DNA of 64,000 nt from the NCBI GenBank assembly GCA_947500415.1, contig CANMRT010000001.1, positions 124,001 through 188,000 on the forward strand. The letters are read 5' to 3'. A program made the translations under genes and the position numbers. This document shows, piece after piece, positions 1 through 64,000 of this stretch (position 1 is its first letter; every line of letters begins with the position of its first letter). The notes beneath the pieces were generated by a model. That model had not been told where the DNA came from. It did no database searches and worked only from the letters and a program-made list of their open reading frames with translations. Source of the DNA: an uncultured Roseicyclus sp. (GTDB taxonomy: Bacteria > Pseudomonadota > Alphaproteobacteria > Rhodobacterales > Rhodobacteraceae).

Positions 1-1380
1 GATACGGCGTCTGCAGATTTCTCGGTGCAGAACCCGCACCAGGGATGGAGCGAACAGCACCCCGACGCCTGGGTTGACGGGCTGCGCGCAACCCTTGGCG
101 TGTTAAAGCACCGATCCGCCGCTGATCTCGCGAAGGTGCGTGCGATTGGTCTGTCCGGTCAAATGCACGGAGCTGTTGTCCTTGATGCTGACGACCGTGT
201 CCTGCGACCTTGTATCTTGTGGAACGACACGCGCTCCGCAGCGGAGGCCGCAGAAATGGATGCCTCAGCGGATGCGCGGCGGATCTCGGGGAACATCGTC
301 TTCCCTGGCTTCACGGCGCCAAAGCTGATGTGGATGGCGAAACATGAACCTGATCTCTTCGCGCGCATCACCAAAGTCATGTTGCCAAAAGACTACCTGC
401 GTCTTTTCCTGACAGGGCAGCACGCAACCGACCTTTCCGATGCGGCAGGCACCGCGTGGTGCGATGTGGGCGGCCGCGTTTGGTCTGACGATCTGTTGGC
501 AGCCAGCGGAATGCGCGCAGACCAGATGCCACGCCTGGTCGAAGGGTCTGAACCGTCGGGCCAAGTCCGGGCGTCTATTTGTGAAGAATTCGGCTTGCCG
601 AAAACGGCGATAGTCGTAGGCGGTGGTGCGGACAATGCCGCTGCGGCTTGCGGGTCGGGCTGCGTACAAGAAGGGCAGGCCTTCGTGTCGCTTGGTACAT
701 CCGGCGTGATCCTTGCAGCCCGTGATCGTTATGCGCCGGACCCTGCCACAGGGGTGCATACGTTCTGTCATGCTTTACCGGATAGATGGTATCAGATGGG
801 TGTGATCCTCGCGGCAACCGATGCCCTGAATTGGCTAAGCCGTTTGGTGGGTAAGGAAGCCGCTGATCTTGCCGGGCGCTTGCCCATGCGGCCTGAGCGC
901 CCCAGTGCGGTTCAGTTCCTTCCCTACCTTTCCGGCGAGCGCACGCCCCATAACGACGCTGAGATACGCGCTGCATTGATCGGGCTCGATATCGCCCACG
1001 ACCGCACCGAAATGGTCGCGGCCGTGATGCAGGGCGTAGGTTTCGCACTGCGCGACTCGTTAGAGGCCTTGCGTGGCACAGGGGCCCGGATCGACACCTT
1101 ATTGGCGGTCGGCGGCGGCACGCAGTCGAATTACTGGCTCCATGCATTGGCCAGCATCCTCAATGTACCCCTCCAACGCCCTGCAGAGGGCGAGTTGGGC
1201 GCCGCGTTGGGCGCGGTTCGCCTGGCAATGGTCGGCGACGGGCACGGCGTGAGCGACACGATGATCAGACCTGAGGTCCAGCAAACAATCGACCCCGACA
1301 GCACTCTCTCTGCTGCATATGACGCATCTTACGCCCAATATCGGGCTCTCTATCCCAACATAAAGGCGGCCATTTCATGA
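1..1380 (+). CDS. xylB: Xylulokinase, 5' end cut off by the window
   Basis: Phosphorylates D-xylulose to xylulose 5-phosphate after isomerisation of xylose. The frame is open from base 1, and the first codons ([19 protein letters not shown]) match an internal early stretch of FGGY kinases, so roughly the first 25-30 residues lie outside the window. An ATG at 25 is therefore internal. The FGGY family pattern is visible: the substrate-binding SGQMHG stretch, [15 protein letters not shown] and SLGTSGVI in the middle, and a C-terminal nucleotide-binding [11 protein letters not shown]. The stop overlaps the start of xylA by ATGA, so the two are translationally coupled. Identity is strong because of the immediate xylA neighbour. 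Confidence 0.95.
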
Positions 1381-2690
1381 GCTCTCGTTTCTTTGCCGGC
1401 ATCGATGATATCCCTTTCGAAGGCGCGGACAGCACCTCGGCTCTGGCGTTCCGGCACTACGATCCCGACGAGGTCGTTATGGGCAAGCGGATGGAAGACC
1501 ACCTGCGCGTCGCCGTGTGCTATTGGCACAACTTCGTCTGGCCGGGCACCGATCCCTTCGGTGGCCAAACCTTTGACAGGCCTTGGTTTCCCGGCGACAC
1601 GATGGACCTCTGCCGGTTGAAGGCCGACGCGGCCTTCGACATGTTCCGCCTGCTGAAAGCCCCTTACTTCTGCTTCCATGATTATGACGTGCGTCCCGAT
1701 CACGACAGCCACGCAGACAACCTTCGCGACCTGCAAGCCATCACCGATTACTTCGCAGGCAAGATGGAAGAGACGGGCACCAAACTTTTGTGGGGCACCG
1801 CGAACATGACGTCGAACCGCCGCTTCATGGGCGGCGCCTCGACCAACCCCGACCCGGAGGTTTTCGCCTTCGCCGCCGCCACAGTGAAGGCCTGCATGGA
1901 TGCCACCCATGCGCTAAATGGTGAAAACTACGTGCTCTGGGGCGGTCGTGAGGGGTATGAAACGCTGCTCAACACCGATCTGGGCCGCGAGGATGCGCAG
2001 ATGGGCCGGTTTATGAACCTGGTGGTGGAGCACAAGCACAAGATTGGCTTTGAGGGCACGATCCTGATCGAGCCGAAGCCGCAGGAACCCTCCAAGCACC
2101 AGTATGATTTCGACGTGGCCACGGTCTACGGCTTCCTCAAGCGCCACGGTCTTGAGAATGAGATCAAGGTGAATATCGAGCAGGGCCACGCGATCCTGGC
2201 GGGCCACACGTTCGAGCATGAGATCGCGACGGCGCAGGCCTTGGGCATTTTTGGGTCCATCGATATGAACCGGAACGATTACCAATCGGGCTGGGACACC
2301 GATCAATTCCCGAACTCGGTCCCCGAGGTCGCGCTGGCCTACTACCATATTCTGCAAGGTGGCGGCTTTACCACTGGCGGTACGAATTTCGACGCCAAGC
2401 TGCGCCGCCAATCCGTCGAGCCCGAGGATCTGCTGATCGCCCACATCGGCGGCATGGACGTTTGCGCCCGCGCCGTGAAGGCTGCGGCCGCGATGATCGA
2501 GGACGGCGCGCTTTCCGGTCCCTTGGCAGAGCGCTACGCGGGCTGGGATACGCCCGATGCACAGGCGATGCTGACAGGCGAAAAATCCTTTGCCGAGATC
2601 GAGGCGGACGTTTTGGCCAATGACCTTCAGCCAATCGCCAAAACGGGACGGCAGGAGCTTCTGGAAAACATCGTCAATCGCTACGTTTGA
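1377..2690 (+). CDS. xylA: Xylose isomerase
   Basis: Interconverts D-xylose and D-xylulose in the cytoplasm with two divalent metal ions. The 437-residue length matches the long (class II) isomerases. Visible motifs include [11 protein letters not shown] near residue 100 with the catalytic His, the metal-ligand region [15 protein letters not shown] near 232, [17 protein letters not shown] near 268, and the metal-binding SIDMNRND with GWDTDQFP near 296-312. It starts inside the xylB stop codon (ATGA), and a di-heme peroxidase gene begins directly after its own stop. The divergent-side ROK repressor and xylFHG transporter nearby complete a xylose catabolic locus. Confidence 0.97.
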
Positions 2691-4034
2691 ATGATGTCAC
2701 TCCGTTCCGCAAAGCACGTGTTCAAAGGCGGGTTGGTCGCTCTCGCGCTGACTACGCCTTTGCCCTTGTTCGCGGAACCGGGCGAATTACTGACCTTCGA
2801 CTTGGCCAGCTTCTCAGACTTCGCGCCAGACCGTGTCGAGTTGGGGCAAATGTTGTTCTACGATCCGATCCTGTCTGGCAATCAGACCGTCGCCTGCGCG
2901 ACCTGTCACCATCCACAGTTCGCAATTTCCGACGGGCTGTCATTGGGCTTAGGTGACGGTGGTGTGAATTTGGGCCCTGAGCGTCACGTTGATCCTGACA
3001 ATATCCCAGAGCAACGCATCCCCCGAAATTCTCCCGCGCTTTTCAATCTTGGGGCGGAAGAGTTTACCGTGATGTTTCACGATGGTCGCCTTGAGGCCGA
3101 CCCAGATCGGCCCAACGGCATCCGCACCCCGTTGGGTGACGCGATGGCAGAAGGGTTTGCCTCTGTCCTGTCGGCTCAGGCAATGTTCCCAGTCCTTTCG
3201 GCGGACGAAATGGCAGGTCACTACTCCGAAAACGCGATCTCCCAATCCGTCAGGCTGGGGCACTTGTCGTTGGATGGCGGGGCTTGGGAACAAATCGCCG
3301 CTCGGGTCGCAGAGGTGCCCGAATACCGCGCAAGGTTTGAAGCCATCTACGGCACAGGCCACCAAGTGGGTTTCACGGACATCTCCGATCTGCTGGCCGA
3401 ATTCATCGCCGTTGAATGGCGCGCCGACGACAGCCCATTTGACCGATACCTTCGTGACGATACGGCTTTGTCTGATCCCGCATCGCGTGGCATGGATCTG
3501 TTCTACGGGGAGGCCGGATGCGCTTCTTGTCATTCTGGGCAGTTTCAAACCGATCACGCATTCCATGCCATCGCGATGCCGCAGCTTGGCCCCGGCAAAG
3601 CTGCTCGGTTTGAAGATCATGCATTGGACGTCGGCCGGATGCGTGTGACAGGCGATCCTGCTGATGCCTATGCCTTCCGCACGCCGTCGTTGCGCAACGT
3701 CGCGCAGACCGCGCCCTATGGGCATTCCGGTGCCTACAGCACGCTAGAGGCCGTAATCCGCCACCACCTTGATCCCGTCGCGTCCCTTTTATCCTACGAC
3801 CGAGACCAAGTCATTTTGCCTGATCTCGCAGGGGCCGACGATTGGCGCGTTATGGATGATCCAGAAAGCCTCGCCGCGATTGCGGCGGCCAATACGCTTG
3901 AACCGATGGCGCTGAGTGACGCGCAAATCAGCGACCTGATCTCCTTTCTCGAAGCGCTGACTGATGAGACGTCGATTATCGGGCGCTACGGCATACCTGA
4001 CGCGGTTCCAAGCGGTCTTGAGGTGCCGCGCTAG
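2691..4034 (+). CDS. Di-heme cytochrome c peroxidase family protein (MauG/MbnH-like)
   Basis: A 447-residue periplasmic protein with an N-terminal signal peptide (hydrophobic stretch about residues 12-28). It carries two covalent heme c sites, CATCH at 69-73 and CASCH at 277-281, spaced as in bacterial di-heme peroxidases, MauG and MbnH. Family knowledge says such proteins reduce peroxide or oxidise a partner protein's side chains through a high-valent heme. The ATG directly follows the xylA TGA, which implies co-transcription with xylose catabolism. The neighbouring CRTAC1-type protein is convergent, and the two stop codons share the palindrome CTAG at 4031-4034. The actual substrate is unknown, and a link to xylose use is inferred from position only. 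Confidence 0.85.
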   Translation: MMSLRSAKHVFKGGLVALALTTPLPLFAEPGELLTFDLASFSDFAPDRVELGQMLFYDPILSGNQTVACATCHHPQFAISDGLSLGLGDGGVNLGPERHVDPDNIPEQRIPRNSPALFNLGAEEFTVMFHDGRLEADPDRPNGIRTPLGDAMAEGFASVLSAQAMFPVLSADEMAGHYSENAISQSVRLGHLSLDGGAWEQIAARVAEVPEYRARFEAIYGTGHQVGFTDISDLLAEFIAVEWRADDSPFDRYLRDDTALSDPASRGMDLFYGEAGCASCHSGQFQTDHAFHAIAMPQLGPGKAARFEDHALDVGRMRVTGDPADAYAFRTPSLRNVAQTAPYGHSGAYSTLEAVIRHHLDPVASLLSYDRDQVILPDLAGADDWRVMDDPESLAAIAAANTLEPMALSDAQISDLISFLEALTDETSIIGRYGIPDAVPSGLEVPR

Positions 4035-5539
4035 GGTCGCGTCAGGGTCACATGCTGGTTCGTCGCAACATCGGTGAATGTGTCGACGGACCCATCGGGC
4101 CAGTGAACGGTGACGTCGACCAGATCAACATCACCCAAGCCGAAGTGTAGCGGGCCAGCGCTTCCGCCCGCATGACCACCACCAACAGTCCGTTCCAGGC
4201 TCCACTGCCGATCAGGCGTGCGCACATCGACAAAGCTGCCAACTGCACGCGGGTTCGCGCCCGGTTGCTGAATGTCGACCGACAACCATGCCCCCGCACC
4301 TTCCGTAACATTCTGGTATAGCTCCATCCGCGCGCCACGGTTGACCACCGCAATGTCGAGCAATCCGTCCCCGTTCAGATCGGTAAGAACTGCGCCGCGA
4401 GAGCGTTCCATCGTCGCAACTCCCGCAAGATCGCCGCCTTCGACAAAGCTACCGTCTGCCTGCCCGATCAGCAGGTTATTCGGATCATCCATGGCGCTGC
4501 CAGGCATCTGCTCCACATTCCCCTTGGTGACGAACAGATCGACGTATCCGTCATTGTCGACGTCACCAAAGGCCGGGTGCCAACCCGTTGAGGGGCGCCC
4601 GTCGCCCCCGGTGTAGGGGCGATGCGCGGTCACACCCTGATCGAAGGGTGCGTCGGTGAAGGTTGGTCCATCCGTGTCGGGATCGCGCAGTTGCAGGCGT
4701 TGATCGCCCATCGAGGTCAAATAGACCTCCGAAAAGCCATCGCCGTCGATGTCCTGGGAGGCGATGCCCATGCCCCACAATTGATGGCGCATCCAGCCGT
4801 CTTCCTCGGTGTAGAGCCTGGGCTGTTCTTCCATGGCCCATAATTGCTCGGCCCCGCCCCGCACGTAGTAGTGCCGGTCGTTAGAGATGCGCAGGTCGGC
4901 TTGGCCCCGTCGGTCCCAATCGGTGAACAACATGGACAAGGCGCAATATCCGGGTTCCAGTCGAACCGGGGCTGGGTACTCTGAACCTTCGGGACGGTAG
5001 AGCACATTGGCATCACAGGTGCCAAACGGCCCCTCAGGGTCTGAGCGATCCACGTAGTTCCCGAACGCAAGGGTAGGGTGGCTTTGGCCGTTCTCCCAGA
5101 CTGCGGAAAACGCAGTTGTCCAACTGTCGTCGTCTGGGTGGGGCAGGGGGTCCAAAGCTTCAAACGCGCAGTCAGCTTGGCCGCGGAAAATCTGGTTACG
5201 ACCAACACGCAGGACCACTAAATCCAAGTGCCCGTCGCTATCGATATCTAAGGGATAACTGCCGATCACGTTGGTCACTGCCAACACGCTGTCCACTGCC
5301 TCAAGCTGTAAGTCACCGTCGCTGCGGTTCAGAAACAACTGGGCCGGGTTCTCACCTCCGGCCGCGAACAGCTCGGGCAGACCGTCGCCGTTGCAATCAA
5401 AGCTCGACAACCCACCGCCCACAAAGAACTCCCACCCACCGCCATAGACATGGGGCGCGATTGGGCGCGGTTCGAATTGCGGTTGCGCTGAAACAGGAAG
5501 CGCTAAGCAAATCGAGACGCAGAATGCCTCAGGCCGCAT
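4031..5539 (-). CDS. Exported FG-GAP/VCBS-repeat protein of the CRTAC1 (ASPIC/UnbV) type
   Basis: A 502-residue protein with a signal peptide (residues 1-18, cleavage likely after VSA). Several FG-GAP beta-propeller blades contain calcium-loop aspartates, for example FDCNGDGLPEL, DIDSDGHLDL, DIDGDGFSEV, DVDNDGYVDL and DLNGDGLLDI. The C-terminus (about 400-500) has the ASPIC/UnbV pattern ending in VHWPDGSVDTFTDV. Such proteins are periplasmic or surface beta-propellers of unclear biochemical role. The start overlaps the 3' end of the ROK regulator gene by 11 nt, so it is probably co-transcribed with it, and it converges on the di-heme peroxidase. Pairing of a di-heme enzyme with a propeller protein suggests partners in the periplasm; this is inference. 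Confidence 0.8.
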   Translation of the reverse strand: MRPEAFCVSICLALPVSAQPQFEPRPIAPHVYGGGWEFFVGGGLSSFDCNGDGLPELFAAGGENPAQLFLNRSDGDLQLEAVDSVLAVTNVIGSYPLDIDSDGHLDLVVLRVGRNQIFRGQADCAFEALDPLPHPDDDSWTTAFSAVWENGQSHPTLAFGNYVDRSDPEGPFGTCDANVLYRPEGSEYPAPVRLEPGYCALSMLFTDWDRRGQADLRISNDRHYYVRGGAEQLWAMEEQPRLYTEEDGWMRHQLWGMGIASQDIDGDGFSEVYLTSMGDQRLQLRDPDTDGPTFTDAPFDQGVTAHRPYTGGDGRPSTGWHPAFGDVDNDGYVDLFVTKGNVEQMPGSAMDDPNNLLIGQADGSFVEGGDLAGVATMERSRGAVLTDLNGDGLLDIAVVNRGARMELYQNVTEGAGAWLSVDIQQPGANPRAVGSFVDVRTPDRQWSLERTVGGGHAGGSAGPLHFGLGDVDLVDVTVHWPDGSVDTFTDVATNQHVTLTRP

Positions 5540-6719
5540 CTCGGGACAGCTCTTTGATTTTCAGGCGGGTCACGGCCTCAATCGCATAGGCTGCCGCGCC
5601 CTTCGCCCACATAAGATCGCCCCAATGGTGAACCCTGATTTCAGGCAAAGGGGCATCTACCTGAACCACGCTGGATTTCACCCATTCGAGCAACCGGTCT
5701 CCGTCGAAGAAATCAAGCGAGGCTTGCTCGCCCGACAAAATCACAAGCTTCGGATCGAAAATGTTGATGACATTGACCAGACCCATGGCAAGCATCCGTC
5801 CCGCACGTTCAAAAATGCTGCGAGCAGTGGCATCGCCAGCCTTCGCGTGGGCATAAAGAGCAGCGACACTGTCATGGGGCAGGCCTTGGCCATGCACAGA
5901 GGCCTCCCGTAAAAGGGCGTAGTCGCCGACGTAGGCCTCCAAGCAGCCGCGCTGACCACAGCGGCACATGGCGCCCTCTAGCTGCACCTTGGTATGTCCC
6001 AACTCGGCGCCGCATCCGCGCTCTCCGCGATAAATCTTGTTGCCGATCACGATCCCCATGCCAACGCCCTGCTCGATCGTGATGACGATGAAGTCGGTCT
6101 CGCCCCGGCCTTCGCCGAAATGCTGCTCGGCCTTGGCAACAAGGTTCGCATCGTTGTCGACGAACACGGGCATGGGCAACACTTTGGCCAATGCCGCGCC
6201 AAACTCGACGTTGCGCGCCTCCAGGCTTGGTGACCAATAGATATAGTTTCGTTCAGCATCGATCAGACCGGCCATGCCCAAACCAAGTCCCGCAACGTCA
6301 TGCATGTTGCGTTCGCAGGCGGCACAGGCGGCGTGCAAGCCGTCGCGTACGATCTTGGCCAACTCGTCTGTGGCCATACGGCGTTCGGGGATTGGTTGCG
6401 TGAATTCGAAGACCGTTTCACCCACGAAATCCAACAAGACGATCGATAACTGCCGGTCGGCAATCTTCATGCCCGCAATCAGGAAGGCGTTGTCGCACAC
6501 GGTTAATGCAACGCGCGGACGGCCGCGTTTGGCGCTACCGGGCGACGGCTCAGGGTGAAGCTCCTTGATCAAACCGGCTGAGAGCAACTCGGACGTGATG
6601 GCCGTGACCGATGCAGGGCTAATCGAAGTGGCTTTGGCAATATCAATCCGCGCGATCTGATTGGCGTTGCGAATCGCCTCGAAAACCTGGTGCCGACCGC
6701 TTTCTCTTTGGTCTTGCAT
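5529..6719 (-). CDS. xylR: ROK-family transcriptional regulator of the xylose locus (XylR-type)
   Basis: An N-terminal winged helix-turn-helix (about residues 10-65) is followed by a ROK sugar-kinase-like domain. The zinc-binding ROK motif CRCGQRGCLEA is intact, and the ATP-site-like GLGMAGLID is present. ROK repressors of this kind bind xylose and control xyl operons. I placed the start at 6719 because a good ribosome site (GGGGAGGG) lies about a dozen bases upstream; an in-frame ATG at 6767 has no such site. It is divergent from xylF, and the shared region holds a 10-bp inverted repeat (6817-6853). The downstream gene overlaps its end. Assignment of the ligand rests on the surrounding xyl genes. 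Confidence 0.88.
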   Translation of the reverse strand: MQDQRESGRHQVFEAIRNANQIARIDIAKATSISPASVTAITSELLSAGLIKELHPEPSPGSAKRGRPRVALTVCDNAFLIAGMKIADRQLSIVLLDFVGETVFEFTQPIPERRMATDELAKIVRDGLHAACAACERNMHDVAGLGLGMAGLIDAERNYIYWSPSLEARNVEFGAALAKVLPMPVFVDNDANLVAKAEQHFGEGRGETDFIVITIEQGVGMGIVIGNKIYRGERGCGAELGHTKVQLEGAMCRCGQRGCLEAYVGDYALLREASVHGQGLPHDSVAALYAHAKAGDATARSIFERAGRMLAMGLVNVINIFDPKLVILSGEQASLDFFDGDRLLEWVKSSVVQVDAPLPEIRVHHWGDLMWAKGAAAYAIEAVTRLKIKELSRDAA

Positions 6720-6816
6720 GCTGTGCAGACCCTCCCCTTTGCCCACCTGAGCACATACGAAATACACAATTCAATCAGGGGAGTCTTGGCATTTCGAAGC
6801 CCCTTATAGGTAGGCA

Positions 6817-6853
6817 TAGCATATTTAATTTGTGTCATGAAAAAAATATGCTA
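6817..6853. promoter_or_regulatory. Inverted repeat, candidate operator between xylR and xylF
   Basis: TAGCATATTT (6817-6826) is perfectly repeated in inverse orientation as AAATATGCTA (6844-6853), with a 17-nt AT-rich spacer. It lies about 70 bp upstream of the xylF ATG and about 100 bp from the divergent xylR start, where a ROK repressor would act. There is no T-tract after it, so a terminator is less likely. The operator role is inferred. Confidence 0.6.
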
Positions 6854-6923
6854 GAGCTTAGGCAAGCGCTTGGCCGAATGGACGAAGAACGCAAGGCCTG
6901 CGCCTCAACGATGGGAGGACATC

Positions 6924-7952
6924 ATGAATATCAAATCACTTATGGCCGCTGGCGCCATGACGATGATGGCCGCTTCGGCCACCTTCGCCCAAGACATCAC
7001 CGTTGGCGTGAGCTGGTCGAATTTCCAGGAAGAACGTTGGCAGACTGACGAAGCAGCTATCGTCGCAGCTCTCGAGGCAGCAGGCGCGGGCTACCTTTCG
7101 GCAGACGCGCAGTCTTCTGCGTCCCGTCAGCTGTCAGACGTTGAAAGCCTGATTGCCCAAGGCGTCGATGCGCTGATCATTCTTGCACAAGACGCAGCAG
7201 CCATCGGGCCAGCGGTTCAGCTTGCAGCAGATGAGGGCATCCCGGTTGTAGCCTATGACCGCCTGATCGAAGATGATCGTGCATTTTACCTGACCTTCGA
7301 CAACGTCGAAGTGGGTCGCATGCAGGCGCGTGAAGTCTTTGCTGCTCAGCCCGAAGGCAATTACGTCATGATCATGGGTTCGCCCACTGACCCCAACGCA
7401 GACTTCCTGCGCGGCGGCCAGGACGAAATCCTCGCCGATGCCGTCGCATCCGGTGCAATCACCATCGTGGGTGAGGCCTATACCGACGGCTGGCTGCCTG
7501 CGAATGCTCAGCGGAACATGGAACAGATCCTGACGGCTGTGGACAACGAGGTCGACGCAGTTGTGGCATCCAACGATGGCACCGCCGGTGGCGTTGCTGC
7601 GGCTTTGGCCGCCCAAGGCATGGACGGCATCCCGCTGTCCGGACAAGACGGTGACCATGCCGCTCTCAACCGCGTGGCACTTGGCACCCAAACCGTCTCC
7701 GTTTGGAAAGATGCCCGTGATCTGGGTCGCGCAGCGGCTGAGATCGCAGTTGCATTGGCCGGCGGCACCGCAATGGCTGACGTCGAAGGCGCACAGGAAT
7801 GGACTTCGCCCGGTGGCGTGACCATGACCTCCATGTTCCTGACGCCCGTGCCGATCACCGCAGACAACCTGTCTGTTGTTGTTGATGCGGGTTGGATCGA
7901 GTTGGAAGCACTTTGCCAAGGTGTTTCTGACGGTCCTGCACCCTGCAACTGA
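6924..7952 (+). CDS. xylF: D-xylose ABC transporter, periplasmic substrate-binding protein
   Basis: A periplasmic sugar-binding protein of the type I (ribose/xylose) family with a signal peptide ending near ATFAQ. The mature part shows the family features QGVDALIILAQDAAAIGPAV, VAYDRLI and VASNDGTAGGVAAAL, matching XylF. I chose the ATG at 6924 because GGGAGGA sits just upstream; an in-frame ATG at 6870 would add 18 residues ahead of the signal peptide. The gene is separated from xylH by a hairpin (7983-8019), which would let the binding protein be made in excess over the membrane subunits. Family and neighbours give high confidence. Confidence 0.94.
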   Translation: MNIKSLMAAGAMTMMAASATFAQDITVGVSWSNFQEERWQTDEAAIVAALEAAGAGYLSADAQSSASRQLSDVESLIAQGVDALIILAQDAAAIGPAVQLAADEGIPVVAYDRLIEDDRAFYLTFDNVEVGRMQAREVFAAQPEGNYVMIMGSPTDPNADFLRGGQDEILADAVASGAITIVGEAYTDGWLPANAQRNMEQILTAVDNEVDAVVASNDGTAGGVAAALAAQGMDGIPLSGQDGDHAALNRVALGTQTVSVWKDARDLGRAAAEIAVALAGGTAMADVEGAQEWTSPGGVTMTSMFLTPVPITADNLSVVVDAGWIELEALCQGVSDGPAPCN

Positions 7953-7982
7953 TTTCAACACTGCAATAGTGTTAGAATAATC

Positions 7983-8019
7983 AAGGCGCCCCATCTCAAA
8001 CGCGGGTGGGGCGCCTTTT
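7983..8019 (+). terminator. Hairpin with short T-tract between xylF and xylH (attenuator)
   Basis: AAGGCGCCCCA (7983-7993) pairs perfectly over 11 bp with TGGGGCGCCTT (8007-8017), with a 13-nt loop, and is followed by TTTTC. It lies inside an operon, so partial termination is the likely role: more transcript of the binding protein than of the permease and ATPase. Confidence 0.8.
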
Positions 8020-8049
8020 CTCTGTCTTTTCGGATCGCCGGAGCTGGCC

Positions 8050-9345
8050 ATGACCGACACAACTGACCTGTCGCCGCCCCCTGCAGAGACCTCCGTTTTT
8101 CAGAAGCTTGGGATTGATACCAGGCTACTTGGAATGGTCGCTGCCTTCGTTGTGCTGTGCATTGGCTTCAACCTGATTACCGAGGGCCGCTTTTTGACGC
8201 CCCGGAATATCTTCAACCTGACGATCCAGACGGTATCCGTCGCAATCATGGCCTGTGGCATGGTCTTTGTGATCGTGAACCGCCACATCGACCTTTCAGT
8301 GGGCGCATTGCTGGCGACCTGTTCGGCGATCATGGCCATGACCCAAACCGATATTTTGCCCACTATGCTGGGGTTAGGCCTCAACCATCCAGCCACTTGG
8401 ATTATCACGATCATCTTCGGCCTGCTGGCCGGTGCCATTATCGGAGCGTTTCAGGGGTGGATGATCGGATATCTCGCGATCCCTGCCTTCATCGTGACGC
8501 TCGGTGGCTTTCTTGTTTGGCGCAACGTCGCCTGGTTTCTGACCAACGGCGCAACAATTGGCCCGCTGGACTCAACCTTCTTGGTGTTTGGCGGAACCAA
8601 TGGTACCCTCGGTCCAAGCTTGTCTTGGGCCGTGGGGGTCGCTCTTGCCGCGGCCGCTGTCCTTGCGATGTGGTCCGGCCGTCGCGCAAAGATGCGCCAC
8701 GGGTTCGACGTGAAACCGATCTGGGCTGAGACTATAATGTCGATCTTCGCTGTGGCCTCCATTCTCGGCTTCATTGCGGTCCTCAATTCCTACCAGATCC
8801 CGACCCGCCGGCTTGAGCGGATGTTTGAAGCCCAAGGTGAGGTGATGCCTGAAGGGTTCACGCAAGCCTACGGTCTGCCGATCTCGGTCTTTATCCTGAT
8901 CGCTGTAGCCATTGTGATGACTGTCATCGCGCGTCGCACGCGGCTTGGGCGCTACATCTTCGCCACTGGCGGCAACCCCGACGCGGCAGAGCTGTCGGGC
9001 ATCAATACGCGGCTTTTGACGGTGAAGATCTTCACCATCATGGGTATGCTTTGCGCGCTTTCAGCAGTCGTCGCTTCGGCCCGCCTGGCAAACCATACAA
9101 ACGACATCGGAACGCTGGACGAACTCCGCGTCATCGCTGCCGCCGTCATTGGGGGCACGGCGCTATCGGGTGGTGCCGGCACGATCTACGGCGCGATCCT
9201 GGGTGCGTTGATCATGCAAAGTTTGCAGTCGGGAATGGCCATGGTCGGCATGCCAACGCCCTACCAAAATATCGTTGTAGGCGTCGTGCTTGTCCTGGCT
9301 GTCCTGATCGACACGATCTATCGCAAACGCTTGGGGAAGCGCTGA
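8050..9345 (+). CDS. xylH: D-xylose ABC transporter, permease
   Basis: A 431-residue polytopic inner-membrane protein of the ribose/xylose permease family. It has about ten hydrophobic segments and family signatures such as DLSVGALLA near residue 80 and [20 protein letters not shown] near residue 375. It forms the membrane channel for xylose with XylG and XylF. GGAG six bases before the ATG supports the start. It is followed with almost no gap by xylG. A long insertion region (about 215-275) is typical of XylH-like permeases. Confidence 0.93.
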
Positions 9346-9346
9346 T

Positions 9347-10084
9347 ATGACCACACCACTCGTTGAAATGCGCAACATGTCGATCTCATTCGGCGGCGTG
9401 CGTGCCGTGGATGATGTCAGTGTCGACCTCTACCCCGGCGAAGTCGTGGGATTGCTGGGCCACAACGGTGCAGGAAAATCCACGCTGATCAAAATGCTCT
9501 CGGGCGCCTATACGCCGGACAGCGGCGAGATCTTCATCGACGGTAAGAAAGTCTCGATCACAAACCCACGCGAAGCGCGCTCACATAATGTGGAGACGAT
9601 CTACCAAACACTGGCACTGGCCGATAATTTGGACGCCTCCGCAAACCTCTTTCTGGGGCGGGAATTGACCAACGCAATGGGTCTGGTTGATGACGACGCG
9701 ATGGAGGCTGAGACTCGCAAGATCATGGGTCGCCTGAACCCGAACTTCCAAAAATTCAGCTCTCCCGTCTCGGCCCTTTCAGGCGGTCAACGTCAATCGG
9801 TCGCCATTGCCCGTGCTGTGTATTTCAACGCCCGCATCCTGATCATGGATGAGCCGACAGCAGCCTTGGGCCCTCAAGAAACGCAAATGGTTGCAGAGTT
9901 GATCGAACAGCTGAAAGCCGAGGGCATTGGTATCTTCCTGATCGATCACGACGTTCACCAGGTCATGAGACTTTGCGACCGGGCAAGCGTGATGAAGAAC
10001 GGCCAACTCGTTGGGACAGTAAACACCTCAGACGTTACCGATGATGATCTTCTGGGGATGATCATTTTGGGCAAGGCACCTTAA
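9347..10084 (+). CDS. xylG: D-xylose ABC transporter, single-domain ATP-binding protein
   Basis: A 245-residue ABC ATPase with Walker [10 protein letters not shown] near residue 38, signature LSGGQRQ near 143 and Walker [13 protein letters not shown] near 162. It energises xylose import. E. coli XylG has two fused ATPase halves (about 510 residues), while this protein has only one and would act as a homodimer. That layout is also seen for FrcA in this window and is known for rhizobial FrcA. It starts one base after the xylH stop. The next gene is convergent, 35 bp away. Confidence 0.92.
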
Positions 10085-10118
10085 GTCTCAGCTGCCTCGA
10101 AACCAGTTCCAGGGCGAT

Positions 10119-11159
10119 CTAATCAGCGAGCTGAATCTGGCGATAGATTCGTTGGATTGAAGCCGCGATTTCCTCCGGTGCCTCTTCCTGCAAAAAGTGC
10201 CCCGCGTCGGTTTCGACGGCTGTGGCTTGCGGGAAGAGGGCTTGCATATCCGCCAAACCACTTCCGAGCCTGGGATCGCTCGCCCCCCAAACAATCTCAA
10301 CCGGAACGTCAACAGCGACCACGTAGTCCTCAATGGTCTGCAAAAGTGCAGCCTCCGGCGCGTCCGGCGAAAACACCGACATCCTTGCTATGGCGAGCGG
10401 AGCCTTTGCATTGCCGCTTTCCTCCACAGGGCGTCGGTAAAGGTCCAGTAGCTCCGGTGGCAACGATTGGGGATCATTCTGAAAACTCGGCAGTTGATCG
10501 TAGATAGATGCGACCCTTTCCAGGATTATCTCGCCCACCACCGGAATGCGGATAAGCCTTAAAATGGCGGGCACTTCGCGCGGTTCATCAAGGGCTGCCA
10601 GCACAGTGTTCAAGACGACCATGCCTTGCATCAAATCCGGCGACCGGGACAGCGCGCCTGCCCCAATGGGGCCACCCCAATCATGGCCGACAAAGATCAA
10701 CTCTGTCAGCTCAAGCTCCTCCAGCAGAGTGTTCATCCAAGCGATGTGGTTTTCAATCGAATGCTGACTGGCCGGGACCTTGCTGGAAAAGCCCAAGCCC
10801 ACAAGCGTCGGCATGATAAGGCGAAATTCATCGCGTGGCAGGGTCTCCGCGATCCGGCGATAGAGGAAGCCAGAGGTCGGCAGTCCATGCTGAAGATACA
10901 CGGGGTATCCCGTTCCAACTTCCAGCACATGAACCATGATGCCAGGCGCGACCTCCACGAGGTAGCTTTGAAAGTCGTCGTCCACAAATTGCGCTGCGTA
11001 ATCGGGCAGGGGGAACGCTTCGAATTCGCCAGCGTCCAAGGTGACAACCCCTGTACCCGTAGGCGTTTCAAGCGTGCCATCGCGGGTTATGGCAAATCCC
11101 CAAACAACCCCAGCCGCCAATAGCGCCAAAGCGCCGCGCTTCAAAATCTTCTTCAACAT
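10119..11159 (-). CDS. Membrane-anchored alpha/beta hydrolase (haloalkane dehalogenase/epoxide hydrolase-like)
   Basis: A 346-residue alpha/beta hydrolase. Residues 8-25 form a hydrophobic segment after a basic start (MLKKILKRG), so the enzyme is likely anchored in, or exported across, the inner membrane. The oxyanion motif HGLPTSG is at about 91. The nucleophile elbow is GHDWGG (158-163), which makes Asp160 the nucleophile, as in haloalkane dehalogenases and epoxide hydrolases rather than serine esterases. The catalytic His is probably in DAGHF near 321. The start at 11159 precedes the hydrophobic segment directly; an in-frame ATG at 11243 would put 28 extra residues ahead of it. It is divergent from a LysR gene, its likely regulator. 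The substrate is unknown. Confidence 0.8.
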   Translation of the reverse strand: MLKKILKRGALALLAAGVVWGFAITRDGTLETPTGTGVVTLDAGEFEAFPLPDYAAQFVDDDFQSYLVEVAPGIMVHVLEVGTGYPVYLQHGLPTSGFLYRRIAETLPRDEFRLIMPTLVGLGFSSKVPASQHSIENHIAWMNTLLEELELTELIFVGHDWGGPIGAGALSRSPDLMQGMVVLNTVLAALDEPREVPAILRLIRIPVVGEIILERVASIYDQLPSFQNDPQSLPPELLDLYRRPVEESGNAKAPLAIARMSVFSPDAPEAALLQTIEDYVVAVDVPVEIVWGASDPRLGSGLADMQALFPQATAVETDAGHFLQEEAPEEIAASIQRIYRQIQLAD

Positions 11160-11319
11160 CCTGCGTTCCCTAGGTTGATCGCGCGCTGCGGCAGAGGCCC
11201 GGACATCTAAGCCGGTCTTGGATTGCATCGCCTTGGGGAACATCTAAGGTGTTGGAAAAATGCTGTGTAGATGGCGAATTTTGAACATGATGTTTCAGAA
11301 TTCATACAAAGGTTTCATT

Positions 11320-12237
11320 ATGCCCACCCCTGACGCCCTTTCTTTCAATTGGAATGATCTGAAATTCTTCCTGGCCGTCGCCCGAAGGGGAACGCTTCGC
11401 GGTGGGGCTGACGCGATTAACGTGAACCACACGACCGTAACGCGTCGCTTGTCGCTGCTAGAAGATCATATTGGCGGTCGCTTGTTTGATCGCTCCAAGC
11501 AAGGGTTCGCTCTGACGCAACTCGGACTTGATCTGCTGCCCTACGCGGAACGGGCCGAGGACGAAATTACCTCACTTTCGCGTCGACTGGTTGGTCGCGA
11601 TGCAGAGCCTGCAGGAACTGTCGTCATCACCTTGCCCCATGCGCTGGCAATGACCTCGATCATGGACGACATGGCGCGGTTTTCCGATCTGTACCCGTCA
11701 ATTGATCTGAACCTTCGGTTTACCAACGATATCGCCGACCTTGCCCGGCGTGAGGCTGACGTAAGCATGCGTGTCGCTCATCACGTCGATGACGACGTCG
11801 TCGGGCGCAAACTGGTGCCATGTTCGCAGGCAGCCTACTGCACCCAGGACTACGCTGCGCAGATCACGGACAACCAAGGCGAAGGCTTGCATTTCATAGG
11901 CTGGAACGAGCCTGCGGGGGCAACTTCGGCAGATTGGATCACGGCCAGCTGCTATCCGAAAGCGAGGCTGAAACACCGCGTCTCAGACTTGATCCCCCAT
12001 GTGACCTTGGCCGCCTCTGGGCTGGGGATGTCGTATCTTGCTTGCGCGCTTGGGGACCGCCATGCCGATCTTGTTCGCGCACCCTTTCAAAAGCCGCTGC
12101 CTTACCGCGACCTGTGGCTTTTGCTGCACCGTGATCTACGCAATACGGCCCGGGTAAGACTGTTTGTGGACTACCTGGCCGCCGCCATTAAGGCGCGCCG
12201 TGCTGAGTTCTGGATGCCTGACACACAGAGTGCTTGA
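11320..12237 (+). CDS. LysR-family transcriptional regulator
   Basis: A 305-residue LysR regulator. The N-terminal winged helix (about residues 8-67, including FFLAVARRGTLRGGADAI and TVTRRLSLLEDHIGGRLFDR) is followed by a LysR substrate-binding domain from about 90. The ATG at 11320 places the helix-turn-helix at the usual distance from the N-terminus and has AAAGG upstream; an in-frame ATG at 11260 would give an atypical 20-residue extension. It is divergent from the alpha/beta hydrolase gene with 160 bp between them, the common arrangement for a LysR protein and its target. The effector cannot be told. Confidence 0.88.
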   Translation: MPTPDALSFNWNDLKFFLAVARRGTLRGGADAINVNHTTVTRRLSLLEDHIGGRLFDRSKQGFALTQLGLDLLPYAERAEDEITSLSRRLVGRDAEPAGTVVITLPHALAMTSIMDDMARFSDLYPSIDLNLRFTNDIADLARREADVSMRVAHHVDDDVVGRKLVPCSQAAYCTQDYAAQITDNQGEGLHFIGWNEPAGATSADWITASCYPKARLKHRVSDLIPHVTLAASGLGMSYLACALGDRHADLVRAPFQKPLPYRDLWLLLHRDLRNTARVRLFVDYLAAAIKARRAEFWMPDTQSA

Positions 12238-12361
12238 ACTTGCGCACAAGGATGAAAACGTAGTTGGTCTATGACGTAGACTTATGCTCCGACGGACGTG
12301 CCTCGCGGAAATCGGATCGCGGAGGTGCCAGTCATTCGGCATCCATCCAACGTTCTGCGTG

Positions 12362-13558
12362 TCAGCGACAAGCCTTCATCACGCCGCGAAGCTCCGCCAG
12401 TCCCCTCATGCGACCGATCAACGGATAACCGGGCAGGCTGCCGCCCAAACGGTCGTGCAACAACGCATGACCATGGTCTGGCCGCATCGGAATGTCGTGA
12501 TCGTCCCGCCCCTCTGCCTTCCGCCGTTGTTCCTCAGCGATGAGCGCGCGCACAGTCGAAACCATATCAGTGTCCCCGTCGAGGTGTTCAGCCTCAGTGA
12601 AACTGCATTTGCGACCGCAAGCTTTGCCGTTGCGCACCGTATTGCGCAGATGCGCGAAATGGATGCGATGTCCCAGCCGCGCAATGAAGGCCACTGGATC
12701 GAAATCCTTAGCGACGCCAAGTGATCCGGTGCACAGAGTTGCGCAGTTCGACGGGCTGTCTACGGCATCCATGATCAATTCGTAGTCCGCTTGACTGGAC
12801 AGGATCCTGGGCAAGCCGAGCAAGGGAAAGGGCGGATCATCGGGGTGACAACATAGCCTCATGCCCAGTCGCTCCGCCGTCGGGATGACTTCGGAAAGGA
12901 AATCAACAAGGTTCTGCCTAAGGGTCTCAGCTGTCAGCCCGCCATAGACCTCCAGGCGCTCTTTCATATCGGCAAGGGACCATCCGTCATTTGCGCCAGG
13001 CAGTCCGGCGATGACGTTATGGATCAGCGCTGTTCGCTCCAGGTCACTAAAGGCAGCAACGCGGGCCTGCGCTTCATCGAATATCTCGACACTGTAGTCG
13101 TGCCGTGCACCCGACCTGGAGAGGAGAAAGCAGTCGAAAGCAGCAAAATCGACCAGATCAAAGCGCATCGCATGCCCGCCATTCTTCAACGGGTAGCTTA
13201 GATCAGTCCGGGTCCAATCAAGCACGGGCATGAAGTTGTAGCAGACGGTTTGAATGCCACATTCCGCGAGGTTTTCGAGGCTCCGTTTGTACGCAAGCAA
13301 ATGCTCGGCTACGGGGCCAGTTTGCGACTTGATCGCTTCAGAAACCGGAAGGCTTTCAACGACCGCCCACGTCAACCCGGATGGTTCACCATCGAAGGTT
13401 TCAATTTCGCGCTGTCGTTTCCGGATCTCCGTTTTCGTCCAGACGTCGCCATTGGGGACGTGGTGCAGGGCCGACACGACGCCGGTCGCACCCGTCTGCC
13501 GTATGTCGCCAATGCTGACCGGGTCGGTGGGCCCGAACCATCGCCACGTCTGTTGCAT
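12362..13558 (-). CDS. uxuA: Mannonate dehydratase
   Basis: Dehydrates D-mannonate to 2-keto-3-deoxy-D-gluconate (KDG) in glucuronate catabolism. The N-terminus (MQQTWRWFGPTDPVS, then IRQTGATGVVSALHH) is the UxuA signature, and the 398-residue length fits the family. Metal-ligand regions such as LCCHPDDPPFPL and LCTGSLG are present. I set the start at 13558 because the family begins exactly there; upstream in-frame codons belong to a longer open frame. It is the last gene of the operon, one base after the kdgK stop, so KDG made here meets its kinase. Confidence 0.95.
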   Translation of the reverse strand: MQQTWRWFGPTDPVSIGDIRQTGATGVVSALHHVPNGDVWTKTEIRKRQREIETFDGEPSGLTWAVVESLPVSEAIKSQTGPVAEHLLAYKRSLENLAECGIQTVCYNFMPVLDWTRTDLSYPLKNGGHAMRFDLVDFAAFDCFLLSRSGARHDYSVEIFDEAQARVAAFSDLERTALIHNVIAGLPGANDGWSLADMKERLEVYGGLTAETLRQNLVDFLSEVIPTAERLGMRLCCHPDDPPFPLLGLPRILSSQADYELIMDAVDSPSNCATLCTGSLGVAKDFDPVAFIARLGHRIHFAHLRNTVRNGKACGRKCSFTEAEHLDGDTDMVSTVRALIAEEQRRKAEGRDDHDIPMRPDHGHALLHDRLGGSLPGYPLIGRMRGLAELRGVMKACR

Positions 13559-13559
13559 T

Positions 13560-14489
13560 CTAACGGCCCTTATTGTTCCCGACGTCCCAAGACCCAGCAT
13601 CCAATGGGACCAGCGCGCCTCGATGTCCCACAACCTGTCGCGCCAGATTGCAGCCGCCAACAATCGCCGACGCCAATTTATGTCCCTGCATTATGCCTGC
13701 GAGAACCCCGGCATTGAAACTATCACCAGCAGCGGTTGAATCGACCACGCGGGCTGCAGGCGCCACATCGACAGACCCGCGCTCGGCCCCATCTTGAAAC
13801 ATGACGGATTGTTCCCCGTCTTTCACAACGACTTTTTGCACACCAAGTCCGACGTATCGCTCAAGCGTTTGCCTGGGATCGCGATCTCCGAACCACTCAG
13901 CTTCATCGTCGAAGGACGGCAGGACCACGTCGGCACAGGCAGCCGCCTGCATCGTCGTGTCCCTCATATCGTCGGGGGACGACCAAAGGCGTGGTCGCAG
14001 GTTGGTGTCGAAGGCCACGAATTTGCCGGAAGCCCGGTGATCGCGCACGGCATCCAGGAAAGTGGCGCGGGTTTTCGCATCGAGAATGGCTAGAGTAATG
14101 CCAGAGAAATAGATCAGGTCCGCGGACGCCATGGCATGATCAATCGCACCACGATCGGAGGCCAATTGTCGTGCAGCGGAGCTGTTGCGCCAATAGGTGA
14201 AACTGCGCTCACCCTTGGCGAGATGGATCATGTAGAGCCCGACGGTTTTCCCCGGACACCGCGTGACATGTGTCGCATCGATCCCGCTTTCGCGCATGAA
14301 ATCCAATAGGTCATCTGACAGTTGGTCGTCGCCAATCGCGGTCAGGTAGGCGACGTCCAAGTCCGCCGCGATCCGGGTCAGATACCAGGCCGTATTGAAC
14401 GTATCGCCCGCAAACCCAAGCGAGAATTCCCCTTCCGTTTCGGCCGGGGCAAGCTCAGCCATGCATTCACCAATCGAAAGGAAACGCAT
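13560..14489 (-). CDS. kdgK: 2-keto-3-deoxygluconate kinase
   Basis: A PfkB-family sugar kinase of 309 residues that phosphorylates KDG to KDPG for the Entner-Doudoroff aldolase. The N-terminal FLSIGECMAELAP and the C-terminal anion-hole/catalytic motif STAAGDSFNAGVLAG are clear. The start at 14489 lies five bases after the kdgF stop and gives the usual KdgK N-terminus; a longer open frame to 14528 would overlap kdgF. It sits between kdgF and uxuA, where both branches of the pathway converge on KDG. Confidence 0.93.
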   Translation of the reverse strand: MRFLSIGECMAELAPAETEGEFSLGFAGDTFNTAWYLTRIAADLDVAYLTAIGDDQLSDDLLDFMRESGIDATHVTRCPGKTVGLYMIHLAKGERSFTYWRNSSAARQLASDRGAIDHAMASADLIYFSGITLAILDAKTRATFLDAVRDHRASGKFVAFDTNLRPRLWSSPDDMRDTTMQAAACADVVLPSFDDEAEWFGDRDPRQTLERYVGLGVQKVVVKDGEQSVMFQDGAERGSVDVAPAARVVDSTAAGDSFNAGVLAGIMQGHKLASAIVGGCNLARQVVGHRGALVPLDAGSWDVGNNKGR

Positions 14490-14494
14490 GGCGG

Positions 14495-14806
14495 CTATAG
14501 GAAATCGTCGCGGCGTGGCGTGAAGCAATCCACCAGTGTTCCGCTTTCAAGACAAACGCAACCGTGCGTCTGACCTGAGGGGACGACGAAGCTCTCTCCG
14601 GGGCCAAATTCCTTCTCTACGTCTCCTAGGGTGAAGCGAAACCGACCGCTTTCGACGTAGGTTGATTGTACATGCGGGTGGTCGTGCAATGAGCCGACCG
14701 CACCGGATGCCCCGAAACGGAACGCGACAACCATCAGGTCCGGATGATCCGACAGGACCTGCCGCGTTATGCCGTGTCCGGCGGAAACGATCGGAAAATC
14801 GGACAT
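14495..14806 (-). CDS. kdgF: KdgF-type cupin (unsaturated uronate ketonisation)
   Basis: A 103-residue cupin closely matching KdgF: LHDHPHVQSTYVESG carries the metal ligands His41, His43 and Gln47, and HGCVCLESGTLVDCF carries His81. KdgF speeds ring opening of 4,5-unsaturated uronates released by pectate or alginate lyases. The ATG at 14806 was chosen because it gives the normal cupin length; the longer open frame upstream has a run of unrelated residues. It lies in tight order between the SDR gene and kdgK. No polysaccharide lyase is in the window, so the lyase must be elsewhere or oligouronides come from the medium. Confidence 0.9.
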   Translation of the reverse strand: MSDFPIVSAGHGITRQVLSDHPDLMVVAFRFGASGAVGSLHDHPHVQSTYVESGRFRFTLGDVEKEFGPGESFVVPSGQTHGCVCLESGTLVDCFTPRRDDFL

Positions 14807-14825
14807 GGATCGCTCATTTCTATGG

Positions 14826-15569
14826 TTATGAGAACAGCATACCGCCGTTGAGGTCGTAGTTGGCCCCAGTGATGAAGCCGCTGTCGCCACAGGCAAGAAA
14901 CAGCACAAGGTTCGCCGCGTCGTCCACATGACCTTGCCGCTTCAAAGGGGCGTTGGCCTCAAAGCCGCGACGGCCCGCATCGGGCGTGTGGATATTGTGG
15001 AAATCGGTATCAATCATACCGGGGCACAGCGCATTCACGCGGATATCGGGGCCAAGTTCTTTGGCAAGCCCCCGTGTCATGGTCATCACTGCGCCCTTGG
15101 CTGTGGCATAGGCCACGGCACCGGGCCCACCGCCATCTCGGCCAGCTTGGCTTGCAAGGTTGACGATTGCGCCCGATGTCATCTTCTCAAGGCAGGCTTT
15201 GGTCATAAGGAAGGTGCTGGTCAGGTTTAGCCGCATGACGGCTTCCCAGTGATCCAACGGCATCTCGGCAATGGTTTTGCGCGCGATCAGCCCGCCCGCG
15301 TTGTTGACCAGCACGTCGATGCTTCCGAAGGTTTCGTGCGTTTTCGACACCAGCGCCTCGACATCTGCGGTTTCATTCAGATCACCCTGCATGGCAAAGG
15401 CCCGCCCGCCAGCCGCAACAATCGCCTCGACAGTTGCATCGGCGCCAGCGGAACTGGAGAAGTAGTTGATCGCGACACTCGCGCCTTCCGAGGCGAGTTT
15501 GACAGCCACGGCACGGCCGATGTCACGGCCTCCACCGGTCACGATTGCGGTTTTGCCTTCGAGTTTCAT
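14826..15569 (-). CDS. SDR-family oxidoreductase, probable DEH (deoxyhexoseulose uronate) reductase
   Basis: A 247-residue classical short-chain dehydrogenase: cofactor loop TGGGRDIG (11-18), NNAGG near 89, catalytic Ser140, Tyr154 and Lys158, and C-terminal NYDLNGGMLFS. Sitting just before kdgF and kdgK, it most likely reduces 4-deoxy-5-hexoseulose uronate (the KdgF product) to KDG, as A1-R-type reductases do in alginate users. A KduD-type dehydrogenase is the main alternative. The family is certain; the substrate is inferred from the operon. Confidence 0.82.
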   Translation of the reverse strand: MKLEGKTAIVTGGGRDIGRAVAVKLASEGASVAINYFSSSAGADATVEAIVAAGGRAFAMQGDLNETADVEALVSKTHETFGSIDVLVNNAGGLIARKTIAEMPLDHWEAVMRLNLTSTFLMTKACLEKMTSGAIVNLASQAGRDGGGPGAVAYATAKGAVMTMTRGLAKELGPDIRVNALCPGMIDTDFHNIHTPDAGRRGFEANAPLKRQGHVDDAANLVLFLACGDSGFITGANYDLNGGMLFS

Positions 15570-15635
15570 GTCGGTTTTCCTTTGTCGGTATGCGGGCGTC
15601 GCATAGATGTGGATGGGTTCAGGCTGTTTCGGCGT

Positions 15636-16949
15636 CTATTCTGGGAACGCCCCGGGCATAAGCGCTTTCGGAAGCCACAGGATGATCTCGGGAAAGGCGG
15701 CCAGCAGGATCAGGATGACCAGCATCGGGGCCAGGATGAAGACAACTTCGCGCAGGACCTGCACGACGTTTAGCCCGCCGATTGCCGCAGAGATCAGCAA
15801 ACATAATCCGTAGGGCGGCGTTACAAGCCCGAAAGCAAGCGAGACGATACCAATGATCGCGAAGGCGATGGGGTCCACGCCGCCCGCTTGGGCAACAGGC
15901 ATCAGAACAGTGCCCAGGATGATGATCGTGGGGATCGCGTCGATAAACAGACCGAACAGCAGGAAGAGCAGCGCGATCAGCAGCGCTGTTCCAAACGGCC
16001 CAAATTCCCAAGCTGTCAGAACTTCAACCAGAAGGCGGGGCGCGTTGTAGAATGACAGCAGCCAACCAAAGGCGGAAGCAGTGCCAATGGCAAATAGTGA
16101 AATCGCGGCAAACCGGGCGGTGTCGTACAGGATATTCCCAAGGTCCTTCGGCGTGACCGTCCGGTAGACAAACATACCCAGGATCAGCGCATATCCCGCG
16201 GCGATAATGGCACTCTCGGTGGGTGTCACGATACCACCCACGATGCCACCAATCACGAATATCGGTGTAAGCAGGGCCAGCGCTGCCCCTTTCCAGGCCG
16301 CCCAGAACTCAGTCCAATTCGGAGTGGCGGTCACTGGGTAGTTTCGGACCTTGGCGAAGGCATAGACCGTACCCATCAACGCCAGGCCGATCAACACGCC
16401 AGGGATTGCACCCCCCAAGAACAGCGCCCCGACCGAGATTTGCATCACGCCGCCCCAAACGATCATCAGGATCGACGGCGGAATGATCACCCCCATGACC
16501 GACGAACACGCGGTGATCGCCACTGCAAACCGGGTGTCATAGCCTTCACGCTGCATCGCAGGGATAAGGATCTTACCAATGCCCGCCGCATCGGCGGTGG
16601 AGGATCCCGAAATACCAGCAAACAGCATGGATACGGCCACATTCACATGCCCTAGCCCGCCGGGCATCCAGCCCGTCAGCACACGGGCCAGCTCGATCAG
16701 GCGGTCAGTGACCTTGCCCGAGTTCATCAGGTTTGCGGCCAGAAGAAAGAAGGGCACGGCCAGCAGGATAAACGAATTGTAGCTTTGAAACATCCGGTCG
16801 AGGACGATGAAGGGTGTCAGCCGAAGCTCCAGCAAGACTACGGGAATGGTCGCGAGCCCCAGCGCGAAGGCCACCGGAATGCGGATGAAGATCAAAAGCA
16901 GGAAGGACGCGATCAGCATGATCGCCGCGGTTGCGGTGTCGAGGATCAT
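15636..16949 (-). CDS. TRAP transporter, large permease subunit (DctM)
   Basis: A polytopic inner-membrane protein of 437 residues with a dozen or so hydrophobic segments and the DctM pattern (for example FAGISGSSTADAAGIGKIL and IIPPSILMIVWG). It uses the sodium or proton gradient to import the ligand handed over by the DctP-like protein. Its ATG overlaps the dctQ stop by ATGA, which fixes the start at 16949; an open frame reaching 17021 overlaps dctQ and is not needed. The operon context points to a uronate or oligouronate substrate. Confidence 0.93.
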   Translation of the reverse strand: MILDTATAAIMLIASFLLLIFIRIPVAFALGLATIPVVLLELRLTPFIVLDRMFQSYNSFILLAVPFFLLAANLMNSGKVTDRLIELARVLTGWMPGGLGHVNVAVSMLFAGISGSSTADAAGIGKILIPAMQREGYDTRFAVAITACSSVMGVIIPPSILMIVWGGVMQISVGALFLGGAIPGVLIGLALMGTVYAFAKVRNYPVTATPNWTEFWAAWKGAALALLTPIFVIGGIVGGIVTPTESAIIAAGYALILGMFVYRTVTPKDLGNILYDTARFAAISLFAIGTASAFGWLLSFYNAPRLLVEVLTAWEFGPFGTALLIALLFLLFGLFIDAIPTIIILGTVLMPVAQAGGVDPIAFAIIGIVSLAFGLVTPPYGLCLLISAAIGGLNVVQVLREVVFILAPMLVILILLAAFPEIILWLPKALMPGAFPE

Positions 16950-17440
16950 GACTGCGTATCCTTGCGGTAAACGAATTGCGCGATTTCTTCGATCAGGCGA
17001 TAGCCCGCGAGCAGAAACCAAAGACCACCGGCAATCGGGACGGACACATGCGTGATCGCAAGGTTCGCGCGCATCATGACGGATCGCTGGTTGCCGCCGA
17101 ATTCGGTGTATTCAATGCCGTAGATCAGAAACAGCGCACCAAAGATCATGATCGCGAAATGGACGGTACCGTTCTGGATAAGGCGGAAGAACGGTCTGCG
17201 CGCGTCGGGTGTGATCCTGACGTCGAAATGCGTGCCATCCCAGACCGCCACGACAGAGCCGATCATGACAATCCACACGAACAGAAACGTCGCCAGTTCC
17301 TCGGTCCAAAGGAAGGTTGGGATGATGCCGGTGTAGCGCGACAGCACCTGCATTGCGACGGGCACAGCCAGGGCCGCCATCAGCATGCCAAGCGCAAAGC
17401 GAAGGACCAGGCAAAAGCGGTCGAGTAGAGTTCCAAGCAT
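16946..17440 (-). CDS. TRAP transporter, small permease subunit (DctQ)
   Basis: A 164-residue membrane protein with four hydrophobic segments (about 8-30, 45-65, 87-107 and 130-150), the standard DctQ layout. It partners DctM. I used the ATG at 17440, preceded by GGGGCAGGAC; a TTG at 17452 is possible. The stop overlaps the dctM start by ATGA. A hairpin lies between it and the binding-protein gene. Confidence 0.9.
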   Translation of the reverse strand: MLGTLLDRFCLVLRFALGMLMAALAVPVAMQVLSRYTGIIPTFLWTEELATFLFVWIVMIGSVVAVWDGTHFDVRITPDARRPFFRLIQNGTVHFAIMIFGALFLIYGIEYTEFGGNQRSVMMRANLAITHVSVPIAGGLWFLLAGYRLIEEIAQFVYRKDTQS

Positions 17441-17490
17441 GTCCTGCCCCAATCGGAACGCGCTGATCGCGCCCGCGTCAAATGGCGAAC

Positions 17491-17525
17491 CGACGGGCGA
17501 GGTGCATCAGCAACCCCGCCCGCCG
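17491..17525 (-). other. Intergenic hairpin after the dctP-like gene
   Basis: On the minus strand CGGCGGGCG pairs with CGCCCGTCG over 9 bp (one G-U pair) around a 17-nt loop. There is no T-tract. It may stabilise the upstream dctP mRNA end rather than terminate. The position matches the hairpins after xylF, frcB and the mannoside binding-protein gene. Confidence 0.5.
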
Positions 17526-17534
17526 ACCGGGAGA

Positions 17535-18521
17535 TTACATTCCGCGGATGGCTTCAAGAAGCTCGGTCGCACCAAGTTCGGCGGCGTAGGCATCCTGCAC
17601 TGGCTGAACCAGTTCCAGCATCTGCTCACGTCCCTCGAAGGGGTGCACTTCGATCTGACCGGCGTCGATCATCTCTTGCAGGATCTCACCGTCCGCACCG
17701 CTTTCCAGTGCGCGGCCAAATGCACCCGCTGCGGCACCAGCTTCCATGATGGCGGCCTGAAGATCTTCAGGCAGGGCATCGAAGGTCGCCGCCGACATGA
17801 CGATCGGGCGCACGGTGATCGTGTGCTGCGTCAGCGAGATGTGGGGGGCCACTTCGTAGAAGTTCAGGTTCTGGATCGAGGCCGCCTCGTTCTCGAACCC
17901 GGCGATCACGCCAGTCTGAATCGCATTGTAGACCTCGTTGTAAGCAATCGCCGAGGGGGCTGCGCCCACAGCGTCGAAGGTCTGCGCCTGGATCGGGGCA
18001 CCCATCACACGCATGCGGTGACCGGCGAGCTCTTCCATATTGGTGATCGGCGCGGCCGAGGCAAGATTGCGCACACCACCACCATGGTAGCCGACGATAA
18101 CAATACCAGCCGCCTCACGAAGATCATCTTCCAGCGGCGACAGAACATCCGACGCAAGCACCGCATCCCAATGCTCCAGATCGCGGAACAGGAACGGCAT
18201 GTCCATCAACGGGATCGACTCGGAGAAGACGGCCATGTTTGACGGGGCAAGGATGGTATAGTCGACCGCGACACCTTGGTTGAGGTAGGTGACATAGTCG
18301 GACTCAACGCCAAGCTCGCCGTTCAGGCGCATGTCAAAGGTGACGTCGCCATCATAGTTTTCGGCAACCAGGCGCTCGAATTCACGCAAGGTTTGTGTGA
18401 AGGCATGGTCCTCGTCGAACATGCTTGCTCCACGTAGCGTGATGTCCTGCGCCTGAACCGGTGCGAAGCTGCACAGCACGACAGCGGTCGCGGCGATTGT
18501 CTTGGTTGAAAAATTGAACAT
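17535..18521 (-). CDS. TRAP transporter substrate-binding protein (DctP family), uronate-type
   Basis: A 328-residue periplasmic binding protein with a signal peptide ending near PVQAQD. The DctP-family conserved Arg region (RMRVMGAPIQAQTFDAVGA) and GVIAGFENE are present. It is the first gene of a seven-gene operon (dctP-dctQ-dctM-SDR-kdgF-kdgK-uxuA). The start at 18521 has a near-perfect GGGAGGA site. Uronic acids or small oligouronides are the likely ligands from the downstream enzymes. Upstream lies a divergent GntR regulator with paired inverted 12-mers. Confidence 0.9.
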   Translation of the reverse strand: MFNFSTKTIAATAVVLCSFAPVQAQDITLRGASMFDEDHAFTQTLREFERLVAENYDGDVTFDMRLNGELGVESDYVTYLNQGVAVDYTILAPSNMAVFSESIPLMDMPFLFRDLEHWDAVLASDVLSPLEDDLREAAGIVIVGYHGGGVRNLASAAPITNMEELAGHRMRVMGAPIQAQTFDAVGAAPSAIAYNEVYNAIQTGVIAGFENEAASIQNLNFYEVAPHISLTQHTITVRPIVMSAATFDALPEDLQAAIMEAGAAAGAFGRALESGADGEILQEMIDAGQIEVHPFEGREQMLELVQPVQDAYAAELGATELLEAIRGM

Positions 18522-18672
18522 TCGTTCCTCCCAGATGAGTTTCAATTTGGATAGGTCCGGCCACGACTTGGCCGTGTTTGGTATCGAAAGCAGACGTCTC
18601 CCTCTGCCGTTCCAGCGATCGCTGGATCGCTGACGATTTCAGCCTCCCAATGACGCCACTCAAATGTTAAAC

Positions 18673-18766
18673 TGGGATACTAGTCAACAAAAATCTACTG
18701 AAAAGATCTCACTCCATGTTGCTTTTTCCTTTTGAAACATACCTATAAGTGAAAACTAGTATCCCA
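18673..18766. promoter_or_regulatory. Two inverted copies of a 12-bp element, candidate GntR operators
   Basis: TGGGATACTAGT (18673-18684) recurs inverted as ACTAGTATCCCA (18755-18766). The copies lie in the divergent region between the dctP operon and the gntR gene. The core TGGnATACnA resembles sites of FadR/UxuR-class (FCD) regulators. The regulator encoded next door is the likely binder; binding is inferred. Confidence 0.6.
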
Positions 18767-18824
18767 ATTTTGTCTGTTATCCTGTAGTATTCTCTGCAAT
18801 GGTGTACTCGAACCTCGATGGAAA

Positions 18825-19514
18825 ATGGAAAAGATGGCGGCGCTCGACACCCTCAATAGAACTACCAGCAGCGATGTTGTGTTCGACGATCTCTACGGAC
18901 GAATCACAGGGTTGGACTTGCTCCCGGGGACCAAGATTTCAGAATCGGAAATCGCGAAGTCGTTCGGCTTTTCGCGGCAACCTGTAAGGGAAGCGTTTAC
19001 TCGTCTCGCGAAACTCAATCTTCTTCTCGTCAGACCTCAGCGCGCAACCATCGTCCGGCCTTTTTCGCGCCAGCTCATCTCGAATGCGCGTTTTGTCCGG
19101 GCGGCGGTAGAACTGGAAGTGGTGCGCGCCGCCACATTGGATCGGGATCGGTCGGTCGACGCAGACCTGAAAAGCAACCTGCGCGCGCAAGAGGGGGCGA
19201 TCGCCGCCGAAAATGTCGCCTTGTTTCATGAGCTGGACTACGAATTTCACCGGCTCCTGTGCGTGGCCGCGAAGCAAGAATTTGCATTCGACATCATCGC
19301 CGAAAACAAGGCGCAGGTGGATCGGCTTTGCATGTTGGCGCTGACCAGTAAGGAAGCAATGGACGTCCTGTTCGTTGACCATCAATCCCTTCTGGCTGCC
19401 TTGTTCGGCGAGGACACAAAATCAGCAAATGAGATCCTGAGGACGCATTTGGATCGGCTCACACCAACGATCGAGGCCGTTTACACCACCCACAACGCAT
19501 TCTTCGACGACTGA
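18825..19514 (+). CDS. GntR-family regulator with FCD ligand domain
   Basis: A 229-residue FadR-subfamily GntR protein. The winged helix spans about 15-80 (GTKISESEIAKSFGFSRQPVREAFTRL), and an all-helical FCD domain follows with metal/ligand residues in the FHELDYEFHRLL region and at HLDRL. Such proteins repress uronate or hexonate operons and respond to a pathway sugar acid. It is divergent from the TRAP/uronate operon and has two inverted 12-mers in the shared promoter. It ends convergent with the mannosidase gene, 54 bp away. Confidence 0.9.
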   Translation: MEKMAALDTLNRTTSSDVVFDDLYGRITGLDLLPGTKISESEIAKSFGFSRQPVREAFTRLAKLNLLLVRPQRATIVRPFSRQLISNARFVRAAVELEVVRAATLDRDRSVDADLKSNLRAQEGAIAAENVALFHELDYEFHRLLCVAAKQEFAFDIIAENKAQVDRLCMLALTSKEAMDVLFVDHQSLLAALFGEDTKSANEILRTHLDRLTPTIEAVYTTHNAFFDD

Positions 19515-19568
19515 GATCAAAAGGCCATAGTTGCAAGCCACTGCTCACAGTATCGGCGGCAATTGCAT

Positions 19569-22500
19569 CTACCCACCCACCAGAACAAGCCGCAAAGTCA
19601 CAATCTCATAAGGGGCAAGCGGCACCGTGACCTGCCCATTTTCAAGCTCCATGACCGCCCCGAAATCTTCCAGCAAGCTGACGCGTTCGACGCCGGCCAC
19701 GGCGTCCGAAACCCTTAACTCCACCGGCCCGCGTGAGTTGTGCGCCTCGAACAACCTGACGATGACACCGTTGCCATCCTCCGCTGGTTTCACCGTCTCG
19801 ATCACCGCGCGGTTTGAGAGGCACTGAACCAAGGGGTGCACGAGTGCGCCATCACCCTGTCCCGTCATGACGCGGGGCGGGTAGTTCAACGCATATGCCT
19901 CTGCTCGGACCTCTACGCGCGTATCATTCACGTGCGGCAGCAACGCGTAGGTAAACCGATGGTGCCCCTGGTCAGCCCCGCTGTCGGGCATGGTCGCGGA
20001 TTTAATCAGACTCAGCCGCAAAACGTCTCCGCGTACGTCATAGCCGTATTTGCAATCGTTCAGCAGCGCGACACCGTAGTTCCCTTCGCTCAGGTCCGCC
20101 CATTTCTGGGCCGGCACTTCAAACTGCGCGGCATCCCAGGATGTATTGCGATGGGTCGGGCGGTCAATCTGGCCCCATTGAATATCAAAGGTCGCGCGGC
20201 TGGCGCGGATATCGACCGGGAATGCCGCTTTCAGCAGCAAATGCGTCTCGTGCCAATCCACATCCGTCTCGAAATCCAACCGGGCAGAGCCTCGCCGCAG
20301 GATGATCTTCTGGGTGATCCTGCTCTGCCGAAAGGCGCGTTCTACCTCTACCACCGCCCGCAGCGGCCCGGACTCCAACACTTCAATCCTTGTCAGCCCG
20401 CCGACCAGCTCGCCGCGATCCTCGAAGAAAATGTCGATGTCCCAAGCATCCCAACTCACGGGGCGATCCTCGAACAATTCCAACCGATTGCCGAGCGTTC
20501 CGGGCTTCAAGACCTCCCGTTCCGCACGTTTGTCATAGAGCCGCGCGACCATCCCGTGATCGCCAATCTCGACGCGCAATTCATCGTTCTCCAACACCGC
20601 ACCGCCTGCCTCCGCGAAGGCGGTCGCCCCGGAAACCGCAGCACCCTTCTCCACCTTTTGCAGCGCGCGGGGGGAGAGCGCCGTGCCCGCGGGCATTTCC
20701 ACCAAGACCCCGCCGTCGACGTCCTGCGCGGGCAACGCCGTGCCATCCTCGGCTGCGGGGGCATCCAGAAGAACCTGCCGCACGCCTGGCAATGGCGCGC
20801 CGTCCAGCACCAGCCAATCCGCGCCTTCCGGCATCAGTGCGGCCCCGGCGCGGGCCAAAGCGCCCTCGACCTCCACCATGATCCAATCGAAGTCCGCCCG
20901 CGCATCCTCGAAAACTTCGCCAATAGATGTGCCCGTCAAAATGTCGTGGAACTGGTTGGTGCACAGCCTCTGCCAAACAGCCGTCAGATCATCGGGCGCA
21001 TGTCCCCGCTCCATCGCCAAGGCCATCGCAAGCTCCGCGTCATGCAGCGCAACCTCGGCCTTCCGGTTGGCGCGTTTGATCCAGCCTTGGCTGGTGAGAA
21101 CCCCGCGATGCCCCTCCAGATAGAACTCCCCCTGCCAGACGGGTAGGCCCTGCGCATTGCGCTCCAACGCTTCAAAGAACGCACGCACGGTTGAAGGGCG
21201 CACTTGCGGCGCGCCCGGCATGTCGCGCCAGACCTTGGCCTTGCGGATCAACTCGTCGGTCGGACCGCCGCCGCCATCGCCATAGCCGTAGCAGATCAAC
21301 AGATCGCGGACGCGGTCCTTGATAGTATTACGCGCCCAGGTGCCCACGACCTCTTCCGCCGTCAGATCGCTCTTGTAGTTCGTCGGGAAGGGCAGGTGCT
21401 GGACCTCGCGCGGGGTGGTCAGGAACTGCGCCATCACGCGGCTGCCATCGATCCCCTCCCACCAGGTGGTAGAGGCCGGCATCTGGTTATACTGGTTCCA
21501 ATTGACCTTGTTGGTCACGAACCACCGCAAGTCCGCCTGTTTCATCAGCTGCGGCAGGCAGCCGGGGAAGCCGAACGTATCGGGCAGCCACAAAACCGGC
21601 GTCTCCGCCCCCGCGACGAAGGTCTCATCACAATAGCGGCGCGCCAGCGCGATCTGGCGGACCAATGCCTCCGGCCCCGGCATGTTGGCGTCAGGCTCCA
21701 CCCACATGCCGCCCAGAACCTCCCACCGGCCCTGCGCCACGCGGGTCTTGATGCCCTCGAAAATCTCCGGAAAATCCTCAGCCGTCCAATCGTAAAGCTG
21801 CGGCTGCGAATGGCTGAACTGAAACTCGGGATGTTTCTCCATCAACCGCAGCACATTGGAATAGGTCCGCGCATTCTTCTGCCGGATCTGCGCGATCGGC
21901 CAAAGGTAGGCCACATCCATATGGGCATGGCCCGCCGCGTGAAGTCGGATGTCCAGCGACGGCCCCGCCTTCTCCAGCCCCTCCAACAACTTGGCCGTGG
22001 CGGGCGCAACGGAACGGCGGAAGTCTTCCCCCATCGGATCGCGCGTGTCGAGCGTCAGGAAAGCCGCGTCCAGCGCCGTCAGGATGCCATGCTTTTCGGG
22101 GCGGTTGTCGTTTAGCTCCGAGCACAAATCCAATGCCACCTCGGCCATCGTCTGAAATCCCTCCAGCGCCCGGTCGATATCGATCACGCTACACTCTTTC
22201 ATAAGAAGTTGCGTACGGTTCGACGGGTCCGGCGGCCAACCCGATAGTCCGGTCCAGCCGTGGATCAGCAAATCGTGGGGCAGCCCATCAGCAAAGCGCG
22301 CCGGGATTTCGATGGTGTGATGATAGCGGTCGGCAGAGGCGATGGCCTCCCCATCAATGTAAAGCAAACCCTCAGGATGCGTGAAGATATCGCCCGCCAC
22401 CCCCAACGGCAGATGCAGCGCAGGGTGTTTCCAGCCTTTCGGCACCGTGAAGCGGGAACGCAGGACAAAATGCAGATCCTGCCCGCCCCAGTAAGCGTTC

Positions 22501-22685
22501 CAATCGAGAACCGGCCCCCCGGCATCGCAGGCAAAAACGCTCAGGTCGGGCTTTGCCGTCGCATCTGGCAGGTGTTCCAGAACAAACCGGTCAATCGGCG
22601 CGCGGCGCGCGGCAACCATGGGCGTGATTAGACGTAGACGCTGCGCGACCTTCTCTGCCGTCAGCCGCATCCGGTGGGAAGGCAT
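19569..22685 (-). CDS. Cytoplasmic alpha-mannosidase, glycoside hydrolase family 38
   Basis: A 1038-residue GH38 enzyme. The zinc/active-site motif AGHAHMDVAYLWP is at 251-263, and the nucleophile Asp332 is in GGMWVEPDANMPG. WLPDTFGFPG follows, then a mid helical domain and the long C-terminal beta-sandwich. No signal peptide is seen, so it acts in the cytoplasm on imported mannosides, releasing mannose by a retaining mechanism. Its ATG directly follows the stop of the ABC ATPase gene, the last of four transporter genes in the same operon. This coupling is the best evidence that the peptide-type importer carries mannose-containing oligosaccharides. Confidence 0.94.
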   Translation of the reverse strand: MPSHRMRLTAEKVAQRLRLITPMVAARRAPIDRFVLEHLPDATAKPDLSVFACDAGGPVLDWNAYWGGQDLHFVLRSRFTVPKGWKHPALHLPLGVAGDIFTHPEGLLYIDGEAIASADRYHHTIEIPARFADGLPHDLLIHGWTGLSGWPPDPSNRTQLLMKECSVIDIDRALEGFQTMAEVALDLCSELNDNRPEKHGILTALDAAFLTLDTRDPMGEDFRRSVAPATAKLLEGLEKAGPSLDIRLHAAGHAHMDVAYLWPIAQIRQKNARTYSNVLRLMEKHPEFQFSHSQPQLYDWTAEDFPEIFEGIKTRVAQGRWEVLGGMWVEPDANMPGPEALVRQIALARRYCDETFVAGAETPVLWLPDTFGFPGCLPQLMKQADLRWFVTNKVNWNQYNQMPASTTWWEGIDGSRVMAQFLTTPREVQHLPFPTNYKSDLTAEEVVGTWARNTIKDRVRDLLICYGYGDGGGGPTDELIRKAKVWRDMPGAPQVRPSTVRAFFEALERNAQGLPVWQGEFYLEGHRGVLTSQGWIKRANRKAEVALHDAELAMALAMERGHAPDDLTAVWQRLCTNQFHDILTGTSIGEVFEDARADFDWIMVEVEGALARAGAALMPEGADWLVLDGAPLPGVRQVLLDAPAAEDGTALPAQDVDGGVLVEMPAGTALSPRALQKVEKGAAVSGATAFAEAGGAVLENDELRVEIGDHGMVARLYDKRAEREVLKPGTLGNRLELFEDRPVSWDAWDIDIFFEDRGELVGGLTRIEVLESGPLRAVVEVERAFRQSRITQKIILRRGSARLDFETDVDWHETHLLLKAAFPVDIRASRATFDIQWGQIDRPTHRNTSWDAAQFEVPAQKWADLSEGNYGVALLNDCKYGYDVRGDVLRLSLIKSATMPDSGADQGHHRFTYALLPHVNDTRVEVRAEAYALNYPPRVMTGQGDGALVHPLVQCLSNRAVIETVKPAEDGNGVIVRLFEAHNSRGPVELRVSDAVAGVERVSLLEDFGAVMELENGQVTVPLAPYEIVTLRLVLVGG

Positions 22686-24413
22686 CTATCCCTGCCTCAA
22701 TGTGAAGCCCGGAATGTCCCCGCGATAGACGGTCTCTGGCGTGCCGCCGATCTGGGCCAGCGCATCCAAAGCGGCCCGCGCGTCGCCCGCATCCCCCCAA
22801 TCACGGTCCAGATCCGGCCAGGGGATCGAGTCAATTAGCAGCCGCGTGTAGGCGTGCTGCGGATCACCGATCACGTCCTTGGGCGGTCCGGCTTCGACCA
22901 CGTGACCGTGGTACAGAACCATGACGTAGTCGCTCACGTGATAGGCCGTGGCAAGGTCGTGGGTGATGTAGATGATCGAGATGCCGTGCTTGTCCTTGAG
23001 GTCATGGATATTGGCAAGGATCGTCGCGCGCAGGGAGGCGTCGACCATCGAAACCGGCTCATCCGCGATCAGCAGCTTGGGGCTCAGCATCAGGGCGCGC
23101 GCCACGATCAAGCGCTGCCTCTGCCCACCTGAAAGCTGGTGGGGGTAGCGGCCCAGAACCAGCGACGGATCAAGACCCACCGCTTCGCACGCCTCATGCA
23201 TCGCGGCATCGACATCGCCCTGCATCCCGAAGTTCTCAAACGGGAATTTCAGCGCGTGGTTCACGCGATAGAACGGGTTGAAACAGGCATAAGGATCCTG
23301 GAACACCGCCTGTACCTGCTTGCGAAACTCCAGCCTTTCGGCGGCATTCATCTTGTTGATGTCATCGCCCTTGAAGTTCACCGATCCGGTGGTTGGATCG
23401 TTGAACCCCAGCATCAGCGAGCCCATCGTGGATTTGCCCGACCCCGATTGCCCGACGATGGAGATGATCTTGGGCTCTTCCCCATCCAGCGCAAAACTCA
23501 TCGGATGCAGCGCCGTCACCGCGCCGTATTGCTTGCCGACGCCATCCAGCTCCAGCAGCGGCACATCAAGCTTTTCCCCTTTGGGCGGGGCGGCTTGCGC
23601 GTGCAGGAAACTCTCGCCGCCGACCAACGGAACGCTTGAAATCAGCTCTCTCGTATAGGGATGTTCCGCGCCTTCAATGATCCGACGCACTGGCCCGAAC
23701 TCCACCAGAACGCCCTTCTTCAGCACGGCGATATCATCCACCGACTGCGCCATCAGCCCCATGTCATGGCCAATCAGGATCAAGCCCGCGCCTATTTTTT
23801 CCTGCATCTCCCGCAGGGTCTGCATGACGTGGCGCTGCGTTATGACGTCCAATGCGCTGGTCGGCTCATCCGCGATAATCAGGTCCGGCGTCAGGCAGGT
23901 GCCGATGGCGATACAGACGCGCTGTTTCATGCCCCCGCTCAACTCGTGCGGATATAGCCGCCCAACAACCTTTGGGTCCAACCCCACACCATCCAGCGCG
24001 GTGTTGGAGCGTTCCAGCAACGCGCTTTGCTCCATCGCCCCTTCGTGTGCGACAACCGCATCCCAAATCTGGCTCTCGATCCGCATCACAGGGTTAAGCG
24101 AATTCATCGCCCCCTGCGGGATGTAGCTGATCTTGCGCAGCCGCACGCGGCGCATGCCTTCCTCATCCAGATGCAGGACGTTGGTGTCGCCCTCCAACGA
24201 GTTCAAATGCACCTCGCCCGAGGCGACGAAGCCGGGATTGGCCAGCATCCGCATCGCCGCCAGCGCGGTCGTGGTCTTGCCCGATCCACTTTCGCCGATG
24301 AACCCGATCCGGCGGCCTTTCTCGACGGACAACGTCACATCGGTCACGGCATGGACCACGCCCTTGGAGGTGGGGAAATCGATATGGATGTTCTTGATGT
24401 CGAGCACGCTCAT
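22686..24413 (-). CDS. ABC transporter ATPase with two fused peptide/oligosaccharide-type nucleotide-binding domains
   Basis: About 575 residues comprising two complete ABC domains. The first has Walker A GESGSGKT, signature LSGGMKQR and Walker B LIIADEPTSALD. The second has GQSGSGKST, LSGGQRQR and LLIADEPVSMVD. The arrangement equals DppD fused to DppF. The ATG at 24413 is preferred because GGAGG lies eight bases upstream; the GTG at 24419 would leave only two. It energises import through the two permeases encoded before it, and its stop abuts the mannosidase start. Confidence 0.92.
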   Translation of the reverse strand: MSVLDIKNIHIDFPTSKGVVHAVTDVTLSVEKGRRIGFIGESGSGKTTTALAAMRMLANPGFVASGEVHLNSLEGDTNVLHLDEEGMRRVRLRKISYIPQGAMNSLNPVMRIESQIWDAVVAHEGAMEQSALLERSNTALDGVGLDPKVVGRLYPHELSGGMKQRVCIAIGTCLTPDLIIADEPTSALDVITQRHVMQTLREMQEKIGAGLILIGHDMGLMAQSVDDIAVLKKGVLVEFGPVRRIIEGAEHPYTRELISSVPLVGGESFLHAQAAPPKGEKLDVPLLELDGVGKQYGAVTALHPMSFALDGEEPKIISIVGQSGSGKSTMGSLMLGFNDPTTGSVNFKGDDINKMNAAERLEFRKQVQAVFQDPYACFNPFYRVNHALKFPFENFGMQGDVDAAMHEACEAVGLDPSLVLGRYPHQLSGGQRQRLIVARALMLSPKLLIADEPVSMVDASLRATILANIHDLKDKHGISIIYITHDLATAYHVSDYVMVLYHGHVVEAGPPKDVIGDPQHAYTRLLIDSIPWPDLDRDWGDAGDARAALDALAQIGGTPETVYRGDIPGFTLRQG

Positions 24414-24415
24414 GG

Positions 24416-25369
24416 TCACAACCTCCTCAACCGCGGGTTAGACACTTCGTCGAGGCCAAGGTTGATCAGCAAAAGCCCGATGAACATCACCATCAGCAGC
24501 ACGGTCGGGAAGCCCCACCACCACCACATGTCCCGCGTCAAAGCCGCTGAATCGATGGCGTCATAGATCACGCGCCCCAACGTCGGCACACGCTGGGGGC
24601 CAAGACCCAGAACTTCCAATCCCACCGCCGTCACGATGGAGGTTGTGACGTTAGCGATGAACGAGCCGAAAAGGTAAGGCACAAGGTTCGGCAGCATCTC
24701 CCGGAACATGATATGCCGGTTGGAGGCCCCCGACAGCCGCGCCATCTGCACGTAGCCACTTTCACGCATCGAAAGCACCTGCGCCCGGATCAGCCGTGTG
24801 GGTGATTGCCAGACAAAAGCGGCGATCAGTATGGCCATCATCGTCAACGTGATGTCACCAAAACTGGCCTGCACGACGACAAGGATCAGCAGGGGTGGGA
24901 TCGTGATCATGACGTCTGATCCCACCCGGATCACATCATCGATGCGGCCCCCTGTATAGCCTGCCGTGAAGCCCAGGAAGATACCCAGCGACATGCCAAT
25001 CAGGCTGGCCAGCATGCCAACGTAAAGCGAGTTCGGCGCGCCCACGATCAGCAGCGCCAGCAGGTCACGCCCCGCCACATCGGTGCCAAGGGGGCTCGAC
25101 GCCAGCCCCGCCTGACCGCGCAAATTCTCGAAGCCCGGCGGCGCCTGGCTCGGCATGACCGCGCCCGTGAACACGAGGTCCGTGTCCCAGAAGATCCGCC
25201 CGAAGATGCCAAGCGCGATGATCCCCATCAAAAGTGTGATGCCCCAGATAAGCTTGGGGTTGTTCCACGGATTGTCGAACCGCTTCATCCGCTTGAGCTG
25301 GCGCTTGGTCAGCCCTGCCATATCGGGGGCGGCGGTTTCGGGCGCTGCGGCGTTTGTCTGGTCTGCCAT
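24416..25369 (-). CDS. ABC transporter permease (DppC-like)
   Basis: A 317-residue inner-membrane permease. A cytoplasmic N-terminus of about 50 residues with a basic KRQLKRMKRF stretch is followed by six hydrophobic segments. The binding-protein-dependent (EAA) loop is recognisable around ARLSGASNRHIMFREMLPN. The start at 25369 lies after the preceding permease stop with GGGAG upstream. It pairs with the DppB-like permease to carry mannoside oligosaccharides or glycopeptides, judged from the linked GH38 gene. Confidence 0.9.
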   Translation of the reverse strand: MADQTNAAAPETAAPDMAGLTKRQLKRMKRFDNPWNNPKLIWGITLLMGIIALGIFGRIFWDTDLVFTGAVMPSQAPPGFENLRGQAGLASSPLGTDVAGRDLLALLIVGAPNSLYVGMLASLIGMSLGIFLGFTAGYTGGRIDDVIRVGSDVMITIPPLLILVVVQASFGDITLTMMAILIAAFVWQSPTRLIRAQVLSMRESGYVQMARLSGASNRHIMFREMLPNLVPYLFGSFIANVTTSIVTAVGLEVLGLGPQRVPTLGRVIYDAIDSAALTRDMWWWWGFPTVLLMVMFIGLLLINLGLDEVSNPRLRRL

Positions 25370-25373
25370 GGCG

Positions 25374-26369
25374 TTACGCTCCCAACCGGATACGGGGATC
25401 AATCAGCGGGTAGAGCAGATCGACAAAGAACACCGCCAGCGCCGTCATCAGGATGATCACAAAGCTGACGCCTTGAATAACTGGGTAATCCTGCGTCAGG
25501 ATCGCGTCATAAAGCAGCTTGCCCATGCCCGGATAGGCAAAGATGCGCTCCACCAGAACCTGCCCCGCCACCAACATGCCGATCTTCAGCGCAAACGCCG
25601 TGATCTGCGGCAGGATCGCGTTTCGGATCATGTATTTGTACAGGATGTAGCGTTTGCGCAGGCCCTTGGCCTTGGCCAGCACCGTGTAATCCTCGCCCTG
25701 CACGGTGATCATCAGGCCCCGCATCCCCAGCGCCCAGAAGCCGAACGTGACCAACACAATCGACATCGCAGGCAGGATGCCGTGATGGGCCACCGATCCG
25801 ATGAAATCCAAACTCCAGCCCGGCTCCACCCGGATGCCGTAGGCCCCTGTCAGCGGGAACCATCCCAGCGTGCTGGAGAAGACATACATCAACAACAGCC
25901 CCGACAGGATCGGCGGCATTGAAGTGAAGACCATCGCCGCCGGGATCACCACCTTCCACGGGCGCGGCGTGTGTTCCCACACCATCAACGCGCCCAGAAG
26001 GTTGCCAATGATGAACGTCAGGATCAGCGCCAGCAGCATCAGGCCAAGCGTCCAGGGCAGGGCGGTCGCGATCATCTGTGCCACAGGCGTCGGGAAGCTG
26101 GCCGTCGACAGGCCGAAATCGAAGGTCAGCGTGTTCTTGATATACAGCCAGTACTGCACGATCAGCGGGTCGTTGAACCCGAAGCGTTCGGTCAATTGAT
26201 CCAACAACGCACCGGAATTCTCGATCGTCCCCCCGCCCGAGGCCATCCGCCCCAGCATCGCGTCCACCGGGTTGACCGGCGACAGGCGCGGGATGATCCA
26301 GATCAGCGTCGCAGCAATGAACACCGTCAAAAACAGCGTGAAGACGCGGTTGGCGAGATATCGGGCCAT
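25374..26369 (-). CDS. ABC transporter permease (DppB-like)
   Basis: A 331-residue permease of the DppB/OppB type: a short cytoplasmic start (MARYLANRVF), a first transmembrane helix, a periplasmic loop, then five more helices with the EAA loop near LAKAKGLRKRYILYKYMIRN. It is the second gene after the binding protein and separated from it by a 9-bp perfect hairpin. It functions with the DppC-like partner encoded four bases downstream. Confidence 0.9.
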   Translation of the reverse strand: MARYLANRVFTLFLTVFIAATLIWIIPRLSPVNPVDAMLGRMASGGGTIENSGALLDQLTERFGFNDPLIVQYWLYIKNTLTFDFGLSTASFPTPVAQMIATALPWTLGLMLLALILTFIIGNLLGALMVWEHTPRPWKVVIPAAMVFTSMPPILSGLLLMYVFSSTLGWFPLTGAYGIRVEPGWSLDFIGSVAHHGILPAMSIVLVTFGFWALGMRGLMITVQGEDYTVLAKAKGLRKRYILYKYMIRNAILPQITAFALKIGMLVAGQVLVERIFAYPGMGKLLYDAILTQDYPVIQGVSFVIILMTALAVFFVDLLYPLIDPRIRLGA

Positions 26370-26405
26370 GGTCCCTCTCCCTTATTGATCCGGATCGTCT
26401 GGTAC

Positions 26406-26430
26406 CGGCGGCCGCTGCATACGGCCGCCG
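26406..26430 (-). other. Perfect hairpin between binding-protein and permease genes
   Basis: CGGCGGCCG (26406-26414) and CGGCCGCCG (26422-26430) form a 9-bp GC-rich stem with a 7-nt loop. It lies just after the binding-protein stop. Without a T-run it is more likely an mRNA-stabilising 3' hairpin or weak attenuator than a full terminator. Confidence 0.65.
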
Positions 26431-26458
26431 ATCTTAGTCTTAAGATGATCCCGTCAGA

Positions 26459-28198
26459 TCACTCCGCGCGGGTCAGATTGTGAATGATCTGGTGGCCGCT
26501 GTTCCAATGGAAGAACGGGTGGTTGTAGTAGTTGTTCGCTGTCGGCCACCCCTCCCAATAGGTCGTGGAGAACGGCATCAGCTTGAACGCCTGCACCAGC
26601 GGGATGAACGGCATCTCAGCATCCAGGTGCTGATAGGCCTCGGCCACCATGCCCGGGATCGCCGGATCACCCAGCGCCATCGTCTCCATCTCGTCCACGA
26701 TCGCGGAATAGGCCACGGCCGCTTCCGTGTCCCAACGCGGCGTGTTGTTGAAGCCGGGGCTGCGCTCACCAACGGGGACCACATCGGCCACCGTATAGCG
26801 GCCCATGGAGGCCCAGGGTTCATTCACCGACCCGCAGGACAACCACGAATAGCTCATCGTGAAGGCCCCGAACGGAAGCACTTCGCCCCAGAACACACCA
26901 TTCTCCACCGGCACCGACCTTGCGTCGACGCCCGCACGCTGAAGCTGCTCAACCACCATGTCGATGGTCCGCGTATATTCGGTCGACGCCGAATTGACGT
27001 GGATCTCGACAGACAGCGTCTCGCCGTCCTTCATATAGTAGTCGCCTTCACGCACCCAGCCTTCGCCCTCAAGCAACGCTTGCGCCCCCTCGACATCTGC
27101 CGTCGCCGGCAGGCCGTAGCCTGCTTCGACCACTGCATCGATGAAGGGCGACATGGATCCGAACTGCGCAAACATCGTGCTGGAGGCCGTGGTCGCGCCC
27201 TCGGCGGCAATGTTCACGATCTGGGTGCGGTCGATGATCATCGACACGGCGCGGCGCATATTTGCGTTGTCCCAAGGCGCGACTGTGGTGTTGATTTCCA
27301 TCTGGCGGGCGCAAGGGTCGGCCACTGCGAACGGATAGCTGTCATACCAGGCAATCGCGTCGGGGTTCTGGGCCTGAATGGCCTCGAACGTGCCAACGCT
27401 CAGGTTCTGGGCCGCATCCAACTCGCCCGCTATCATCAGCTGTGCACGGCTTTCCTCGCCACCGGATTCAAGGAAGATAACACGCTCCGGTTCAGGCATC
27501 TCCATGAAGCCAGTCTCAGCCCCCCACCACGTCTCCGCCCGGTCCCAGATCGCCCGATTGTTGGCGCTAGAGGCATAGACGTAAGGCCCGGTGCCGATGG
27601 GCGGGAAGAAGGTAAAGGTGGCTGGGTCATCCGCGGCGCTCCAGACATGCTCGGGCATGATCAGGAAGCTGCCGAAGATGCGCACACCGAAGTTTTCGAC
27701 GGCAAAACGCGGGTTGGGATTGTTCAGCGTGAATTGCACCGTGTGGCTATCCAGCGCCTCGACGCTCGCCACCTGACCGCGCAGCGTCGCAACTTCGCGC
27801 GCCGTCAGTTCCTCGTTTTCCAGCGCCATGTTGACGGTGAAGACAACGTCGTCGGCGTCAAAGGCTTCGCCATCGGACCACGTCACGCCTTCACGCAGGC
27901 TGATCGTCCAGACATCACCATCGTCGTCCGATGCCGCCTCGGTCGCCAGCCACGGATCCATTTCACCGGTGTTGTAGTTCAGGATGAACAGCGGCTCCCA
28001 CATTGCCTGATGGGCGCCGTGCATCCGGCGGATGCCGGTGCCGTCTGTCATCCAGTTGAAGTTCTCCGGGTCCGGGATCGTGCGGTCGAGATCGAAGATC
28101 ACCGTGTTTTCGCGCGCGACATCCTGCGCAAATGCACCGCCTGTCAGGGCCAGCGTCATCGCGACCGTGCCGAGCAGCATCTGGGTTGTCTTTTTCAT
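26459..28198 (-). CDS. ABC transporter substrate-binding protein, peptide/oligosaccharide type (SBP_bac_5)
   Basis: A 579-residue extracytoplasmic solute-binding protein with a signal peptide ending near GAFAQD. The family 5 fold is recognised by PWLATEAASDDDGDVWTISLREGVTWSDG near residue 80 and the late MPFIPL region. Usually annotated as peptide-binding, this class also binds oligosaccharides, and here the operon ends in a GH38 mannosidase. The ATG at 28198 has GGAGGAAACTTG ahead of it; a TTG at 28201 is possible. The preceding gene is an MBL-fold protein, 60 bp upstream. Confidence 0.9.
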   Translation of the reverse strand: MKKTTQMLLGTVAMTLALTGGAFAQDVARENTVIFDLDRTIPDPENFNWMTDGTGIRRMHGAHQAMWEPLFILNYNTGEMDPWLATEAASDDDGDVWTISLREGVTWSDGEAFDADDVVFTVNMALENEELTAREVATLRGQVASVEALDSHTVQFTLNNPNPRFAVENFGVRIFGSFLIMPEHVWSAADDPATFTFFPPIGTGPYVYASSANNRAIWDRAETWWGAETGFMEMPEPERVIFLESGGEESRAQLMIAGELDAAQNLSVGTFEAIQAQNPDAIAWYDSYPFAVADPCARQMEINTTVAPWDNANMRRAVSMIIDRTQIVNIAAEGATTASSTMFAQFGSMSPFIDAVVEAGYGLPATADVEGAQALLEGEGWVREGDYYMKDGETLSVEIHVNSASTEYTRTIDMVVEQLQRAGVDARSVPVENGVFWGEVLPFGAFTMSYSWLSCGSVNEPWASMGRYTVADVVPVGERSPGFNNTPRWDTEAAVAYSAIVDEMETMALGDPAIPGMVAEAYQHLDAEMPFIPLVQAFKLMPFSTTYWEGWPTANNYYNHPFFHWNSGHQIIHNLTRAE

Positions 28199-28258
28199 CA
28201 AGTTTCCTCCCTGGGGTCTTGGTCAGTTTTTCCCACCGGCGTCCCGGAGGGCTTTGGT

Positions 28259-28939
28259 TTATCTCACGTAATCCATCACCATGACGCGGGTATGATCGGG
28301 CAGATCAGCGCGTGTCAGATCAATGGTATGGGCACAGGCAAAGTCGACATGGGCGTCGCGGAAGTTCGCCAGAAAGCTCTCGATCCACATCGTGTTGCGA
28401 GGCTTGTAGGTCAGCGTGCGGAAATGCATCGGAATGATCAGCTTCGGCTTCACCCGGTGAATCATCTGCATAAGGTCCGGCAGCTCGATGGTCAGGTATC
28501 CGCCCGCCAACGTCAGAAGCAGATCGGTGTCGGCAAAGAAATCCTGCTGCGCCTCGGTCAGTGGGTTCCCGACATCCCCCATATGGGCGATCTTCAAACC
28601 GTCCAGTTCGAAACGATACATGCCGTTTTGTCCCGGCACGTCGTGTTCCGGGTGATGCTCCCACTCCATGGCCTGAATGGCGTGAACGGTCAAACCGCCC
28701 GCCTCGCCCACGCCGCCCGCCTTGGCGACATCGAGCGCATTCATCACCAGCGGATCGCCCTGGATCAGATCAGCGCGACAATGGGCGCTGTCATCGTCGG
28801 ACGAGATCAGGACCACATCGGCGCTTTCCGTGATCGGCGCGTATCCAACACCTTCCGGCGTATAGGGGTCGGTGATGACGGAAAAACCGGAGCTGTCCGT
28901 CAGCTTAAACGCCGCATGTCCGAACCAGGTGATCTTCAT
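28259..28939 (-). CDS. MBL-fold (UlaG/UPF0173-like) protein with degenerate metal motif
   Basis: A 226-residue protein with the metallo-beta-lactamase fold of the UlaG/UPF0173 group: start MKITWFGHAAFKL, His119 and Asp122 in AHMGD, and His172 in IPMHF. The hallmark HxHxDH stretch is replaced by SSDDDSAHC at 46-54, so most of the usual metal-1 and metal-2 ligands are missing. It may therefore bind metal differently or not hydrolyse at all. It is first in the operon of the mannoside importer and GH38 enzyme. A role as a sugar-phosphate lactonase-like enzyme or a sensor is open. Confidence 0.75.
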   Translation of the reverse strand: MKITWFGHAAFKLTDSSGFSVITDPYTPEGVGYAPITESADVVLISSDDDSAHCRADLIQGDPLVMNALDVAKAGGVGEAGGLTVHAIQAMEWEHHPEHDVPGQNGMYRFELDGLKIAHMGDVGNPLTEAQQDFFADTDLLLTLAGGYLTIELPDLMQMIHRVKPKLIIPMHFRTLTYKPRNTMWIESFLANFRDAHVDFACAHTIDLTRADLPDHTRVMVMDYVR

Positions 28940-29024
28940 CGCTGCGTTAACTCCTTGTTCACACGTGACGCATTTTGATGCGGATCAAGGTCGAAAAGGC
29001 GGTCGCAGACGGGCTGAAAAAGTC

Positions 29025-29092
29025 TGACCACTTGGACGCTTTTTTCGCAAAAAGTGTGACCAAGTGAACGCATATGCGACCAGATGAACGCA
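29025..29092. repeat. Three direct repeats upstream of the mannoside operon
   Basis: Three 16-bp direct repeats: TGACCACTTGGACGCT (29025-29040), TGACCAAGTGAACGCA (29057-29072) and CGACCAGATGAACGCA (29077-29092). The second and third are 20 bp apart, about two helical turns. They fill the space between the PhyH stop and the MBL gene start and look like binding sites for an activator or repressor of the operon. Confidence 0.65.
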
Positions 29093-29099
29093 TTTCCCA

Positions 29100-29936
29100 T
29101 CAATTGTTCCCCACGACATGGGGGCTGGACGTGGCAAGAATGTCGTCATTCTCGGGCCGTGGATGGTGCCGCCAATGCCCGCTCGGGTCACTGCCGCGCG
29201 CGATGATCGCCTCGACGCCACGCGCCCATTCAGGATCAATAATCTGGCTGTCCGGGCTACAATAGCGCAGCGTCAGACCACAGCGGCGGCGGGCGGAGCG
29301 ATTGATCTCGGACCCATGGACCAACATGTCGGCGTGAAGTGAAACTTGCCCTTCTTTCAAGGCGTTAGTGAACGGATTGCCATAGGATTCGGCGTCTGCG
29401 ATGCCTTTGTGAAAGACACTGTCTGCGCCCATATCCGAAGTTGCGATGACGCCCCTGTTGTGGGTGCCCGGTATGAACCGCATCGCCGCGTTTTCCGCAT
29501 CTGCATCGTCAATGGCGAGCCAGACGGTCACCGTGCGCGCCGGAGACAATTTCCAGAACGAGGCGTCCTGATGCCAAGGCACTTGTCGCGAACCCTCTGG
29601 TTTCTTTGATAGAATCGCGCTCGCCCAACAGATGATGTCGGGTCCCACGATGTCTTGTACAAGATCCAGAATCCGCGCGTCGGTGGCGATATCCCAGATC
29701 CCAGCCATCCGCGCCTGATAGCAGTTGATGCCATAAGCGCCATCGGGGCCAAGATCGTTCATCAGGCGGTCAAAGTAGGCGCGGACATGCTCCATTTCAT
29801 CAGCGGCAAACACCTGAAACGGCTGCACAAATCCATGCCTATTATATTGCTCAATGTCCAATGCGCTCAACCGCGTGGCGCGTGACGCCACCGCCGGTCG
29901 AAAGCTCAGGTCAAGCAACGTGCCCGCCAGTCCCAT
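29100..29936 (-). CDS. Phytanoyl-CoA dioxygenase (PhyH) family Fe(II)/2-oxoglutarate oxygenase
   Basis: A 278-residue PhyH-type oxygenase. The iron triad is His122 and Asp124 (WHQDASF) plus His207 (HADMLVHGSEINRS), with an Arg about ten residues later for 2-oxoglutarate. These enzymes hydroxylate small molecules using oxygen and 2-oxoglutarate. The start at 29936 follows GGGGAGGA at a good distance; the open frame continues upstream without support. It is divergent from an AraC regulator, which probably controls it. The substrate is unknown; ectoine- or amine-type compounds and secondary metabolites are possible. Confidence 0.85.
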   Translation of the reverse strand: MGLAGTLLDLSFRPAVASRATRLSALDIEQYNRHGFVQPFQVFAADEMEHVRAYFDRLMNDLGPDGAYGINCYQARMAGIWDIATDARILDLVQDIVGPDIICWASAILSKKPEGSRQVPWHQDASFWKLSPARTVTVWLAIDDADAENAAMRFIPGTHNRGVIATSDMGADSVFHKGIADAESYGNPFTNALKEGQVSLHADMLVHGSEINRSARRRCGLTLRYCSPDSQIIDPEWARGVEAIIARGSDPSGHWRHHPRPENDDILATSSPHVVGNN

Positions 29937-29998
29937 GCCATATTCCTCCCCGTCCCCCCACGCTATTTCAGCAAGAGGCCACAGGTTGAGACCCGGCG

Positions 29999-30026
29999 TT
30001 GACAAAAACATGTACAATATTGACAA
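29999..30026 (+). promoter_or_regulatory. TTGACAA direct repeats in the PhyH/AraC divergent promoter
   Basis: TTGACAA occurs at 29999-30005 and 30020-30026, 21 bp apart (two helical turns), as expected for a two-site AraC-type operator. Either copy could also serve as a -35 element for the regulator gene. The role is inferred. Confidence 0.4.
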
Positions 30027-30065
30027 TAGTGCCGACTTTGCACGTGCAGAAAACAGCATAATCCC

Positions 30066-30932
30066 ATGCGATTACCCCAAAAGGTGTTCAAAATTGATAC
30101 CTACCTACCTGCAGAGGAGGCCTATCATTTTGTCCGCAAGGATTTGCCCGAGACACCACCCGTCATTGAACATAGCCACGATTTCTACGAGCTGTTTTTG
30201 GTGGAGCAAGGCAGCGTTCACCATTGGATCAATGGCCTGGAAGAACGGTTGGAGCCCGGCCAACTGACGTTCGTACGCCCATTTGATTGCCACGCCCTTC
30301 AGGCGGCGCCAAACACGGGTGCACGCATCTTGAATGTGATGTTCCGACGCGACAGTGCGGATCACCTGCTAGAGCGCTATCATTCTGAACTCGTTGGACG
30401 TTTCTTTTGGTCGCAATCTGATTTCCCAATGTCCGTCCGGCTCGCAGGGCCGCAAAAAGAGCGGGCGGTGAACGCGATGCTTACGTTGCAATCCAGTCAC
30501 CGCAGCTTGGCGCGGATCGAGCATTTCTTATTGTCGATGATGACGCACGTTCTTGATGCAACGCACCGCGCCCAAGACCAGGCACCATTCTGGCTTATCA
30601 AAGCGGCCCATGCGGCCCGAGATCAACGGGTGTTTCGCCAGGGAGCACAAGGGATGATCGTCGCAGCCGGCCGATCACAGGCCCATGTTTGCAGGGAATG
30701 CAGACGACATCTTGGACTGAGCCCAACGCAATATGTGAACCGCATTCGCATACAACATGCCGCCATGATGCTTTCGGGCACTGCGCAGCCGATATCCAAC
30801 ATTGCGTTGGATTGTGGGTTTGAAAACCTCAGCTATTTCCACCGGTTGTTTCGCGAACAATATGGCACCACACCACGTGGTTACCGGCAGAGACACATGA
30901 AACCGTCAACGCTCGAAGATTACCCAATCTAA
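30066..30932 (+). CDS. AraC-family regulator with N-terminal cupin
   Basis: A 288-residue regulator. The N-terminal cupin sensor (about 30-110) includes IEHSHDFYELFLVEQGSVHHW. The C-terminal double helix-turn-helix (about 195-280) ends in NIALDCGFENLSYFHRLFRE and YGTTPRGYRQ, the AraC signature. It is divergent from the PhyH oxygenase gene with paired TTGACAA sites between. No clear ribosome site precedes the ATG, so the start is less certain than the frame. The inducer is unknown. Confidence 0.87.
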   Translation: MRLPQKVFKIDTYLPAEEAYHFVRKDLPETPPVIEHSHDFYELFLVEQGSVHHWINGLEERLEPGQLTFVRPFDCHALQAAPNTGARILNVMFRRDSADHLLERYHSELVGRFFWSQSDFPMSVRLAGPQKERAVNAMLTLQSSHRSLARIEHFLLSMMTHVLDATHRAQDQAPFWLIKAAHAARDQRVFRQGAQGMIVAAGRSQAHVCRECRRHLGLSPTQYVNRIRIQHAAMMLSGTAQPISNIALDCGFENLSYFHRLFREQYGTTPRGYRQRHMKPSTLEDYPI

Positions 30933-31779
30933 TTGGATTGCGTCGGCACCCCCCCTGCATCAAAGACACCGTAGGATGTCTCTAACCATATTCGGATTGG
31001 AAAGTGGTGCGCTGAAGAGACTGTGAATGAATTCTTAAGTATATGAAAATGCTATTCTAAAATAGTTGATTGGCGAGAGATGTCCCCAGACACCTTTGCG
31101 ATGGACGCCCTAGTCTTTTTAGTCGGCACCCTGATCGGGCAGAGACCTGGGATGTTGCTAGCATATCGCCTCACAGACATCGGCAAGTTGGTGCAGCATG
31201 AGCTGAGCCGAATGACCAAGGTGCGGATCCAGTTGGCATTTGCTGCGGCGACCGCAAAGGCCTCATCCGAAATAACCGGATTGGTTACGCGTGATCGCGC
31301 TCGACGGCTGCAAGCGCTCCGACTGAAAGGATAACGGCGATAATAATTCTTGTGCGTCAACCTAGCGAAACGCCGAAGCCAAAGCACCCTCCTTCCATGG
31401 CGGCCAAAACCGTGTAAGCGGGCGTGGCGTTGTCAAGAACAACAGTTCGCCTGGAGAAAAGGAATACGGTCATTGATCCGACCAGCTGAGGTGTTTGCGC
31501 CGTTTGTGATCGATTGTGCTGCGGAACGATGGTTTCATCTCCGACATTTGAGCTTGCGTTTTCGCTGCCGATCGCAAGCGTCCAAAGAGCTTTGCCTCAA
31601 ATGCAACGACAAGCGAGGGTTGCCAAAAAAACCGAGCGTAGCCGACGATGCCATTGCGGGATCAGGACAAAGACAAAGCTGCCGTCACACCGCATTGACG
31701 TCGAAGGTCCATCCTGCATTGGGAGGGTGGGCCGGCAAGTGTTTGACCAACTGCCCGAATGCGTCGAGCGCTCAATCGA
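30933..31779. other. 847-bp gap without a convincing gene
   Basis: Short open frames exist on both strands (for example 31080-31334 plus, 31052-31387 minus, 31514-31939 plus), but none has a good ribosome site together with a recognisable domain. The composition and broken frames suggest decayed DNA, perhaps a mobile-element remnant. No terminal inverted repeats were seen. Confidence 0.4.
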
Positions 31780-32919
31780 CTACGTCGTAAACAAGGCTAA
31801 TCGGGCCCCCCCAATGCCCGGCCGTGTGGGCGAAATCGCGGTGAAATCGAAGCTGACTTTGCCGACGGCTTGCTTGAGCAAGAGGTCGGCAGCAAACCGG
31901 GCGAGTGCAGGCGCCATCATGATCCCGTATCCGCCTTGAGCGGCCAGCCAGAGGAAATCCGGAACGCGGCTGTCAAAGCCGACAACCGGGGCCTTGTCGG
32001 CCACGAAGCTGCGCAAACCGGCCCAGGAATGTGAAATCCGGCGCACCGGGATCAGCGTTTCGGTTTCGATCCAGTGAGCGAGATGGGCGATATCGAGTTC
32101 CTCAGGTCGCACGTCCTGCGGGTGCGTCGGCGTCGCGTCGCCTGGCGAGGCCATAAGCTTGCCGGCATCGGGTTTGACATAAGCGCCGGACGCCGCGAAA
32201 TCGACGGCGGGGCTGGCGGCAAGGTCGAGCCCGTCAGGTGCATCAATGATGATGCCGGTGCGGCGCATGGGCACTAGCCCGATCGCTTGCGCCCCGGCCA
32301 AGGCTCCAACCTCATCCGCCCAGGCTCCGGCCGCGTTGACGATTGTTCTTGCCCGGTAGGTTTGATCGTTGGTTTTGGCCTCCCAGACTCCGGCGTTGTG
32401 CAAAAGGCTCAGCACGGCCTTACCGGTCACGATCGTCCCGCCACGCCGCCGGATGCCTTTGAGATACCCTTGATGCAGGCCGGAGACGTCAATATCCTTC
32501 ACGTTCGCCTCATAGACCGCCCCGACGATCCTGTCAGGCCTCAGGTAGGGGGCCAGCTCCAGCGCCTCTTTAGTGGTGAGTTCGACCACTTTCGCATCGG
32601 GTTCCGAAAGGGCCAGAAGTGCTGGTAGTTGATCTAGGCCCTCCGCATCGGCCACGGTCAATGCGCCACGTGGCGTCAAAAGCGCGGTATGGCAGAAACC
32701 AATCGGGGGTGACGCGAAGAAGGTCGCACTTGCGGCGTTGATCTGGCGAACGACAGGGCCGCCATAATTCCGTGTGAAGAGTGCGGCGGACCGGCCGGTG
32801 CTGTGATAGCCAAGAGACACCTCGGCTTCCAGAACAAGAACCGTGCTCGCATCGGCGAGTTCATACGCTGCCGACGCACCGGAAATGCCGCCCCCGATCA
32901 CGAGAAAATCATGGATCAT
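31780..32919 (-). CDS. FAD-dependent oxidoreductase (DAO/DadA, glycine-oxidase-like)
   Basis: A 379-residue flavoenzyme of the D-amino-acid oxidase superfamily: N-terminal dinucleotide-binding VIGGGISGASAAYELA (about 7-22), the FAD-contacting RSAALF, NAAGAWADEVG near 200, and a C-terminal AAQGGYGIMMAPALA. It oxidises amines or D-/N-methyl amino acids to imines. It is divergent from an RpiR regulator and next to an oligopeptide ABC operon, so it may process amino acids released from imported peptides. The start at 32919 puts the Rossmann motif at the N-terminus; the open frame runs to 33000 without support. Confidence 0.83.
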   Translation of the reverse strand: MIHDFLVIGGGISGASAAYELADASTVLVLEAEVSLGYHSTGRSAALFTRNYGGPVVRQINAASATFFASPPIGFCHTALLTPRGALTVADAEGLDQLPALLALSEPDAKVVELTTKEALELAPYLRPDRIVGAVYEANVKDIDVSGLHQGYLKGIRRRGGTIVTGKAVLSLLHNAGVWEAKTNDQTYRARTIVNAAGAWADEVGALAGAQAIGLVPMRRTGIIIDAPDGLDLAASPAVDFAASGAYVKPDAGKLMASPGDATPTHPQDVRPEELDIAHLAHWIETETLIPVRRISHSWAGLRSFVADKAPVVGFDSRVPDFLWLAAQGGYGIMMAPALARFAADLLLKQAVGKVSFDFTAISPTRPGIGGARLALFTT

Positions 32920-33069
32920 GTGGGTCGAGCCCTTTTCTCGCGACGCCGACCATTCAAATGGCAGGAACGCTACAAGGCGCTCATCCCCACGCGAATGCAA
33001 GAAAAATGAATTTCTTTGACATCTTGAAAGTTTTCTTGCCTACTCGCATCAACTGACTGGGAACCTTTC

Positions 33070-33966
33070 ATGTCCAAACCCTTGCGCGATCGCCTGACCG
33101 AGGCGCTGCAAACCGCTTCAAAGGCGGATCGCGCGATTGCGAATTACATGCTGTCAGACATGGGTGGGCTGCCCTTTGAGACGGCGGCCAGCTTGGCATC
33201 CAAGGTTCAGGTCAGCGAGCCGACCGTGGGCCGTTTCTGTCGTTCCATCGGCTATGACGGGTTCAAGGATCTCAAGAGAAACCTCAAGAATGACATGGGC
33301 GATCAGCCGTGGCTGATCGGTGACCGGCTGCGGGACTTGCAGGAGCGCACGAAGGCCGGAGAGGATCAGCTTAGCCGTGGGCTAGAACTGGAAATGGCCG
33401 CGCTCGTGGCGGTCTACGAGGCCGCCCATAGCCCGGCATGGCCCCGCACCGTCAAGCGTTTGGCAACCGCAAGGAAGGTCTTCGCTGCCGGGTTCCAGAC
33501 CGAGCGCGGCATGGCGCAGATCTTCGTCAACCAATTGCAATACCTTCGTGACGATGTGTACCTCTTGGATCTGGGCGGCGGTAACTTCGCCGAACTGTTG
33601 GCGATGGATGGCGATGACGCAGCACTCGTGATCTTCGAGGCGCGCCGCTATTCTAGCCACGCCCAGATGCTGGCCGAAGACGCAAAGGTCGCGGGCATCC
33701 CCGTCATACTGATTACCGACCCCTATTGCGACTGGGGTCATGACGTGTCGGACGCGATGTTCGTCGTGCCCACTGCGGTCAATCTGTTCTGGGAATCGAC
33801 CGCGCAGATGGCGAGCCTCGCCAACCTTCTGGTCAATGGCGTGTTCCTTGAGCTCGGACCCGAGGTCGAGGCGCGTATGAACAAATTCGCCCAACTCTAC
33901 GGACGTTTCACCGGCCATGTCGGAGATGCGGTCCAGCCGCGCACGGAGGGCCGTCGCACCACGTAA
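33070..33966 (+). CDS. RpiR/MurR-family transcriptional regulator
   Basis: A 298-residue regulator with an N-terminal HTH_6 domain (about 1-77, including ASLASKVQVSEPTVGRFCRSIGYDGFKDLK) and a SIS phosphosugar-type domain (about 125-265). It is divergent from the FAD oxidoreductase and 35 bp ahead of the ABC binding-protein gene on the same strand, so it likely controls both. RpiR members sense sugar phosphates or amino-sugar/peptidoglycan metabolites; here the ligand is unknown. Confidence 0.88.
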   Translation: MSKPLRDRLTEALQTASKADRAIANYMLSDMGGLPFETAASLASKVQVSEPTVGRFCRSIGYDGFKDLKRNLKNDMGDQPWLIGDRLRDLQERTKAGEDQLSRGLELEMAALVAVYEAAHSPAWPRTVKRLATARKVFAAGFQTERGMAQIFVNQLQYLRDDVYLLDLGGGNFAELLAMDGDDAALVIFEARRYSSHAQMLAEDAKVAGIPVILITDPYCDWGHDVSDAMFVVPTAVNLFWESTAQMASLANLLVNGVFLELGPEVEARMNKFAQLYGRFTGHVGDAVQPRTEGRRTT

Positions 33967-34001
33967 GTCCGCCAAATCCACATATAACAGGGAACTATTC
34001 C

Positions 34002-35582
34002 ATGCGATATTCGACCAAGACCCAGCTTCTTACAGGATCGGCTATCGTAGCGGCCGGTTTTATGTGTGCCACCAATGCCATGGCGCAAGACGTGACCATC
34101 GCATTTTCCGCAAGCGAGCTTGGCGCGACCGCCTACAATCCGGTTGCCGCCAGCACCCTAAACACCGCGACCTCGCTGATCTATGACCGGCTGGTGGAGC
34201 AGGATGCTGACCAATCCTATCACCCGCATCTGGCGACCTCCTGGGAGGAAACCCCCGACGGGATGGCCTGGACCTTCTCCCTGCTCGACGGCGTCACCTT
34301 CCACGATGACACCCCCTTCAACGCCGAAGCCGTGCAATCCTGGATTGCGAGTTATGAAGGCACGGAAAACGAATATTTGGTCGAAGCCATCGGATCGGTC
34401 GATGTGATCGACGATCTGACGGTTCGGTTCAACATGGACCGACCCGAGCCAAACCTGCTTTACAATCTCGCCAGCGCCTTCATGGGCGTGCCTTCGCCCA
34501 CGGCCTATGCCGCGCTTGGCGATGATTTCGGCGTGACAGGCGCGGTTGGCACCGGCCCTTACGAGTTGCAAAGCTTCGAGATCGGGCTTGAGACGGTGCT
34601 TGTCCGCAATGAGGACTACACTTGGGGCTCCGATCTGTCGGAAAACACCGGCGCCGGTCATATCGAGACCTTCACCTTCCGCGAGATCCCGGACCAATCG
34701 ACTGCCTTCCTTGAGTTGCGCACCGGCGGGATCGACCTTCTTCTGGGCGTACCCACCGACTTCCTGCAGATCCTGGAGGCCGAGGCGAACATCCAGATCA
34801 TCCAGATGCCCGGCACCGGGATCAGCTACATGCCGATCAACGTCACTGCGCGCCCCTTCGACGACATTCTTGTCAGGCAAGCGACCGGCATGGCGATCGA
34901 TCAGGACGGCATCGTCGCCGCGATCTATAATGGCGTCGGCGCCCCGGCGCGCAACTTTCTGATCTCCTCCCTACCCGAGGCGAACGTCGACCCAAGCCTG
35001 AACGTCATGTACGACCCCGCAGGCGCCGGTGAATTGCTCGACCAGGCCGGTTGGGTCATGGGCGATGACGGAGTGCGCATGAGGGGCGATGAGCGTCTGT
35101 CCGTAAGCCTCTACACCGCCAACACCACCGAGCTGACCCGCCTGACGCAGGTTGTGCAGGCGCAATTGGGCGAGATCGGGATGGAGGCGACGATCACCGT
35201 CTTCGATAGTTCAACCATTCGAGATGAATACCGGGCCAATGGCCACCAGCTGGCTGTGCGCAGCTATGACTGGAACAATTCGGACATTCTGGACTGGTTC
35301 TTCAGCGGTAATCGCTTGGGCTACCCCAACGTATCGATGTGGGAAGACGCGGAAGGCCAGCGCCTGAACGACGTGGCGATGACCGAAAGCAGCACTTCGG
35401 CAGAGCGGATCGCGAACTTCACGGCCTACCACGAATACGTTCTGAGCCAGCACCTCTTCGTGCCGATTTACCAGCCAACCCAGAACATCGCGTTCAACAG
35501 CACGGCGATCAGCGTGCCCGATCCGGTGCGTGGATCGCGGTTCCGCGGGCAGTCCTTCATGGACATCCAGGTCGTCGAATAG
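34002..35582 (+). CDS. ABC transporter peptide-type substrate-binding protein (SBP_bac_5)
   Basis: A 526-residue periplasmic binding protein with a signal peptide ending near NAMAQD. The family 5 signature lies around residues 70-105 (HLATSWEETPDGMAWTFSL, then GVTFHDDTPFNAE), and GTGPYELQSFE sits near 183. It is the first of five tightly spaced transporter genes. It likely captures oligopeptides or modified amino acids, in line with the downstream M81 hydrolase and the divergent amino-acid-oxidase-like gene. AGGGAA precedes the ATG. Confidence 0.9.
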   Translation: MRYSTKTQLLTGSAIVAAGFMCATNAMAQDVTIAFSASELGATAYNPVAASTLNTATSLIYDRLVEQDADQSYHPHLATSWEETPDGMAWTFSLLDGVTFHDDTPFNAEAVQSWIASYEGTENEYLVEAIGSVDVIDDLTVRFNMDRPEPNLLYNLASAFMGVPSPTAYAALGDDFGVTGAVGTGPYELQSFEIGLETVLVRNEDYTWGSDLSENTGAGHIETFTFREIPDQSTAFLELRTGGIDLLLGVPTDFLQILEAEANIQIIQMPGTGISYMPINVTARPFDDILVRQATGMAIDQDGIVAAIYNGVGAPARNFLISSLPEANVDPSLNVMYDPAGAGELLDQAGWVMGDDGVRMRGDERLSVSLYTANTTELTRLTQVVQAQLGEIGMEATITVFDSSTIRDEYRANGHQLAVRSYDWNNSDILDWFFSGNRLGYPNVSMWEDAEGQRLNDVAMTESSTSAERIANFTAYHEYVLSQHLFVPIYQPTQNIAFNSTAISVPDPVRGSRFRGQSFMDIQVVE

Positions 35583-35614
35583 ACCCCTGAACTCCGAAGA
35601 AAGGAGGCTCCGGG

Positions 35615-36544
35615 ATGATCCTCAGATACACGTTCCAACGTTTGCTGATGCTGATCCCGGTGTCGTTTTCGATCTCGGTGGTGATCTTCATGATCGTCTA
35701 CCTGCTGCCGGGCGATCCCATCGACAACCTGCTTCGCGTCGGGTCCTCGCCCGAGGACCGGGCCGAGTTGGTGGCGCAATATGGGCTCGACCGCAGTTTG
35801 GTGGTTCAGTATCTTGTCTGGATCGGGAACATGTTCCAAGGCGAGTTTGGCCAAGCTATCGTCCTACGCCGCCCTGTTGCCGATCTTGTAGCGCAGAATT
35901 TGCCCTACAGCCTAACGCTTGGCGGTTTGGCCTTCCTCTTCTCCTCCACTGTCGGAATGGCGCTTGGCACATTGTCGGCGGTCGTGCGCAATCCGATCCT
36001 GGATCGGTTCATGCGCGGGTTCATCCTGTTGGGATCGACTGTGCCCGGCTTCTGGTTAGCGCTTCTGCTGATCCTGTTTTTCTCGGTTAACCTGGGTTGG
36101 TTTCCGGTATCGGGCGCAGGTGGCTGGAAATCCCTCGTCCTACCGGTCCTGACCATCGGCTTTGGCGGCGTAGCATTGGTCGCCCGCGTCACGCGTGTCG
36201 CCTTACTGGACGCGGGGCGAGAGGATTTCGTGACGCTCCTGCACGCCAAGGGTCTGTCCTCGCGGAAGATCCTGTTCCGGCACCTTATGCCCCATGCGAT
36301 GCTTCCCGTTGTCACCATCTTGGCGCTCCGCATCGGCTGGATCTTGGGTGGCGCGGTTACGGTCGAATTCGTCTTTGGCCGCCCCGGCCTCGGCTCGCTT
36401 CTGATCCGTTCCCTCGGGCAGAGAGACTACCCCGTCGTGCAGGCCTGCCTGCTGATGCTGGCGCTGGCCGTGATGCTTGGGACGCTCATCGGCGACATAG
36501 CCCAAGCCTCCATGGACCCCCGAATTCGCGAGAAAAAATCATGA
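35615..36544 (+). CDS. ABC transporter permease (DppB-like)
   Basis: A 309-residue inner-membrane permease. The first helix follows a short basic start (ILRYTFQRLLMLIPVSF), then come a periplasmic loop and five helices with an EAA-type loop near LLHAKGLSSRKILFRHLMPH. AAGGAGG seven bases before the ATG fixes the start. The stop overlaps the next permease gene by ATGA. It pairs with that permease to form the import channel. Confidence 0.92.
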   Translation: MILRYTFQRLLMLIPVSFSISVVIFMIVYLLPGDPIDNLLRVGSSPEDRAELVAQYGLDRSLVVQYLVWIGNMFQGEFGQAIVLRRPVADLVAQNLPYSLTLGGLAFLFSSTVGMALGTLSAVVRNPILDRFMRGFILLGSTVPGFWLALLLILFFSVNLGWFPVSGAGGWKSLVLPVLTIGFGGVALVARVTRVALLDAGREDFVTLLHAKGLSSRKILFRHLMPHAMLPVVTILALRIGWILGGAVTVEFVFGRPGLGSLLIRSLGQRDYPVVQACLLMLALAVMLGTLIGDIAQASMDPRIREKKS

Positions 36545-37422
36545 ACGTATCAAAAATGGCTGTTCGTTCGCTGGATGCCTTTGCCCGGATGAGCATCGGG
36601 CGCGCTTTCGCCTCAGGCATTGGCATGGTCGCTGGCGGCTTCCTGATCTTGATCGTGCTGGTGGCGATTTTCGCGCCTTGGATCGCGCCGTTTGACTATG
36701 CCGCGCAGAACTTGATGAACGCGAACGCCGCCCCTGGCTGGCTGCATTTGCTCGGCACGGATGAGTTCGGGCGCGATGTGCTGAGCCGGGTGATTTTCGG
36801 CGCGCGGACCTCGCTTTCAGTCAGCGCCACCGCGATCGTAATCTCGATGGCAGCCGGCATGACTCTGGGCGCCGCTGCAGGTTATTTCGGCGGGTTGTTC
36901 GAGCGTGTAGTGATGACGGTGGTGGACCTGACATGGTCCTTCCCCGATATCCTGATCGCGCTGATTTTCGTGGCGATCCTCGGGCCGGGTTTGACATCCA
37001 CCACTTTCGCCATCGCCATCGCCTACCTTGCGCAATTCACCCGCCTGACCCGTGCCCAGATCGTCCGCCTGAAGCGTGAGACGTTCATCGAAGCCACGAT
37101 CAACCTTGGCGCGAAGCCCTCCCATATCCTGCTCAAACACCTGATACCCAACGCCATTGCACCGGTGATCGTCGTCGGCATGCTGGCCATTGGCGACGGT
37201 ATCGTGCTGGAGGCAACGCTTGGCTTCTTCGGTCTTGGCGCGCAGCCTCCAACCCCAAGCTGGGGCGCGATGATGTCGTCTGGTACGGCGCAGCTCTTCC
37301 TTAGCCCCTGGGTTATCATCTTCCCTGGCGTGGCGGTCGCCATTACCGTGATCGCCGTGAACCTCTTCGGTGACGAGTTGATCCGCGCGCTTGATATCCG
37401 CGACCGGCTGCGGGGAGCATGA
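36541..37422 (+). CDS. ABC transporter permease (DppC-like)
   Basis: A 293-residue permease with an N-terminal cytoplasmic stretch, a first helix (about 25-47), the DppC-type LLGTDEFGRDVLSRVIFGAR near residue 63, and an EAA loop near NLGAKPSHILLKHLIPN. I set the start at 36541 by the ATGA overlap with the previous gene; the same frame is open far upstream but only as an overlap with that gene. The stop overlaps the next ATPase gene. Confidence 0.92.
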   Translation: MNVSKMAVRSLDAFARMSIGRAFASGIGMVAGGFLILIVLVAIFAPWIAPFDYAAQNLMNANAAPGWLHLLGTDEFGRDVLSRVIFGARTSLSVSATAIVISMAAGMTLGAAAGYFGGLFERVVMTVVDLTWSFPDILIALIFVAILGPGLTSTTFAIAIAYLAQFTRLTRAQIVRLKRETFIEATINLGAKPSHILLKHLIPNAIAPVIVVGMLAIGDGIVLEATLGFFGLGAQPPTPSWGAMMSSGTAQLFLSPWVIIFPGVAVAITVIAVNLFGDELIRALDIRDRLRGA

Positions 37423-38387
37423 GCATGCTCAGCGTCCGCGATCTGGGTGTGGCCTTCGGTACCGTTCAGCCGCTTTCAGGTGTCAGCTTTGCCGTGGGCA
37501 AGGGCGAGACACTTGGCATCGTTGGCGAAAGCGGCTCCGGCAAGTCGCTGACCGCGATGAGTGTTATGGGCCTTCTGCCGCTAAGCGGGGGGCGCATCAC
37601 TGGCGGAACGGTCGAGTTTGACGGGCAGGACCTGACGAAACTGTCTGAGCGCGCCTATCGCAAGCTGCGTGGCGGGCGGATCGGGTTGATCACTCAGAAT
37701 CCGATGACCTCTCTCGACCCGTTGCAAAAGATCGGCCCGCAAGTGGATGACGTGGCCAAGCTGCATCTGGGGCTCGACGCCACCAAGGCCCGTGCCCGGA
37801 CCGAGGAAATCCTCGGCACGCTTCGCATCCCAGAACCCGCGCTGATCTGCGAGCGGTATCCACATCAGATGTCGGGCGGTATGAAACAGCGCATTGTCAT
37901 CGCCATGGCGCTTGCTGCTGATCCTGACGTGTTGATTGCAGATGAGCCAACCACAGCGTTGGACGTGACGGTGCAGGCCCAGATCATCCGGCTTTTGGAT
38001 GACCTGGTGAAGGAGCGCGACTTGGCGCTGGTCCTCATTACCCATGACATGAGCGTCGTGGCCCAGACCTGTGACAAGGTCGTGGTGATGTATGCCGGAC
38101 GCGCCGTGGAACATGGGCCTGTCGAAGAAATCTTTGATCGCCCGCGCCATCCTTATACTCAGGCCCTGATCGCCTGTATTCCGCGCGGCTTGGACGGCGC
38201 AACGCGCCTGACGGGCATCGAAGGCACGGTCCCTACGGTGGTGAACTACCCCAACGGTTGCCCGTTCCATCCACGCTGCCCGCGAGCCGAGGCGATCTGC
38301 GCCACCGATCCACCGGATTTCTCGGTGCACGGTGACAGCGCCGCCGCCTGCCATTTCGCGGAGGTCGCCGATGCCCAATCTGCTTGA
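37419..38387 (+). CDS. ABC transporter ATPase (DppD-like)
   Basis: A 322-residue ABC ATPase: Walker A GESGSGKS near 36, signature MSGGMKQR near 152, Walker B VLIADEPTTALD, and the C-terminal oligopeptide-transporter extension with the Cys-containing CPFHPRCPRAEAIC that in this family binds an iron-sulfur cluster. It starts within the preceding stop (ATGA) and overlaps the next ATPase gene by 17 nt. It drives import with its DppF-like partner. Confidence 0.93.
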   Translation: MSMLSVRDLGVAFGTVQPLSGVSFAVGKGETLGIVGESGSGKSLTAMSVMGLLPLSGGRITGGTVEFDGQDLTKLSERAYRKLRGGRIGLITQNPMTSLDPLQKIGPQVDDVAKLHLGLDATKARARTEEILGTLRIPEPALICERYPHQMSGGMKQRIVIAMALAADPDVLIADEPTTALDVTVQAQIIRLLDDLVKERDLALVLITHDMSVVAQTCDKVVVMYAGRAVEHGPVEEIFDRPRHPYTQALIACIPRGLDGATRLTGIEGTVPTVVNYPNGCPFHPRCPRAEAICATDPPDFSVHGDSAAACHFAEVADAQSA

Positions 38388-39324
38388 GGTCCGCGACCTG
38401 TCCAAACAATTCACCAGCGCAGGCGGCCCGTTCCGCAAGGCGCGGTCGATGCACGCGGTCAACGGCGTCTCGTTCGACCTGCCTGAGGGGCGGGTCATCG
38501 GCGTCGTGGGTGAAAGCGGCTGTGGCAAGTCCACGCTGGCCCGGCTGATCCTGCGCCTGATCGAACCCTCCGGCGGCGCGGTGAACTTCGACGGCGACAA
38601 CCTTCTGGCGAAATCACCTGCGCAGATGCGCAAGCTTCGCGCCCGAATGCAAATGGTGTTTCAGGACCCCTATTCCGCCATCGACCCGCGTTATACGCTG
38701 ACCCGTGCGGTGTCCGAGCCGTTCGATGTGCAGAATGTGACGCCGGACAAACCGATGGCCGAGGAAGTGGCGGACCTGCTGGAGATGGTCGGCCTCAACC
38801 CCGGCCTCGCGGCCAGCTATCCGCATCAGATTTCCGGTGGCCAGAAGCAGCGCGTGGGTATCGCGCGGGCCCTTGCCCTGCGCCCGTCGCTTTTGGTGTT
38901 GGACGAGCCCACAGCCTCGCTCGATGTGTCGGTGCAGGCGCAGATCATCGGCCTGCTGGAAGACCTTCGGACCGATCTTGGCCTGACCTACCTGTTCATC
39001 TCCCACGACCTCAGCCTTGTGAAATACTTCTGCGACGAAATCCTTGTCATGTATCTAGGCCGCGTCGTGGAGGCCTTGCCGGACACAGCTGCCCCGGCTC
39101 GGCATCCTTATACAAGAACCCTCATGGAAAGCACGTTCGAGCCAGACCCGAAGAAGCGCCGCCTGATCGCGCCGTTGGAAGGTGAAGTGCCGAGCCCGTT
39201 CGACCTCCCCCCCGGCTGCGCTTTTGTCGACCGGTGTCCCAATGCCAGCGCGCTGTGCAGACAGGAAATGCCCGTTCTGTCCACGGCAACCGGCCACGCC
39301 GTCGCCTGCCATCACCCGATCTGA
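38371..39324 (+). CDS. ABC transporter ATPase (DppF-like)
   Basis: A 317-residue ABC ATPase partner: Walker A GESGCGKST, signature ISGGQKQR, Walker B LLVLDEPTASLD, and a C-terminal cysteine extension (CAFVDRCPNASALC). Its start lies 17 nt before the end of the DppD-like gene, so the two are translationally coupled. Together with the two permeases and the binding protein it makes a complete Dpp/Opp-type importer. Confidence 0.93.
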   Translation: MPNLLEVRDLSKQFTSAGGPFRKARSMHAVNGVSFDLPEGRVIGVVGESGCGKSTLARLILRLIEPSGGAVNFDGDNLLAKSPAQMRKLRARMQMVFQDPYSAIDPRYTLTRAVSEPFDVQNVTPDKPMAEEVADLLEMVGLNPGLAASYPHQISGGQKQRVGIARALALRPSLLVLDEPTASLDVSVQAQIIGLLEDLRTDLGLTYLFISHDLSLVKYFCDEILVMYLGRVVEALPDTAAPARHPYTRTLMESTFEPDPKKRRLIAPLEGEVPSPFDLPPGCAFVDRCPNASALCRQEMPVLSTATGHAVACHHPI

Positions 39325-39341
39325 CCACGAAGGACAAAGAC

Positions 39342-40829
39342 TTGGGGTTCAAGATACTTTCCGCCGAAATCTCTCATGAAACCAACACGTTCAACATCCG
39401 CCCCACCGATCTGCAAGCCTTTCGCGACCGCTACCTTTTGGAGGGCTCGGCGGCGATTGGCGCGAAGGGAGACAAAAACACCGAACTGGCCGGGCTTCTA
39501 GACGTCGGACGTGCCCATGACTGGGACATCACTCATGTAATCAGTGCTGCCGCTGGACCGGGTGGACGTGTGACGCGCATGGCATTCGACGCGTTGATGG
39601 CTCCGCTGCTGGAGGCCGCCGCGACGCGGGAATGGGACGGCGTCTTTCTGATACTGCACGGAGCAATGGTCACAGAGGACCATGATGACGGCGAAGGTGA
39701 AATCTTGCGTCGCCTGCGCGCCATTGTCGGCGCCGACCTGCCTGTCGCGGTCACGCTTGATCCGCACGCCAATGTCACCAGCGCGATGTGCGATCTGGCG
39801 CAGATCCTGGTCTCATTCACCACCTATCCGCATGTGGATGTCCGTGCCACGGGCCGCCGAACGGCGGAGCTGCTTCACCGCACGATGGCCTCAGAAATTC
39901 GTCCGCATACCCTTCGCGCCCATCGGCCCATGCTGGAAGAGGCCAATGGCGGGCGCACGGATATCGGCCCGATGATTGAACGGCACGCGATGGCCCGTGC
40001 GTTCGAGGCACGCAAGGGCGTCTACGCGATCAGCATCAACGGGGCCTTCCCCTGCGCAGATATCGCCGAGGTCGGCCCGACCGTTCTGATAGTAGGTGAG
40101 GATGACGCCGTACCTCTCGCAGCGATGGCTGACGAGTTGGCTAACGACATCTGGGTGCGGCGCCACGAGGTCCTAAATAACTATTTGACCCCGACAGAGG
40201 CCGCCAGAATTGCAGTGTCCTGGCAACCTGGCAGTGGACCATTGGTTATCGCCGACTATGCAGACAACCCTGGCTCGGGCGCCTATGGCGACGCCCCTGC
40301 GCTGTTAGAGGCGATGCTGGCGGCGGGCGTTCAAGAGGCCTGTTTCGGTCCGCTGATCGACGCTGAGGCGGCGGCCCTGTTGCAAGATGCTTCCTTGGGA
40401 GAGGACGTCACCCTCGCCATCGGCGGCAAGACTGCGCCCGAATTCGGCGGCGGGCCCCTGGACGTGACTGGCACGTTGATGTGGCGCGGCGATGGTCGCG
40501 TTGTCGGCGACGGCCCAATCCTAGGCGGACAGGAACGCAGTTTCGGGCCGACGGCGGTGTTGCGCATCGCGGGCATCGACGTCCTGATCGTCTCCATCGC
40601 GCACCAGATGCTCGACCTGCAGCAATTCCGCGCATTCGGCATCGAACCCAGCGCGAAATCTGTCGTCGCCCTCAAATCCATGCAGCATTTCCGCGCGGCA
40701 TTCGCGATCATAGCTGGCCGGATCATTGTCTGTGACACGGGCGCGCTTTGCACGACACAATACGATCTGTTGCCCTACCAGAACGTGTTGCGGCCGATCT
40801 TTCCGCTGGACAAGGATATGGCAATCTAA
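39342..40829 (+). CDS. M81-family (MlrC-like) metallopeptidase/hydrolase
   Basis: A 495-residue protein of the MlrC/DUF1485 family, named for the microcystin-degradation peptidase. The N-terminus reads GFKILSAEISHETNTF, with LHGAMVTEDHDDGEGE and LDPHANVTSAM following, the regions carrying the predicted metal ligands. A TTG at 39342 is the likely start: it has AAGGA seven bases upstream and puts the family N-terminus at residue 2; the ATG at 39234 lies within the preceding gene. It follows the peptide importer by 17 bp and probably hydrolyses an imported peptide-like or cyclic substrate. Confidence 0.85.
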   Translation: MGFKILSAEISHETNTFNIRPTDLQAFRDRYLLEGSAAIGAKGDKNTELAGLLDVGRAHDWDITHVISAAAGPGGRVTRMAFDALMAPLLEAAATREWDGVFLILHGAMVTEDHDDGEGEILRRLRAIVGADLPVAVTLDPHANVTSAMCDLAQILVSFTTYPHVDVRATGRRTAELLHRTMASEIRPHTLRAHRPMLEEANGGRTDIGPMIERHAMARAFEARKGVYAISINGAFPCADIAEVGPTVLIVGEDDAVPLAAMADELANDIWVRRHEVLNNYLTPTEAARIAVSWQPGSGPLVIADYADNPGSGAYGDAPALLEAMLAAGVQEACFGPLIDAEAAALLQDASLGEDVTLAIGGKTAPEFGGGPLDVTGTLMWRGDGRVVGDGPILGGQERSFGPTAVLRIAGIDVLIVSIAHQMLDLQQFRAFGIEPSAKSVVALKSMQHFRAAFAIIAGRIIVCDTGALCTTQYDLLPYQNVLRPIFPLDKDMAI

Positions 40830-41370
40830 GCTCAGAGATCAGCCGCTCACTCGGCACGCACTGGTGTGATTGCCGACTTATGGAACCACCTATTGGATGC
40901 GGAGTTGGCAAATGCCCCTGTACAACATGGGCACAGGAGCATCCGTTTTAAAGCGGTTCCTTTTATGGTACTGACGGCCCGTTGCTGCCATTGGAAATCG
41001 TGCTTGTGTGCTTCGGTTGCGCCCGCATACCGGTCATTCGCTGCGAATGTATGATCCCGCAATTAGGTCTAAACTCGAAAAACTTCACTTAATCTGTATG
41101 GGTAAATGTCGAATACTTGAGATCAAATCCAGATTGGCTTCTCAAAATGGATATTGGAGTTTGCATCCCTCGGGTTCGGTCATTTCCGCTTTGCCATGAG
41201 GTTTTGTGCTTCAATGTCAAGTTGGATGAGATGAGATTCAACTCCGTCTTTACGACCCGAAAGCGCGTCAAAACATCCAAGTTTCAACGAAGTTGCTATG
41301 ACTTCTTCATGCTCGAAAGCGCCCTGCGACACCACGGAATGTGAAGGTTGGAGCAGCCCCAAAAGGACGC
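40830..41370. other. Intergenic region without a recognisable gene
   Basis: Only short overlapping open frames (60-75 codons) on both strands, with no domain and no good ribosome site. The stretch around 41040-41300 looks AT-richer than the flanking genes. It separates the peptide-transporter operon from the convergent outer-membrane protein gene. Confidence 0.4.
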
Positions 41371-41399
41371 AAAACCGGGCGCAACCGACGCCCGGTTTT
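41371..41399 (-). terminator. Terminator of the outer-membrane protein gene
   Basis: AAAACCGGGCG (41371-41381) and CGCCCGGTTTT (41389-41399) form a perfect 11-bp stem with a 7-nt loop. A and T runs at both ends make it potentially bidirectional. It lies 17 bp after the stop of the minus-strand barrel gene. Confidence 0.88.
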
Positions 41400-41416
41400 C
41401 TTTCCGCTTGCCTTCC

Positions 41417-42394
41417 TCAAAAGGACTGCAGAACCGAAACAACGGCCGAGCGGTATTCGCCCCGCGCACTGCGGGTGTTCGAGTTCAATGCATCCGCGGA
41501 CCCATTGCCAATCGGGATCGACAACCCGACCGCGAAGCGGTTGATTGTTGGGTCGAACGGGGCCCCAATTGCACTGAGATCAAGGTTTGTACGCGAATAC
41601 TCAGCACTTACAACCAGCGGGATCGAAACGCCGGCTTGGGCAAGGTCGTAGGAGCCGCCCAGCGTAAGGCCGGTTGCCGAAATATCTGAGGTGAGACCAA
41701 GATCACTCAGATCAAGATTTGCAGCGCCAACGGAGCCATAAACACCGATTCCATTTCCGATACCGTAGTCTGCGCCCAACGAATAGGTTGTGGCGTCCAC
41801 GTTAACGGTGACTACCGAGATGTCCGTGCGGATCACGCTTGCGAACACATCAAGTTCTGGCATCACCTGATAGGAACCTGAAAGGCCATAGTCCTCAACG
41901 TCGACGTCAATCCCGAATGTTTCGCCGATATCGGTCATGCCGTAGAACGCTTCGACATGACCTTGGCCGAAGTCATACCCCCCGAAAAGGCCGTAGCTTT
42001 CAGCGTCAATGCCAACCGTGATCGGACCGATGAGAGAAAGGTCGAGGTCGTTCATCTCATAGTACAATCCGGCGAACGCACCGCCGACAAAGTTGTAGCG
42101 CGGTTCAACCGATAAGGTCATCAAATCGACGCTGGGGCTTGCCCCCCCGCCCGAGATTTCGAGTTCGCCGGTTGAGATGCCAAAACCCAGACCAACTGAG
42201 AATTCATCGGAAAAGCGCAGATCACCATCGGCATCGAAAGAGAAACCGTTGAGGTTCACATCCGTTCCAGGGATGTCGTTGATAGAATTGGCCGAGTATC
42301 CGATTGTGACCGTGCCGTCGAATTCGACGCCTTGTGCGGTTGCGGTCACAGGAATGGCAGCGAGTACTCCAACAAAAATGGCGGGACGGATCAT
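41417..42394 (-). CDS. Outer-membrane beta-barrel (porin-like) protein
   Basis: A 325-residue exported protein with a signal peptide ending near TATAQG, many alternating amphipathic strands (for example YNFVGGAFAGLYYEMNDLDLS and YGLSGSYQVMPELDVFASV) and a C-terminal Phe, the barrel-assembly signal. It resembles alphaproteobacterial porins in layout but is somewhat acidic and repetitive. The ATG at 42394 has AAGGA eight bases upstream; a TTG at 42400 is less likely. It is divergent from the polyketide synthase gene across 577 bp, so co-regulation is possible. Confidence 0.78.
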   Translation of the reverse strand: MIRPAIFVGVLAAIPVTATAQGVEFDGTVTIGYSANSINDIPGTDVNLNGFSFDADGDLRFSDEFSVGLGFGISTGELEISGGGASPSVDLMTLSVEPRYNFVGGAFAGLYYEMNDLDLSLIGPITVGIDAESYGLFGGYDFGQGHVEAFYGMTDIGETFGIDVDVEDYGLSGSYQVMPELDVFASVIRTDISVVTVNVDATTYSLGADYGIGNGIGVYGSVGAANLDLSDLGLTSDISATGLTLGGSYDLAQAGVSIPLVVSAEYSRTNLDLSAIGAPFDPTINRFAVGLSIPIGNGSADALNSNTRSARGEYRSAVVSVLQSF

Positions 42395-42971
42395 ATCCAA
42401 GTTCCTTCAAAAAGGGGCTGTCGTGGGCCAGAGCCGGGGGCAGCAGTAAATCCCGGCTTCGGCGGTCTATGCGTTAGCTTTATGTTAACTATTCTTTGCG
42501 CCGCAACGCTGAGCTGACTGATCAAACTCGCGTCTGAATATGCAATAAAAGATGTGTCATTTTCGCAACACTGCCGACGTAGCTGCGATGAAGGCTAAAC
42601 CGTTCTCCTACAACAAAATTTCGACAAGACCGCCTCATTTGCGTTGGCATTGCCGCTGCCACACAACATGTTGCGGCGTAGTGAAACCCCTTTGTCACGC
42701 GATATCTCGCCGAATCTGGCCGAATTTGGGGTAGCTAGGCGCTGCTAGAGTTACGCCAGTGATGCTGCCCGCATTGGATACATCCGCACATGTACGAAAC
42801 CGTTTGGATCCCCGCAAATCTGCCTGCGTCAGACCAATTTCGCGCTGTGCGCAGATGCATTTACTTGAAACCAATCAACGCATCGCGCAGAAGCTATGGT
42901 GCCGTGGGGGCATGAGTTTGGTGGGATTTGGCACCGCTCAGAGGCTGCATTTTTTTTACTAGGAATATTTT
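42395..42971. other. Long divergent intergenic region before the polyketide synthase
   Basis: 577 bp without a credible gene, between the barrel gene and the polyketide synthase. The PKS start has AGGA seven bases upstream (AGGAATATTTTATG), preceded by a T8 run. Room exists for promoters of both genes and a long leader; I saw no clear operator or riboswitch. Confidence 0.45.
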
Positions 42972-45900
42972 ATGAACACCCAGAGTAGTCGTTTTCCCGT
43001 TGGGTCAACTGACCCAATCGCCATCGTTGGCATGGCGTGTAATTTGCCGGGCGGGAACCACACACCTGACGAATTCTGGTCGTTTTTGCTGAAGAAGCAG
43101 TGTGGGATCACCGAAATCCCGGCGGACCGTTGGGACAAGGTTGCGTCATACGACCCCAACCCCCATGCGATTGCCAAAGCGGTCAGCAAATGGGGCGGTT
43201 TCGTTGACAGCATTCGCGACTTTGACGCCAAGTTCTTCGGCATTTCACCACGCGAGGCGGCCTCGATGGATCCGCAGCAACGCATGGTGCTTCATGGTGC
43301 CATCGAAGCAATTTGGGATGCCCAGATCCCGTTGGAAGACCTTTCGCGAGGCTCCACCGGTGTGTTCATCGGCATCTCTCAATCTGACTACCGCGTCATC
43401 CAGGAGATGCGGGTCACGAGCGCTGAAGCGTTTGCCGGCACAGGCTATGCGCTTTGCATCAATGCCAACCGCATTTCGCACCGGCTCAACCTTAAAGGGC
43501 CAAGCCTTGCAGTTGATACGGCCTGCTCCTCATCGTTGATGGCCCTGGATCAAGCGGTTCATAATCTAAGATCCGGTGCTTGCGACGTGGCATTGGTCGG
43601 CGGTGTGAATTCGTTGATCCACCCGTCCCCTTTTCTGGCCTTTTCCAAAGCTGGAATGATCTCCCCCACCGGGGAGCTTTCGACGTTTGATGCATCGGCC
43701 AACGGGTTTGTGCGCGGCGAAGGGATGGGCATGGTTGTTCTGAAACCTCTTGGCCATGCCGTGGCCAATGGTGACCGGATTCATGGTGTGATCCATGCAA
43801 CGAGCACCAACCAAGACGGTGGTACCAACACGATCACAGCGCCCAGTCAGGCATCCCAGATCGGCATGCTGCGCAATTTGATGCGACAAGTCGAGGTTTC
43901 GGCAGATCAGATCGGATATGTCGAGGCGCACGGAACCGGCACCCCGGTCGGCGACCCCATCGAAGCGGGCGCCATCGGAACGGTGATCGGACAGAATTCG
44001 CCCGACCTACCGGTTTGGGTGGGGTCAAGCAAAGCGAACGTCGGTCACTTGGAAAGCGGTGCGGGTATCACCGGGTTGATCAAGGCAACTCTGGCTGTGA
44101 AGCATGGCATCGTGCCCCCAAATATTCGCTTCAAGAAAGCAAACCCAAACATCCCTTTCGACGCCTTGAACCTGCGGGTTCCGGTTGATGCCGAACCCTT
44201 CCCGGAAACAGGTGGCGACCGATATGCCGTTGTGAATTCATTCGGGTTCGGAGGCGCGAATGCCAGCGTTCTGATTTCGTCGGCCCCAACCGGAGTAGAG
44301 GCGCCACGGCCTGCATTGATCGCAAAGCCCGCAGAAGTGGAAACACCTTCGAAACGCCTGCCATTGTTCTTCCCATTGTCCGCTGCATCACAGGACGCAT
44401 TGCAGGCAAATGCGGCAGCGTTGCTGAAAGCGATGCGTGCGAAAGGCGAGCTGGCACAGACGTCCTTGCCCGATCTGTCCGCAGCATTGGCGACCAAGCG
44501 CGGCCACCTAATGCGCCGTGTCGTCGTTCTGGCTCGCAGCGAACGCGAGCTGAAAACCGCACTTAAACGAATTGCCGCCGGAGACTTCGACGCGGAAAAT
44601 ATCGTCGCAGGCCAAGTCAAAGCAGCCCGCAAGCTCTGCTTTACCTTTTCCGGACAAGGCAGCCAGTGGTGGGCCATGGCGCGCGACCTTCTGGAACACA
44701 ACGCCACATTTGCAGATGCTGTGGCCGCATTTGACGCGGAATTCCAACCGGTTGCAGGCTGGTCCATCCGCGAAGAGTTGCTTCGTGATCGAGAACAGTC
44801 GCGAATTGATGACACGACCGTCACGCAGCCCGGGTTGTTTGCTATCCAATATGGTCTTGCAGCGGTTTGGGCGGAACTGGGTATTCAGCCTGACATGGTT
44901 ATCGGCCACTCCATCGGCGAAGCGGCCGCGTCCCACGTGGCGGGCGGCCTTTCCTTGAAGGGGGCTGCCAAGTTTCTGTCCAAACGCGGGGCGATCCGTG
45001 ATCAATTGGGGCAGAAGGGCGCGATGGCAGCGATCGGGATGCAGCCTGATGACGTCGAAGCGATCCTGCCGCCAGACGGAAAGCTAGGGATTGCCGCGGT
45101 AAATGGCCCGGGATCGACGACCATTAGCGGTGATTTCGACGCGCTTCACGATTTTGTAGAAGAATTCCAGATGCTACGCCCGGATACTTTCATCCGCGCG
45201 CTTGCCGTGGATACGGCTTGGCATTCCTACCACCTTGATGCGGGAGAGGCTTGGTTCCGGCGCGAGATGTCAAACATTGACTGGAGCGTGCCGCAGCTGC
45301 CCTTCATCTCAACGGTCACAGCGCAGCCAGAGACGCGATTTGATACAGACTACGGCTGGTTGAACTTGCGCCGCCCGGTGAACTTTCAGGGCGCGGTGGA
45401 AACTGCCGTCGACATGGGAGCCACAACGTTTCTGGAGCTTGGTCCTGCCGCAACCTTGGCGGGCCCGACGCGAAGCACGACCCTCGAAAAAGGTGCTGAT
45501 GCGACCGTGCTTAGCTCGCTCACCCGCAAGGGCGGAGACTTCGACGCTGTGGCGCGCGCAGCTGCGACCCTGTTCGTAGAAGGATCCGACCTGGATTGGG
45601 GACAGATCGCTGGCAGCCCATCGGTTCATGTAGAGTTGCCGCGATACGTTTGGCAGATGGAGGAGTTTTGGCAGGATTCCGAGGAAAGCCGGGACGTTTT
45701 GCTGAAGCCAGTCAAGCACCCCTTTCTCGGGCAGCGCAATCGCGCGCAGTCCACGTCCTGGTTGTCCGAGATAAACCTGAAAGCCTACGATTTCTTGAAA
45801 GATCACCGCCTCGGCGGCGATGTGATCTTTCCGGCCGCTGGCTATGTCGACACCATCGTCGCCGTTTGTCGTGAACTTTTCGGGACTTCCGGCGTCCTGG

Positions 45901-48900
45901 AATTGGAAGACGCCGTCATCCACGAAGCCCTGTTCATTGCGGCGGATCAAGACATTTTGCTGAGCACCACCTACGATGAAGAACGCAAGCGTGTGAAGGT
46001 GTTCTCGCGTGCGCGGGATGTCGAAGATGAGTGGATACTGCGCTGCGAGGCGCGCGTGCGCATGCTTGACCTTCCCGCGCCTGCGGTTCGCAAAATTGAT
46101 GTAGGCAAAGCCGGGCTCTTCGAGGTGCCGACATCTTATGTCTATGAGCCGGGTGTTGAAGGCACTTTCATCAACTACGGCGCCACGTTCCAGACCGTAG
46201 ATGCGCTTAGCCTGTCGCGTTCGAAAACCTACGCATCCGTCAATCTGCGTGAAGAGCTCAAAGACAGCACATTGAACTTCCACGTTCATCCGACCGTTCT
46301 GGATGGCTGTCTTCAGGTGATCGAGCCAAGCATGCGCATTGATCGCGTCAATCGTGGACGCAGTGTTACCGATCCCATGTCATTGCCAATTGGCTTCAAA
46401 CGTCTGCGCTTGTATCAGGACTTCCCCGACTCCGTGCTCCTGGAATCTCGACAGCTTAGTGCGTCTGAGAACAAGGATTGGACCGGCAGTTTTGATGTGC
46501 GCGATCCCGACGGGCGTATGTTGATGAGCGTTGAAGACGTGCAAGTTCGCGTCATTCCGTCCAACATCACCGAAAGCACGGACGAGGAGCATCCTGCCCA
46601 CATCGTGCGGCAAGACATCGTTGAACTGCGCGGGAACGCGGAATTGGCACCTGAGGCTGGTCAGTGGATTGTTCTTGAAGACGCGCCCGGTTCGGCGACG
46701 AAGATTGCGGGTGCGCTTGCCGTCGCCGGAGCAGAGGTCCGCTCAATCCCACGTGGAGAATTGGGTGACGACGCGAGCGGCGGATTGCTCGACCTTATCG
46801 GAGATGCGTTAGAAGAGGGCGCGGTGGACGGCATTGTCGTGACGTGGCCGCTTGACCTGCCGCGTTTCGACGACAGCACCGATCCGGATGCCCTATTTGC
46901 CCCAATCGAGGCCTGTGTAACGGACATGATCGCATTGGGTGACATGATGGACTATGCACGCGGCGGTACAAATGGTCTGCCGCAGATTGTTGTACTTACG
47001 TCAGGCGCTTATCCCGAAGCTAAGGATCATTCTGCCGGTGCAAGTATCCTTACCCAGATGCCGATGGCTGCATTGGCGCGGGGACTGGCCACCGAAACGC
47101 CCGAATACAAGGTGCGGGTCATTGACGGTGATGGCGATACCCTTGCTCGGCCAGATATTCTAGCTCGTCACATCCTGACTCCATCCCCCGAAAGCGAGCT
47201 GATCCTGAAGGACGACCGCCGGTTCGTGCCGCGCCTTCAACGGATTGCCGCCAACGATCTGGATCCCAAGCTCTTGTTAGTCCCGGCTACGGATCGCGAC
47301 ACCAATTTCCACCTAACGATGCGCAATCCCGGTGTCATCGACCATTTGGGCCTGTTTGAAGTCCCGCTTGAACCTGTTGGTGCGGATCAGGTGCGCTTGC
47401 GGATCTCGGCTGTTGGCCTGAACTTTCGCGATATCATGGCCGTAACCGGCCTATTGCCGGCGGAGGCCGAACCGGAACCTGCGTGGCAGCAGTTGGGCTT
47501 GGAATTTGGGGCTGTGGTTGAAAGCGTCGGGGCCAAAGTGTCCGACCTGAAGCCAGGCGACCGGGTTATGGGGCTGGGCAAGCGGTGCCTGCAACGGTTC
47601 ATGACGGTTGATGCAGCCGCAGTTACGCCGTTGCCCGAAAATATCACCCTTGCCGAAGCCTCAACGATCCCAAGCGCCTTTGCCACGGCGCATTACGCGC
47701 TGAACCACGTGGGTCGGATGCGCAAGGGAGAGCGCGTCTTTATCCATGTGGCAACGGGCGGCGTCGGCACCGCAGCGGTGCAACTGGCACAAGCCGCCGG
47801 AGCTGAGATCTTTGCGACCGCCGGCAGTCCTGCGAAACGCAAACTGCTTCGCGACATGGGGGTTCATCACGTGATGGACTCACGCTCGCTTAAATTCGCA
47901 GATGACGTGATGCGGATTACAAAGGGCAAGGGCGTTGATATTCTGCTTAATTCACTGCCCGGCGACTACATCATCAAGGGGCTTGAGATCATGGCCCCCT
48001 ACGGTCGGTTCCTCGAAATCGGCAAGCGCGATGTCTATGAGGACGCCTCTATTGGGATGAAGGCTCTCCGTCGCAATGTCTCGCTTTCGGTGCTAGATCT
48101 GGCTGCGATGGGTCTGGAGCGCCCCGACCTGATGGAGGGACTGTTCGCAGAGCTAGCCGGCATGTTGGAAAACGGTCAGTTGACCCCGCTTCCCGTGACG
48201 GAGTTTCCGATCAGTCGGGCGAATGACGCGATCCGTTATATGAGCCAGGCCAAGCACATCGGGAAGGTCGTTGTCTCTCTCGAAGAAGATGACTTCCAAG
48301 TGCGCCGGGATCGTACGAGGCCTGTGCGTCTTGAAAAGAACGCATCCTATTTGATCACGGGTGGCACCGGCGGCTTCAGCCTGAGTGTTGCGGAGTGGTT
48401 GGCCAAGGCCGGGGCCGGACATCTCATTCTGGCGTCTCGATCAGGAACGGTGAAGGCGTCAAACGCGGGCTTCATCCGCAAGTTGGAGGCGTGGGGCGCA
48501 AAAGTTACCCCGGTGGCATTGGACGCCACCAATGAGGACGCCGTCATAGCACTCATGAAGGATTGCGACGCCAACGGCGCGCCAATGCGTGGCATCATCC
48601 ATGGTGCGGCTGTCATCAAGGACGGCATGGCCAATCAATTGACGCCCGAGATGATTACCGAAGTCCTTTCACCGAAAGTGCGCGGTGCCTGGGTGCTTCA
48701 TCGTGCCACCGAACAATGCGGGCTCAAGCTGGATTTCATGATCGGGTTTTCTTCGATTTCGCAGGTCATTGGCTCTGCCGGGCAGAGCAACTACATCGCC
48801 GGAAATGCGTTCCTTGATGCGCTTGCACACTACCGGTCATCGATGGGTCAGCCGGGCATGGCCATCGATTGGGGCGCAATCGCCGACGCGGGGTTCGTGG

Positions 48901-50606
48901 CGCAGAACAAGGCACTGGGATCCTATCTGGAAAGCGTCGGCCTGCACGGGCTGCACCGCAAAGACATTGCGCCCGCAATGGAGGTTGCCGCATCGCTGGA
49001 TGTTGCGAGCTTCGTATACTCGCGGGCCGATTGGCCGCAAATCGCGCGGGCCAACGCGGCCTTGGGAAGCACTCCCCGCATCGCATCGGTCTTGCAAGAA
49101 GACAAAGCTGGCGCGCAGGAAGTTCGGGTGCGCCTGATGCAGCTGGAAGGCGACGCGCTGATCGATGCAACGCGTGACTTTGTGACGGACGAACTTAGTG
49201 GCGTTCTCAAAATCGATAAGGCCGCTATCGAAACTGCCCGCCCCATGAGCGAACTTGGCCTCGACAGCTTGTCGTCCTTTGAATTGAAGGTGCGTATTGA
49301 GACGGCGCTGGATCAAGGCATGCCGATCTCGAAATTCCTGCAAGCGCCTTCAATCGACCAATTGGCAGACATGCTGGCGGTCGAAGTCGAGAAGATGAAA
49401 CTCGACGAGGCAGCAGTGGCTGAGCAAGCGGACAACGGCGAACAAACGACCGCCACAGTTTCTAAGCGACTGATGGCGACCAATCGACAGCGCGGGATGC
49501 TGCATGCGGCCGGATCATCGATGACGTCAGACGCCGTTCGGCAAGCGAATGAACATGAGACCACCCGAACATTGCCTGAGGCCGTCGATCGCAAGGCGAT
49601 CATGTCGGCGATCTGGCGGCTGAAGTTGCGCCATCCGCTGATCACAACTCGGATCGACGATGAAGGCGGCTTGAATTTCGATGGCTCAATCCCTGAAGTT
49701 GGCGATCGCGCCGACGCCGGAATGTTGCAGGCGTCAGCTGGCGAATTCGTGCGGATCTCTGTGCCCCAAGACGACCAGTGCACCCTCATCGTTCGGATGC
49801 ACGCCATTATTGGCGATGGGCGGGCTTGTGATGCGTTGGCCGACGACATTGTCATCCAGCTGGAAGGCGGCAGCTTACCGAAGCGCATGACGCAGCGCGC
49901 CCTCACCAGTGGACTATCGCGCGTGGCCTTCGATCCCGACGATCCGATTTGCCAGCAGGATCGCGGGTTCTGGTGGTACAGCCTCGCCGGGCATGGCGTT
50001 ATTAACCCCGTACCGTTCGCACGCCGCCAGCGCGCCTTGCTGCCCGGTTGGGCCGGCCGCAATCATGGGCCTGCAAAGTCCATTGACATCAAAGCTGGCT
50101 CTGACCTCTCTGAGGCCGAAATTCTAAGCGGATTTGTGACTTCCTTGCGCAATGCGACGAGTAGTCAGGGCGCGGTGCTAGTTGCGCGCAAGTCCCGCAC
50201 GTTGGCCAGTTCAGTCAACACTGAGGCCGCATCATTGTTCGAAGTCGAGCAACCCGTTTTGGTACCGGAAGCCGGGGCCGGGCCGATCGCGCGCGCAAAA
50301 CTTGACCGCGTCCTCGCCCACGCGGATGCGCATCTGACATTCGATTGCCACATGGCCGCGGTTGAATTTCGAGAGCTGTTTGACCCGACCGGTGCATCGC
50401 CGTTCCAAATTGCTTGGGAGCCAATGGCCGCTTCCTCAGGGGAAGAGGTTCCGGCGAGCGCCCTCGCAGACATTCGGTTGCGCCGGATGGACAAAGGCAC
50501 CATCCAGATGCTCTACGATCAGGACGTCATGGATCACGCCATGGCTGAAACAATTGCAACCGGCCTGAGCGTCCAGACCAAGTCGAAAGCCATGAGCAAT
50601 GTCTGA
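42972..50606 (+). CDS. Type I polyketide synthase, fully reducing, with C-terminal condensation-like segment
   Basis: A 2544-residue single-module synthase. KS spans about 13-437 with Cys185, His320 and His359. AT spans about 555-850 with Ser647 in GHSIGE and TAWHS at the specificity site. DH spans about 915-1195 with His945 (HRLGGDVIFP) and Asp1111. A non-catalytic KR-like spacer (about 1220-1430) has no methyltransferase motif. ER spans about 1445-1770 (ATGGVGTAAV). KR spans about 1790-2025 with TGGTGG, Ser1928 and Tyr1941. ACP spans about 2060-2140 with Ser2099 in LGLDSL. Residues 2165-2540 resemble a condensation domain, but HHxxxDG reads HAIIGDG (2277-2283). No thioesterase is present. 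The domain order matches mycobacterial Mas/Pks2. It likely builds a saturated acyl chain iteratively and hands it to the acyltransferase encoded nine bases downstream. Confidence 0.92.
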   Translation: MNTQSSRFPVGSTDPIAIVGMACNLPGGNHTPDEFWSFLLKKQCGITEIPADRWDKVASYDPNPHAIAKAVSKWGGFVDSIRDFDAKFFGISPREAASMDPQQRMVLHGAIEAIWDAQIPLEDLSRGSTGVFIGISQSDYRVIQEMRVTSAEAFAGTGYALCINANRISHRLNLKGPSLAVDTACSSSLMALDQAVHNLRSGACDVALVGGVNSLIHPSPFLAFSKAGMISPTGELSTFDASANGFVRGEGMGMVVLKPLGHAVANGDRIHGVIHATSTNQDGGTNTITAPSQASQIGMLRNLMRQVEVSADQIGYVEAHGTGTPVGDPIEAGAIGTVIGQNSPDLPVWVGSSKANVGHLESGAGITGLIKATLAVKHGIVPPNIRFKKANPNIPFDALNLRVPVDAEPFPETGGDRYAVVNSFGFGGANASVLISSAPTGVEAPRPALIAKPAEVETPSKRLPLFFPLSAASQDALQANAAALLKAMRAKGELAQTSLPDLSAALATKRGHLMRRVVVLARSERELKTALKRIAAGDFDAENIVAGQVKAARKLCFTFSGQGSQWWAMARDLLEHNATFADAVAAFDAEFQPVAGWSIREELLRDREQSRIDDTTVTQPGLFAIQYGLAAVWAELGIQPDMVIGHSIGEAAASHVAGGLSLKGAAKFLSKRGAIRDQLGQKGAMAAIGMQPDDVEAILPPDGKLGIAAVNGPGSTTISGDFDALHDFVEEFQMLRPDTFIRALAVDTAWHSYHLDAGEAWFRREMSNIDWSVPQLPFISTVTAQPETRFDTDYGWLNLRRPVNFQGAVETAVDMGATTFLELGPAATLAGPTRSTTLEKGADATVLSSLTRKGGDFDAVARAAATLFVEGSDLDWGQIAGSPSVHVELPRYVWQMEEFWQDSEESRDVLLKPVKHPFLGQRNRAQSTSWLSEINLKAYDFLKDHRLGGDVIFPAAGYVDTIVAVCRELFGTSGVLELEDAVIHEALFIAADQDILLSTTYDEERKRVKVFSRARDVEDEWILRCEARVRMLDLPAPAVRKIDVGKAGLFEVPTSYVYEPGVEGTFINYGATFQTVDALSLSRSKTYASVNLREELKDSTLNFHVHPTVLDGCLQVIEPSMRIDRVNRGRSVTDPMSLPIGFKRLRLYQDFPDSVLLESRQLSASENKDWTGSFDVRDPDGRMLMSVEDVQVRVIPSNITESTDEEHPAHIVRQDIVELRGNAELAPEAGQWIVLEDAPGSATKIAGALAVAGAEVRSIPRGELGDDASGGLLDLIGDALEEGAVDGIVVTWPLDLPRFDDSTDPDALFAPIEACVTDMIALGDMMDYARGGTNGLPQIVVLTSGAYPEAKDHSAGASILTQMPMAALARGLATETPEYKVRVIDGDGDTLARPDILARHILTPSPESELILKDDRRFVPRLQRIAANDLDPKLLLVPATDRDTNFHLTMRNPGVIDHLGLFEVPLEPVGADQVRLRISAVGLNFRDIMAVTGLLPAEAEPEPAWQQLGLEFGAVVESVGAKVSDLKPGDRVMGLGKRCLQRFMTVDAAAVTPLPENITLAEASTIPSAFATAHYALNHVGRMRKGERVFIHVATGGVGTAAVQLAQAAGAEIFATAGSPAKRKLLRDMGVHHVMDSRSLKFADDVMRITKGKGVDILLNSLPGDYIIKGLEIMAPYGRFLEIGKRDVYEDASIGMKALRRNVSLSVLDLAAMGLERPDLMEGLFAELAGMLENGQLTPLPVTEFPISRANDAIRYMSQAKHIGKVVVSLEEDDFQVRRDRTRPVRLEKNASYLITGGTGGFSLSVAEWLAKAGAGHLILASRSGTVKASNAGFIRKLEAWGAKVTPVALDATNEDAVIALMKDCDANGAPMRGIIHGAAVIKDGMANQLTPEMITEVLSPKVRGAWVLHRATEQCGLKLDFMIGFSSISQVIGSAGQSNYIAGNAFLDALAHYRSSMGQPGMAIDWGAIADAGFVAQNKALGSYLESVGLHGLHRKDIAPAMEVAASLDVASFVYSRADWPQIARANAALGSTPRIASVLQEDKAGAQEVRVRLMQLEGDALIDATRDFVTDELSGVLKIDKAAIETARPMSELGLDSLSSFELKVRIETALDQGMPISKFLQAPSIDQLADMLAVEVEKMKLDEAAVAEQADNGEQTTATVSKRLMATNRQRGMLHAAGSSMTSDAVRQANEHETTRTLPEAVDRKAIMSAIWRLKLRHPLITTRIDDEGGLNFDGSIPEVGDRADAGMLQASAGEFVRISVPQDDQCTLIVRMHAIIGDGRACDALADDIVIQLEGGSLPKRMTQRALTSGLSRVAFDPDDPICQQDRGFWWYSLAGHGVINPVPFARRQRALLPGWAGRNHGPAKSIDIKAGSDLSEAEILSGFVTSLRNATSSQGAVLVARKSRTLASSVNTEAASLFEVEQPVLVPEAGAGPIARAKLDRVLAHADAHLTFDCHMAAVEFRELFDPTGASPFQIAWEPMAASSGEEVPASALADIRLRRMDKGTIQMLYDQDVMDHAMAETIATGLSVQTKSKAMSNV

Positions 50607-50615
50607 GGCATCCGG

Positions 50616-52001
50616 ATGATCAGCGTTGGCCGCGGGCGTTCTGGTCGGACGGAAGCGGCGCGCGCCCTTGTTCAACCTGTGTCGATTTGGCAGGAAACTC
50701 TGCTGAAATTCGAAGAAGATCCGCAGTGCACGGACGATTTCCGGCACATGCTTTTGTTAAGCCACACGACCTTGGTCAAACCAAGGCTGGACAGGCGTCG
50801 ACTTCAGCGTGCGCTGGACAAGGTATTTCTTCGGCACGACAGCCTCAGAATTCGGTTCGAACGGATCAAGGGCAAATGGCGTGCAGTTGTTGCTCCGCCG
50901 GGGCCAGTCGAAATCGTAGAAATCGACGCAAGCAACGCCGACCCGGTCGCTTTCAATGCTGCGATCATGGAGACCGCCAACAAACCATTACCGCTTATCG
51001 GTGGACCGATGGCAGAGGTCGTCTTGGTCAGGGGAGGGGTGCATGGCGATGCAGTCATTGCGCGGGTGCATCACGCCATTTCCGACGGTTTCGGAATGGT
51101 TGTTCTGTTTGAAGATTTGTTCAAATACCTCATGGGCTTGCCGGTTTTGGAGCGTGCAGTCAGCCATGCCGATTACATCACGAATTTTCAGTCGCCCCCG
51201 CCAGCCCGGGTCGCCGAGATAGAGGCATTCTGGGCTGAGCTACATCGTGACTTTCCCAAAACGCCAGTGCTTGGTCGCCTTACGAAAGGCCGAACCAACC
51301 CGCCCCCAATCTTGGGTGAACGCATCATGCGCACCCTAACACTGATGCTGTCAAAGCGCGCCCAAGAGCGTTTGAAGGCTTTGTCCACTAAGCTGAACGT
51401 ACCAAAGACTACCTTGATCTTTGCCACCCACTATCAAGCAGTTTGCGAGAGCTTTGATCTGGACCGGGTCGCCTTCATGTCCCATGTCACCCGCTCCGAC
51501 CCCAGATTGGCGACCTTCATGGGTGACCACACCCTTGATCCGCTTCTGATATACACCCGCGTTGCGCGTGCAGATTTTCAAAGTGCCATTGTCGAATTGA
51601 GCCAAACTTACATGAAGGTCATGGCGCATCTTCCGTCAAATACGGCGCGGTTAGGCACGGACTATTGGGACCATTTAGTTGCACAGGGATCATATCCCGG
51701 CCAATTTTCGGCCTACCAACCCCGTGCTGTTTCCAGGGAGGATAAGTCGCTCTTCAAACAGGCTTTTCGCAGCCCTTTGGGAACAGAATTTAGTCTTGGA
51801 CCCTATAAGGTTTCTGCGGTCGAGGCTGGGCGATCGACCCGGATATCGTTCGATCTGCAGATTAAGATCGACCCGTTGGATCCCGCAACGATAAGGCTTC
51901 GGTTCGATAAGCTGTCGCTTGATGATCATGAGGTTCAAAAGGTGGCCGATACGATGAGCGACCTGTTGGGTGTTGAATTCGTCGAGGCGGATCTTTCATG
52001 A
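50616..52001 (+). CDS. Condensation-domain acyltransferase (Pap/WS-DGAT-like)
   Basis: A 461-residue stand-alone protein of the condensation/chloramphenicol-acetyltransferase superfamily with intact catalytic HHAISDG at 152-158. Family members include NRPS condensation domains, mycobacterial polyketide-associated PapA acyltransferases and wax-ester synthases. Next to a PKS lacking a thioesterase, it most likely moves the ACP-bound chain onto a hydroxyl or amine acceptor. It starts 9 bp after the PKS stop and its own stop overlaps the sulfotransferase gene by ATGA. The C-terminal half lacks an obvious DFGWG. The acceptor is unknown. Confidence 0.85.
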   Translation: MISVGRGRSGRTEAARALVQPVSIWQETLLKFEEDPQCTDDFRHMLLLSHTTLVKPRLDRRRLQRALDKVFLRHDSLRIRFERIKGKWRAVVAPPGPVEIVEIDASNADPVAFNAAIMETANKPLPLIGGPMAEVVLVRGGVHGDAVIARVHHAISDGFGMVVLFEDLFKYLMGLPVLERAVSHADYITNFQSPPPARVAEIEAFWAELHRDFPKTPVLGRLTKGRTNPPPILGERIMRTLTLMLSKRAQERLKALSTKLNVPKTTLIFATHYQAVCESFDLDRVAFMSHVTRSDPRLATFMGDHTLDPLLIYTRVARADFQSAIVELSQTYMKVMAHLPSNTARLGTDYWDHLVAQGSYPGQFSAYQPRAVSREDKSLFKQAFRSPLGTEFSLGPYKVSAVEAGRSTRISFDLQIKIDPLDPATIRLRFDKLSLDDHEVQKVADTMSDLLGVEFVEADLS

Positions 52002-53176
52002 CGGCACCTCAACAAAAGACCCGCAAGATCACTGCGCGCGACGAGGACTACAAACCGTTCGAGCTGCGGCTGTGGCACGGCATTTCTCTGGATGTTTGGC
52101 TGCGGTTGATGCGCGGTCGCTGGGGCAAAGTCTCTCCCCGACGCTATCCCTTGCTGACCACCATCACGTTGATCTCGGCCGCCACGCTTGTGAAAAAGGG
52201 CTTGGTGCAGGCGATCTACGGGCGTCGTCTTGCGCAGGTTCGGATCGAACCCGATCCCGTCTTTATCCTGGGCCATTTTCGTAGTGGAACGACATGGCTG
52301 CATGAAACACTGGCCGCTGACCCGGCATTCTGCGGACCATCGTCGATGGCGTGCTTTCACCCAGATGGATTTCTGTTGGGGCGCGGGTTGTCCCGCGCAA
52401 TCATGGCCCTTCTTGCACCCAAGAAACGGCCGATGGACAACGTGACCGTTGATCAGGACTCGATGCAGGAAGACGAAGTTGGCTTGCTGATGTCGGGGGG
52501 ACCCACGCCGTATCAAAGCCTGCTGCTGCCCTGCGAGCCGGAAGACAGCTTTCCGCCGCCCACCACTGGTCAGATGACATCTGACCAAGCCGATGAATTT
52601 CGCCGGATCTGGATGGGCTTCCTGCGCAAACTGCAATTCTGCCATCCAGGCAAACGCCTGCTGCTGAAGTCGCCGCTCCATACAGTGCGCGTCGATGAGA
52701 TCGTGCGCCTATTTCCGAATGCGAAGTTCATTCATATCGTTCGTGATCCCTACAACATCTTTGTCTCCAACCGCAAAACGATGTCTTCGATGCTGGTGTC
52801 GCAGGGCCTGCAAGACCGCATCCCTACCGATGAAGTGCTGCAAGAGCTTGGGCTGGCCAATTTTGTTCGCTTCCACGACCAGTTCGACGAAACCAAGCGC
52901 GTCATTCCATCCGAAAACTTGGTCACAATTCGCTACGAAGACCTCCGGGTCGATGTGCCTGGAACCATTCGTGGGGTCTACGACAAGCTAAAATTGGGCA
53001 ACTTCGACGATGTCGCGGACATCTATGAGAAGAAGGCCGAACAAGCGCGCACGTACAAGACAAACACATTCGGGATCGATGCGGATGTGGTGGAAGTGGT
53101 CGACACGCATTGGCATCAATACTTCGAACAATACGGATACCTGAAAGCTGCTGATCGTCCCGGTGGGGTCGCATGA
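51998..53176 (+). CDS. PAPS-dependent sulfotransferase
   Basis: A 392-residue sulfotransferase. The 5'-phosphosulfate loop GHFRSGTTWL (92-101) and the 3'-phosphate site IVRDPYNIFVSNRK (247-260, Arg249 and Ser257) bind PAPS. A semi-hydrophobic stretch near 50-72 may touch the membrane. It transfers sulfate to a hydroxyl (or amine) of a small molecule or lipid. ATGA overlaps on both sides join it to the acyltransferase and the MMPL exporter, strong evidence of a shared product. Confidence 0.9.
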   Translation: MTAPQQKTRKITARDEDYKPFELRLWHGISLDVWLRLMRGRWGKVSPRRYPLLTTITLISAATLVKKGLVQAIYGRRLAQVRIEPDPVFILGHFRSGTTWLHETLAADPAFCGPSSMACFHPDGFLLGRGLSRAIMALLAPKKRPMDNVTVDQDSMQEDEVGLLMSGGPTPYQSLLLPCEPEDSFPPPTTGQMTSDQADEFRRIWMGFLRKLQFCHPGKRLLLKSPLHTVRVDEIVRLFPNAKFIHIVRDPYNIFVSNRKTMSSMLVSQGLQDRIPTDEVLQELGLANFVRFHDQFDETKRVIPSENLVTIRYEDLRVDVPGTIRGVYDKLKLGNFDDVADIYEKKAEQARTYKTNTFGIDADVVEVVDTHWHQYFEQYGYLKAADRPGGVA

Positions 53177-55449
53177 ACGCTGCCAACCGGGTTGCCGCGG
53201 TCCTGCTACGTTTCAATTGGATTGCACTTATCGGACTGGCCATGGTGTTGGCGTTTCTGGCGATGGGGGTCGGACGCCTTCAAGTATCGTCGGACACACG
53301 GGCGTTTTTTGGTAGCGGCAATCAAGATTATGAAGACCTCCGCATGGTGGAGGACGCCTACACGCGGCCTATCACGTTGCTGCTTGCGATTGTCCCTCCG
53401 GACGGTGCGGCATTTGCTCCGTCAACTTTGGAGGTGCTGCGGCAATTTACCGATGATGCGTGGCAGGTGCCTTACGTCTTGCGCGTGGATTCGCCAGTCA
53501 ACCACATGCACACCTTCGCGGACGGTGAAGACATTTTTGTCGAACCAATGCTGGACGAGTTTGACGACATCACGCCCGAGATGGCCGCCCGGTTTGCTGA
53601 ATTGGCCATGGGCTCGGATGGTTTGCGCAACACGCTTTTGTCCGAGAACGGCGATGTCTTCGGGATCACAATTCGCGTTGTTTTGCCCGACGGAGAAGCG
53701 GGCGCAGCCGATACGATAGAAGCTCATGTGCGCGAGATGGGCCAACGTTGGGAGGCCGAAAACGACGGCTGGAGTGTTCACACTCTGGGTGGGCTCTTGG
53801 CGAACTCGTTGCTGCGGCAAGTGGCGCTTGAAGATATCCGGTATCTGGTGCCGCTGGCCTTTCTGGCCGCGATGGGGTTTCTGACCCTCGCCCTGGGCTC
53901 GCTCAGATCGGTGGCGGTCACGATCCTGGTCTTGGCAGTTTCAACACTTGCGACGTTCGGCTTTGCGGGTTGGATTGGGGTCTCGCTCAGTGCTGGAACG
54001 GCCATCAGCCCGCTTGCCGTGATGGTGTTGGTGTCGACGTCTTGCGTGCACATCATCATCAGCACGGTTCGCGCCGCCCAATCAGGCCGGGATGCACAGC
54101 CCTTCGACCTGGCAATCCGTGAGAACTTGGCCCCCGTTACGGTCAGCCACCTGACGACGGCATTCGGGTTTCTGTGCCTTAACTTCGCGCCCTCCCCACC
54201 CCTGGCCAACATGGGGACAATCGTGGCGTTTGGAATGGTCTTCGGGCTTGTAGCCGTGTTCGTGATCCTGCCCACGTTCTTCCGAAAAAAACCACCAATT
54301 GGCACCGGTCGTTTGATGGTAACGCCGAACGGCATGCGCAAATTTGCGGATTGGGTCCTGCGGACAAGCCGCATCTGGCTGGTCGTCTTTCCTGTGTTAG
54401 CTATGTTTGCGCTCTATGGTGTCAGCCGCATCGAATTCAACGATAACGTCATCCGTTACTTTGATGACCGCTATGAATTGCGCCAGGACGCCGAGGTTAT
54501 CCAAAACCGGCTGACGGGGCTGGAAAATCTGCAATTCTCATTGCCGGCGCCAGCAGGGGCAAGCGTATTCGACCCCGACTACCTACGCGCGATGGATCGC
54601 TTTGCCGATTGGCTACAGGTCCAGCCAGACGTGGTCTCTGTCTCAGCGCTCAGCAACATCATCGAAAGCATCAACCTTTCGATGAATGATGATGACCCCG
54701 ATGCCCAAGCCATTGCCGATACTCAGGAGGGAAACGCGCAGCTTCTGATGTTCTATGAACTGTCATTGCCCGTTGGCATGGATATGAACACACTGCTGGA
54801 TGTAGATCGTAGGAATTCCCTGGTCAGCGTTACCGTCCGGGCGCCGCATGCCCGTGATTTGCGCGCCCTTGCCGTTCGAGCTGAGGCATGGCTGGCCGAG
54901 AACGAAGGCGAGATCGCATCCCGGGCCACGGGGTTGTCGATTGCATTCGCGCGGATATCTGAACGCAACAACAGCCAGATGTTGACCGGATTTCTTGTCG
55001 TCCTTTGTCTTGTATCGCTAACCTTGGTCGTCACGTTGCGCAGCCTTCGATATGGCCTGATCAGCTTGATTCCCAACCTGTTCCCAGCGCTGTTGGCGTT
55101 CGGGCTTTGGGGTATGATCCTGGGAGATGTGAACCTGGGGTCGACCGTGGTGACGACCATGACCTTTGGCATCGTGGTCGACGACACCGTGCATTTCCTG
55201 ATGCACTACTTGCGGTGTCGTAGGAGGAATATGCCAAGTGCCGCCGCCCTCGAAGAGACGTTCTCGGTTGTTGGCTCTTCCATAATGCTCACTTCGCTTG
55301 CCTTGATTTTGGGCTTCGCTATCATGGCAGCTTCAGGATTTGCCATAAATCAACATATTGGATTGTTGACAGCTATCGTGGTGTTTTTTGCGCTGCTGTC
55401 AGACTTATTTTTCCTGCCAGCAGTGCTGGTTAGACTCCGGAGTAATTGA
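53173..55449 (+). CDS. MMPL/RND-family lipid exporter
   Basis: A 758-residue inner-membrane protein with two repeats, each having one helix, a large periplasmic domain, then five helices. The first helix is at about 14-32, helices 2-6 lie about 225-370, the second half starts near 395, and the last helices lie about 600-755. The layout matches MmpL and hopanoid/lipid RND exporters rather than the larger drug pumps. The ATG lies in the sulfotransferase stop (ATGA). It likely moves the finished sulfated lipid out of the inner membrane, as MmpL8 does for mycobacterial sulfolipid precursors; that analogy is inferred. Confidence 0.9.
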   Translation: MNAANRVAAVLLRFNWIALIGLAMVLAFLAMGVGRLQVSSDTRAFFGSGNQDYEDLRMVEDAYTRPITLLLAIVPPDGAAFAPSTLEVLRQFTDDAWQVPYVLRVDSPVNHMHTFADGEDIFVEPMLDEFDDITPEMAARFAELAMGSDGLRNTLLSENGDVFGITIRVVLPDGEAGAADTIEAHVREMGQRWEAENDGWSVHTLGGLLANSLLRQVALEDIRYLVPLAFLAAMGFLTLALGSLRSVAVTILVLAVSTLATFGFAGWIGVSLSAGTAISPLAVMVLVSTSCVHIIISTVRAAQSGRDAQPFDLAIRENLAPVTVSHLTTAFGFLCLNFAPSPPLANMGTIVAFGMVFGLVAVFVILPTFFRKKPPIGTGRLMVTPNGMRKFADWVLRTSRIWLVVFPVLAMFALYGVSRIEFNDNVIRYFDDRYELRQDAEVIQNRLTGLENLQFSLPAPAGASVFDPDYLRAMDRFADWLQVQPDVVSVSALSNIIESINLSMNDDDPDAQAIADTQEGNAQLLMFYELSLPVGMDMNTLLDVDRRNSLVSVTVRAPHARDLRALAVRAEAWLAENEGEIASRATGLSIAFARISERNNSQMLTGFLVVLCLVSLTLVVTLRSLRYGLISLIPNLFPALLAFGLWGMILGDVNLGSTVVTTMTFGIVVDDTVHFLMHYLRCRRRNMPSAAALEETFSVVGSSIMLTSLALILGFAIMAASGFAINQHIGLLTAIVVFFALLSDLFFLPAVLVRLRSN

Positions 55450-55450
55450 G

Positions 55451-56260
55451 ATGAAACTTCATCGTCGAACGTTTATTGCTGGCCCCGCTGTTTTGCTGGC
55501 AGGGGGCTTGGCAACGCGGCTTGGCGCGCAGTCGGAAAGCGCCGAGGCGCGCGGGCTGAGGATTGCGACGGAGGCCTCTGACCGCGCCGGCGGCTATCAG
55601 GACGTGACGGCAGATGGTGAAATGACCCTGCGGACTGCCAGCGGACAGAATGCGACGCGGCGGTTTGAAACGCGCTGGATAAGCACGGGCCCCGGGCAGA
55701 CAAGATCGCTTATGGTATTCGAATGGCCCGGCGACATTCGCAACACCGCTTTGCTGACCCACACGTATGAAGGGCGCAATGACGACCAATGGCTGTTCCT
55801 TCCCGCGATGGACCGTGTGCGCCGGATCACCGGATCCGGTCGATCCGGATCATTCGTCGGCAGTGAGTTCGCATTCGAGGATATGGTCGATCAGGAGGTC
55901 GACAAATTCGACCACGCTTGGGTAAACGACGGAGCGTGTCCCGCCGGTGGCTCTTGCCATATCATCGACCGCGTGCCGAACACGCGTTCGTCGGGGTATA
56001 GCCGTCAGCGCATTTGGCTTGATCAGGCGCATTTGCGTCTGCAGCAGGTACAGTATTTCGACCGTCGCGGGGCGCACCTGAAAACGCTGACGATTTCAGG
56101 GTACCGCCAACACTCCGGGCGTTGGTGGCGACCGCAAAGAATGGACATGTCTAACCATCTGACCGGGGCTAGCACCCGATTGGATTGGAGCGGGTACACG
56201 TTTAACCAAGGTTTGTCGCCCAACGCGTTCACCACCAACGCGCTCGGCCGCATTCGCTAG
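55451..56260 (+). CDS. LolA-like outer-membrane lipoprotein-sorting family protein
   Basis: A 269-residue exported protein. The start HRRTFIAGPAVLLAGG looks like a twin-arginine or ordinary signal peptide ending near LGAQS. The mature part has the LolA-like beta-sheet pattern seen in proteins encoded beside RND lipid exporters: GEMTLRT, WPGDIRNTALL, WLFLPAMDRVRRI, SGSFVGSEFAFEDM. It starts one base after the exporter stop. It probably shields the lipid product during periplasmic transfer. I chose the ATG at 55451 because the upstream in-frame codons lie inside the exporter gene. Confidence 0.82.
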   Translation: MKLHRRTFIAGPAVLLAGGLATRLGAQSESAEARGLRIATEASDRAGGYQDVTADGEMTLRTASGQNATRRFETRWISTGPGQTRSLMVFEWPGDIRNTALLTHTYEGRNDDQWLFLPAMDRVRRITGSGRSGSFVGSEFAFEDMVDQEVDKFDHAWVNDGACPAGGSCHIIDRVPNTRSSGYSRQRIWLDQAHLRLQQVQYFDRRGAHLKTLTISGYRQHSGRWWRPQRMDMSNHLTGASTRLDWSGYTFNQGLSPNAFTTNALGRIR

Positions 56261-56390
56261 GCCAAGAATTGTTGCCTATCGGCAAGCGTCTGAGAATTGT
56301 TTTCCCTTGGCGCGCTGCCAGCGTTTCGCCCTATCAGTCGATAGGTTAGCGTCGATTAAACACTGCCATTTAGGTTGCTTGGGGGCTTCC

Positions 56391-57752
56391 ATGAATTTTC
56401 GCAAAACGTCTTGTGTCTTGGCCTGCCTTTTTGCGGCGCCAGTAAGCGCGCAAACCTCTGATTACCTGTCGCTTTCGGCTGAAACCGAACTCGGCGCGCG
56501 CTACTACTTCGAAGACGGGGCCTTCTTTGGCCAATCAGATGCCGGCCTCTATCCCTATTTCGGGGTTCGTCTGAACGCTGATCTGGAACTTGAGGATGGG
56601 GCGATTATCGGCGAAATCAGTGGACTTTTCGACGACTTCAACGAACGTTCGGTCCTGAATATTCAACGCCTCTACTACACCAGCAGCTTTGACACCTGGG
56701 ACTACCTGATCGGCTACAACGTGGAAGATTGGGGCGTCAGCAACGGGCGCACGATCGTCAACGTGCTCAACAGTCGCGATCGCGCCAACCAGGTCGGCGA
56801 TAGTGAGCTTCTAGGCACACCGATGTTGAATGCAAACTTCTTCACCCAAATCGGGACGTTCAGCGTTTATGCCCTGCCGGGCAACACGATCGAGAACTTT
56901 GGCGGTTTGAATTCCCGCTATCGTGGTCCGCTTTATACCGACGATGATCTCATCGCCTACGAAACCGATAATCCGCTTAACTTCGCCGTGCGGTTCACAA
57001 ACAACTATGCAGTTGGACAGGGCGCGCTGGATGTTGGGGCCTCCTTTTACATTGGCGCAGATCGCGAGTCCGTCGGGCTTTTGGGGTGTAACCGCCCAGG
57101 CCCTGGAGTGGACGCCGCGACCTGTAATGCGATCACGGCCGCCTCCATCGCAAATTTCGAAAGTGGCAACGCTGCCCCTTCAACGCAGGCCGAGATTGAC
57201 GCTTTCCTGGCCACGAACTTTGGCCCCGGGGTTGCCGCGAATGCCGTGAACTTCGGCCTGCTGGCATCAGCGCCATATTATCAGGATATCAATCAATTCG
57301 GATTGACGACCGTCTACACTCAGGGGAACACGCAGCTGCGGTTCGAGGGTTTCGTGCGCAACACCGAGTTCGAGACGTTCTCTGGCGCAATTGTTGGCGG
57401 CGACTATACGTTCAACGATTTCATGGGCGGTGCCGGCACGCTGATCGTCTCCGCCGAATATCACTACGACAACCGTAGCACGCGGCAGCCGGTGACGGCA
57501 TTCGCAGATGATGTGTTCCTTGCAGCGGCCTATTCCGCCAATGACACCAACGACACCCGCATTGATGCCAGCGTCTTCATCGACGTGGACGATGACGCGC
57601 AGCTGTTCACTCTCGGGGCGTCGCGTCGATTGGGTGACAACGTAAGTTTGGGAATGCATGCGAGCCACGTTGACGCGGCTCCATCCAACGATCCGCTGTC
57701 TTTTGTGGACGATGACTCCTTCGTGGAGTTCTCGCTGTCGATCTTTTTCTGA
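56391..57752 (+). CDS. Outer-membrane beta-barrel protein of the PKS cluster
   Basis: A 453-residue protein with a signal peptide ending near PVSAQT, many amphipathic strands (for example ARYYFEDGAFFGQ, YYTSSFDTWDYLIGYN, GTLIVSAEYHYDN) and a terminal FF. In layout it resembles DUF1302-type barrels found with LolA-like and RND genes. It lies 130 bp after the LolA-like gene on the same strand. It probably receives or displays the exported lipid at the outer membrane; it could also be a separate porin. The start at 56391 precedes the signal peptide directly. Confidence 0.75.
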   Translation: MNFRKTSCVLACLFAAPVSAQTSDYLSLSAETELGARYYFEDGAFFGQSDAGLYPYFGVRLNADLELEDGAIIGEISGLFDDFNERSVLNIQRLYYTSSFDTWDYLIGYNVEDWGVSNGRTIVNVLNSRDRANQVGDSELLGTPMLNANFFTQIGTFSVYALPGNTIENFGGLNSRYRGPLYTDDDLIAYETDNPLNFAVRFTNNYAVGQGALDVGASFYIGADRESVGLLGCNRPGPGVDAATCNAITAASIANFESGNAAPSTQAEIDAFLATNFGPGVAANAVNFGLLASAPYYQDINQFGLTTVYTQGNTQLRFEGFVRNTEFETFSGAIVGGDYTFNDFMGGAGTLIVSAEYHYDNRSTRQPVTAFADDVFLAAAYSANDTNDTRIDASVFIDVDDDAQLFTLGASRRLGDNVSLGMHASHVDAAPSNDPLSFVDDDSFVEFSLSIFF

Positions 57753-58020
57753 TCGGTTGGAGGCCTGAAGCGGGCCCACACCTGCCGTTCGTTCATGGGC
57801 GAAAGGGCTGCAGTCGCAACCCGCTTAGCGGTCATTGGCTGCACCTGCTCGAACTCGGCAACAATAGATGGCTGGACTACGGGAAGAACCGTCCCTTAGC
57901 TGCGCGAGCGATAAAAGCCTGTAGCCGCTGGGTGCCTAGTCATCTGTGGCGGAAAGTAGACGCTCACTGAAATCGCGTCTGGGCAAGCGTACCAAGCATC
58001 CAGGCAAACCTTAGCCGCGC

Positions 58021-58797
58021 CTAAGCCATTTGAACGCTTGCTGGAGCTTCCTTGGCGCCGGTCATGAAAGCGACGGCGTCTGACATGGTGTAGTCCTTTG
58101 GGTCCACGACACAAAGTCTGCGGCCTAGTCGATGCACGTGGATTCGATCGGCAACTTCGAATACGTGGGGCATGTTGTGACTGATCAGGATGATCGGAAT
58201 GCCCCGAGACCGGACGTCTAGGATCAACTCCAACACCTTTCTCGACTCTTTGACCCCGAGTGCCGCAGTGGGTTCGTCGAGGATGATGACCTTCGAGCCA
58301 AACGCGGCTGCGCGTGCCACCGCGACGCCTTGTCGTTGTCCCCCCGACAGCGTCTCAACAGCCTGATTGATGTTCTGGATCGTCATCAAACCCAGCTCAT
58401 TCAGCTTCTCGCGCGCCTTGGCCTCCATCGCGGCCTTGTCTAACTGCTTCAATATCGTTCCGCGCCAGCCAGGTTTGCGCAGCTCGCGCCCCATGAACAT
58501 GTTGTCTGCAATCGATAGCGCAGGGCTGACGGCCAACGTCTGATACACGGTCTCGATCCCGGCATGGCGTGCGTCGTTCGGTGAGGCGAAATTAACGCGC
58601 TTACCTTCCAACTCGACCTCACCTTGGTCGGGCACAACCGCCCCCGACAGCGCCTTAATCAGAGTGGACTTGCCCGCCCCGTTGTCGCCGATCACGGCCA
58701 GGATTTCCCCCGGGTAAAGATCGAAGTCGCAATTATCGAGGGCAACCACCTTGCCGTAGCGTTTAGTCAGGTTTCTGCCTTTAAGAATGGGTTGCAT
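58021..58797 (-). CDS. frcA: Fructose-type ABC transporter, single-domain ATPase
   Basis: A 258-residue ABC ATPase: Walker A GDNGAGKST, signature LSGGQRQ, Walker [13 protein letters not shown]. Like rhizobial FrcA it is a single nucleotide-binding domain rather than the double domain of RbsA. Its start shares the A of the frcC stop (TGATG). It is the last gene of frcBCA. A longer open frame upstream lies within frcC. It likely powers import of fructose, and perhaps mannose or ribose as in Sinorhizobium. Confidence 0.9.
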   Translation of the reverse strand: MQPILKGRNLTKRYGKVVALDNCDFDLYPGEILAVIGDNGAGKSTLIKALSGAVVPDQGEVELEGKRVNFASPNDARHAGIETVYQTLAVSPALSIADNMFMGRELRKPGWRGTILKQLDKAAMEAKAREKLNELGLMTIQNINQAVETLSGGQRQGVAVARAAAFGSKVIILDEPTAALGVKESRKVLELILDVRSRGIPIILISHNMPHVFEVADRIHVHRLGRRLCVVDPKDYTMSDAVAFMTGAKEAPASVQMA

Positions 58798-59951
58798 CAC
58801 GCGGCCACCTTTCTGATCCACTGGTCGATGCCGACCGCCAAAATGATGAGCGTGCCGATCAACATGAAGGTCCATTGCGGGTTCACACCAGCCATCCCGA
58901 GGCCCAGCATGAAGACCCCCACGATGAGTGCCCCAAAAAACGCCCCCCAGATGGAGCCGCGCCCCCCGAACAGGGAAATGCCGCCGATCACCACGGCTGT
59001 GATCGACTCAATATTGCCTTCGATCCCCGTCGACGCACTGGGCGAGACCGAGGCGAACCGCCCAATCAAAGACCATCCCGCAATTGCGGCAATAAAACCG
59101 GCCAGCATATAGACCGACATCAGCGTGCGCTTGACGTTGACACCGGCAAGCTCGGCGGCTTCCGGATCATCGCCCACCGCGTAGACATGTCGACCCCACG
59201 CGGTGGAGCGCAGCATGTAGGCCAGAATAAAGGTGAGCAGGATCAAGGTCAGCACGCCGTAAGTGATCTTGGTCTGCCAGATCAGATCCAGCAGGAATTG
59301 GTCGGTATCGTTGGGCCGCATCCGCTCATAAACATTGCCGCGCAGGCCATCGATCCAGAGCACCAGCTGCTCGTTAGGCTTGAGCCCCAGCCATTGCAGC
59401 ATCGGCGCGTCTTCGCGGATGTCGCGGGCGCGGATCGTCTCGTTACGGGAATAGATGTAGTTGGCCGCCAACACGATCTGCCACACGCCGAGTGTGGCGA
59501 TAAAGGGTGGAATCTTGATCCGCGTGACCAGCCACCCCGACAACGCCCCGATGGCTGCACCTGCCGCTAGACCACAGGCCACGGCAACGGCTGGCGGGAT
59601 GCCATAGCGGAACGTGAACTGTCCCATGATGACGGAACAGAACACTGCGATGGCCCCGACCGACAGATCGATCCCGGCCGTCAGGATCACCAGGGTTTGT
59701 GCCAGCGCAAGGATACCCACGATCTGGATCTGTTGGAACACCAGAGTCATCTGCGGCAGGAACCGAGGGCCAAGCCAGCCCGTGAAGATCATGATTGCGC
59801 ATCCCAACACGATCAGGGGCACGAGCGACGGCGTTTTGTGGAGCGCACTTTGGAAGCGCATCAGCAGGGACTTATTGTCGAGTTCAAAGCTTGCAACGCT
59901 TTGCTCTGCGCCTTTCAAGCCATCTTCAAAATTGTCGGAACGCTCCGTCAT
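58797..59951 (-). CDS. frcC: Fructose-type ABC transporter, permease
   Basis: A 384-residue polytopic permease of the ribose/fructose family: GIDLSVGAIAVF near residue 92 and the late VVIGGISLFGGRGSIWGAFFGALI are diagnostic. An N-terminal soluble stretch of about 40 residues precedes the first helix. It lies between frcB and frcA; a hairpin separates it from frcB. GGGG precedes an A-rich run and the ATG. Confidence 0.92.
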   Translation of the reverse strand: MTERSDNFEDGLKGAEQSVASFELDNKSLLMRFQSALHKTPSLVPLIVLGCAIMIFTGWLGPRFLPQMTLVFQQIQIVGILALAQTLVILTAGIDLSVGAIAVFCSVIMGQFTFRYGIPPAVAVACGLAAGAAIGALSGWLVTRIKIPPFIATLGVWQIVLAANYIYSRNETIRARDIREDAPMLQWLGLKPNEQLVLWIDGLRGNVYERMRPNDTDQFLLDLIWQTKITYGVLTLILLTFILAYMLRSTAWGRHVYAVGDDPEAAELAGVNVKRTLMSVYMLAGFIAAIAGWSLIGRFASVSPSASTGIEGNIESITAVVIGGISLFGGRGSIWGAFFGALIVGVFMLGLGMAGVNPQWTFMLIGTLIILAVGIDQWIRKVAA

Positions 59952-59994
59952 TTTTTTTGCCCCTGTCTTCCATCAGTCGCGGTCGAGATTTTCA

Positions 59995-60018
59995 AAGGGC
60001 GGACCTTGGCCCGCCCTT
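59995..60018 (-). terminator. Intra-operon hairpin between frcB and frcC
   Basis: AAGGGCGG (59995-60002) pairs with CCGCCCTT (60011-60018) around an 8-nt loop. On the transcribed strand a short TTT follows. A partial terminator or 3' stabiliser would favour binding-protein expression over the permease, the same design as between xylF and xylH. Confidence 0.6.
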
Positions 60019-60055
60019 CTTCTAGCATAATGTTGGGCGTTTAACCCGGCTCAAA

Positions 60056-61075
60056 TCAGCCCCAGCAGAGGTCGGCGCCTTCCTCGACCGAAATGCTGTC
60101 GACACCGTCGACGGGTTCGGCTGCCACAAGCGCTACACCGGTGTCGAAGAAGTCGAGGCCGGGGGTGTTTTCCGGCAGCGTCCCGTCTTCGGCGAAGGCT
60201 GCAATGGCTTCAATGCCAAGCGACGCCATCAGCAGCGGGTATTGCTGCGACGTGGCGCCGATCACGCCATCCGCAACGTCGGCAACACCGGGACAGCCCC
60301 CGTCAACCGAGACGATCAGCACGTCATCCTGACGGCCGACGGCTACAAGTGCCTCATATGCACCGGCAGCAGCGGGCTCATTGATGGTGTAGACGACGTT
60401 GATGTCTGGGTCTGCGGCAAGGCAGGTTTCCATTGCGGTGCGACCGCCTTCTTCGTTGCCTGCAGTGACTTCGTTGCAGATGATCCGCTCATCAGTTTCA
60501 TCGCCCCACAGGCTGGGATCGACCACGTCGATGCCAAAACCTGTCAAAAAGCCTTGGTCGCGCAACACGCCAACGGTGGGCTGGCTGATGGCCAGATCAA
60601 GCATGGCGATCCGCGCATCGGCGGCAGCGTCGCCCAAAGCACCCGCGGCCCACTGACCGATCAGCTCGCCGGCTGCAAAGTTGTCGGTCGCAAAGGTCGC
60701 GTCGGCGGCATCAATCGGCTCCAACGGCGTGTCGAGCGCGATCACAAGGATGCCTGCGGCGCGCGCTTCTTCCACGGCGGGAACGATTGCGGCGGTGTCG
60801 GATGCGGTGATCAAGATGCCGGATGCGCCATTCGCGATGCAGGTTTCAATCGCAGCAACCTGGGCTTCGTTGTCGCCGTCCACCTGACCGGCGTAGGAAT
60901 TCAAAGTGATGCCCAATTCGGCTGCAGCGGCCTCCGCGCCCTGACGCATCATTACGAAAAATGGGTTGGTGTCGGTCTTTGTGATAAGGCAGGCGGATAC
61001 GCCGTGCCCGTCCGCCATCGCCGCACCCGTTGTCGCAACGGTAGCCAGCGCAGTGCCGATCAGTAGCTTTTTCAT
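60056..61075 (-). CDS. frcB: Fructose-type ABC transporter, substrate-binding protein
   Basis: A 339-residue periplasmic binding protein with a signal peptide ending near AAMADG. It closely follows rhizobial Frc[17 protein letters not shown] near 25, [25 protein letters not shown] and a C-terminal LCWG. It binds fructose and related ketoses or pentoses. The ATG at 61075 has GGGAGGA just upstream. It is the first gene of the operon, divergent from a ROK regulator. Confidence 0.93.
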
Positions 61076-61194
61076 GGTGTCCTCCCAAGACAGATTTCCG
61101 GCAGCTGTGCGCCGCCTAATCAGCGATCCCTCCTCAGGTCGCTTGCCTCCAAAAGTCACGATTCGAGCGGGCCTGTCAATTAATTAGTTAACTT

Positions 61195-61207
61195 TCTTTA
61201 TTAAAGA
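61195..61207. promoter_or_regulatory. Palindrome in the frcB/ROK divergent promoter
   Basis: TCTTTATTAAAGA (61195-61207) is a perfect odd palindrome (T centre), next to GTTAAC (61187-61192), in an AT-rich patch between frcB and the ROK regulator. AT-rich palindromes are typical ROK operators; binding is inferred. Confidence 0.5.
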
Positions 61208-61253
61208 GAATCCGCTAGGATGATGCGCGGAAAGGAGGCATTAGTAGTCGCCA

Positions 61254-62420
61254 ATGGAAGACGGATTGGTCAGATCGCTCAGCTTCGGGTTGAGCCAACG
61301 TGGTGTGCGTGACCACAATGAACGGCTTTTGCTGTCGCTGATCCAACGTCACGGTGGGATGCCGGGCAGCGACTTGTCGCGGCGCGCCGGATTATCCCCG
61401 CCCACAGTGTCTAGCATTTTGCGCAGGCTCGAGTCTGAGGGTCTCGTGCGGCGCGGCGACCCGGTGCGCGGCAAGGTTGGAAAGCCATCAATCCCAATGC
61501 ATCTGGATCCAGAAGGTGCGTTTTCGTTTGGCCTCGAGATAGGGCGACGCTCGGCAGAACTCGTATTGATCGATTTTACCGGCACTGTGCGTCACGAGAG
61601 AAACCTCACCTACATGCGTCCGACGCCTGCCGACATCTTTGCCTTTGTCGAGGATGGCGTGCACGGCATCAGCTCTGAAATGAGCGGCGCGCATCGACAA
61701 AGAATATGTGGGTTCGGCGCGGCCGCTGCGTTCGAACTTTGGAACGCACAAGACGTCAGCCCAGGTGGTGTTTTTGCGGATTGGCAAAATGTAGACCTAA
61801 TAGGCCAACTGGAGGATCGGATCGACCTCCCCGTTCTGCGGCTCAACGACGCCACCGCTGCATGTCAGGCGGAACACACCTACGGACGCGGCAAAGAGTT
61901 CCAGGACTACGCGTACTTCTTCGTTGGGGCCTACATCGGCGGTGGAATTGCGCTCGACAACGCGGTCTACGAGGGGCGTCAAGGCAATGCCGGCGCATTG
62001 GGTTCGCTGCGCAGCATCGGACCCAACGGTGAAAGCATGCAATTGGTCGACATGGCCTCAATCCACCAATTGGAGCGACGCCTGCACGAGGTCGACATGG
62101 ACCCACGGCAGCTTTGGACCGACCCTGAAAGCTGGCGCAAGTTAACACGCTACGTTGATCCCTGGCTGGGACAAACCGCACAGGAACTGTCCAAAGCGGC
62201 CTTGTCTACTTGTTCTGTCATCGATTTTGAGGCGATCCTGATCGACGGGGCCTTCCCAGATCACATTCGCGATGAATTGGTCGAACGGGTTAGACGCTAC
62301 GTCGTCACCCAGGATACGCGCGGCCTGATCTGTCCGCGGATCGAAGCAGGCAGCATCGGCAAAAAAGCCCGCGCCATTGGCGCGGCAGCACGTCCCATCG
62401 GAACCCAGTTCTTGCTTTAG
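61254..62420 (+). CDS. ROK-family regulator of the fructose-type transporter
   Basis: A 388-residue protein with a winged helix-turn-helix (about 22-75, SDLSRRAGLSPPTVSSILRRLESEGLVRR) and a ROK domain (from about 90, FGLEIGRRSAELVLIDFTG). The zinc-binding CxCGxxGCxE cysteines of ROK proteins are absent; the corresponding region reads LGSLRSIGPNGESMQLVDM. It is therefore a divergent, probably zinc-free ROK regulator of the FrcR type. It is divergent from frcB with a palindrome between. An AGGAGG lies somewhat far (15 nt) from the ATG, so a nearby alternative start is possible. Confidence 0.87.
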   Translation: MEDGLVRSLSFGLSQRGVRDHNERLLLSLIQRHGGMPGSDLSRRAGLSPPTVSSILRRLESEGLVRRGDPVRGKVGKPSIPMHLDPEGAFSFGLEIGRRSAELVLIDFTGTVRHERNLTYMRPTPADIFAFVEDGVHGISSEMSGAHRQRICGFGAAAAFELWNAQDVSPGGVFADWQNVDLIGQLEDRIDLPVLRLNDATAACQAEHTYGRGKEFQDYAYFFVGAYIGGGIALDNAVYEGRQGNAGALGSLRSIGPNGESMQLVDMASIHQLERRLHEVDMDPRQLWTDPESWRKLTRYVDPWLGQTAQELSKAALSTCSVIDFEAILIDGAFPDHIRDELVERVRRYVVTQDTRGLICPRIEAGSIGKKARAIGAAARPIGTQFLL

Positions 62421-62880
62421 CGGAATTTTCCTTCGCTTGGCAGAGTCGTGCGAACTTGCGGTTGCGGTTCGGCGCAGGGTAAAATCTCAAATTGTTCGAG
62501 ATCTGGACTAGCTCGCAGCGGGATCTGTTTGGTGTCAGTGTCTCCAAGGTATTGGTTTTCGAATGTGGTAGGTTGGGCTCCTTGCGGACCTCGGATGCGG
62601 TGCGGCAATCCCGTGAAAAGGATGCTGTGCTAGCGTCCAGTGTCTGCGCGACTTTGTAGATGTTGTCGAGTGTGATGTTCTGCTCTGACCGTTCGACACT
62701 GCTTAGATACGTGCGGTCTAGCGCCTCTTTGGCAGCGAGACGCTCCTGAGACCAGCCTCTTTCCGCACGCAGCCTACGCAAATTGCGAATTGGACGTCTC
62801 GTAACGGGCTTTTCCCTGTACGCTTCACAGATAGTTTCGTGCACTCTAACGGTATTCAATCTACCTGTTTCAAGAGACAT
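62305..62880 (-). CDS. Small XRE-family (Cro/CI HTH) regulator with atypical tail
   Basis: Residues about 31-85 of a 191-codon frame form a clear HTH_3 domain (LRRLRAERGWSQERLAA, then LDRTYLSSVERSEQNITLDNI). Such regulators usually end soon after this domain. Here the frame continues for about 100 arginine/serine-rich residues and runs 116 bp into the convergent ROK gene, which suggests loss of the original stop by frameshift or decay. The start is uncertain. It is divergent from a small frameshifted exported-protein gene. No phage genes are nearby. Confidence 0.5.
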   Translation of the reverse strand: MSLETGRLNTVRVHETICEAYREKPVTRRPIRNLRRLRAERGWSQERLAAKEALDRTYLSSVERSEQNITLDNIYKVAQTLDASTASFSRDCRTASEVRKEPNLPHSKTNTLETLTPNRSRCELVQISNNLRFYPAPNRNRKFARLCQAKENSAKARTGFRWDVLPRQWRGLFCRCCLLRSADRSGRAYPG

Positions 62881-62927
62881 TCGACTTCGTCCATGCGATC
62901 TCGAGATGGCCGTCCTGGAGGTGTGCA

Positions 62928-63216
62928 GTGTTGAAAAATCGTTTTTTGTTTTGGGAGCCTATTTGTTGGAACGGCATCTTTTTCAGCCCCACTTGAGCCT
63001 GGCGCAATCTACACAAGTCAGTGGACACAGGGACATGCTCAACATCTGGCCGATGATGCAAGCATGCTCATCCGACGTATCAGCTATCGATGCGGTAGTG
63101 TTTCGGCGATAAGTGTTTGGTTTTCAGGTCGCGGCTTCACAGTGATTTTTAATGATTTCCGCTACGAGTACGAGGTTGAAAACCGTGGCGGACGCTGGGT
63201 AGTCACACTCCAATAG
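62928..63216 (+). pseudogene. Frameshifted gene for a small exported protein
   Basis: GGAGG (62917-62921) is followed after six bases by GTG TTG AAA AAT CGT. That frame stops early, but the +1 frame from a T6 run (62942-62947) reads on as FCFGSLFVGTASFSAPLEPG and ends with YEYEVENRGGRWVVTLQ and TAG at 63214-63216. Removing one T joins a basic start, a short hydrophobic signal and a mature part of some 70 residues, about 95 in all. A pseudogene, a read error or programmed slippage are possible. It resembles small secreted proteins of unknown function. Confidence 0.5.
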
Positions 63217-63578
63217 CAACATCACTTGGTCACCCTCGGTTGACCGAGCACTATCGAAACAAACTAGACACTTGTGGTTGCCGTCCAAATGCAACCCCAT
63301 CGCGATGTCGTCACAATTACGGACAATTCTACGAACTAACTAGGTTTGTGCGTACACTCTCCAGAGCGACAGGCAATGCCCACCGAAGATCTAGCGGAAC
63401 GAAATCGGAAGCAGAATCCGCTCAGGCACCAGTAGACTGTACTTCGTGCAATCTGCGCACCCGGTGCGCTAGCTCAATCTGACCGCAGAAAAATCCAGGC
63501 GAAGGTGTGCAGAAGGGTGGATAGAAAACCGTTTCAATGTGAAGCGGCCCTGAAATCAAGGTACAAATTGAAAGTTGG
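63217..63578. other. Intergenic stretch, no gene seen
   Basis: Short frames only (for example 80 codons at 63240-63482) without ribosome site or domain. It lies between the frameshifted small gene and the tRNA gene on the opposite strand. Confidence 0.45.
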
Positions 63579-63654
63579 TGGTGCCGCTGAAGGGACTCGA
63601 ACCCCCGACCCCATCATTACGAATGACGTGCTCTACCATCTGAGCTACAGCGGC
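63579..63654 (-). tRNA. tRNA-Thr (anticodon CGT)
   Basis: The minus strand folds as a complete tRNA: acceptor GCCGCTG/CAGCGGC, D-arm GCTC-AGATGGTA-GAGC, anticodon loop TTCGTAA (63617-63623) giving CGU, a T-arm with GTTCGAGT, and encoded CCA at the 3' end. It reads ACG threonine codons. Confidence 0.95.
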
Positions 63655-63698
63655 TTATCGGCGGCGCTCATAGCAAGGCGCGCCGCGGTTGGGTAGTC

Positions 63699-64000
63699 CT
63701 AATTTCGCGTTTCGGCGGTGACCTCGGCGTCTCCTGCTGCGTCCTCGACCGTATCGTCAAGGTCGCTCTCTTCCACGGTTTCGACCGCCTCTTCAACTAA
63801 CTCGGCCTCCGCCGGTTCGGGGCGTTGCTCTTCAAGCGCGCCCACGATCAGCGGTAACATCTGGGTCGGTCCCGCCAAGGCGGCTTCGGACTGGCGTACC
63901 TCGGACCAATCGAGCGTATCGAAGCTTTCGCAGTTGGCGCAAACCGGGCGCCAGTCTTCGTGGACGTGGCCGCAATTCCCGCAGACCCACTGGTTTCCGC
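63699..64000 (-). CDS. C-terminus of a HemY-like TPR protein with zinc ribbon (partial)
   Basis: The gene enters from the right edge; only its last 100 codons are visible. They begin with a four-cysteine ribbon (WVCGNCGHVHEDW, then VCANCESFDTLDW), followed by an acidic Glu/Asp/Ala-rich tail ending in TAETRN. This matches the C-terminus of HemY-type proteins of Rhodobacterales, inner-membrane TPR proteins encoded with heme-biosynthesis genes. A LapB-like protein, which also ends in a rubredoxin-like ribbon, is the alternative. The tRNA-Thr gene follows on the same strand, 45 bp after the stop. Confidence 0.65.
   Translation of the reverse strand, partial: GNQWVCGNCGHVHEDWRPVCANCESFDTLDWSEVRQSEAALAGPTQMLPLIVGALEEQRPEPAEAELVEEAVETVEESDLDDTVEDAAGDAEVTAETRN

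Follow-up and report, generated by a model that had tools for sequence, protein, structure and literature searches.

The mycobacterial sulfolipid-1 pathway employs Pks2, PapA1/PapA2, Stf0, MmpL8 and FadD23, the PapA acyltransferases being marked by a PapA_C domain. In cyanobacterial olefin synthases, a sulfotransferase drives decarboxylative elimination. A sulfotransferase-elimination mechanism has also been described for curacin, and the same paper presents the swf cluster of sponge symbionts, for which its authors suggest an alkyl sulphate product (PMC3908369). On the export side, AmeABCD of Castellaniella defragrans is described as uniting an HAE3 pump, a LolA-superfamily periplasmic protein and an outer-membrane protein in one cassette (PMC6394551). 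In Thalassolituus oleivorans, MMPL and LolA-like parts are fused into one protein that neighbours a porin-like one (TOL_3187/TOL_3188); the fusion is more abundant on a C28 alkane, and it is proposed to help position the porin (PMC6304351).

Here we describe a six-gene set at positions 42972-57752, plus strand, of a 64,000-nt window, the window being the whole stretch of DNA analysed. All families found in it fit a pathway with a chain-building step, an acyl transfer, a sulfation and an export through the envelope. On balance we lean toward the reading that the product is a sulfated lipid of polyketide type, most plausibly an acyl ester, which the operon's own export genes bring to the outer membrane.

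Layout of the six-gene set

The first-pass annotation had proposed six consecutive same-strand genes, and an open reading frame check found all six intact at the positions given, with no internal stops. The gene joins that it had reported are likewise real: the sulfotransferase gene shares 4-base ATGA overlaps with both the acyltransferase and the MMPL gene, and a single base lies between the MMPL stop and the ATG of the LolA-like gene. The features are as follows.

42972-50606, +, type I single-module reducing PKS, 2544 aa (Pfam domains, structure match)
43011-44291, +, KS (Pfam ketoacyl-synt)
44640-45587, +, AT (Pfam Acyl_transf_1)
45717-46562, +, DH (Pfam PS-DH)
47316-48278, +, ER (Pfam ADH_zinc_N)
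48342-48884, +, KR (Pfam KR)
49179-49376, +, ACP (Pfam PP-binding)
49467-50603, +, condensation-like domain at the PKS C-terminus, lacking HHxxxDG (motif loss, profile matches)
50616-52001, +, free-standing condensation-superfamily acyltransferase, 461 aa, HHAISDG (PF00668)
51998-53176, +, sulfotransferase, Sulfotransfer_3, 392 aa, RSGTTWL motif (PF13469)
53173-55449, +, MMPL/RND pump nearest HAE3 and HpnN, 758 aa (PF03176, TIGR00921)
55451-56260, +, predicted LolA-like periplasmic carrier (PF17131, 3bk5 match)
56391-57752, +, predicted outer-membrane beta-barrel (C-terminal Phe, strand prediction, porin-like matches)

The most likely barrel start is the ATG at 56391, as judged from the sequence, inside a longer frame with TTG starts upstream to 56307. 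A site scan returned promoter-like and terminator-like signals only at or below shuffled levels. The set has a GC content of 57.5%, compared with 58.9% elsewhere in the window, which is evidence neither for nor against transfer. The six genes include no acyl-activating enzyme, acyl-AMP ligase, glycosyltransferase or head-group gene, nor a regulator or self-resistance gene. When flanks of 0.8-18 kb were compared across loci, no extra gene (acyl-AMP ligase, PPTase, regulator) was shared; general ABC-transporter similarity aside, flank matches were confined to small locus groups. Elsewhere, the genome carries an APS kinase match and one phosphopantetheinyl transferase match (PF01648).

Biosynthetic genes

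The PKS has a MAS-type architecture, with one KS-AT-DH-ER-KR-ACP module and no thioesterase, and is collinear over its full length with MAS-type enzymes; its best full-length solved match is mycocerosic acid synthase (MAS) 9d2y (residues 14-2116, E 3.6e-288). KS, AT, the DH His/Asp, the ER loop and the ACP Ser are kept in the orthologues covering them, the seven that extend over the AT motif region all have TAWHS there, and the KR Ser and Tyr are retained in all nine. Full reduction is nonetheless not assured, since the nucleotide loop of the KR departs from the regular pattern (fifth position K or R in L088-L090; final G replaced by S in L086 and the window) and the DH HxxxG glycine survives in only one of seven sequences, that of the window.

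The PKS ends in an extra condensation-like domain that the first-pass annotation had not mentioned. Profile comparison relates it to the neighbouring acyltransferase family (probability 97.9, E 6.4e-13) and, weakly, to condensation domains of NRPSs and to the lovastatin synthases MokA/LovB, and its weak predicted structure (pLDDT 65) matches condensation domains and X-domains. HHxxxDG is absent from it in 9/9 orthologues, and the domain is probably non-catalytic, with a docking or recruiting role. The free-standing acyltransferase, in turn, keeps the catalytic HHxxxD[GA] in 9/9; Condensation (PF00668, E 3.7e-22) is its sole Pfam match up to E 0.01, a threshold at which PapA_C gave no match.

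The sulfotransferase belongs to Sulfotransfer_3 (PF13469, E 4.3e-30, 106 bits against a cut-off of 27), its only Pfam matches being PF13469, PF00685 and PF17784. RSGTT, which marks the PAPS-binding loop, and the R249...S257 region are invariant among nine sulfotransferases, and the N-terminal stretch is moderately hydrophobic.

The first-pass annotation had seen in the set a mirror of sulfolipid-1 assembly. This stands for the kinds of step and for the MAS-like PKS: both systems have a single-module reducing PKS, a condensation-superfamily acyltransferase, a sulfotransferase and an MMPL-superfamily pump. It does not stand for the families. The operon's Sulfotransfer_3 enzyme, without a PF09037 match, takes the place of Stf0; the PKS scores 1190.2 bits against the Pks2 equivalog NF041183 (cut-off 2400); and the pump, nearest HAE3 rather than MmpL8, reaches 54.3 bits with the actII/MmpL model TIGR00833, far below its cut-off of 874.7. 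The operon has no acyl-AMP ligase, while the sulfolipid-1 list includes FadD23, and it carries in addition the degenerate condensation domain on the PKS, the LolA-like gene and the barrel gene. Judged by these comparisons, the likeness to sulfolipid-1 is an analogy. That the operon is a true homologue of that pathway, making a sulfated acyltrehalose, is therefore very improbable: the cast of enzymes is similar, the PKS is MAS-like and a Stf0-family gene (PF09037) does lie elsewhere in the genome, outside the operon, but the failed Stf0, PapA_C, MmpL and Pks2 tests, the missing ligase and the lack of a genomic PF00982 match for trehalose supply by the OtsA route speak against it.

The sulfotransferase could also act on another substrate or serve elimination. 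Its solved matches are headed by two entries deposited as uncharacterised, followed by CurM (4gbm) and a PKS sulfotransferase (4gox), which would suit an enzyme that activates a beta-hydroxyl for decarboxylative elimination, the exported product then being an alkene or other unsulfated lipid; the link of an MMPL-LolA fusion plus porin to long alkanes (PMC6304351) points the same way. We nevertheless give this explanation little credence. The set lacks a thioesterase, the sulfotransferase stands on its own as a protein, the DH and ER of the PKS, if active, would remove the hydroxyl, and the conserved acyltransferase suggests release via acyl transfer.

Envelope genes and recurrence of the set

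The pump matches MMPL (PF03176) in two stretches (E 3.9e-21, 75.8 bits against a cut-off of 20.5) and shows 12 hydrophobic segments, some overlapping, in a simple scan. Its best NCBIfam match is HAE3 (TIGR00921, 89.1 bits, below the cut-off of 351.9), its best solved match HpnN (6wu0). The LolA-like carrier and outer-membrane barrel of the first-pass annotation were both borne out. The former matches LolA_like (PF17131, E 9.2e-54, 182.3 bits against a cut-off of 30) and 3bk5 (E 2.6e-72), and by eye begins with a signal-like stretch. The latter matched no family in a Pfam search; it ends in Phe in 9/9 and is mostly beta strands in a weak predicted model (mean pLDDT 61.4, pTM 0.61) whose top matches among solved structures are porins and AlgE, the alginate exporter.

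Counting the window, the complete set occurs in ten loci, nine of which have the gene order of the window; these make up only about six divergent groups; G239 is 85-91% alike to L091/L092 and the PKSs of L087-L089 are mutually 75-90% alike. It is carried by L013 (on the same contig as L086 and G064), G239 (L014+L015), L085 and L087-L092. The first-pass annotation had named a lack of conserved synteny as grounds for refutation, and the outcome spoke for its reading; all eight carriers with named records belong to Rhodobacterales. The set was found in 5/394 genomes of the family and 1/13 of the genus, and is rare and patchily distributed, yet conserved in marine alphaproteobacteria.

Eight of these loci came from a search of genome contigs with an ACP-region profile (A8), which demands that two degenerate peptide patterns be matched exactly (78 stretches did so) and can therefore miss members. 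All six genes are present in each of the eight, as they are in G239, and the grouping is not due to chance, because they recur together. Across seven loci, the six proteins diverge in parallel, with correlations of 0.75-0.99 between their pairwise distances, values that still include the strains' shared ancestry. A single sulfotransferase sequence as query against the genome contigs gave zero matches. Sulfotransferase matches outside the cassette lay mostly in unrelated surroundings. In a family search with the sulfotransferase, five of seven non-self matches had no other cassette gene within ~20 kb, and among 17 non-self matches at class and phylum level the cassette was found in none of the 12 places inspected (G484, G482, G568, G379 and G677 were left out, and contig ends cut L041, L042, L045 and L047). 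A weak MMPL match lies close to the sulfotransferase in L044, L047 and L048.

The last three genes also occur without this PKS in other genera. Of 14 loci that have barrel relatives outside the cassettes, 7 have MMPL and LolA-like genes as well, and in three of the seven (L080, L081, L083) they are fused as one ORF, as described for TOL_3187/TOL_3188 (PMC6304351). MacB/FtsX and ABC genes adjoin the LolA-like and barrel genes in 2/14, although the MacB-type pump of L079 may be an ordinary tripartite one, since HlyD and OEP are encoded there too. Terpenoid genes, for squalene/phytoene synthase or squalene epoxidase-cyclase, lie near barrel relatives in 2/14. With barrel relatives thus accompanied by LolA-like proteins and MMPL or MacB-type pumps where no PKS is present, the last three operon genes seem to form a module for lipid delivery that can be reused.

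This independence could mean that two adjacent modules share no common product: a PKS-acyltransferase-sulfotransferase part and an envelope part for tolerance or uptake of hydrophobic compounds, much as the comparable Castellaniella set supports monoterpene tolerance (PMC6394551). We regard this as improbable, given that the six genes recur jointly in the eight contig-search loci and G239, and that the sulfotransferase and MMPL genes, one from either part, overlap or lie within ~75 bases in 8/8 loci. An unlikely alternative, though one to be taken more seriously, is that a sulfated polyketide ester leaves the cell and diffuses away, be it as a surfactant, a signal or an antibiotic, with the barrel as release pore. 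The likeness of the weak barrel model to porins and AlgE would agree with this, as would the description of AmeABCD (HAE3, LolA-superfamily and outer-membrane proteins) as an efflux channel (PMC6394551) and the rarity and patchiness of the set, typical of many secondary-metabolite clusters. Yet LolA-like carriers and fused MMPL-LolA forms fit a hydrophobic cargo shielded from water, and the six genes come without a regulator or self-resistance gene.

Proposed pathway and described systems

For the sulfated outer-membrane lipid that we favour, we infer product, acceptor, sulfation site and transport direction as follows. The MAS-like PKS, whose domains are all recognizable, would work iteratively, extending on its own ACP an acyl chain that is for the most part reduced; the iterative mode, the extent of reduction, the length of the chain and the extender unit are predicted. 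Its dead condensation-like tail, which has observably lost its motif, may keep its partner acyltransferase, or else some other tailoring enzyme, close to the ACP. The free-standing condensation-type enzyme, with its motif in place, would release the chain onto an acceptor, giving an ester or an amide. The sulfotransferase, of evident family and binding motif, would transfer sulfate from PAPS onto a hydroxyl of what we presume to be this lipid. Finally, in a route and direction suggested by the families of the three envelope proteins, the MMPL pump would extract the product from the inner membrane, the LolA-like protein would ferry it across the periplasm and the barrel would receive it at the outer membrane.

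Tentatively, and with somewhat more doubt than conviction, we suggest a broader reading: that this is the first Gram-negative sulfated polyketide lipid with a complete synthase-to-surface path, in which a dead PKS domain recruits a live release partner, sulfation follows, a dedicated pump-carrier-barrel route takes over, and the trio of pump (MMPL or MacB-type), LolA-like carrier and barrel is exchangeable among hydrophobic products. If the favoured reading is right, the outer membranes of some marine Rhodobacterales would bear an undescribed sulfated lipid, independent of the mycobacterial route, and the operon would offer a compact case in which a pump of RND type, together with a LolA-like carrier and a barrel, transfers a bulky lipid from inner to outer membrane. 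Among the open-access papers listed by searches for a described counterpart and for the export part, none described this set; the comparable published sets that we did find deal with the metabolism of alkanes and monoterpenes.

Like the operon here, the swf cluster pairs a one-module KS-AT-DH-ER-KR-ACP PKS with an adjacent sulfotransferase; SwfB, however, is a reductase-sulfotransferase fusion, whereas the sulfotransferase here is single-domain, SwfC is a radical SAM protein, and the swf operon as described there lacks genes for a condensation-type acyltransferase, an MMPL pump, a LolA-like protein and a barrel (PMC3908369). The porin-like protein of TOL_3187/TOL_3188 resembles our barrel in having no known domain, but the text consulted mentions no PKS or sulfotransferase alongside (PMC6304351). 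AmeABCD has a DUF1302 barrel and an extra periplasmic protein, AmeC (PMC6394551), whereas the barrel here matches no Pfam family and the six genes include no AmeC counterpart. AmeABCD is described for monoterpene efflux and tolerance and TOL_3187/3188 for alkane growth, neither of them for lipid delivery. Judging from PDB titles (6cgo, 4tx3, 6m7l), condensation-type chain release, as proposed here, is known for the enacyloxin PKS, and the condensation-like X-domains of glycopeptide synthetases bind a tailoring enzyme. Unlike in those cases, the dead condensation domain here is fused to the PKS, the live one is separate, and binding between them is predicted.

The six-gene set and its recurrence

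The window sits in contig C1 of a 4.0-Mb genome. All six plus-strand genes that the first-pass annotation had proposed at 42972-57752 are found there, with the claimed boundaries and overlaps. Searches of the six proteins against Pfam and NCBIfam assigned PKS domains, Condensation, Sulfotransfer_3, MMPL and LolA_like, while the barrel protein encoded by the sixth gene had no family match in either.

Genes of the set and its surroundings
upstream: peptide-type ABC transporter
upstream: MlrC-like gene
41417-42400, minus, upstream: ORF with weak outer-membrane-barrel matches
42972-50606, plus: PKS
50616-52001, plus: condensation-type acyltransferase
51998-53176, plus: sulfotransferase
53173-55449, plus: MMPL pump
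55451-56260, plus: LolA-like protein
56391-57752, plus: barrel protein
downstream, minus: sugar-type ABC transporter

None of the flanking genes in the window is biosynthetic in appearance. The sugar-type ABC genes (58021-61159) share 63-78% identity with genes lying 5-8 kb past the operon of another carrier genome, G239, where their orientation relative to the operon is opposite to that in the window.

Probing regions around sulfotransferase matches by tblastn with the six window proteins, we observed all six genes in locus L013 (genome G064) and across L014 and L015 (both G239), at identities from 26% (acyltransferase) up to 58% (LolA-like). A profile pattern scan of the genome_contigs collection for the ACP region returned eight loci, all with the complete set, the PKS being interrupted by contig ends in L085 and L087. 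The carriers are Aestuariivita boseongensis, Oceanicola sp. S124, Pseudooceanicola antarcticus and Marinibacterium profundimaris, classified by NCBI as Rhodobacterales (three Paracoccaceae, one Roseobacteraceae), plus four MAG or uncultured Rhodobacteraceae records, one of them the G064 contig. Gene order equals the window's in seven of the eight; in L085 (Aestuariivita) the acyltransferase gene is placed after the barrel gene on the opposite strand. The acyltransferase ORF of L087 (Oceanicola, 2015-3163) is short at 382 aa, ending ~80 residues early through either truncation or a sequencing frameshift.

Together with the window and G239, ten distinct loci thus carry all six genes, showing the set to be more than a chance juxtaposition. 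These loci are not independent and form about six groups, since the PKSs of G239, L091 and L092 are 85-91% alike and those of L087-L089 75-90%. A further genome, G133, has LolA-like (54% identity) and barrel (41%) genes at a contig edge.

The PKS C-terminal domain occurs in 5/394 family genomes (E <= 1e-10) and the sulfotransferase in one of 13 genomes of the genus (E <= 1e-20). At E <= 1e-50, sulfotransferase matches were seen in 9/385 class-sample and 7/398 phylum-sample genomes, own genome included; of the 17 non-self places, 12 were fetched, and none of these had the set. Across seven loci, the six proteins have pairwise distances that correlate at 0.75-0.99, lowest for acyltransferase versus LolA-like, which fits transmission as a unit, with strain relatedness contributing too. 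Flanks are dissimilar between most groups of loci.

Synthase and sulfotransferase

The best full-length solved match of the PKS is mycocerosic acid synthase (residues 14-2116). Its KS and AT motifs and the DH His and Asp are intact in all seven covering orthologues, the ER loop in eight, and the KR Ser/Tyr and ACP motif in nine. Full reduction is argued against by an irregular KR nucleotide loop, whose fifth position is K or R in L088-L090 and whose final G is S in the window and L086, and by the missing DH HxxxG glycine, present in one of seven proteins, the window's.

The C-terminal 379 residues form a condensation-like domain, matching the family of the adjacent acyltransferase in profile comparison (probability 97.9, E 6.4e-13, 361 columns) and, weakly, condensation domains of NRPSs and of lovastatin-type synthases. 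The assignment is profile-based, because structure prediction gave a weak model (pLDDT 65.1, pTM 0.51, TM-scores near 0.3). The catalytic HHxxxDG is missing from this domain in 9/9 orthologues, whereas HHxxxD[GA] is present in 9/9 free-standing acyltransferases. Titles among its structure matches refer to chain release by condensation in the enacyloxin PKS and to X-domains complexed with Oxy proteins; they suggest that the live partner acyltransferase would release the chain and the dead domain would act in recruitment.

The sulfotransferase scores 106 bits against PF13469; its nearest solved chains are 2z6v and 2zq5, deposited as uncharacterised, followed by the PKS sulfotransferases 4gox and 4gbm. 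RSGTT is invariant across nine orthologues. Residues ~52-70 are moderately hydrophobic in six of seven proteins scanned, L086 being the exception, so that membrane contact is possible. An APS kinase match within a 705-residue frame of the same genome makes PAPS supply plausible, and the single PF01648 match (249-residue frame) could be the activator of the PKS ACP.

Elsewhere in this genome lies a Stf0-family gene (PF09037, 250 bits; G000:C1:402208-402921, L101:6202-6927) beside HupE/UreJ-like and NUDIX genes unrelated to the set; PF09037 matches occur in 0/14 control genomes. In another class of the phylum, L039:49-11872 has a sulfotransferase 35% identical to the window's after a split PKS-like set (KS-AT; KR; AT-DH).

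The export part and its relatives

Barrel relatives occur in 17/248 family genomes (E <= 1e-10). Fourteen loci lie outside three cassettes: seven combine MMPL, LolA-like and barrel, one MMPL and barrel, five LolA-like and barrel (upstream sequence being short in two, L071 and L078), and one has the barrel alone. MMPL and LolA-like are fused in L080:5961-9272 (1103 aa), L081:5772-8957 (1061 aa) and L083:9489-12752 (1087 aa), each adjoining the barrel with a TetR-type regulator gene nearby. At L075:1686-7059 and L079:8001-16172, MacB/FtsX permease and ABC ATPase genes replace MMPL beside LolA-like and barrel; since HlyD and OEP genes are also present in L079, its pump may be of the ordinary tripartite type.

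L076:9081-16203 carries, on one strand, LolA-like and barrel genes, followed by genes for squalene/phytoene synthase and an MpaB/rubber-oxygenase-domain protein and finally MMPL. L073:6114-13854 may be a triterpenoid delivery locus: near its barrel relative lie genes for a P450, for LytB and for a single protein joining squalene epoxidase and squalene-hopene cyclase. A phosphopantetheinyl transferase gene follows the LolA-like gene in L084. The other neighbours, scanned in part, included no evident lipid gene except for acyltransferase_3, ~3 kb upstream in L074. From these gene arrangements we read MMPL, LolA-like and barrel as a putative delivery module that can be reused with different pumps.

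Comparison with known systems

Among the open-access papers listed by our searches, none describes the six-gene set. An iterative PKS can make lipids (sphingolipids) in a Gram-negative, according to the available part of PMC12134224, whose main text contains neither 'sulfotransferase' nor 'MMPL'. Our best reading of the product, somewhat favoured, is an acyl ester of polyketide type that carries sulfate and is delivered to the outer envelope.

The proposed sulfated-lipid system mirroring sulfolipid-1 assembly is partly supported, in that the six genes recur together and parallel that assembly line function by function. It fails at family membership: sulfotransferase, acyltransferase, pump and synthase all fall outside the sulfolipid-1 family and equivalog models (Pfam/NCBIfam), and OtsA has no match in the genome. 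Among the published sets found, the swf cluster is closest in biosynthetic logic, but lacks the acyltransferase and export genes in the portion of PMC3908369 available. For the delivery module, the accessible parts of the sources point to TOL_3187/3188 (PMC6304351) as a published relative and to AmeABCD (PMC6394551) as a looser one.
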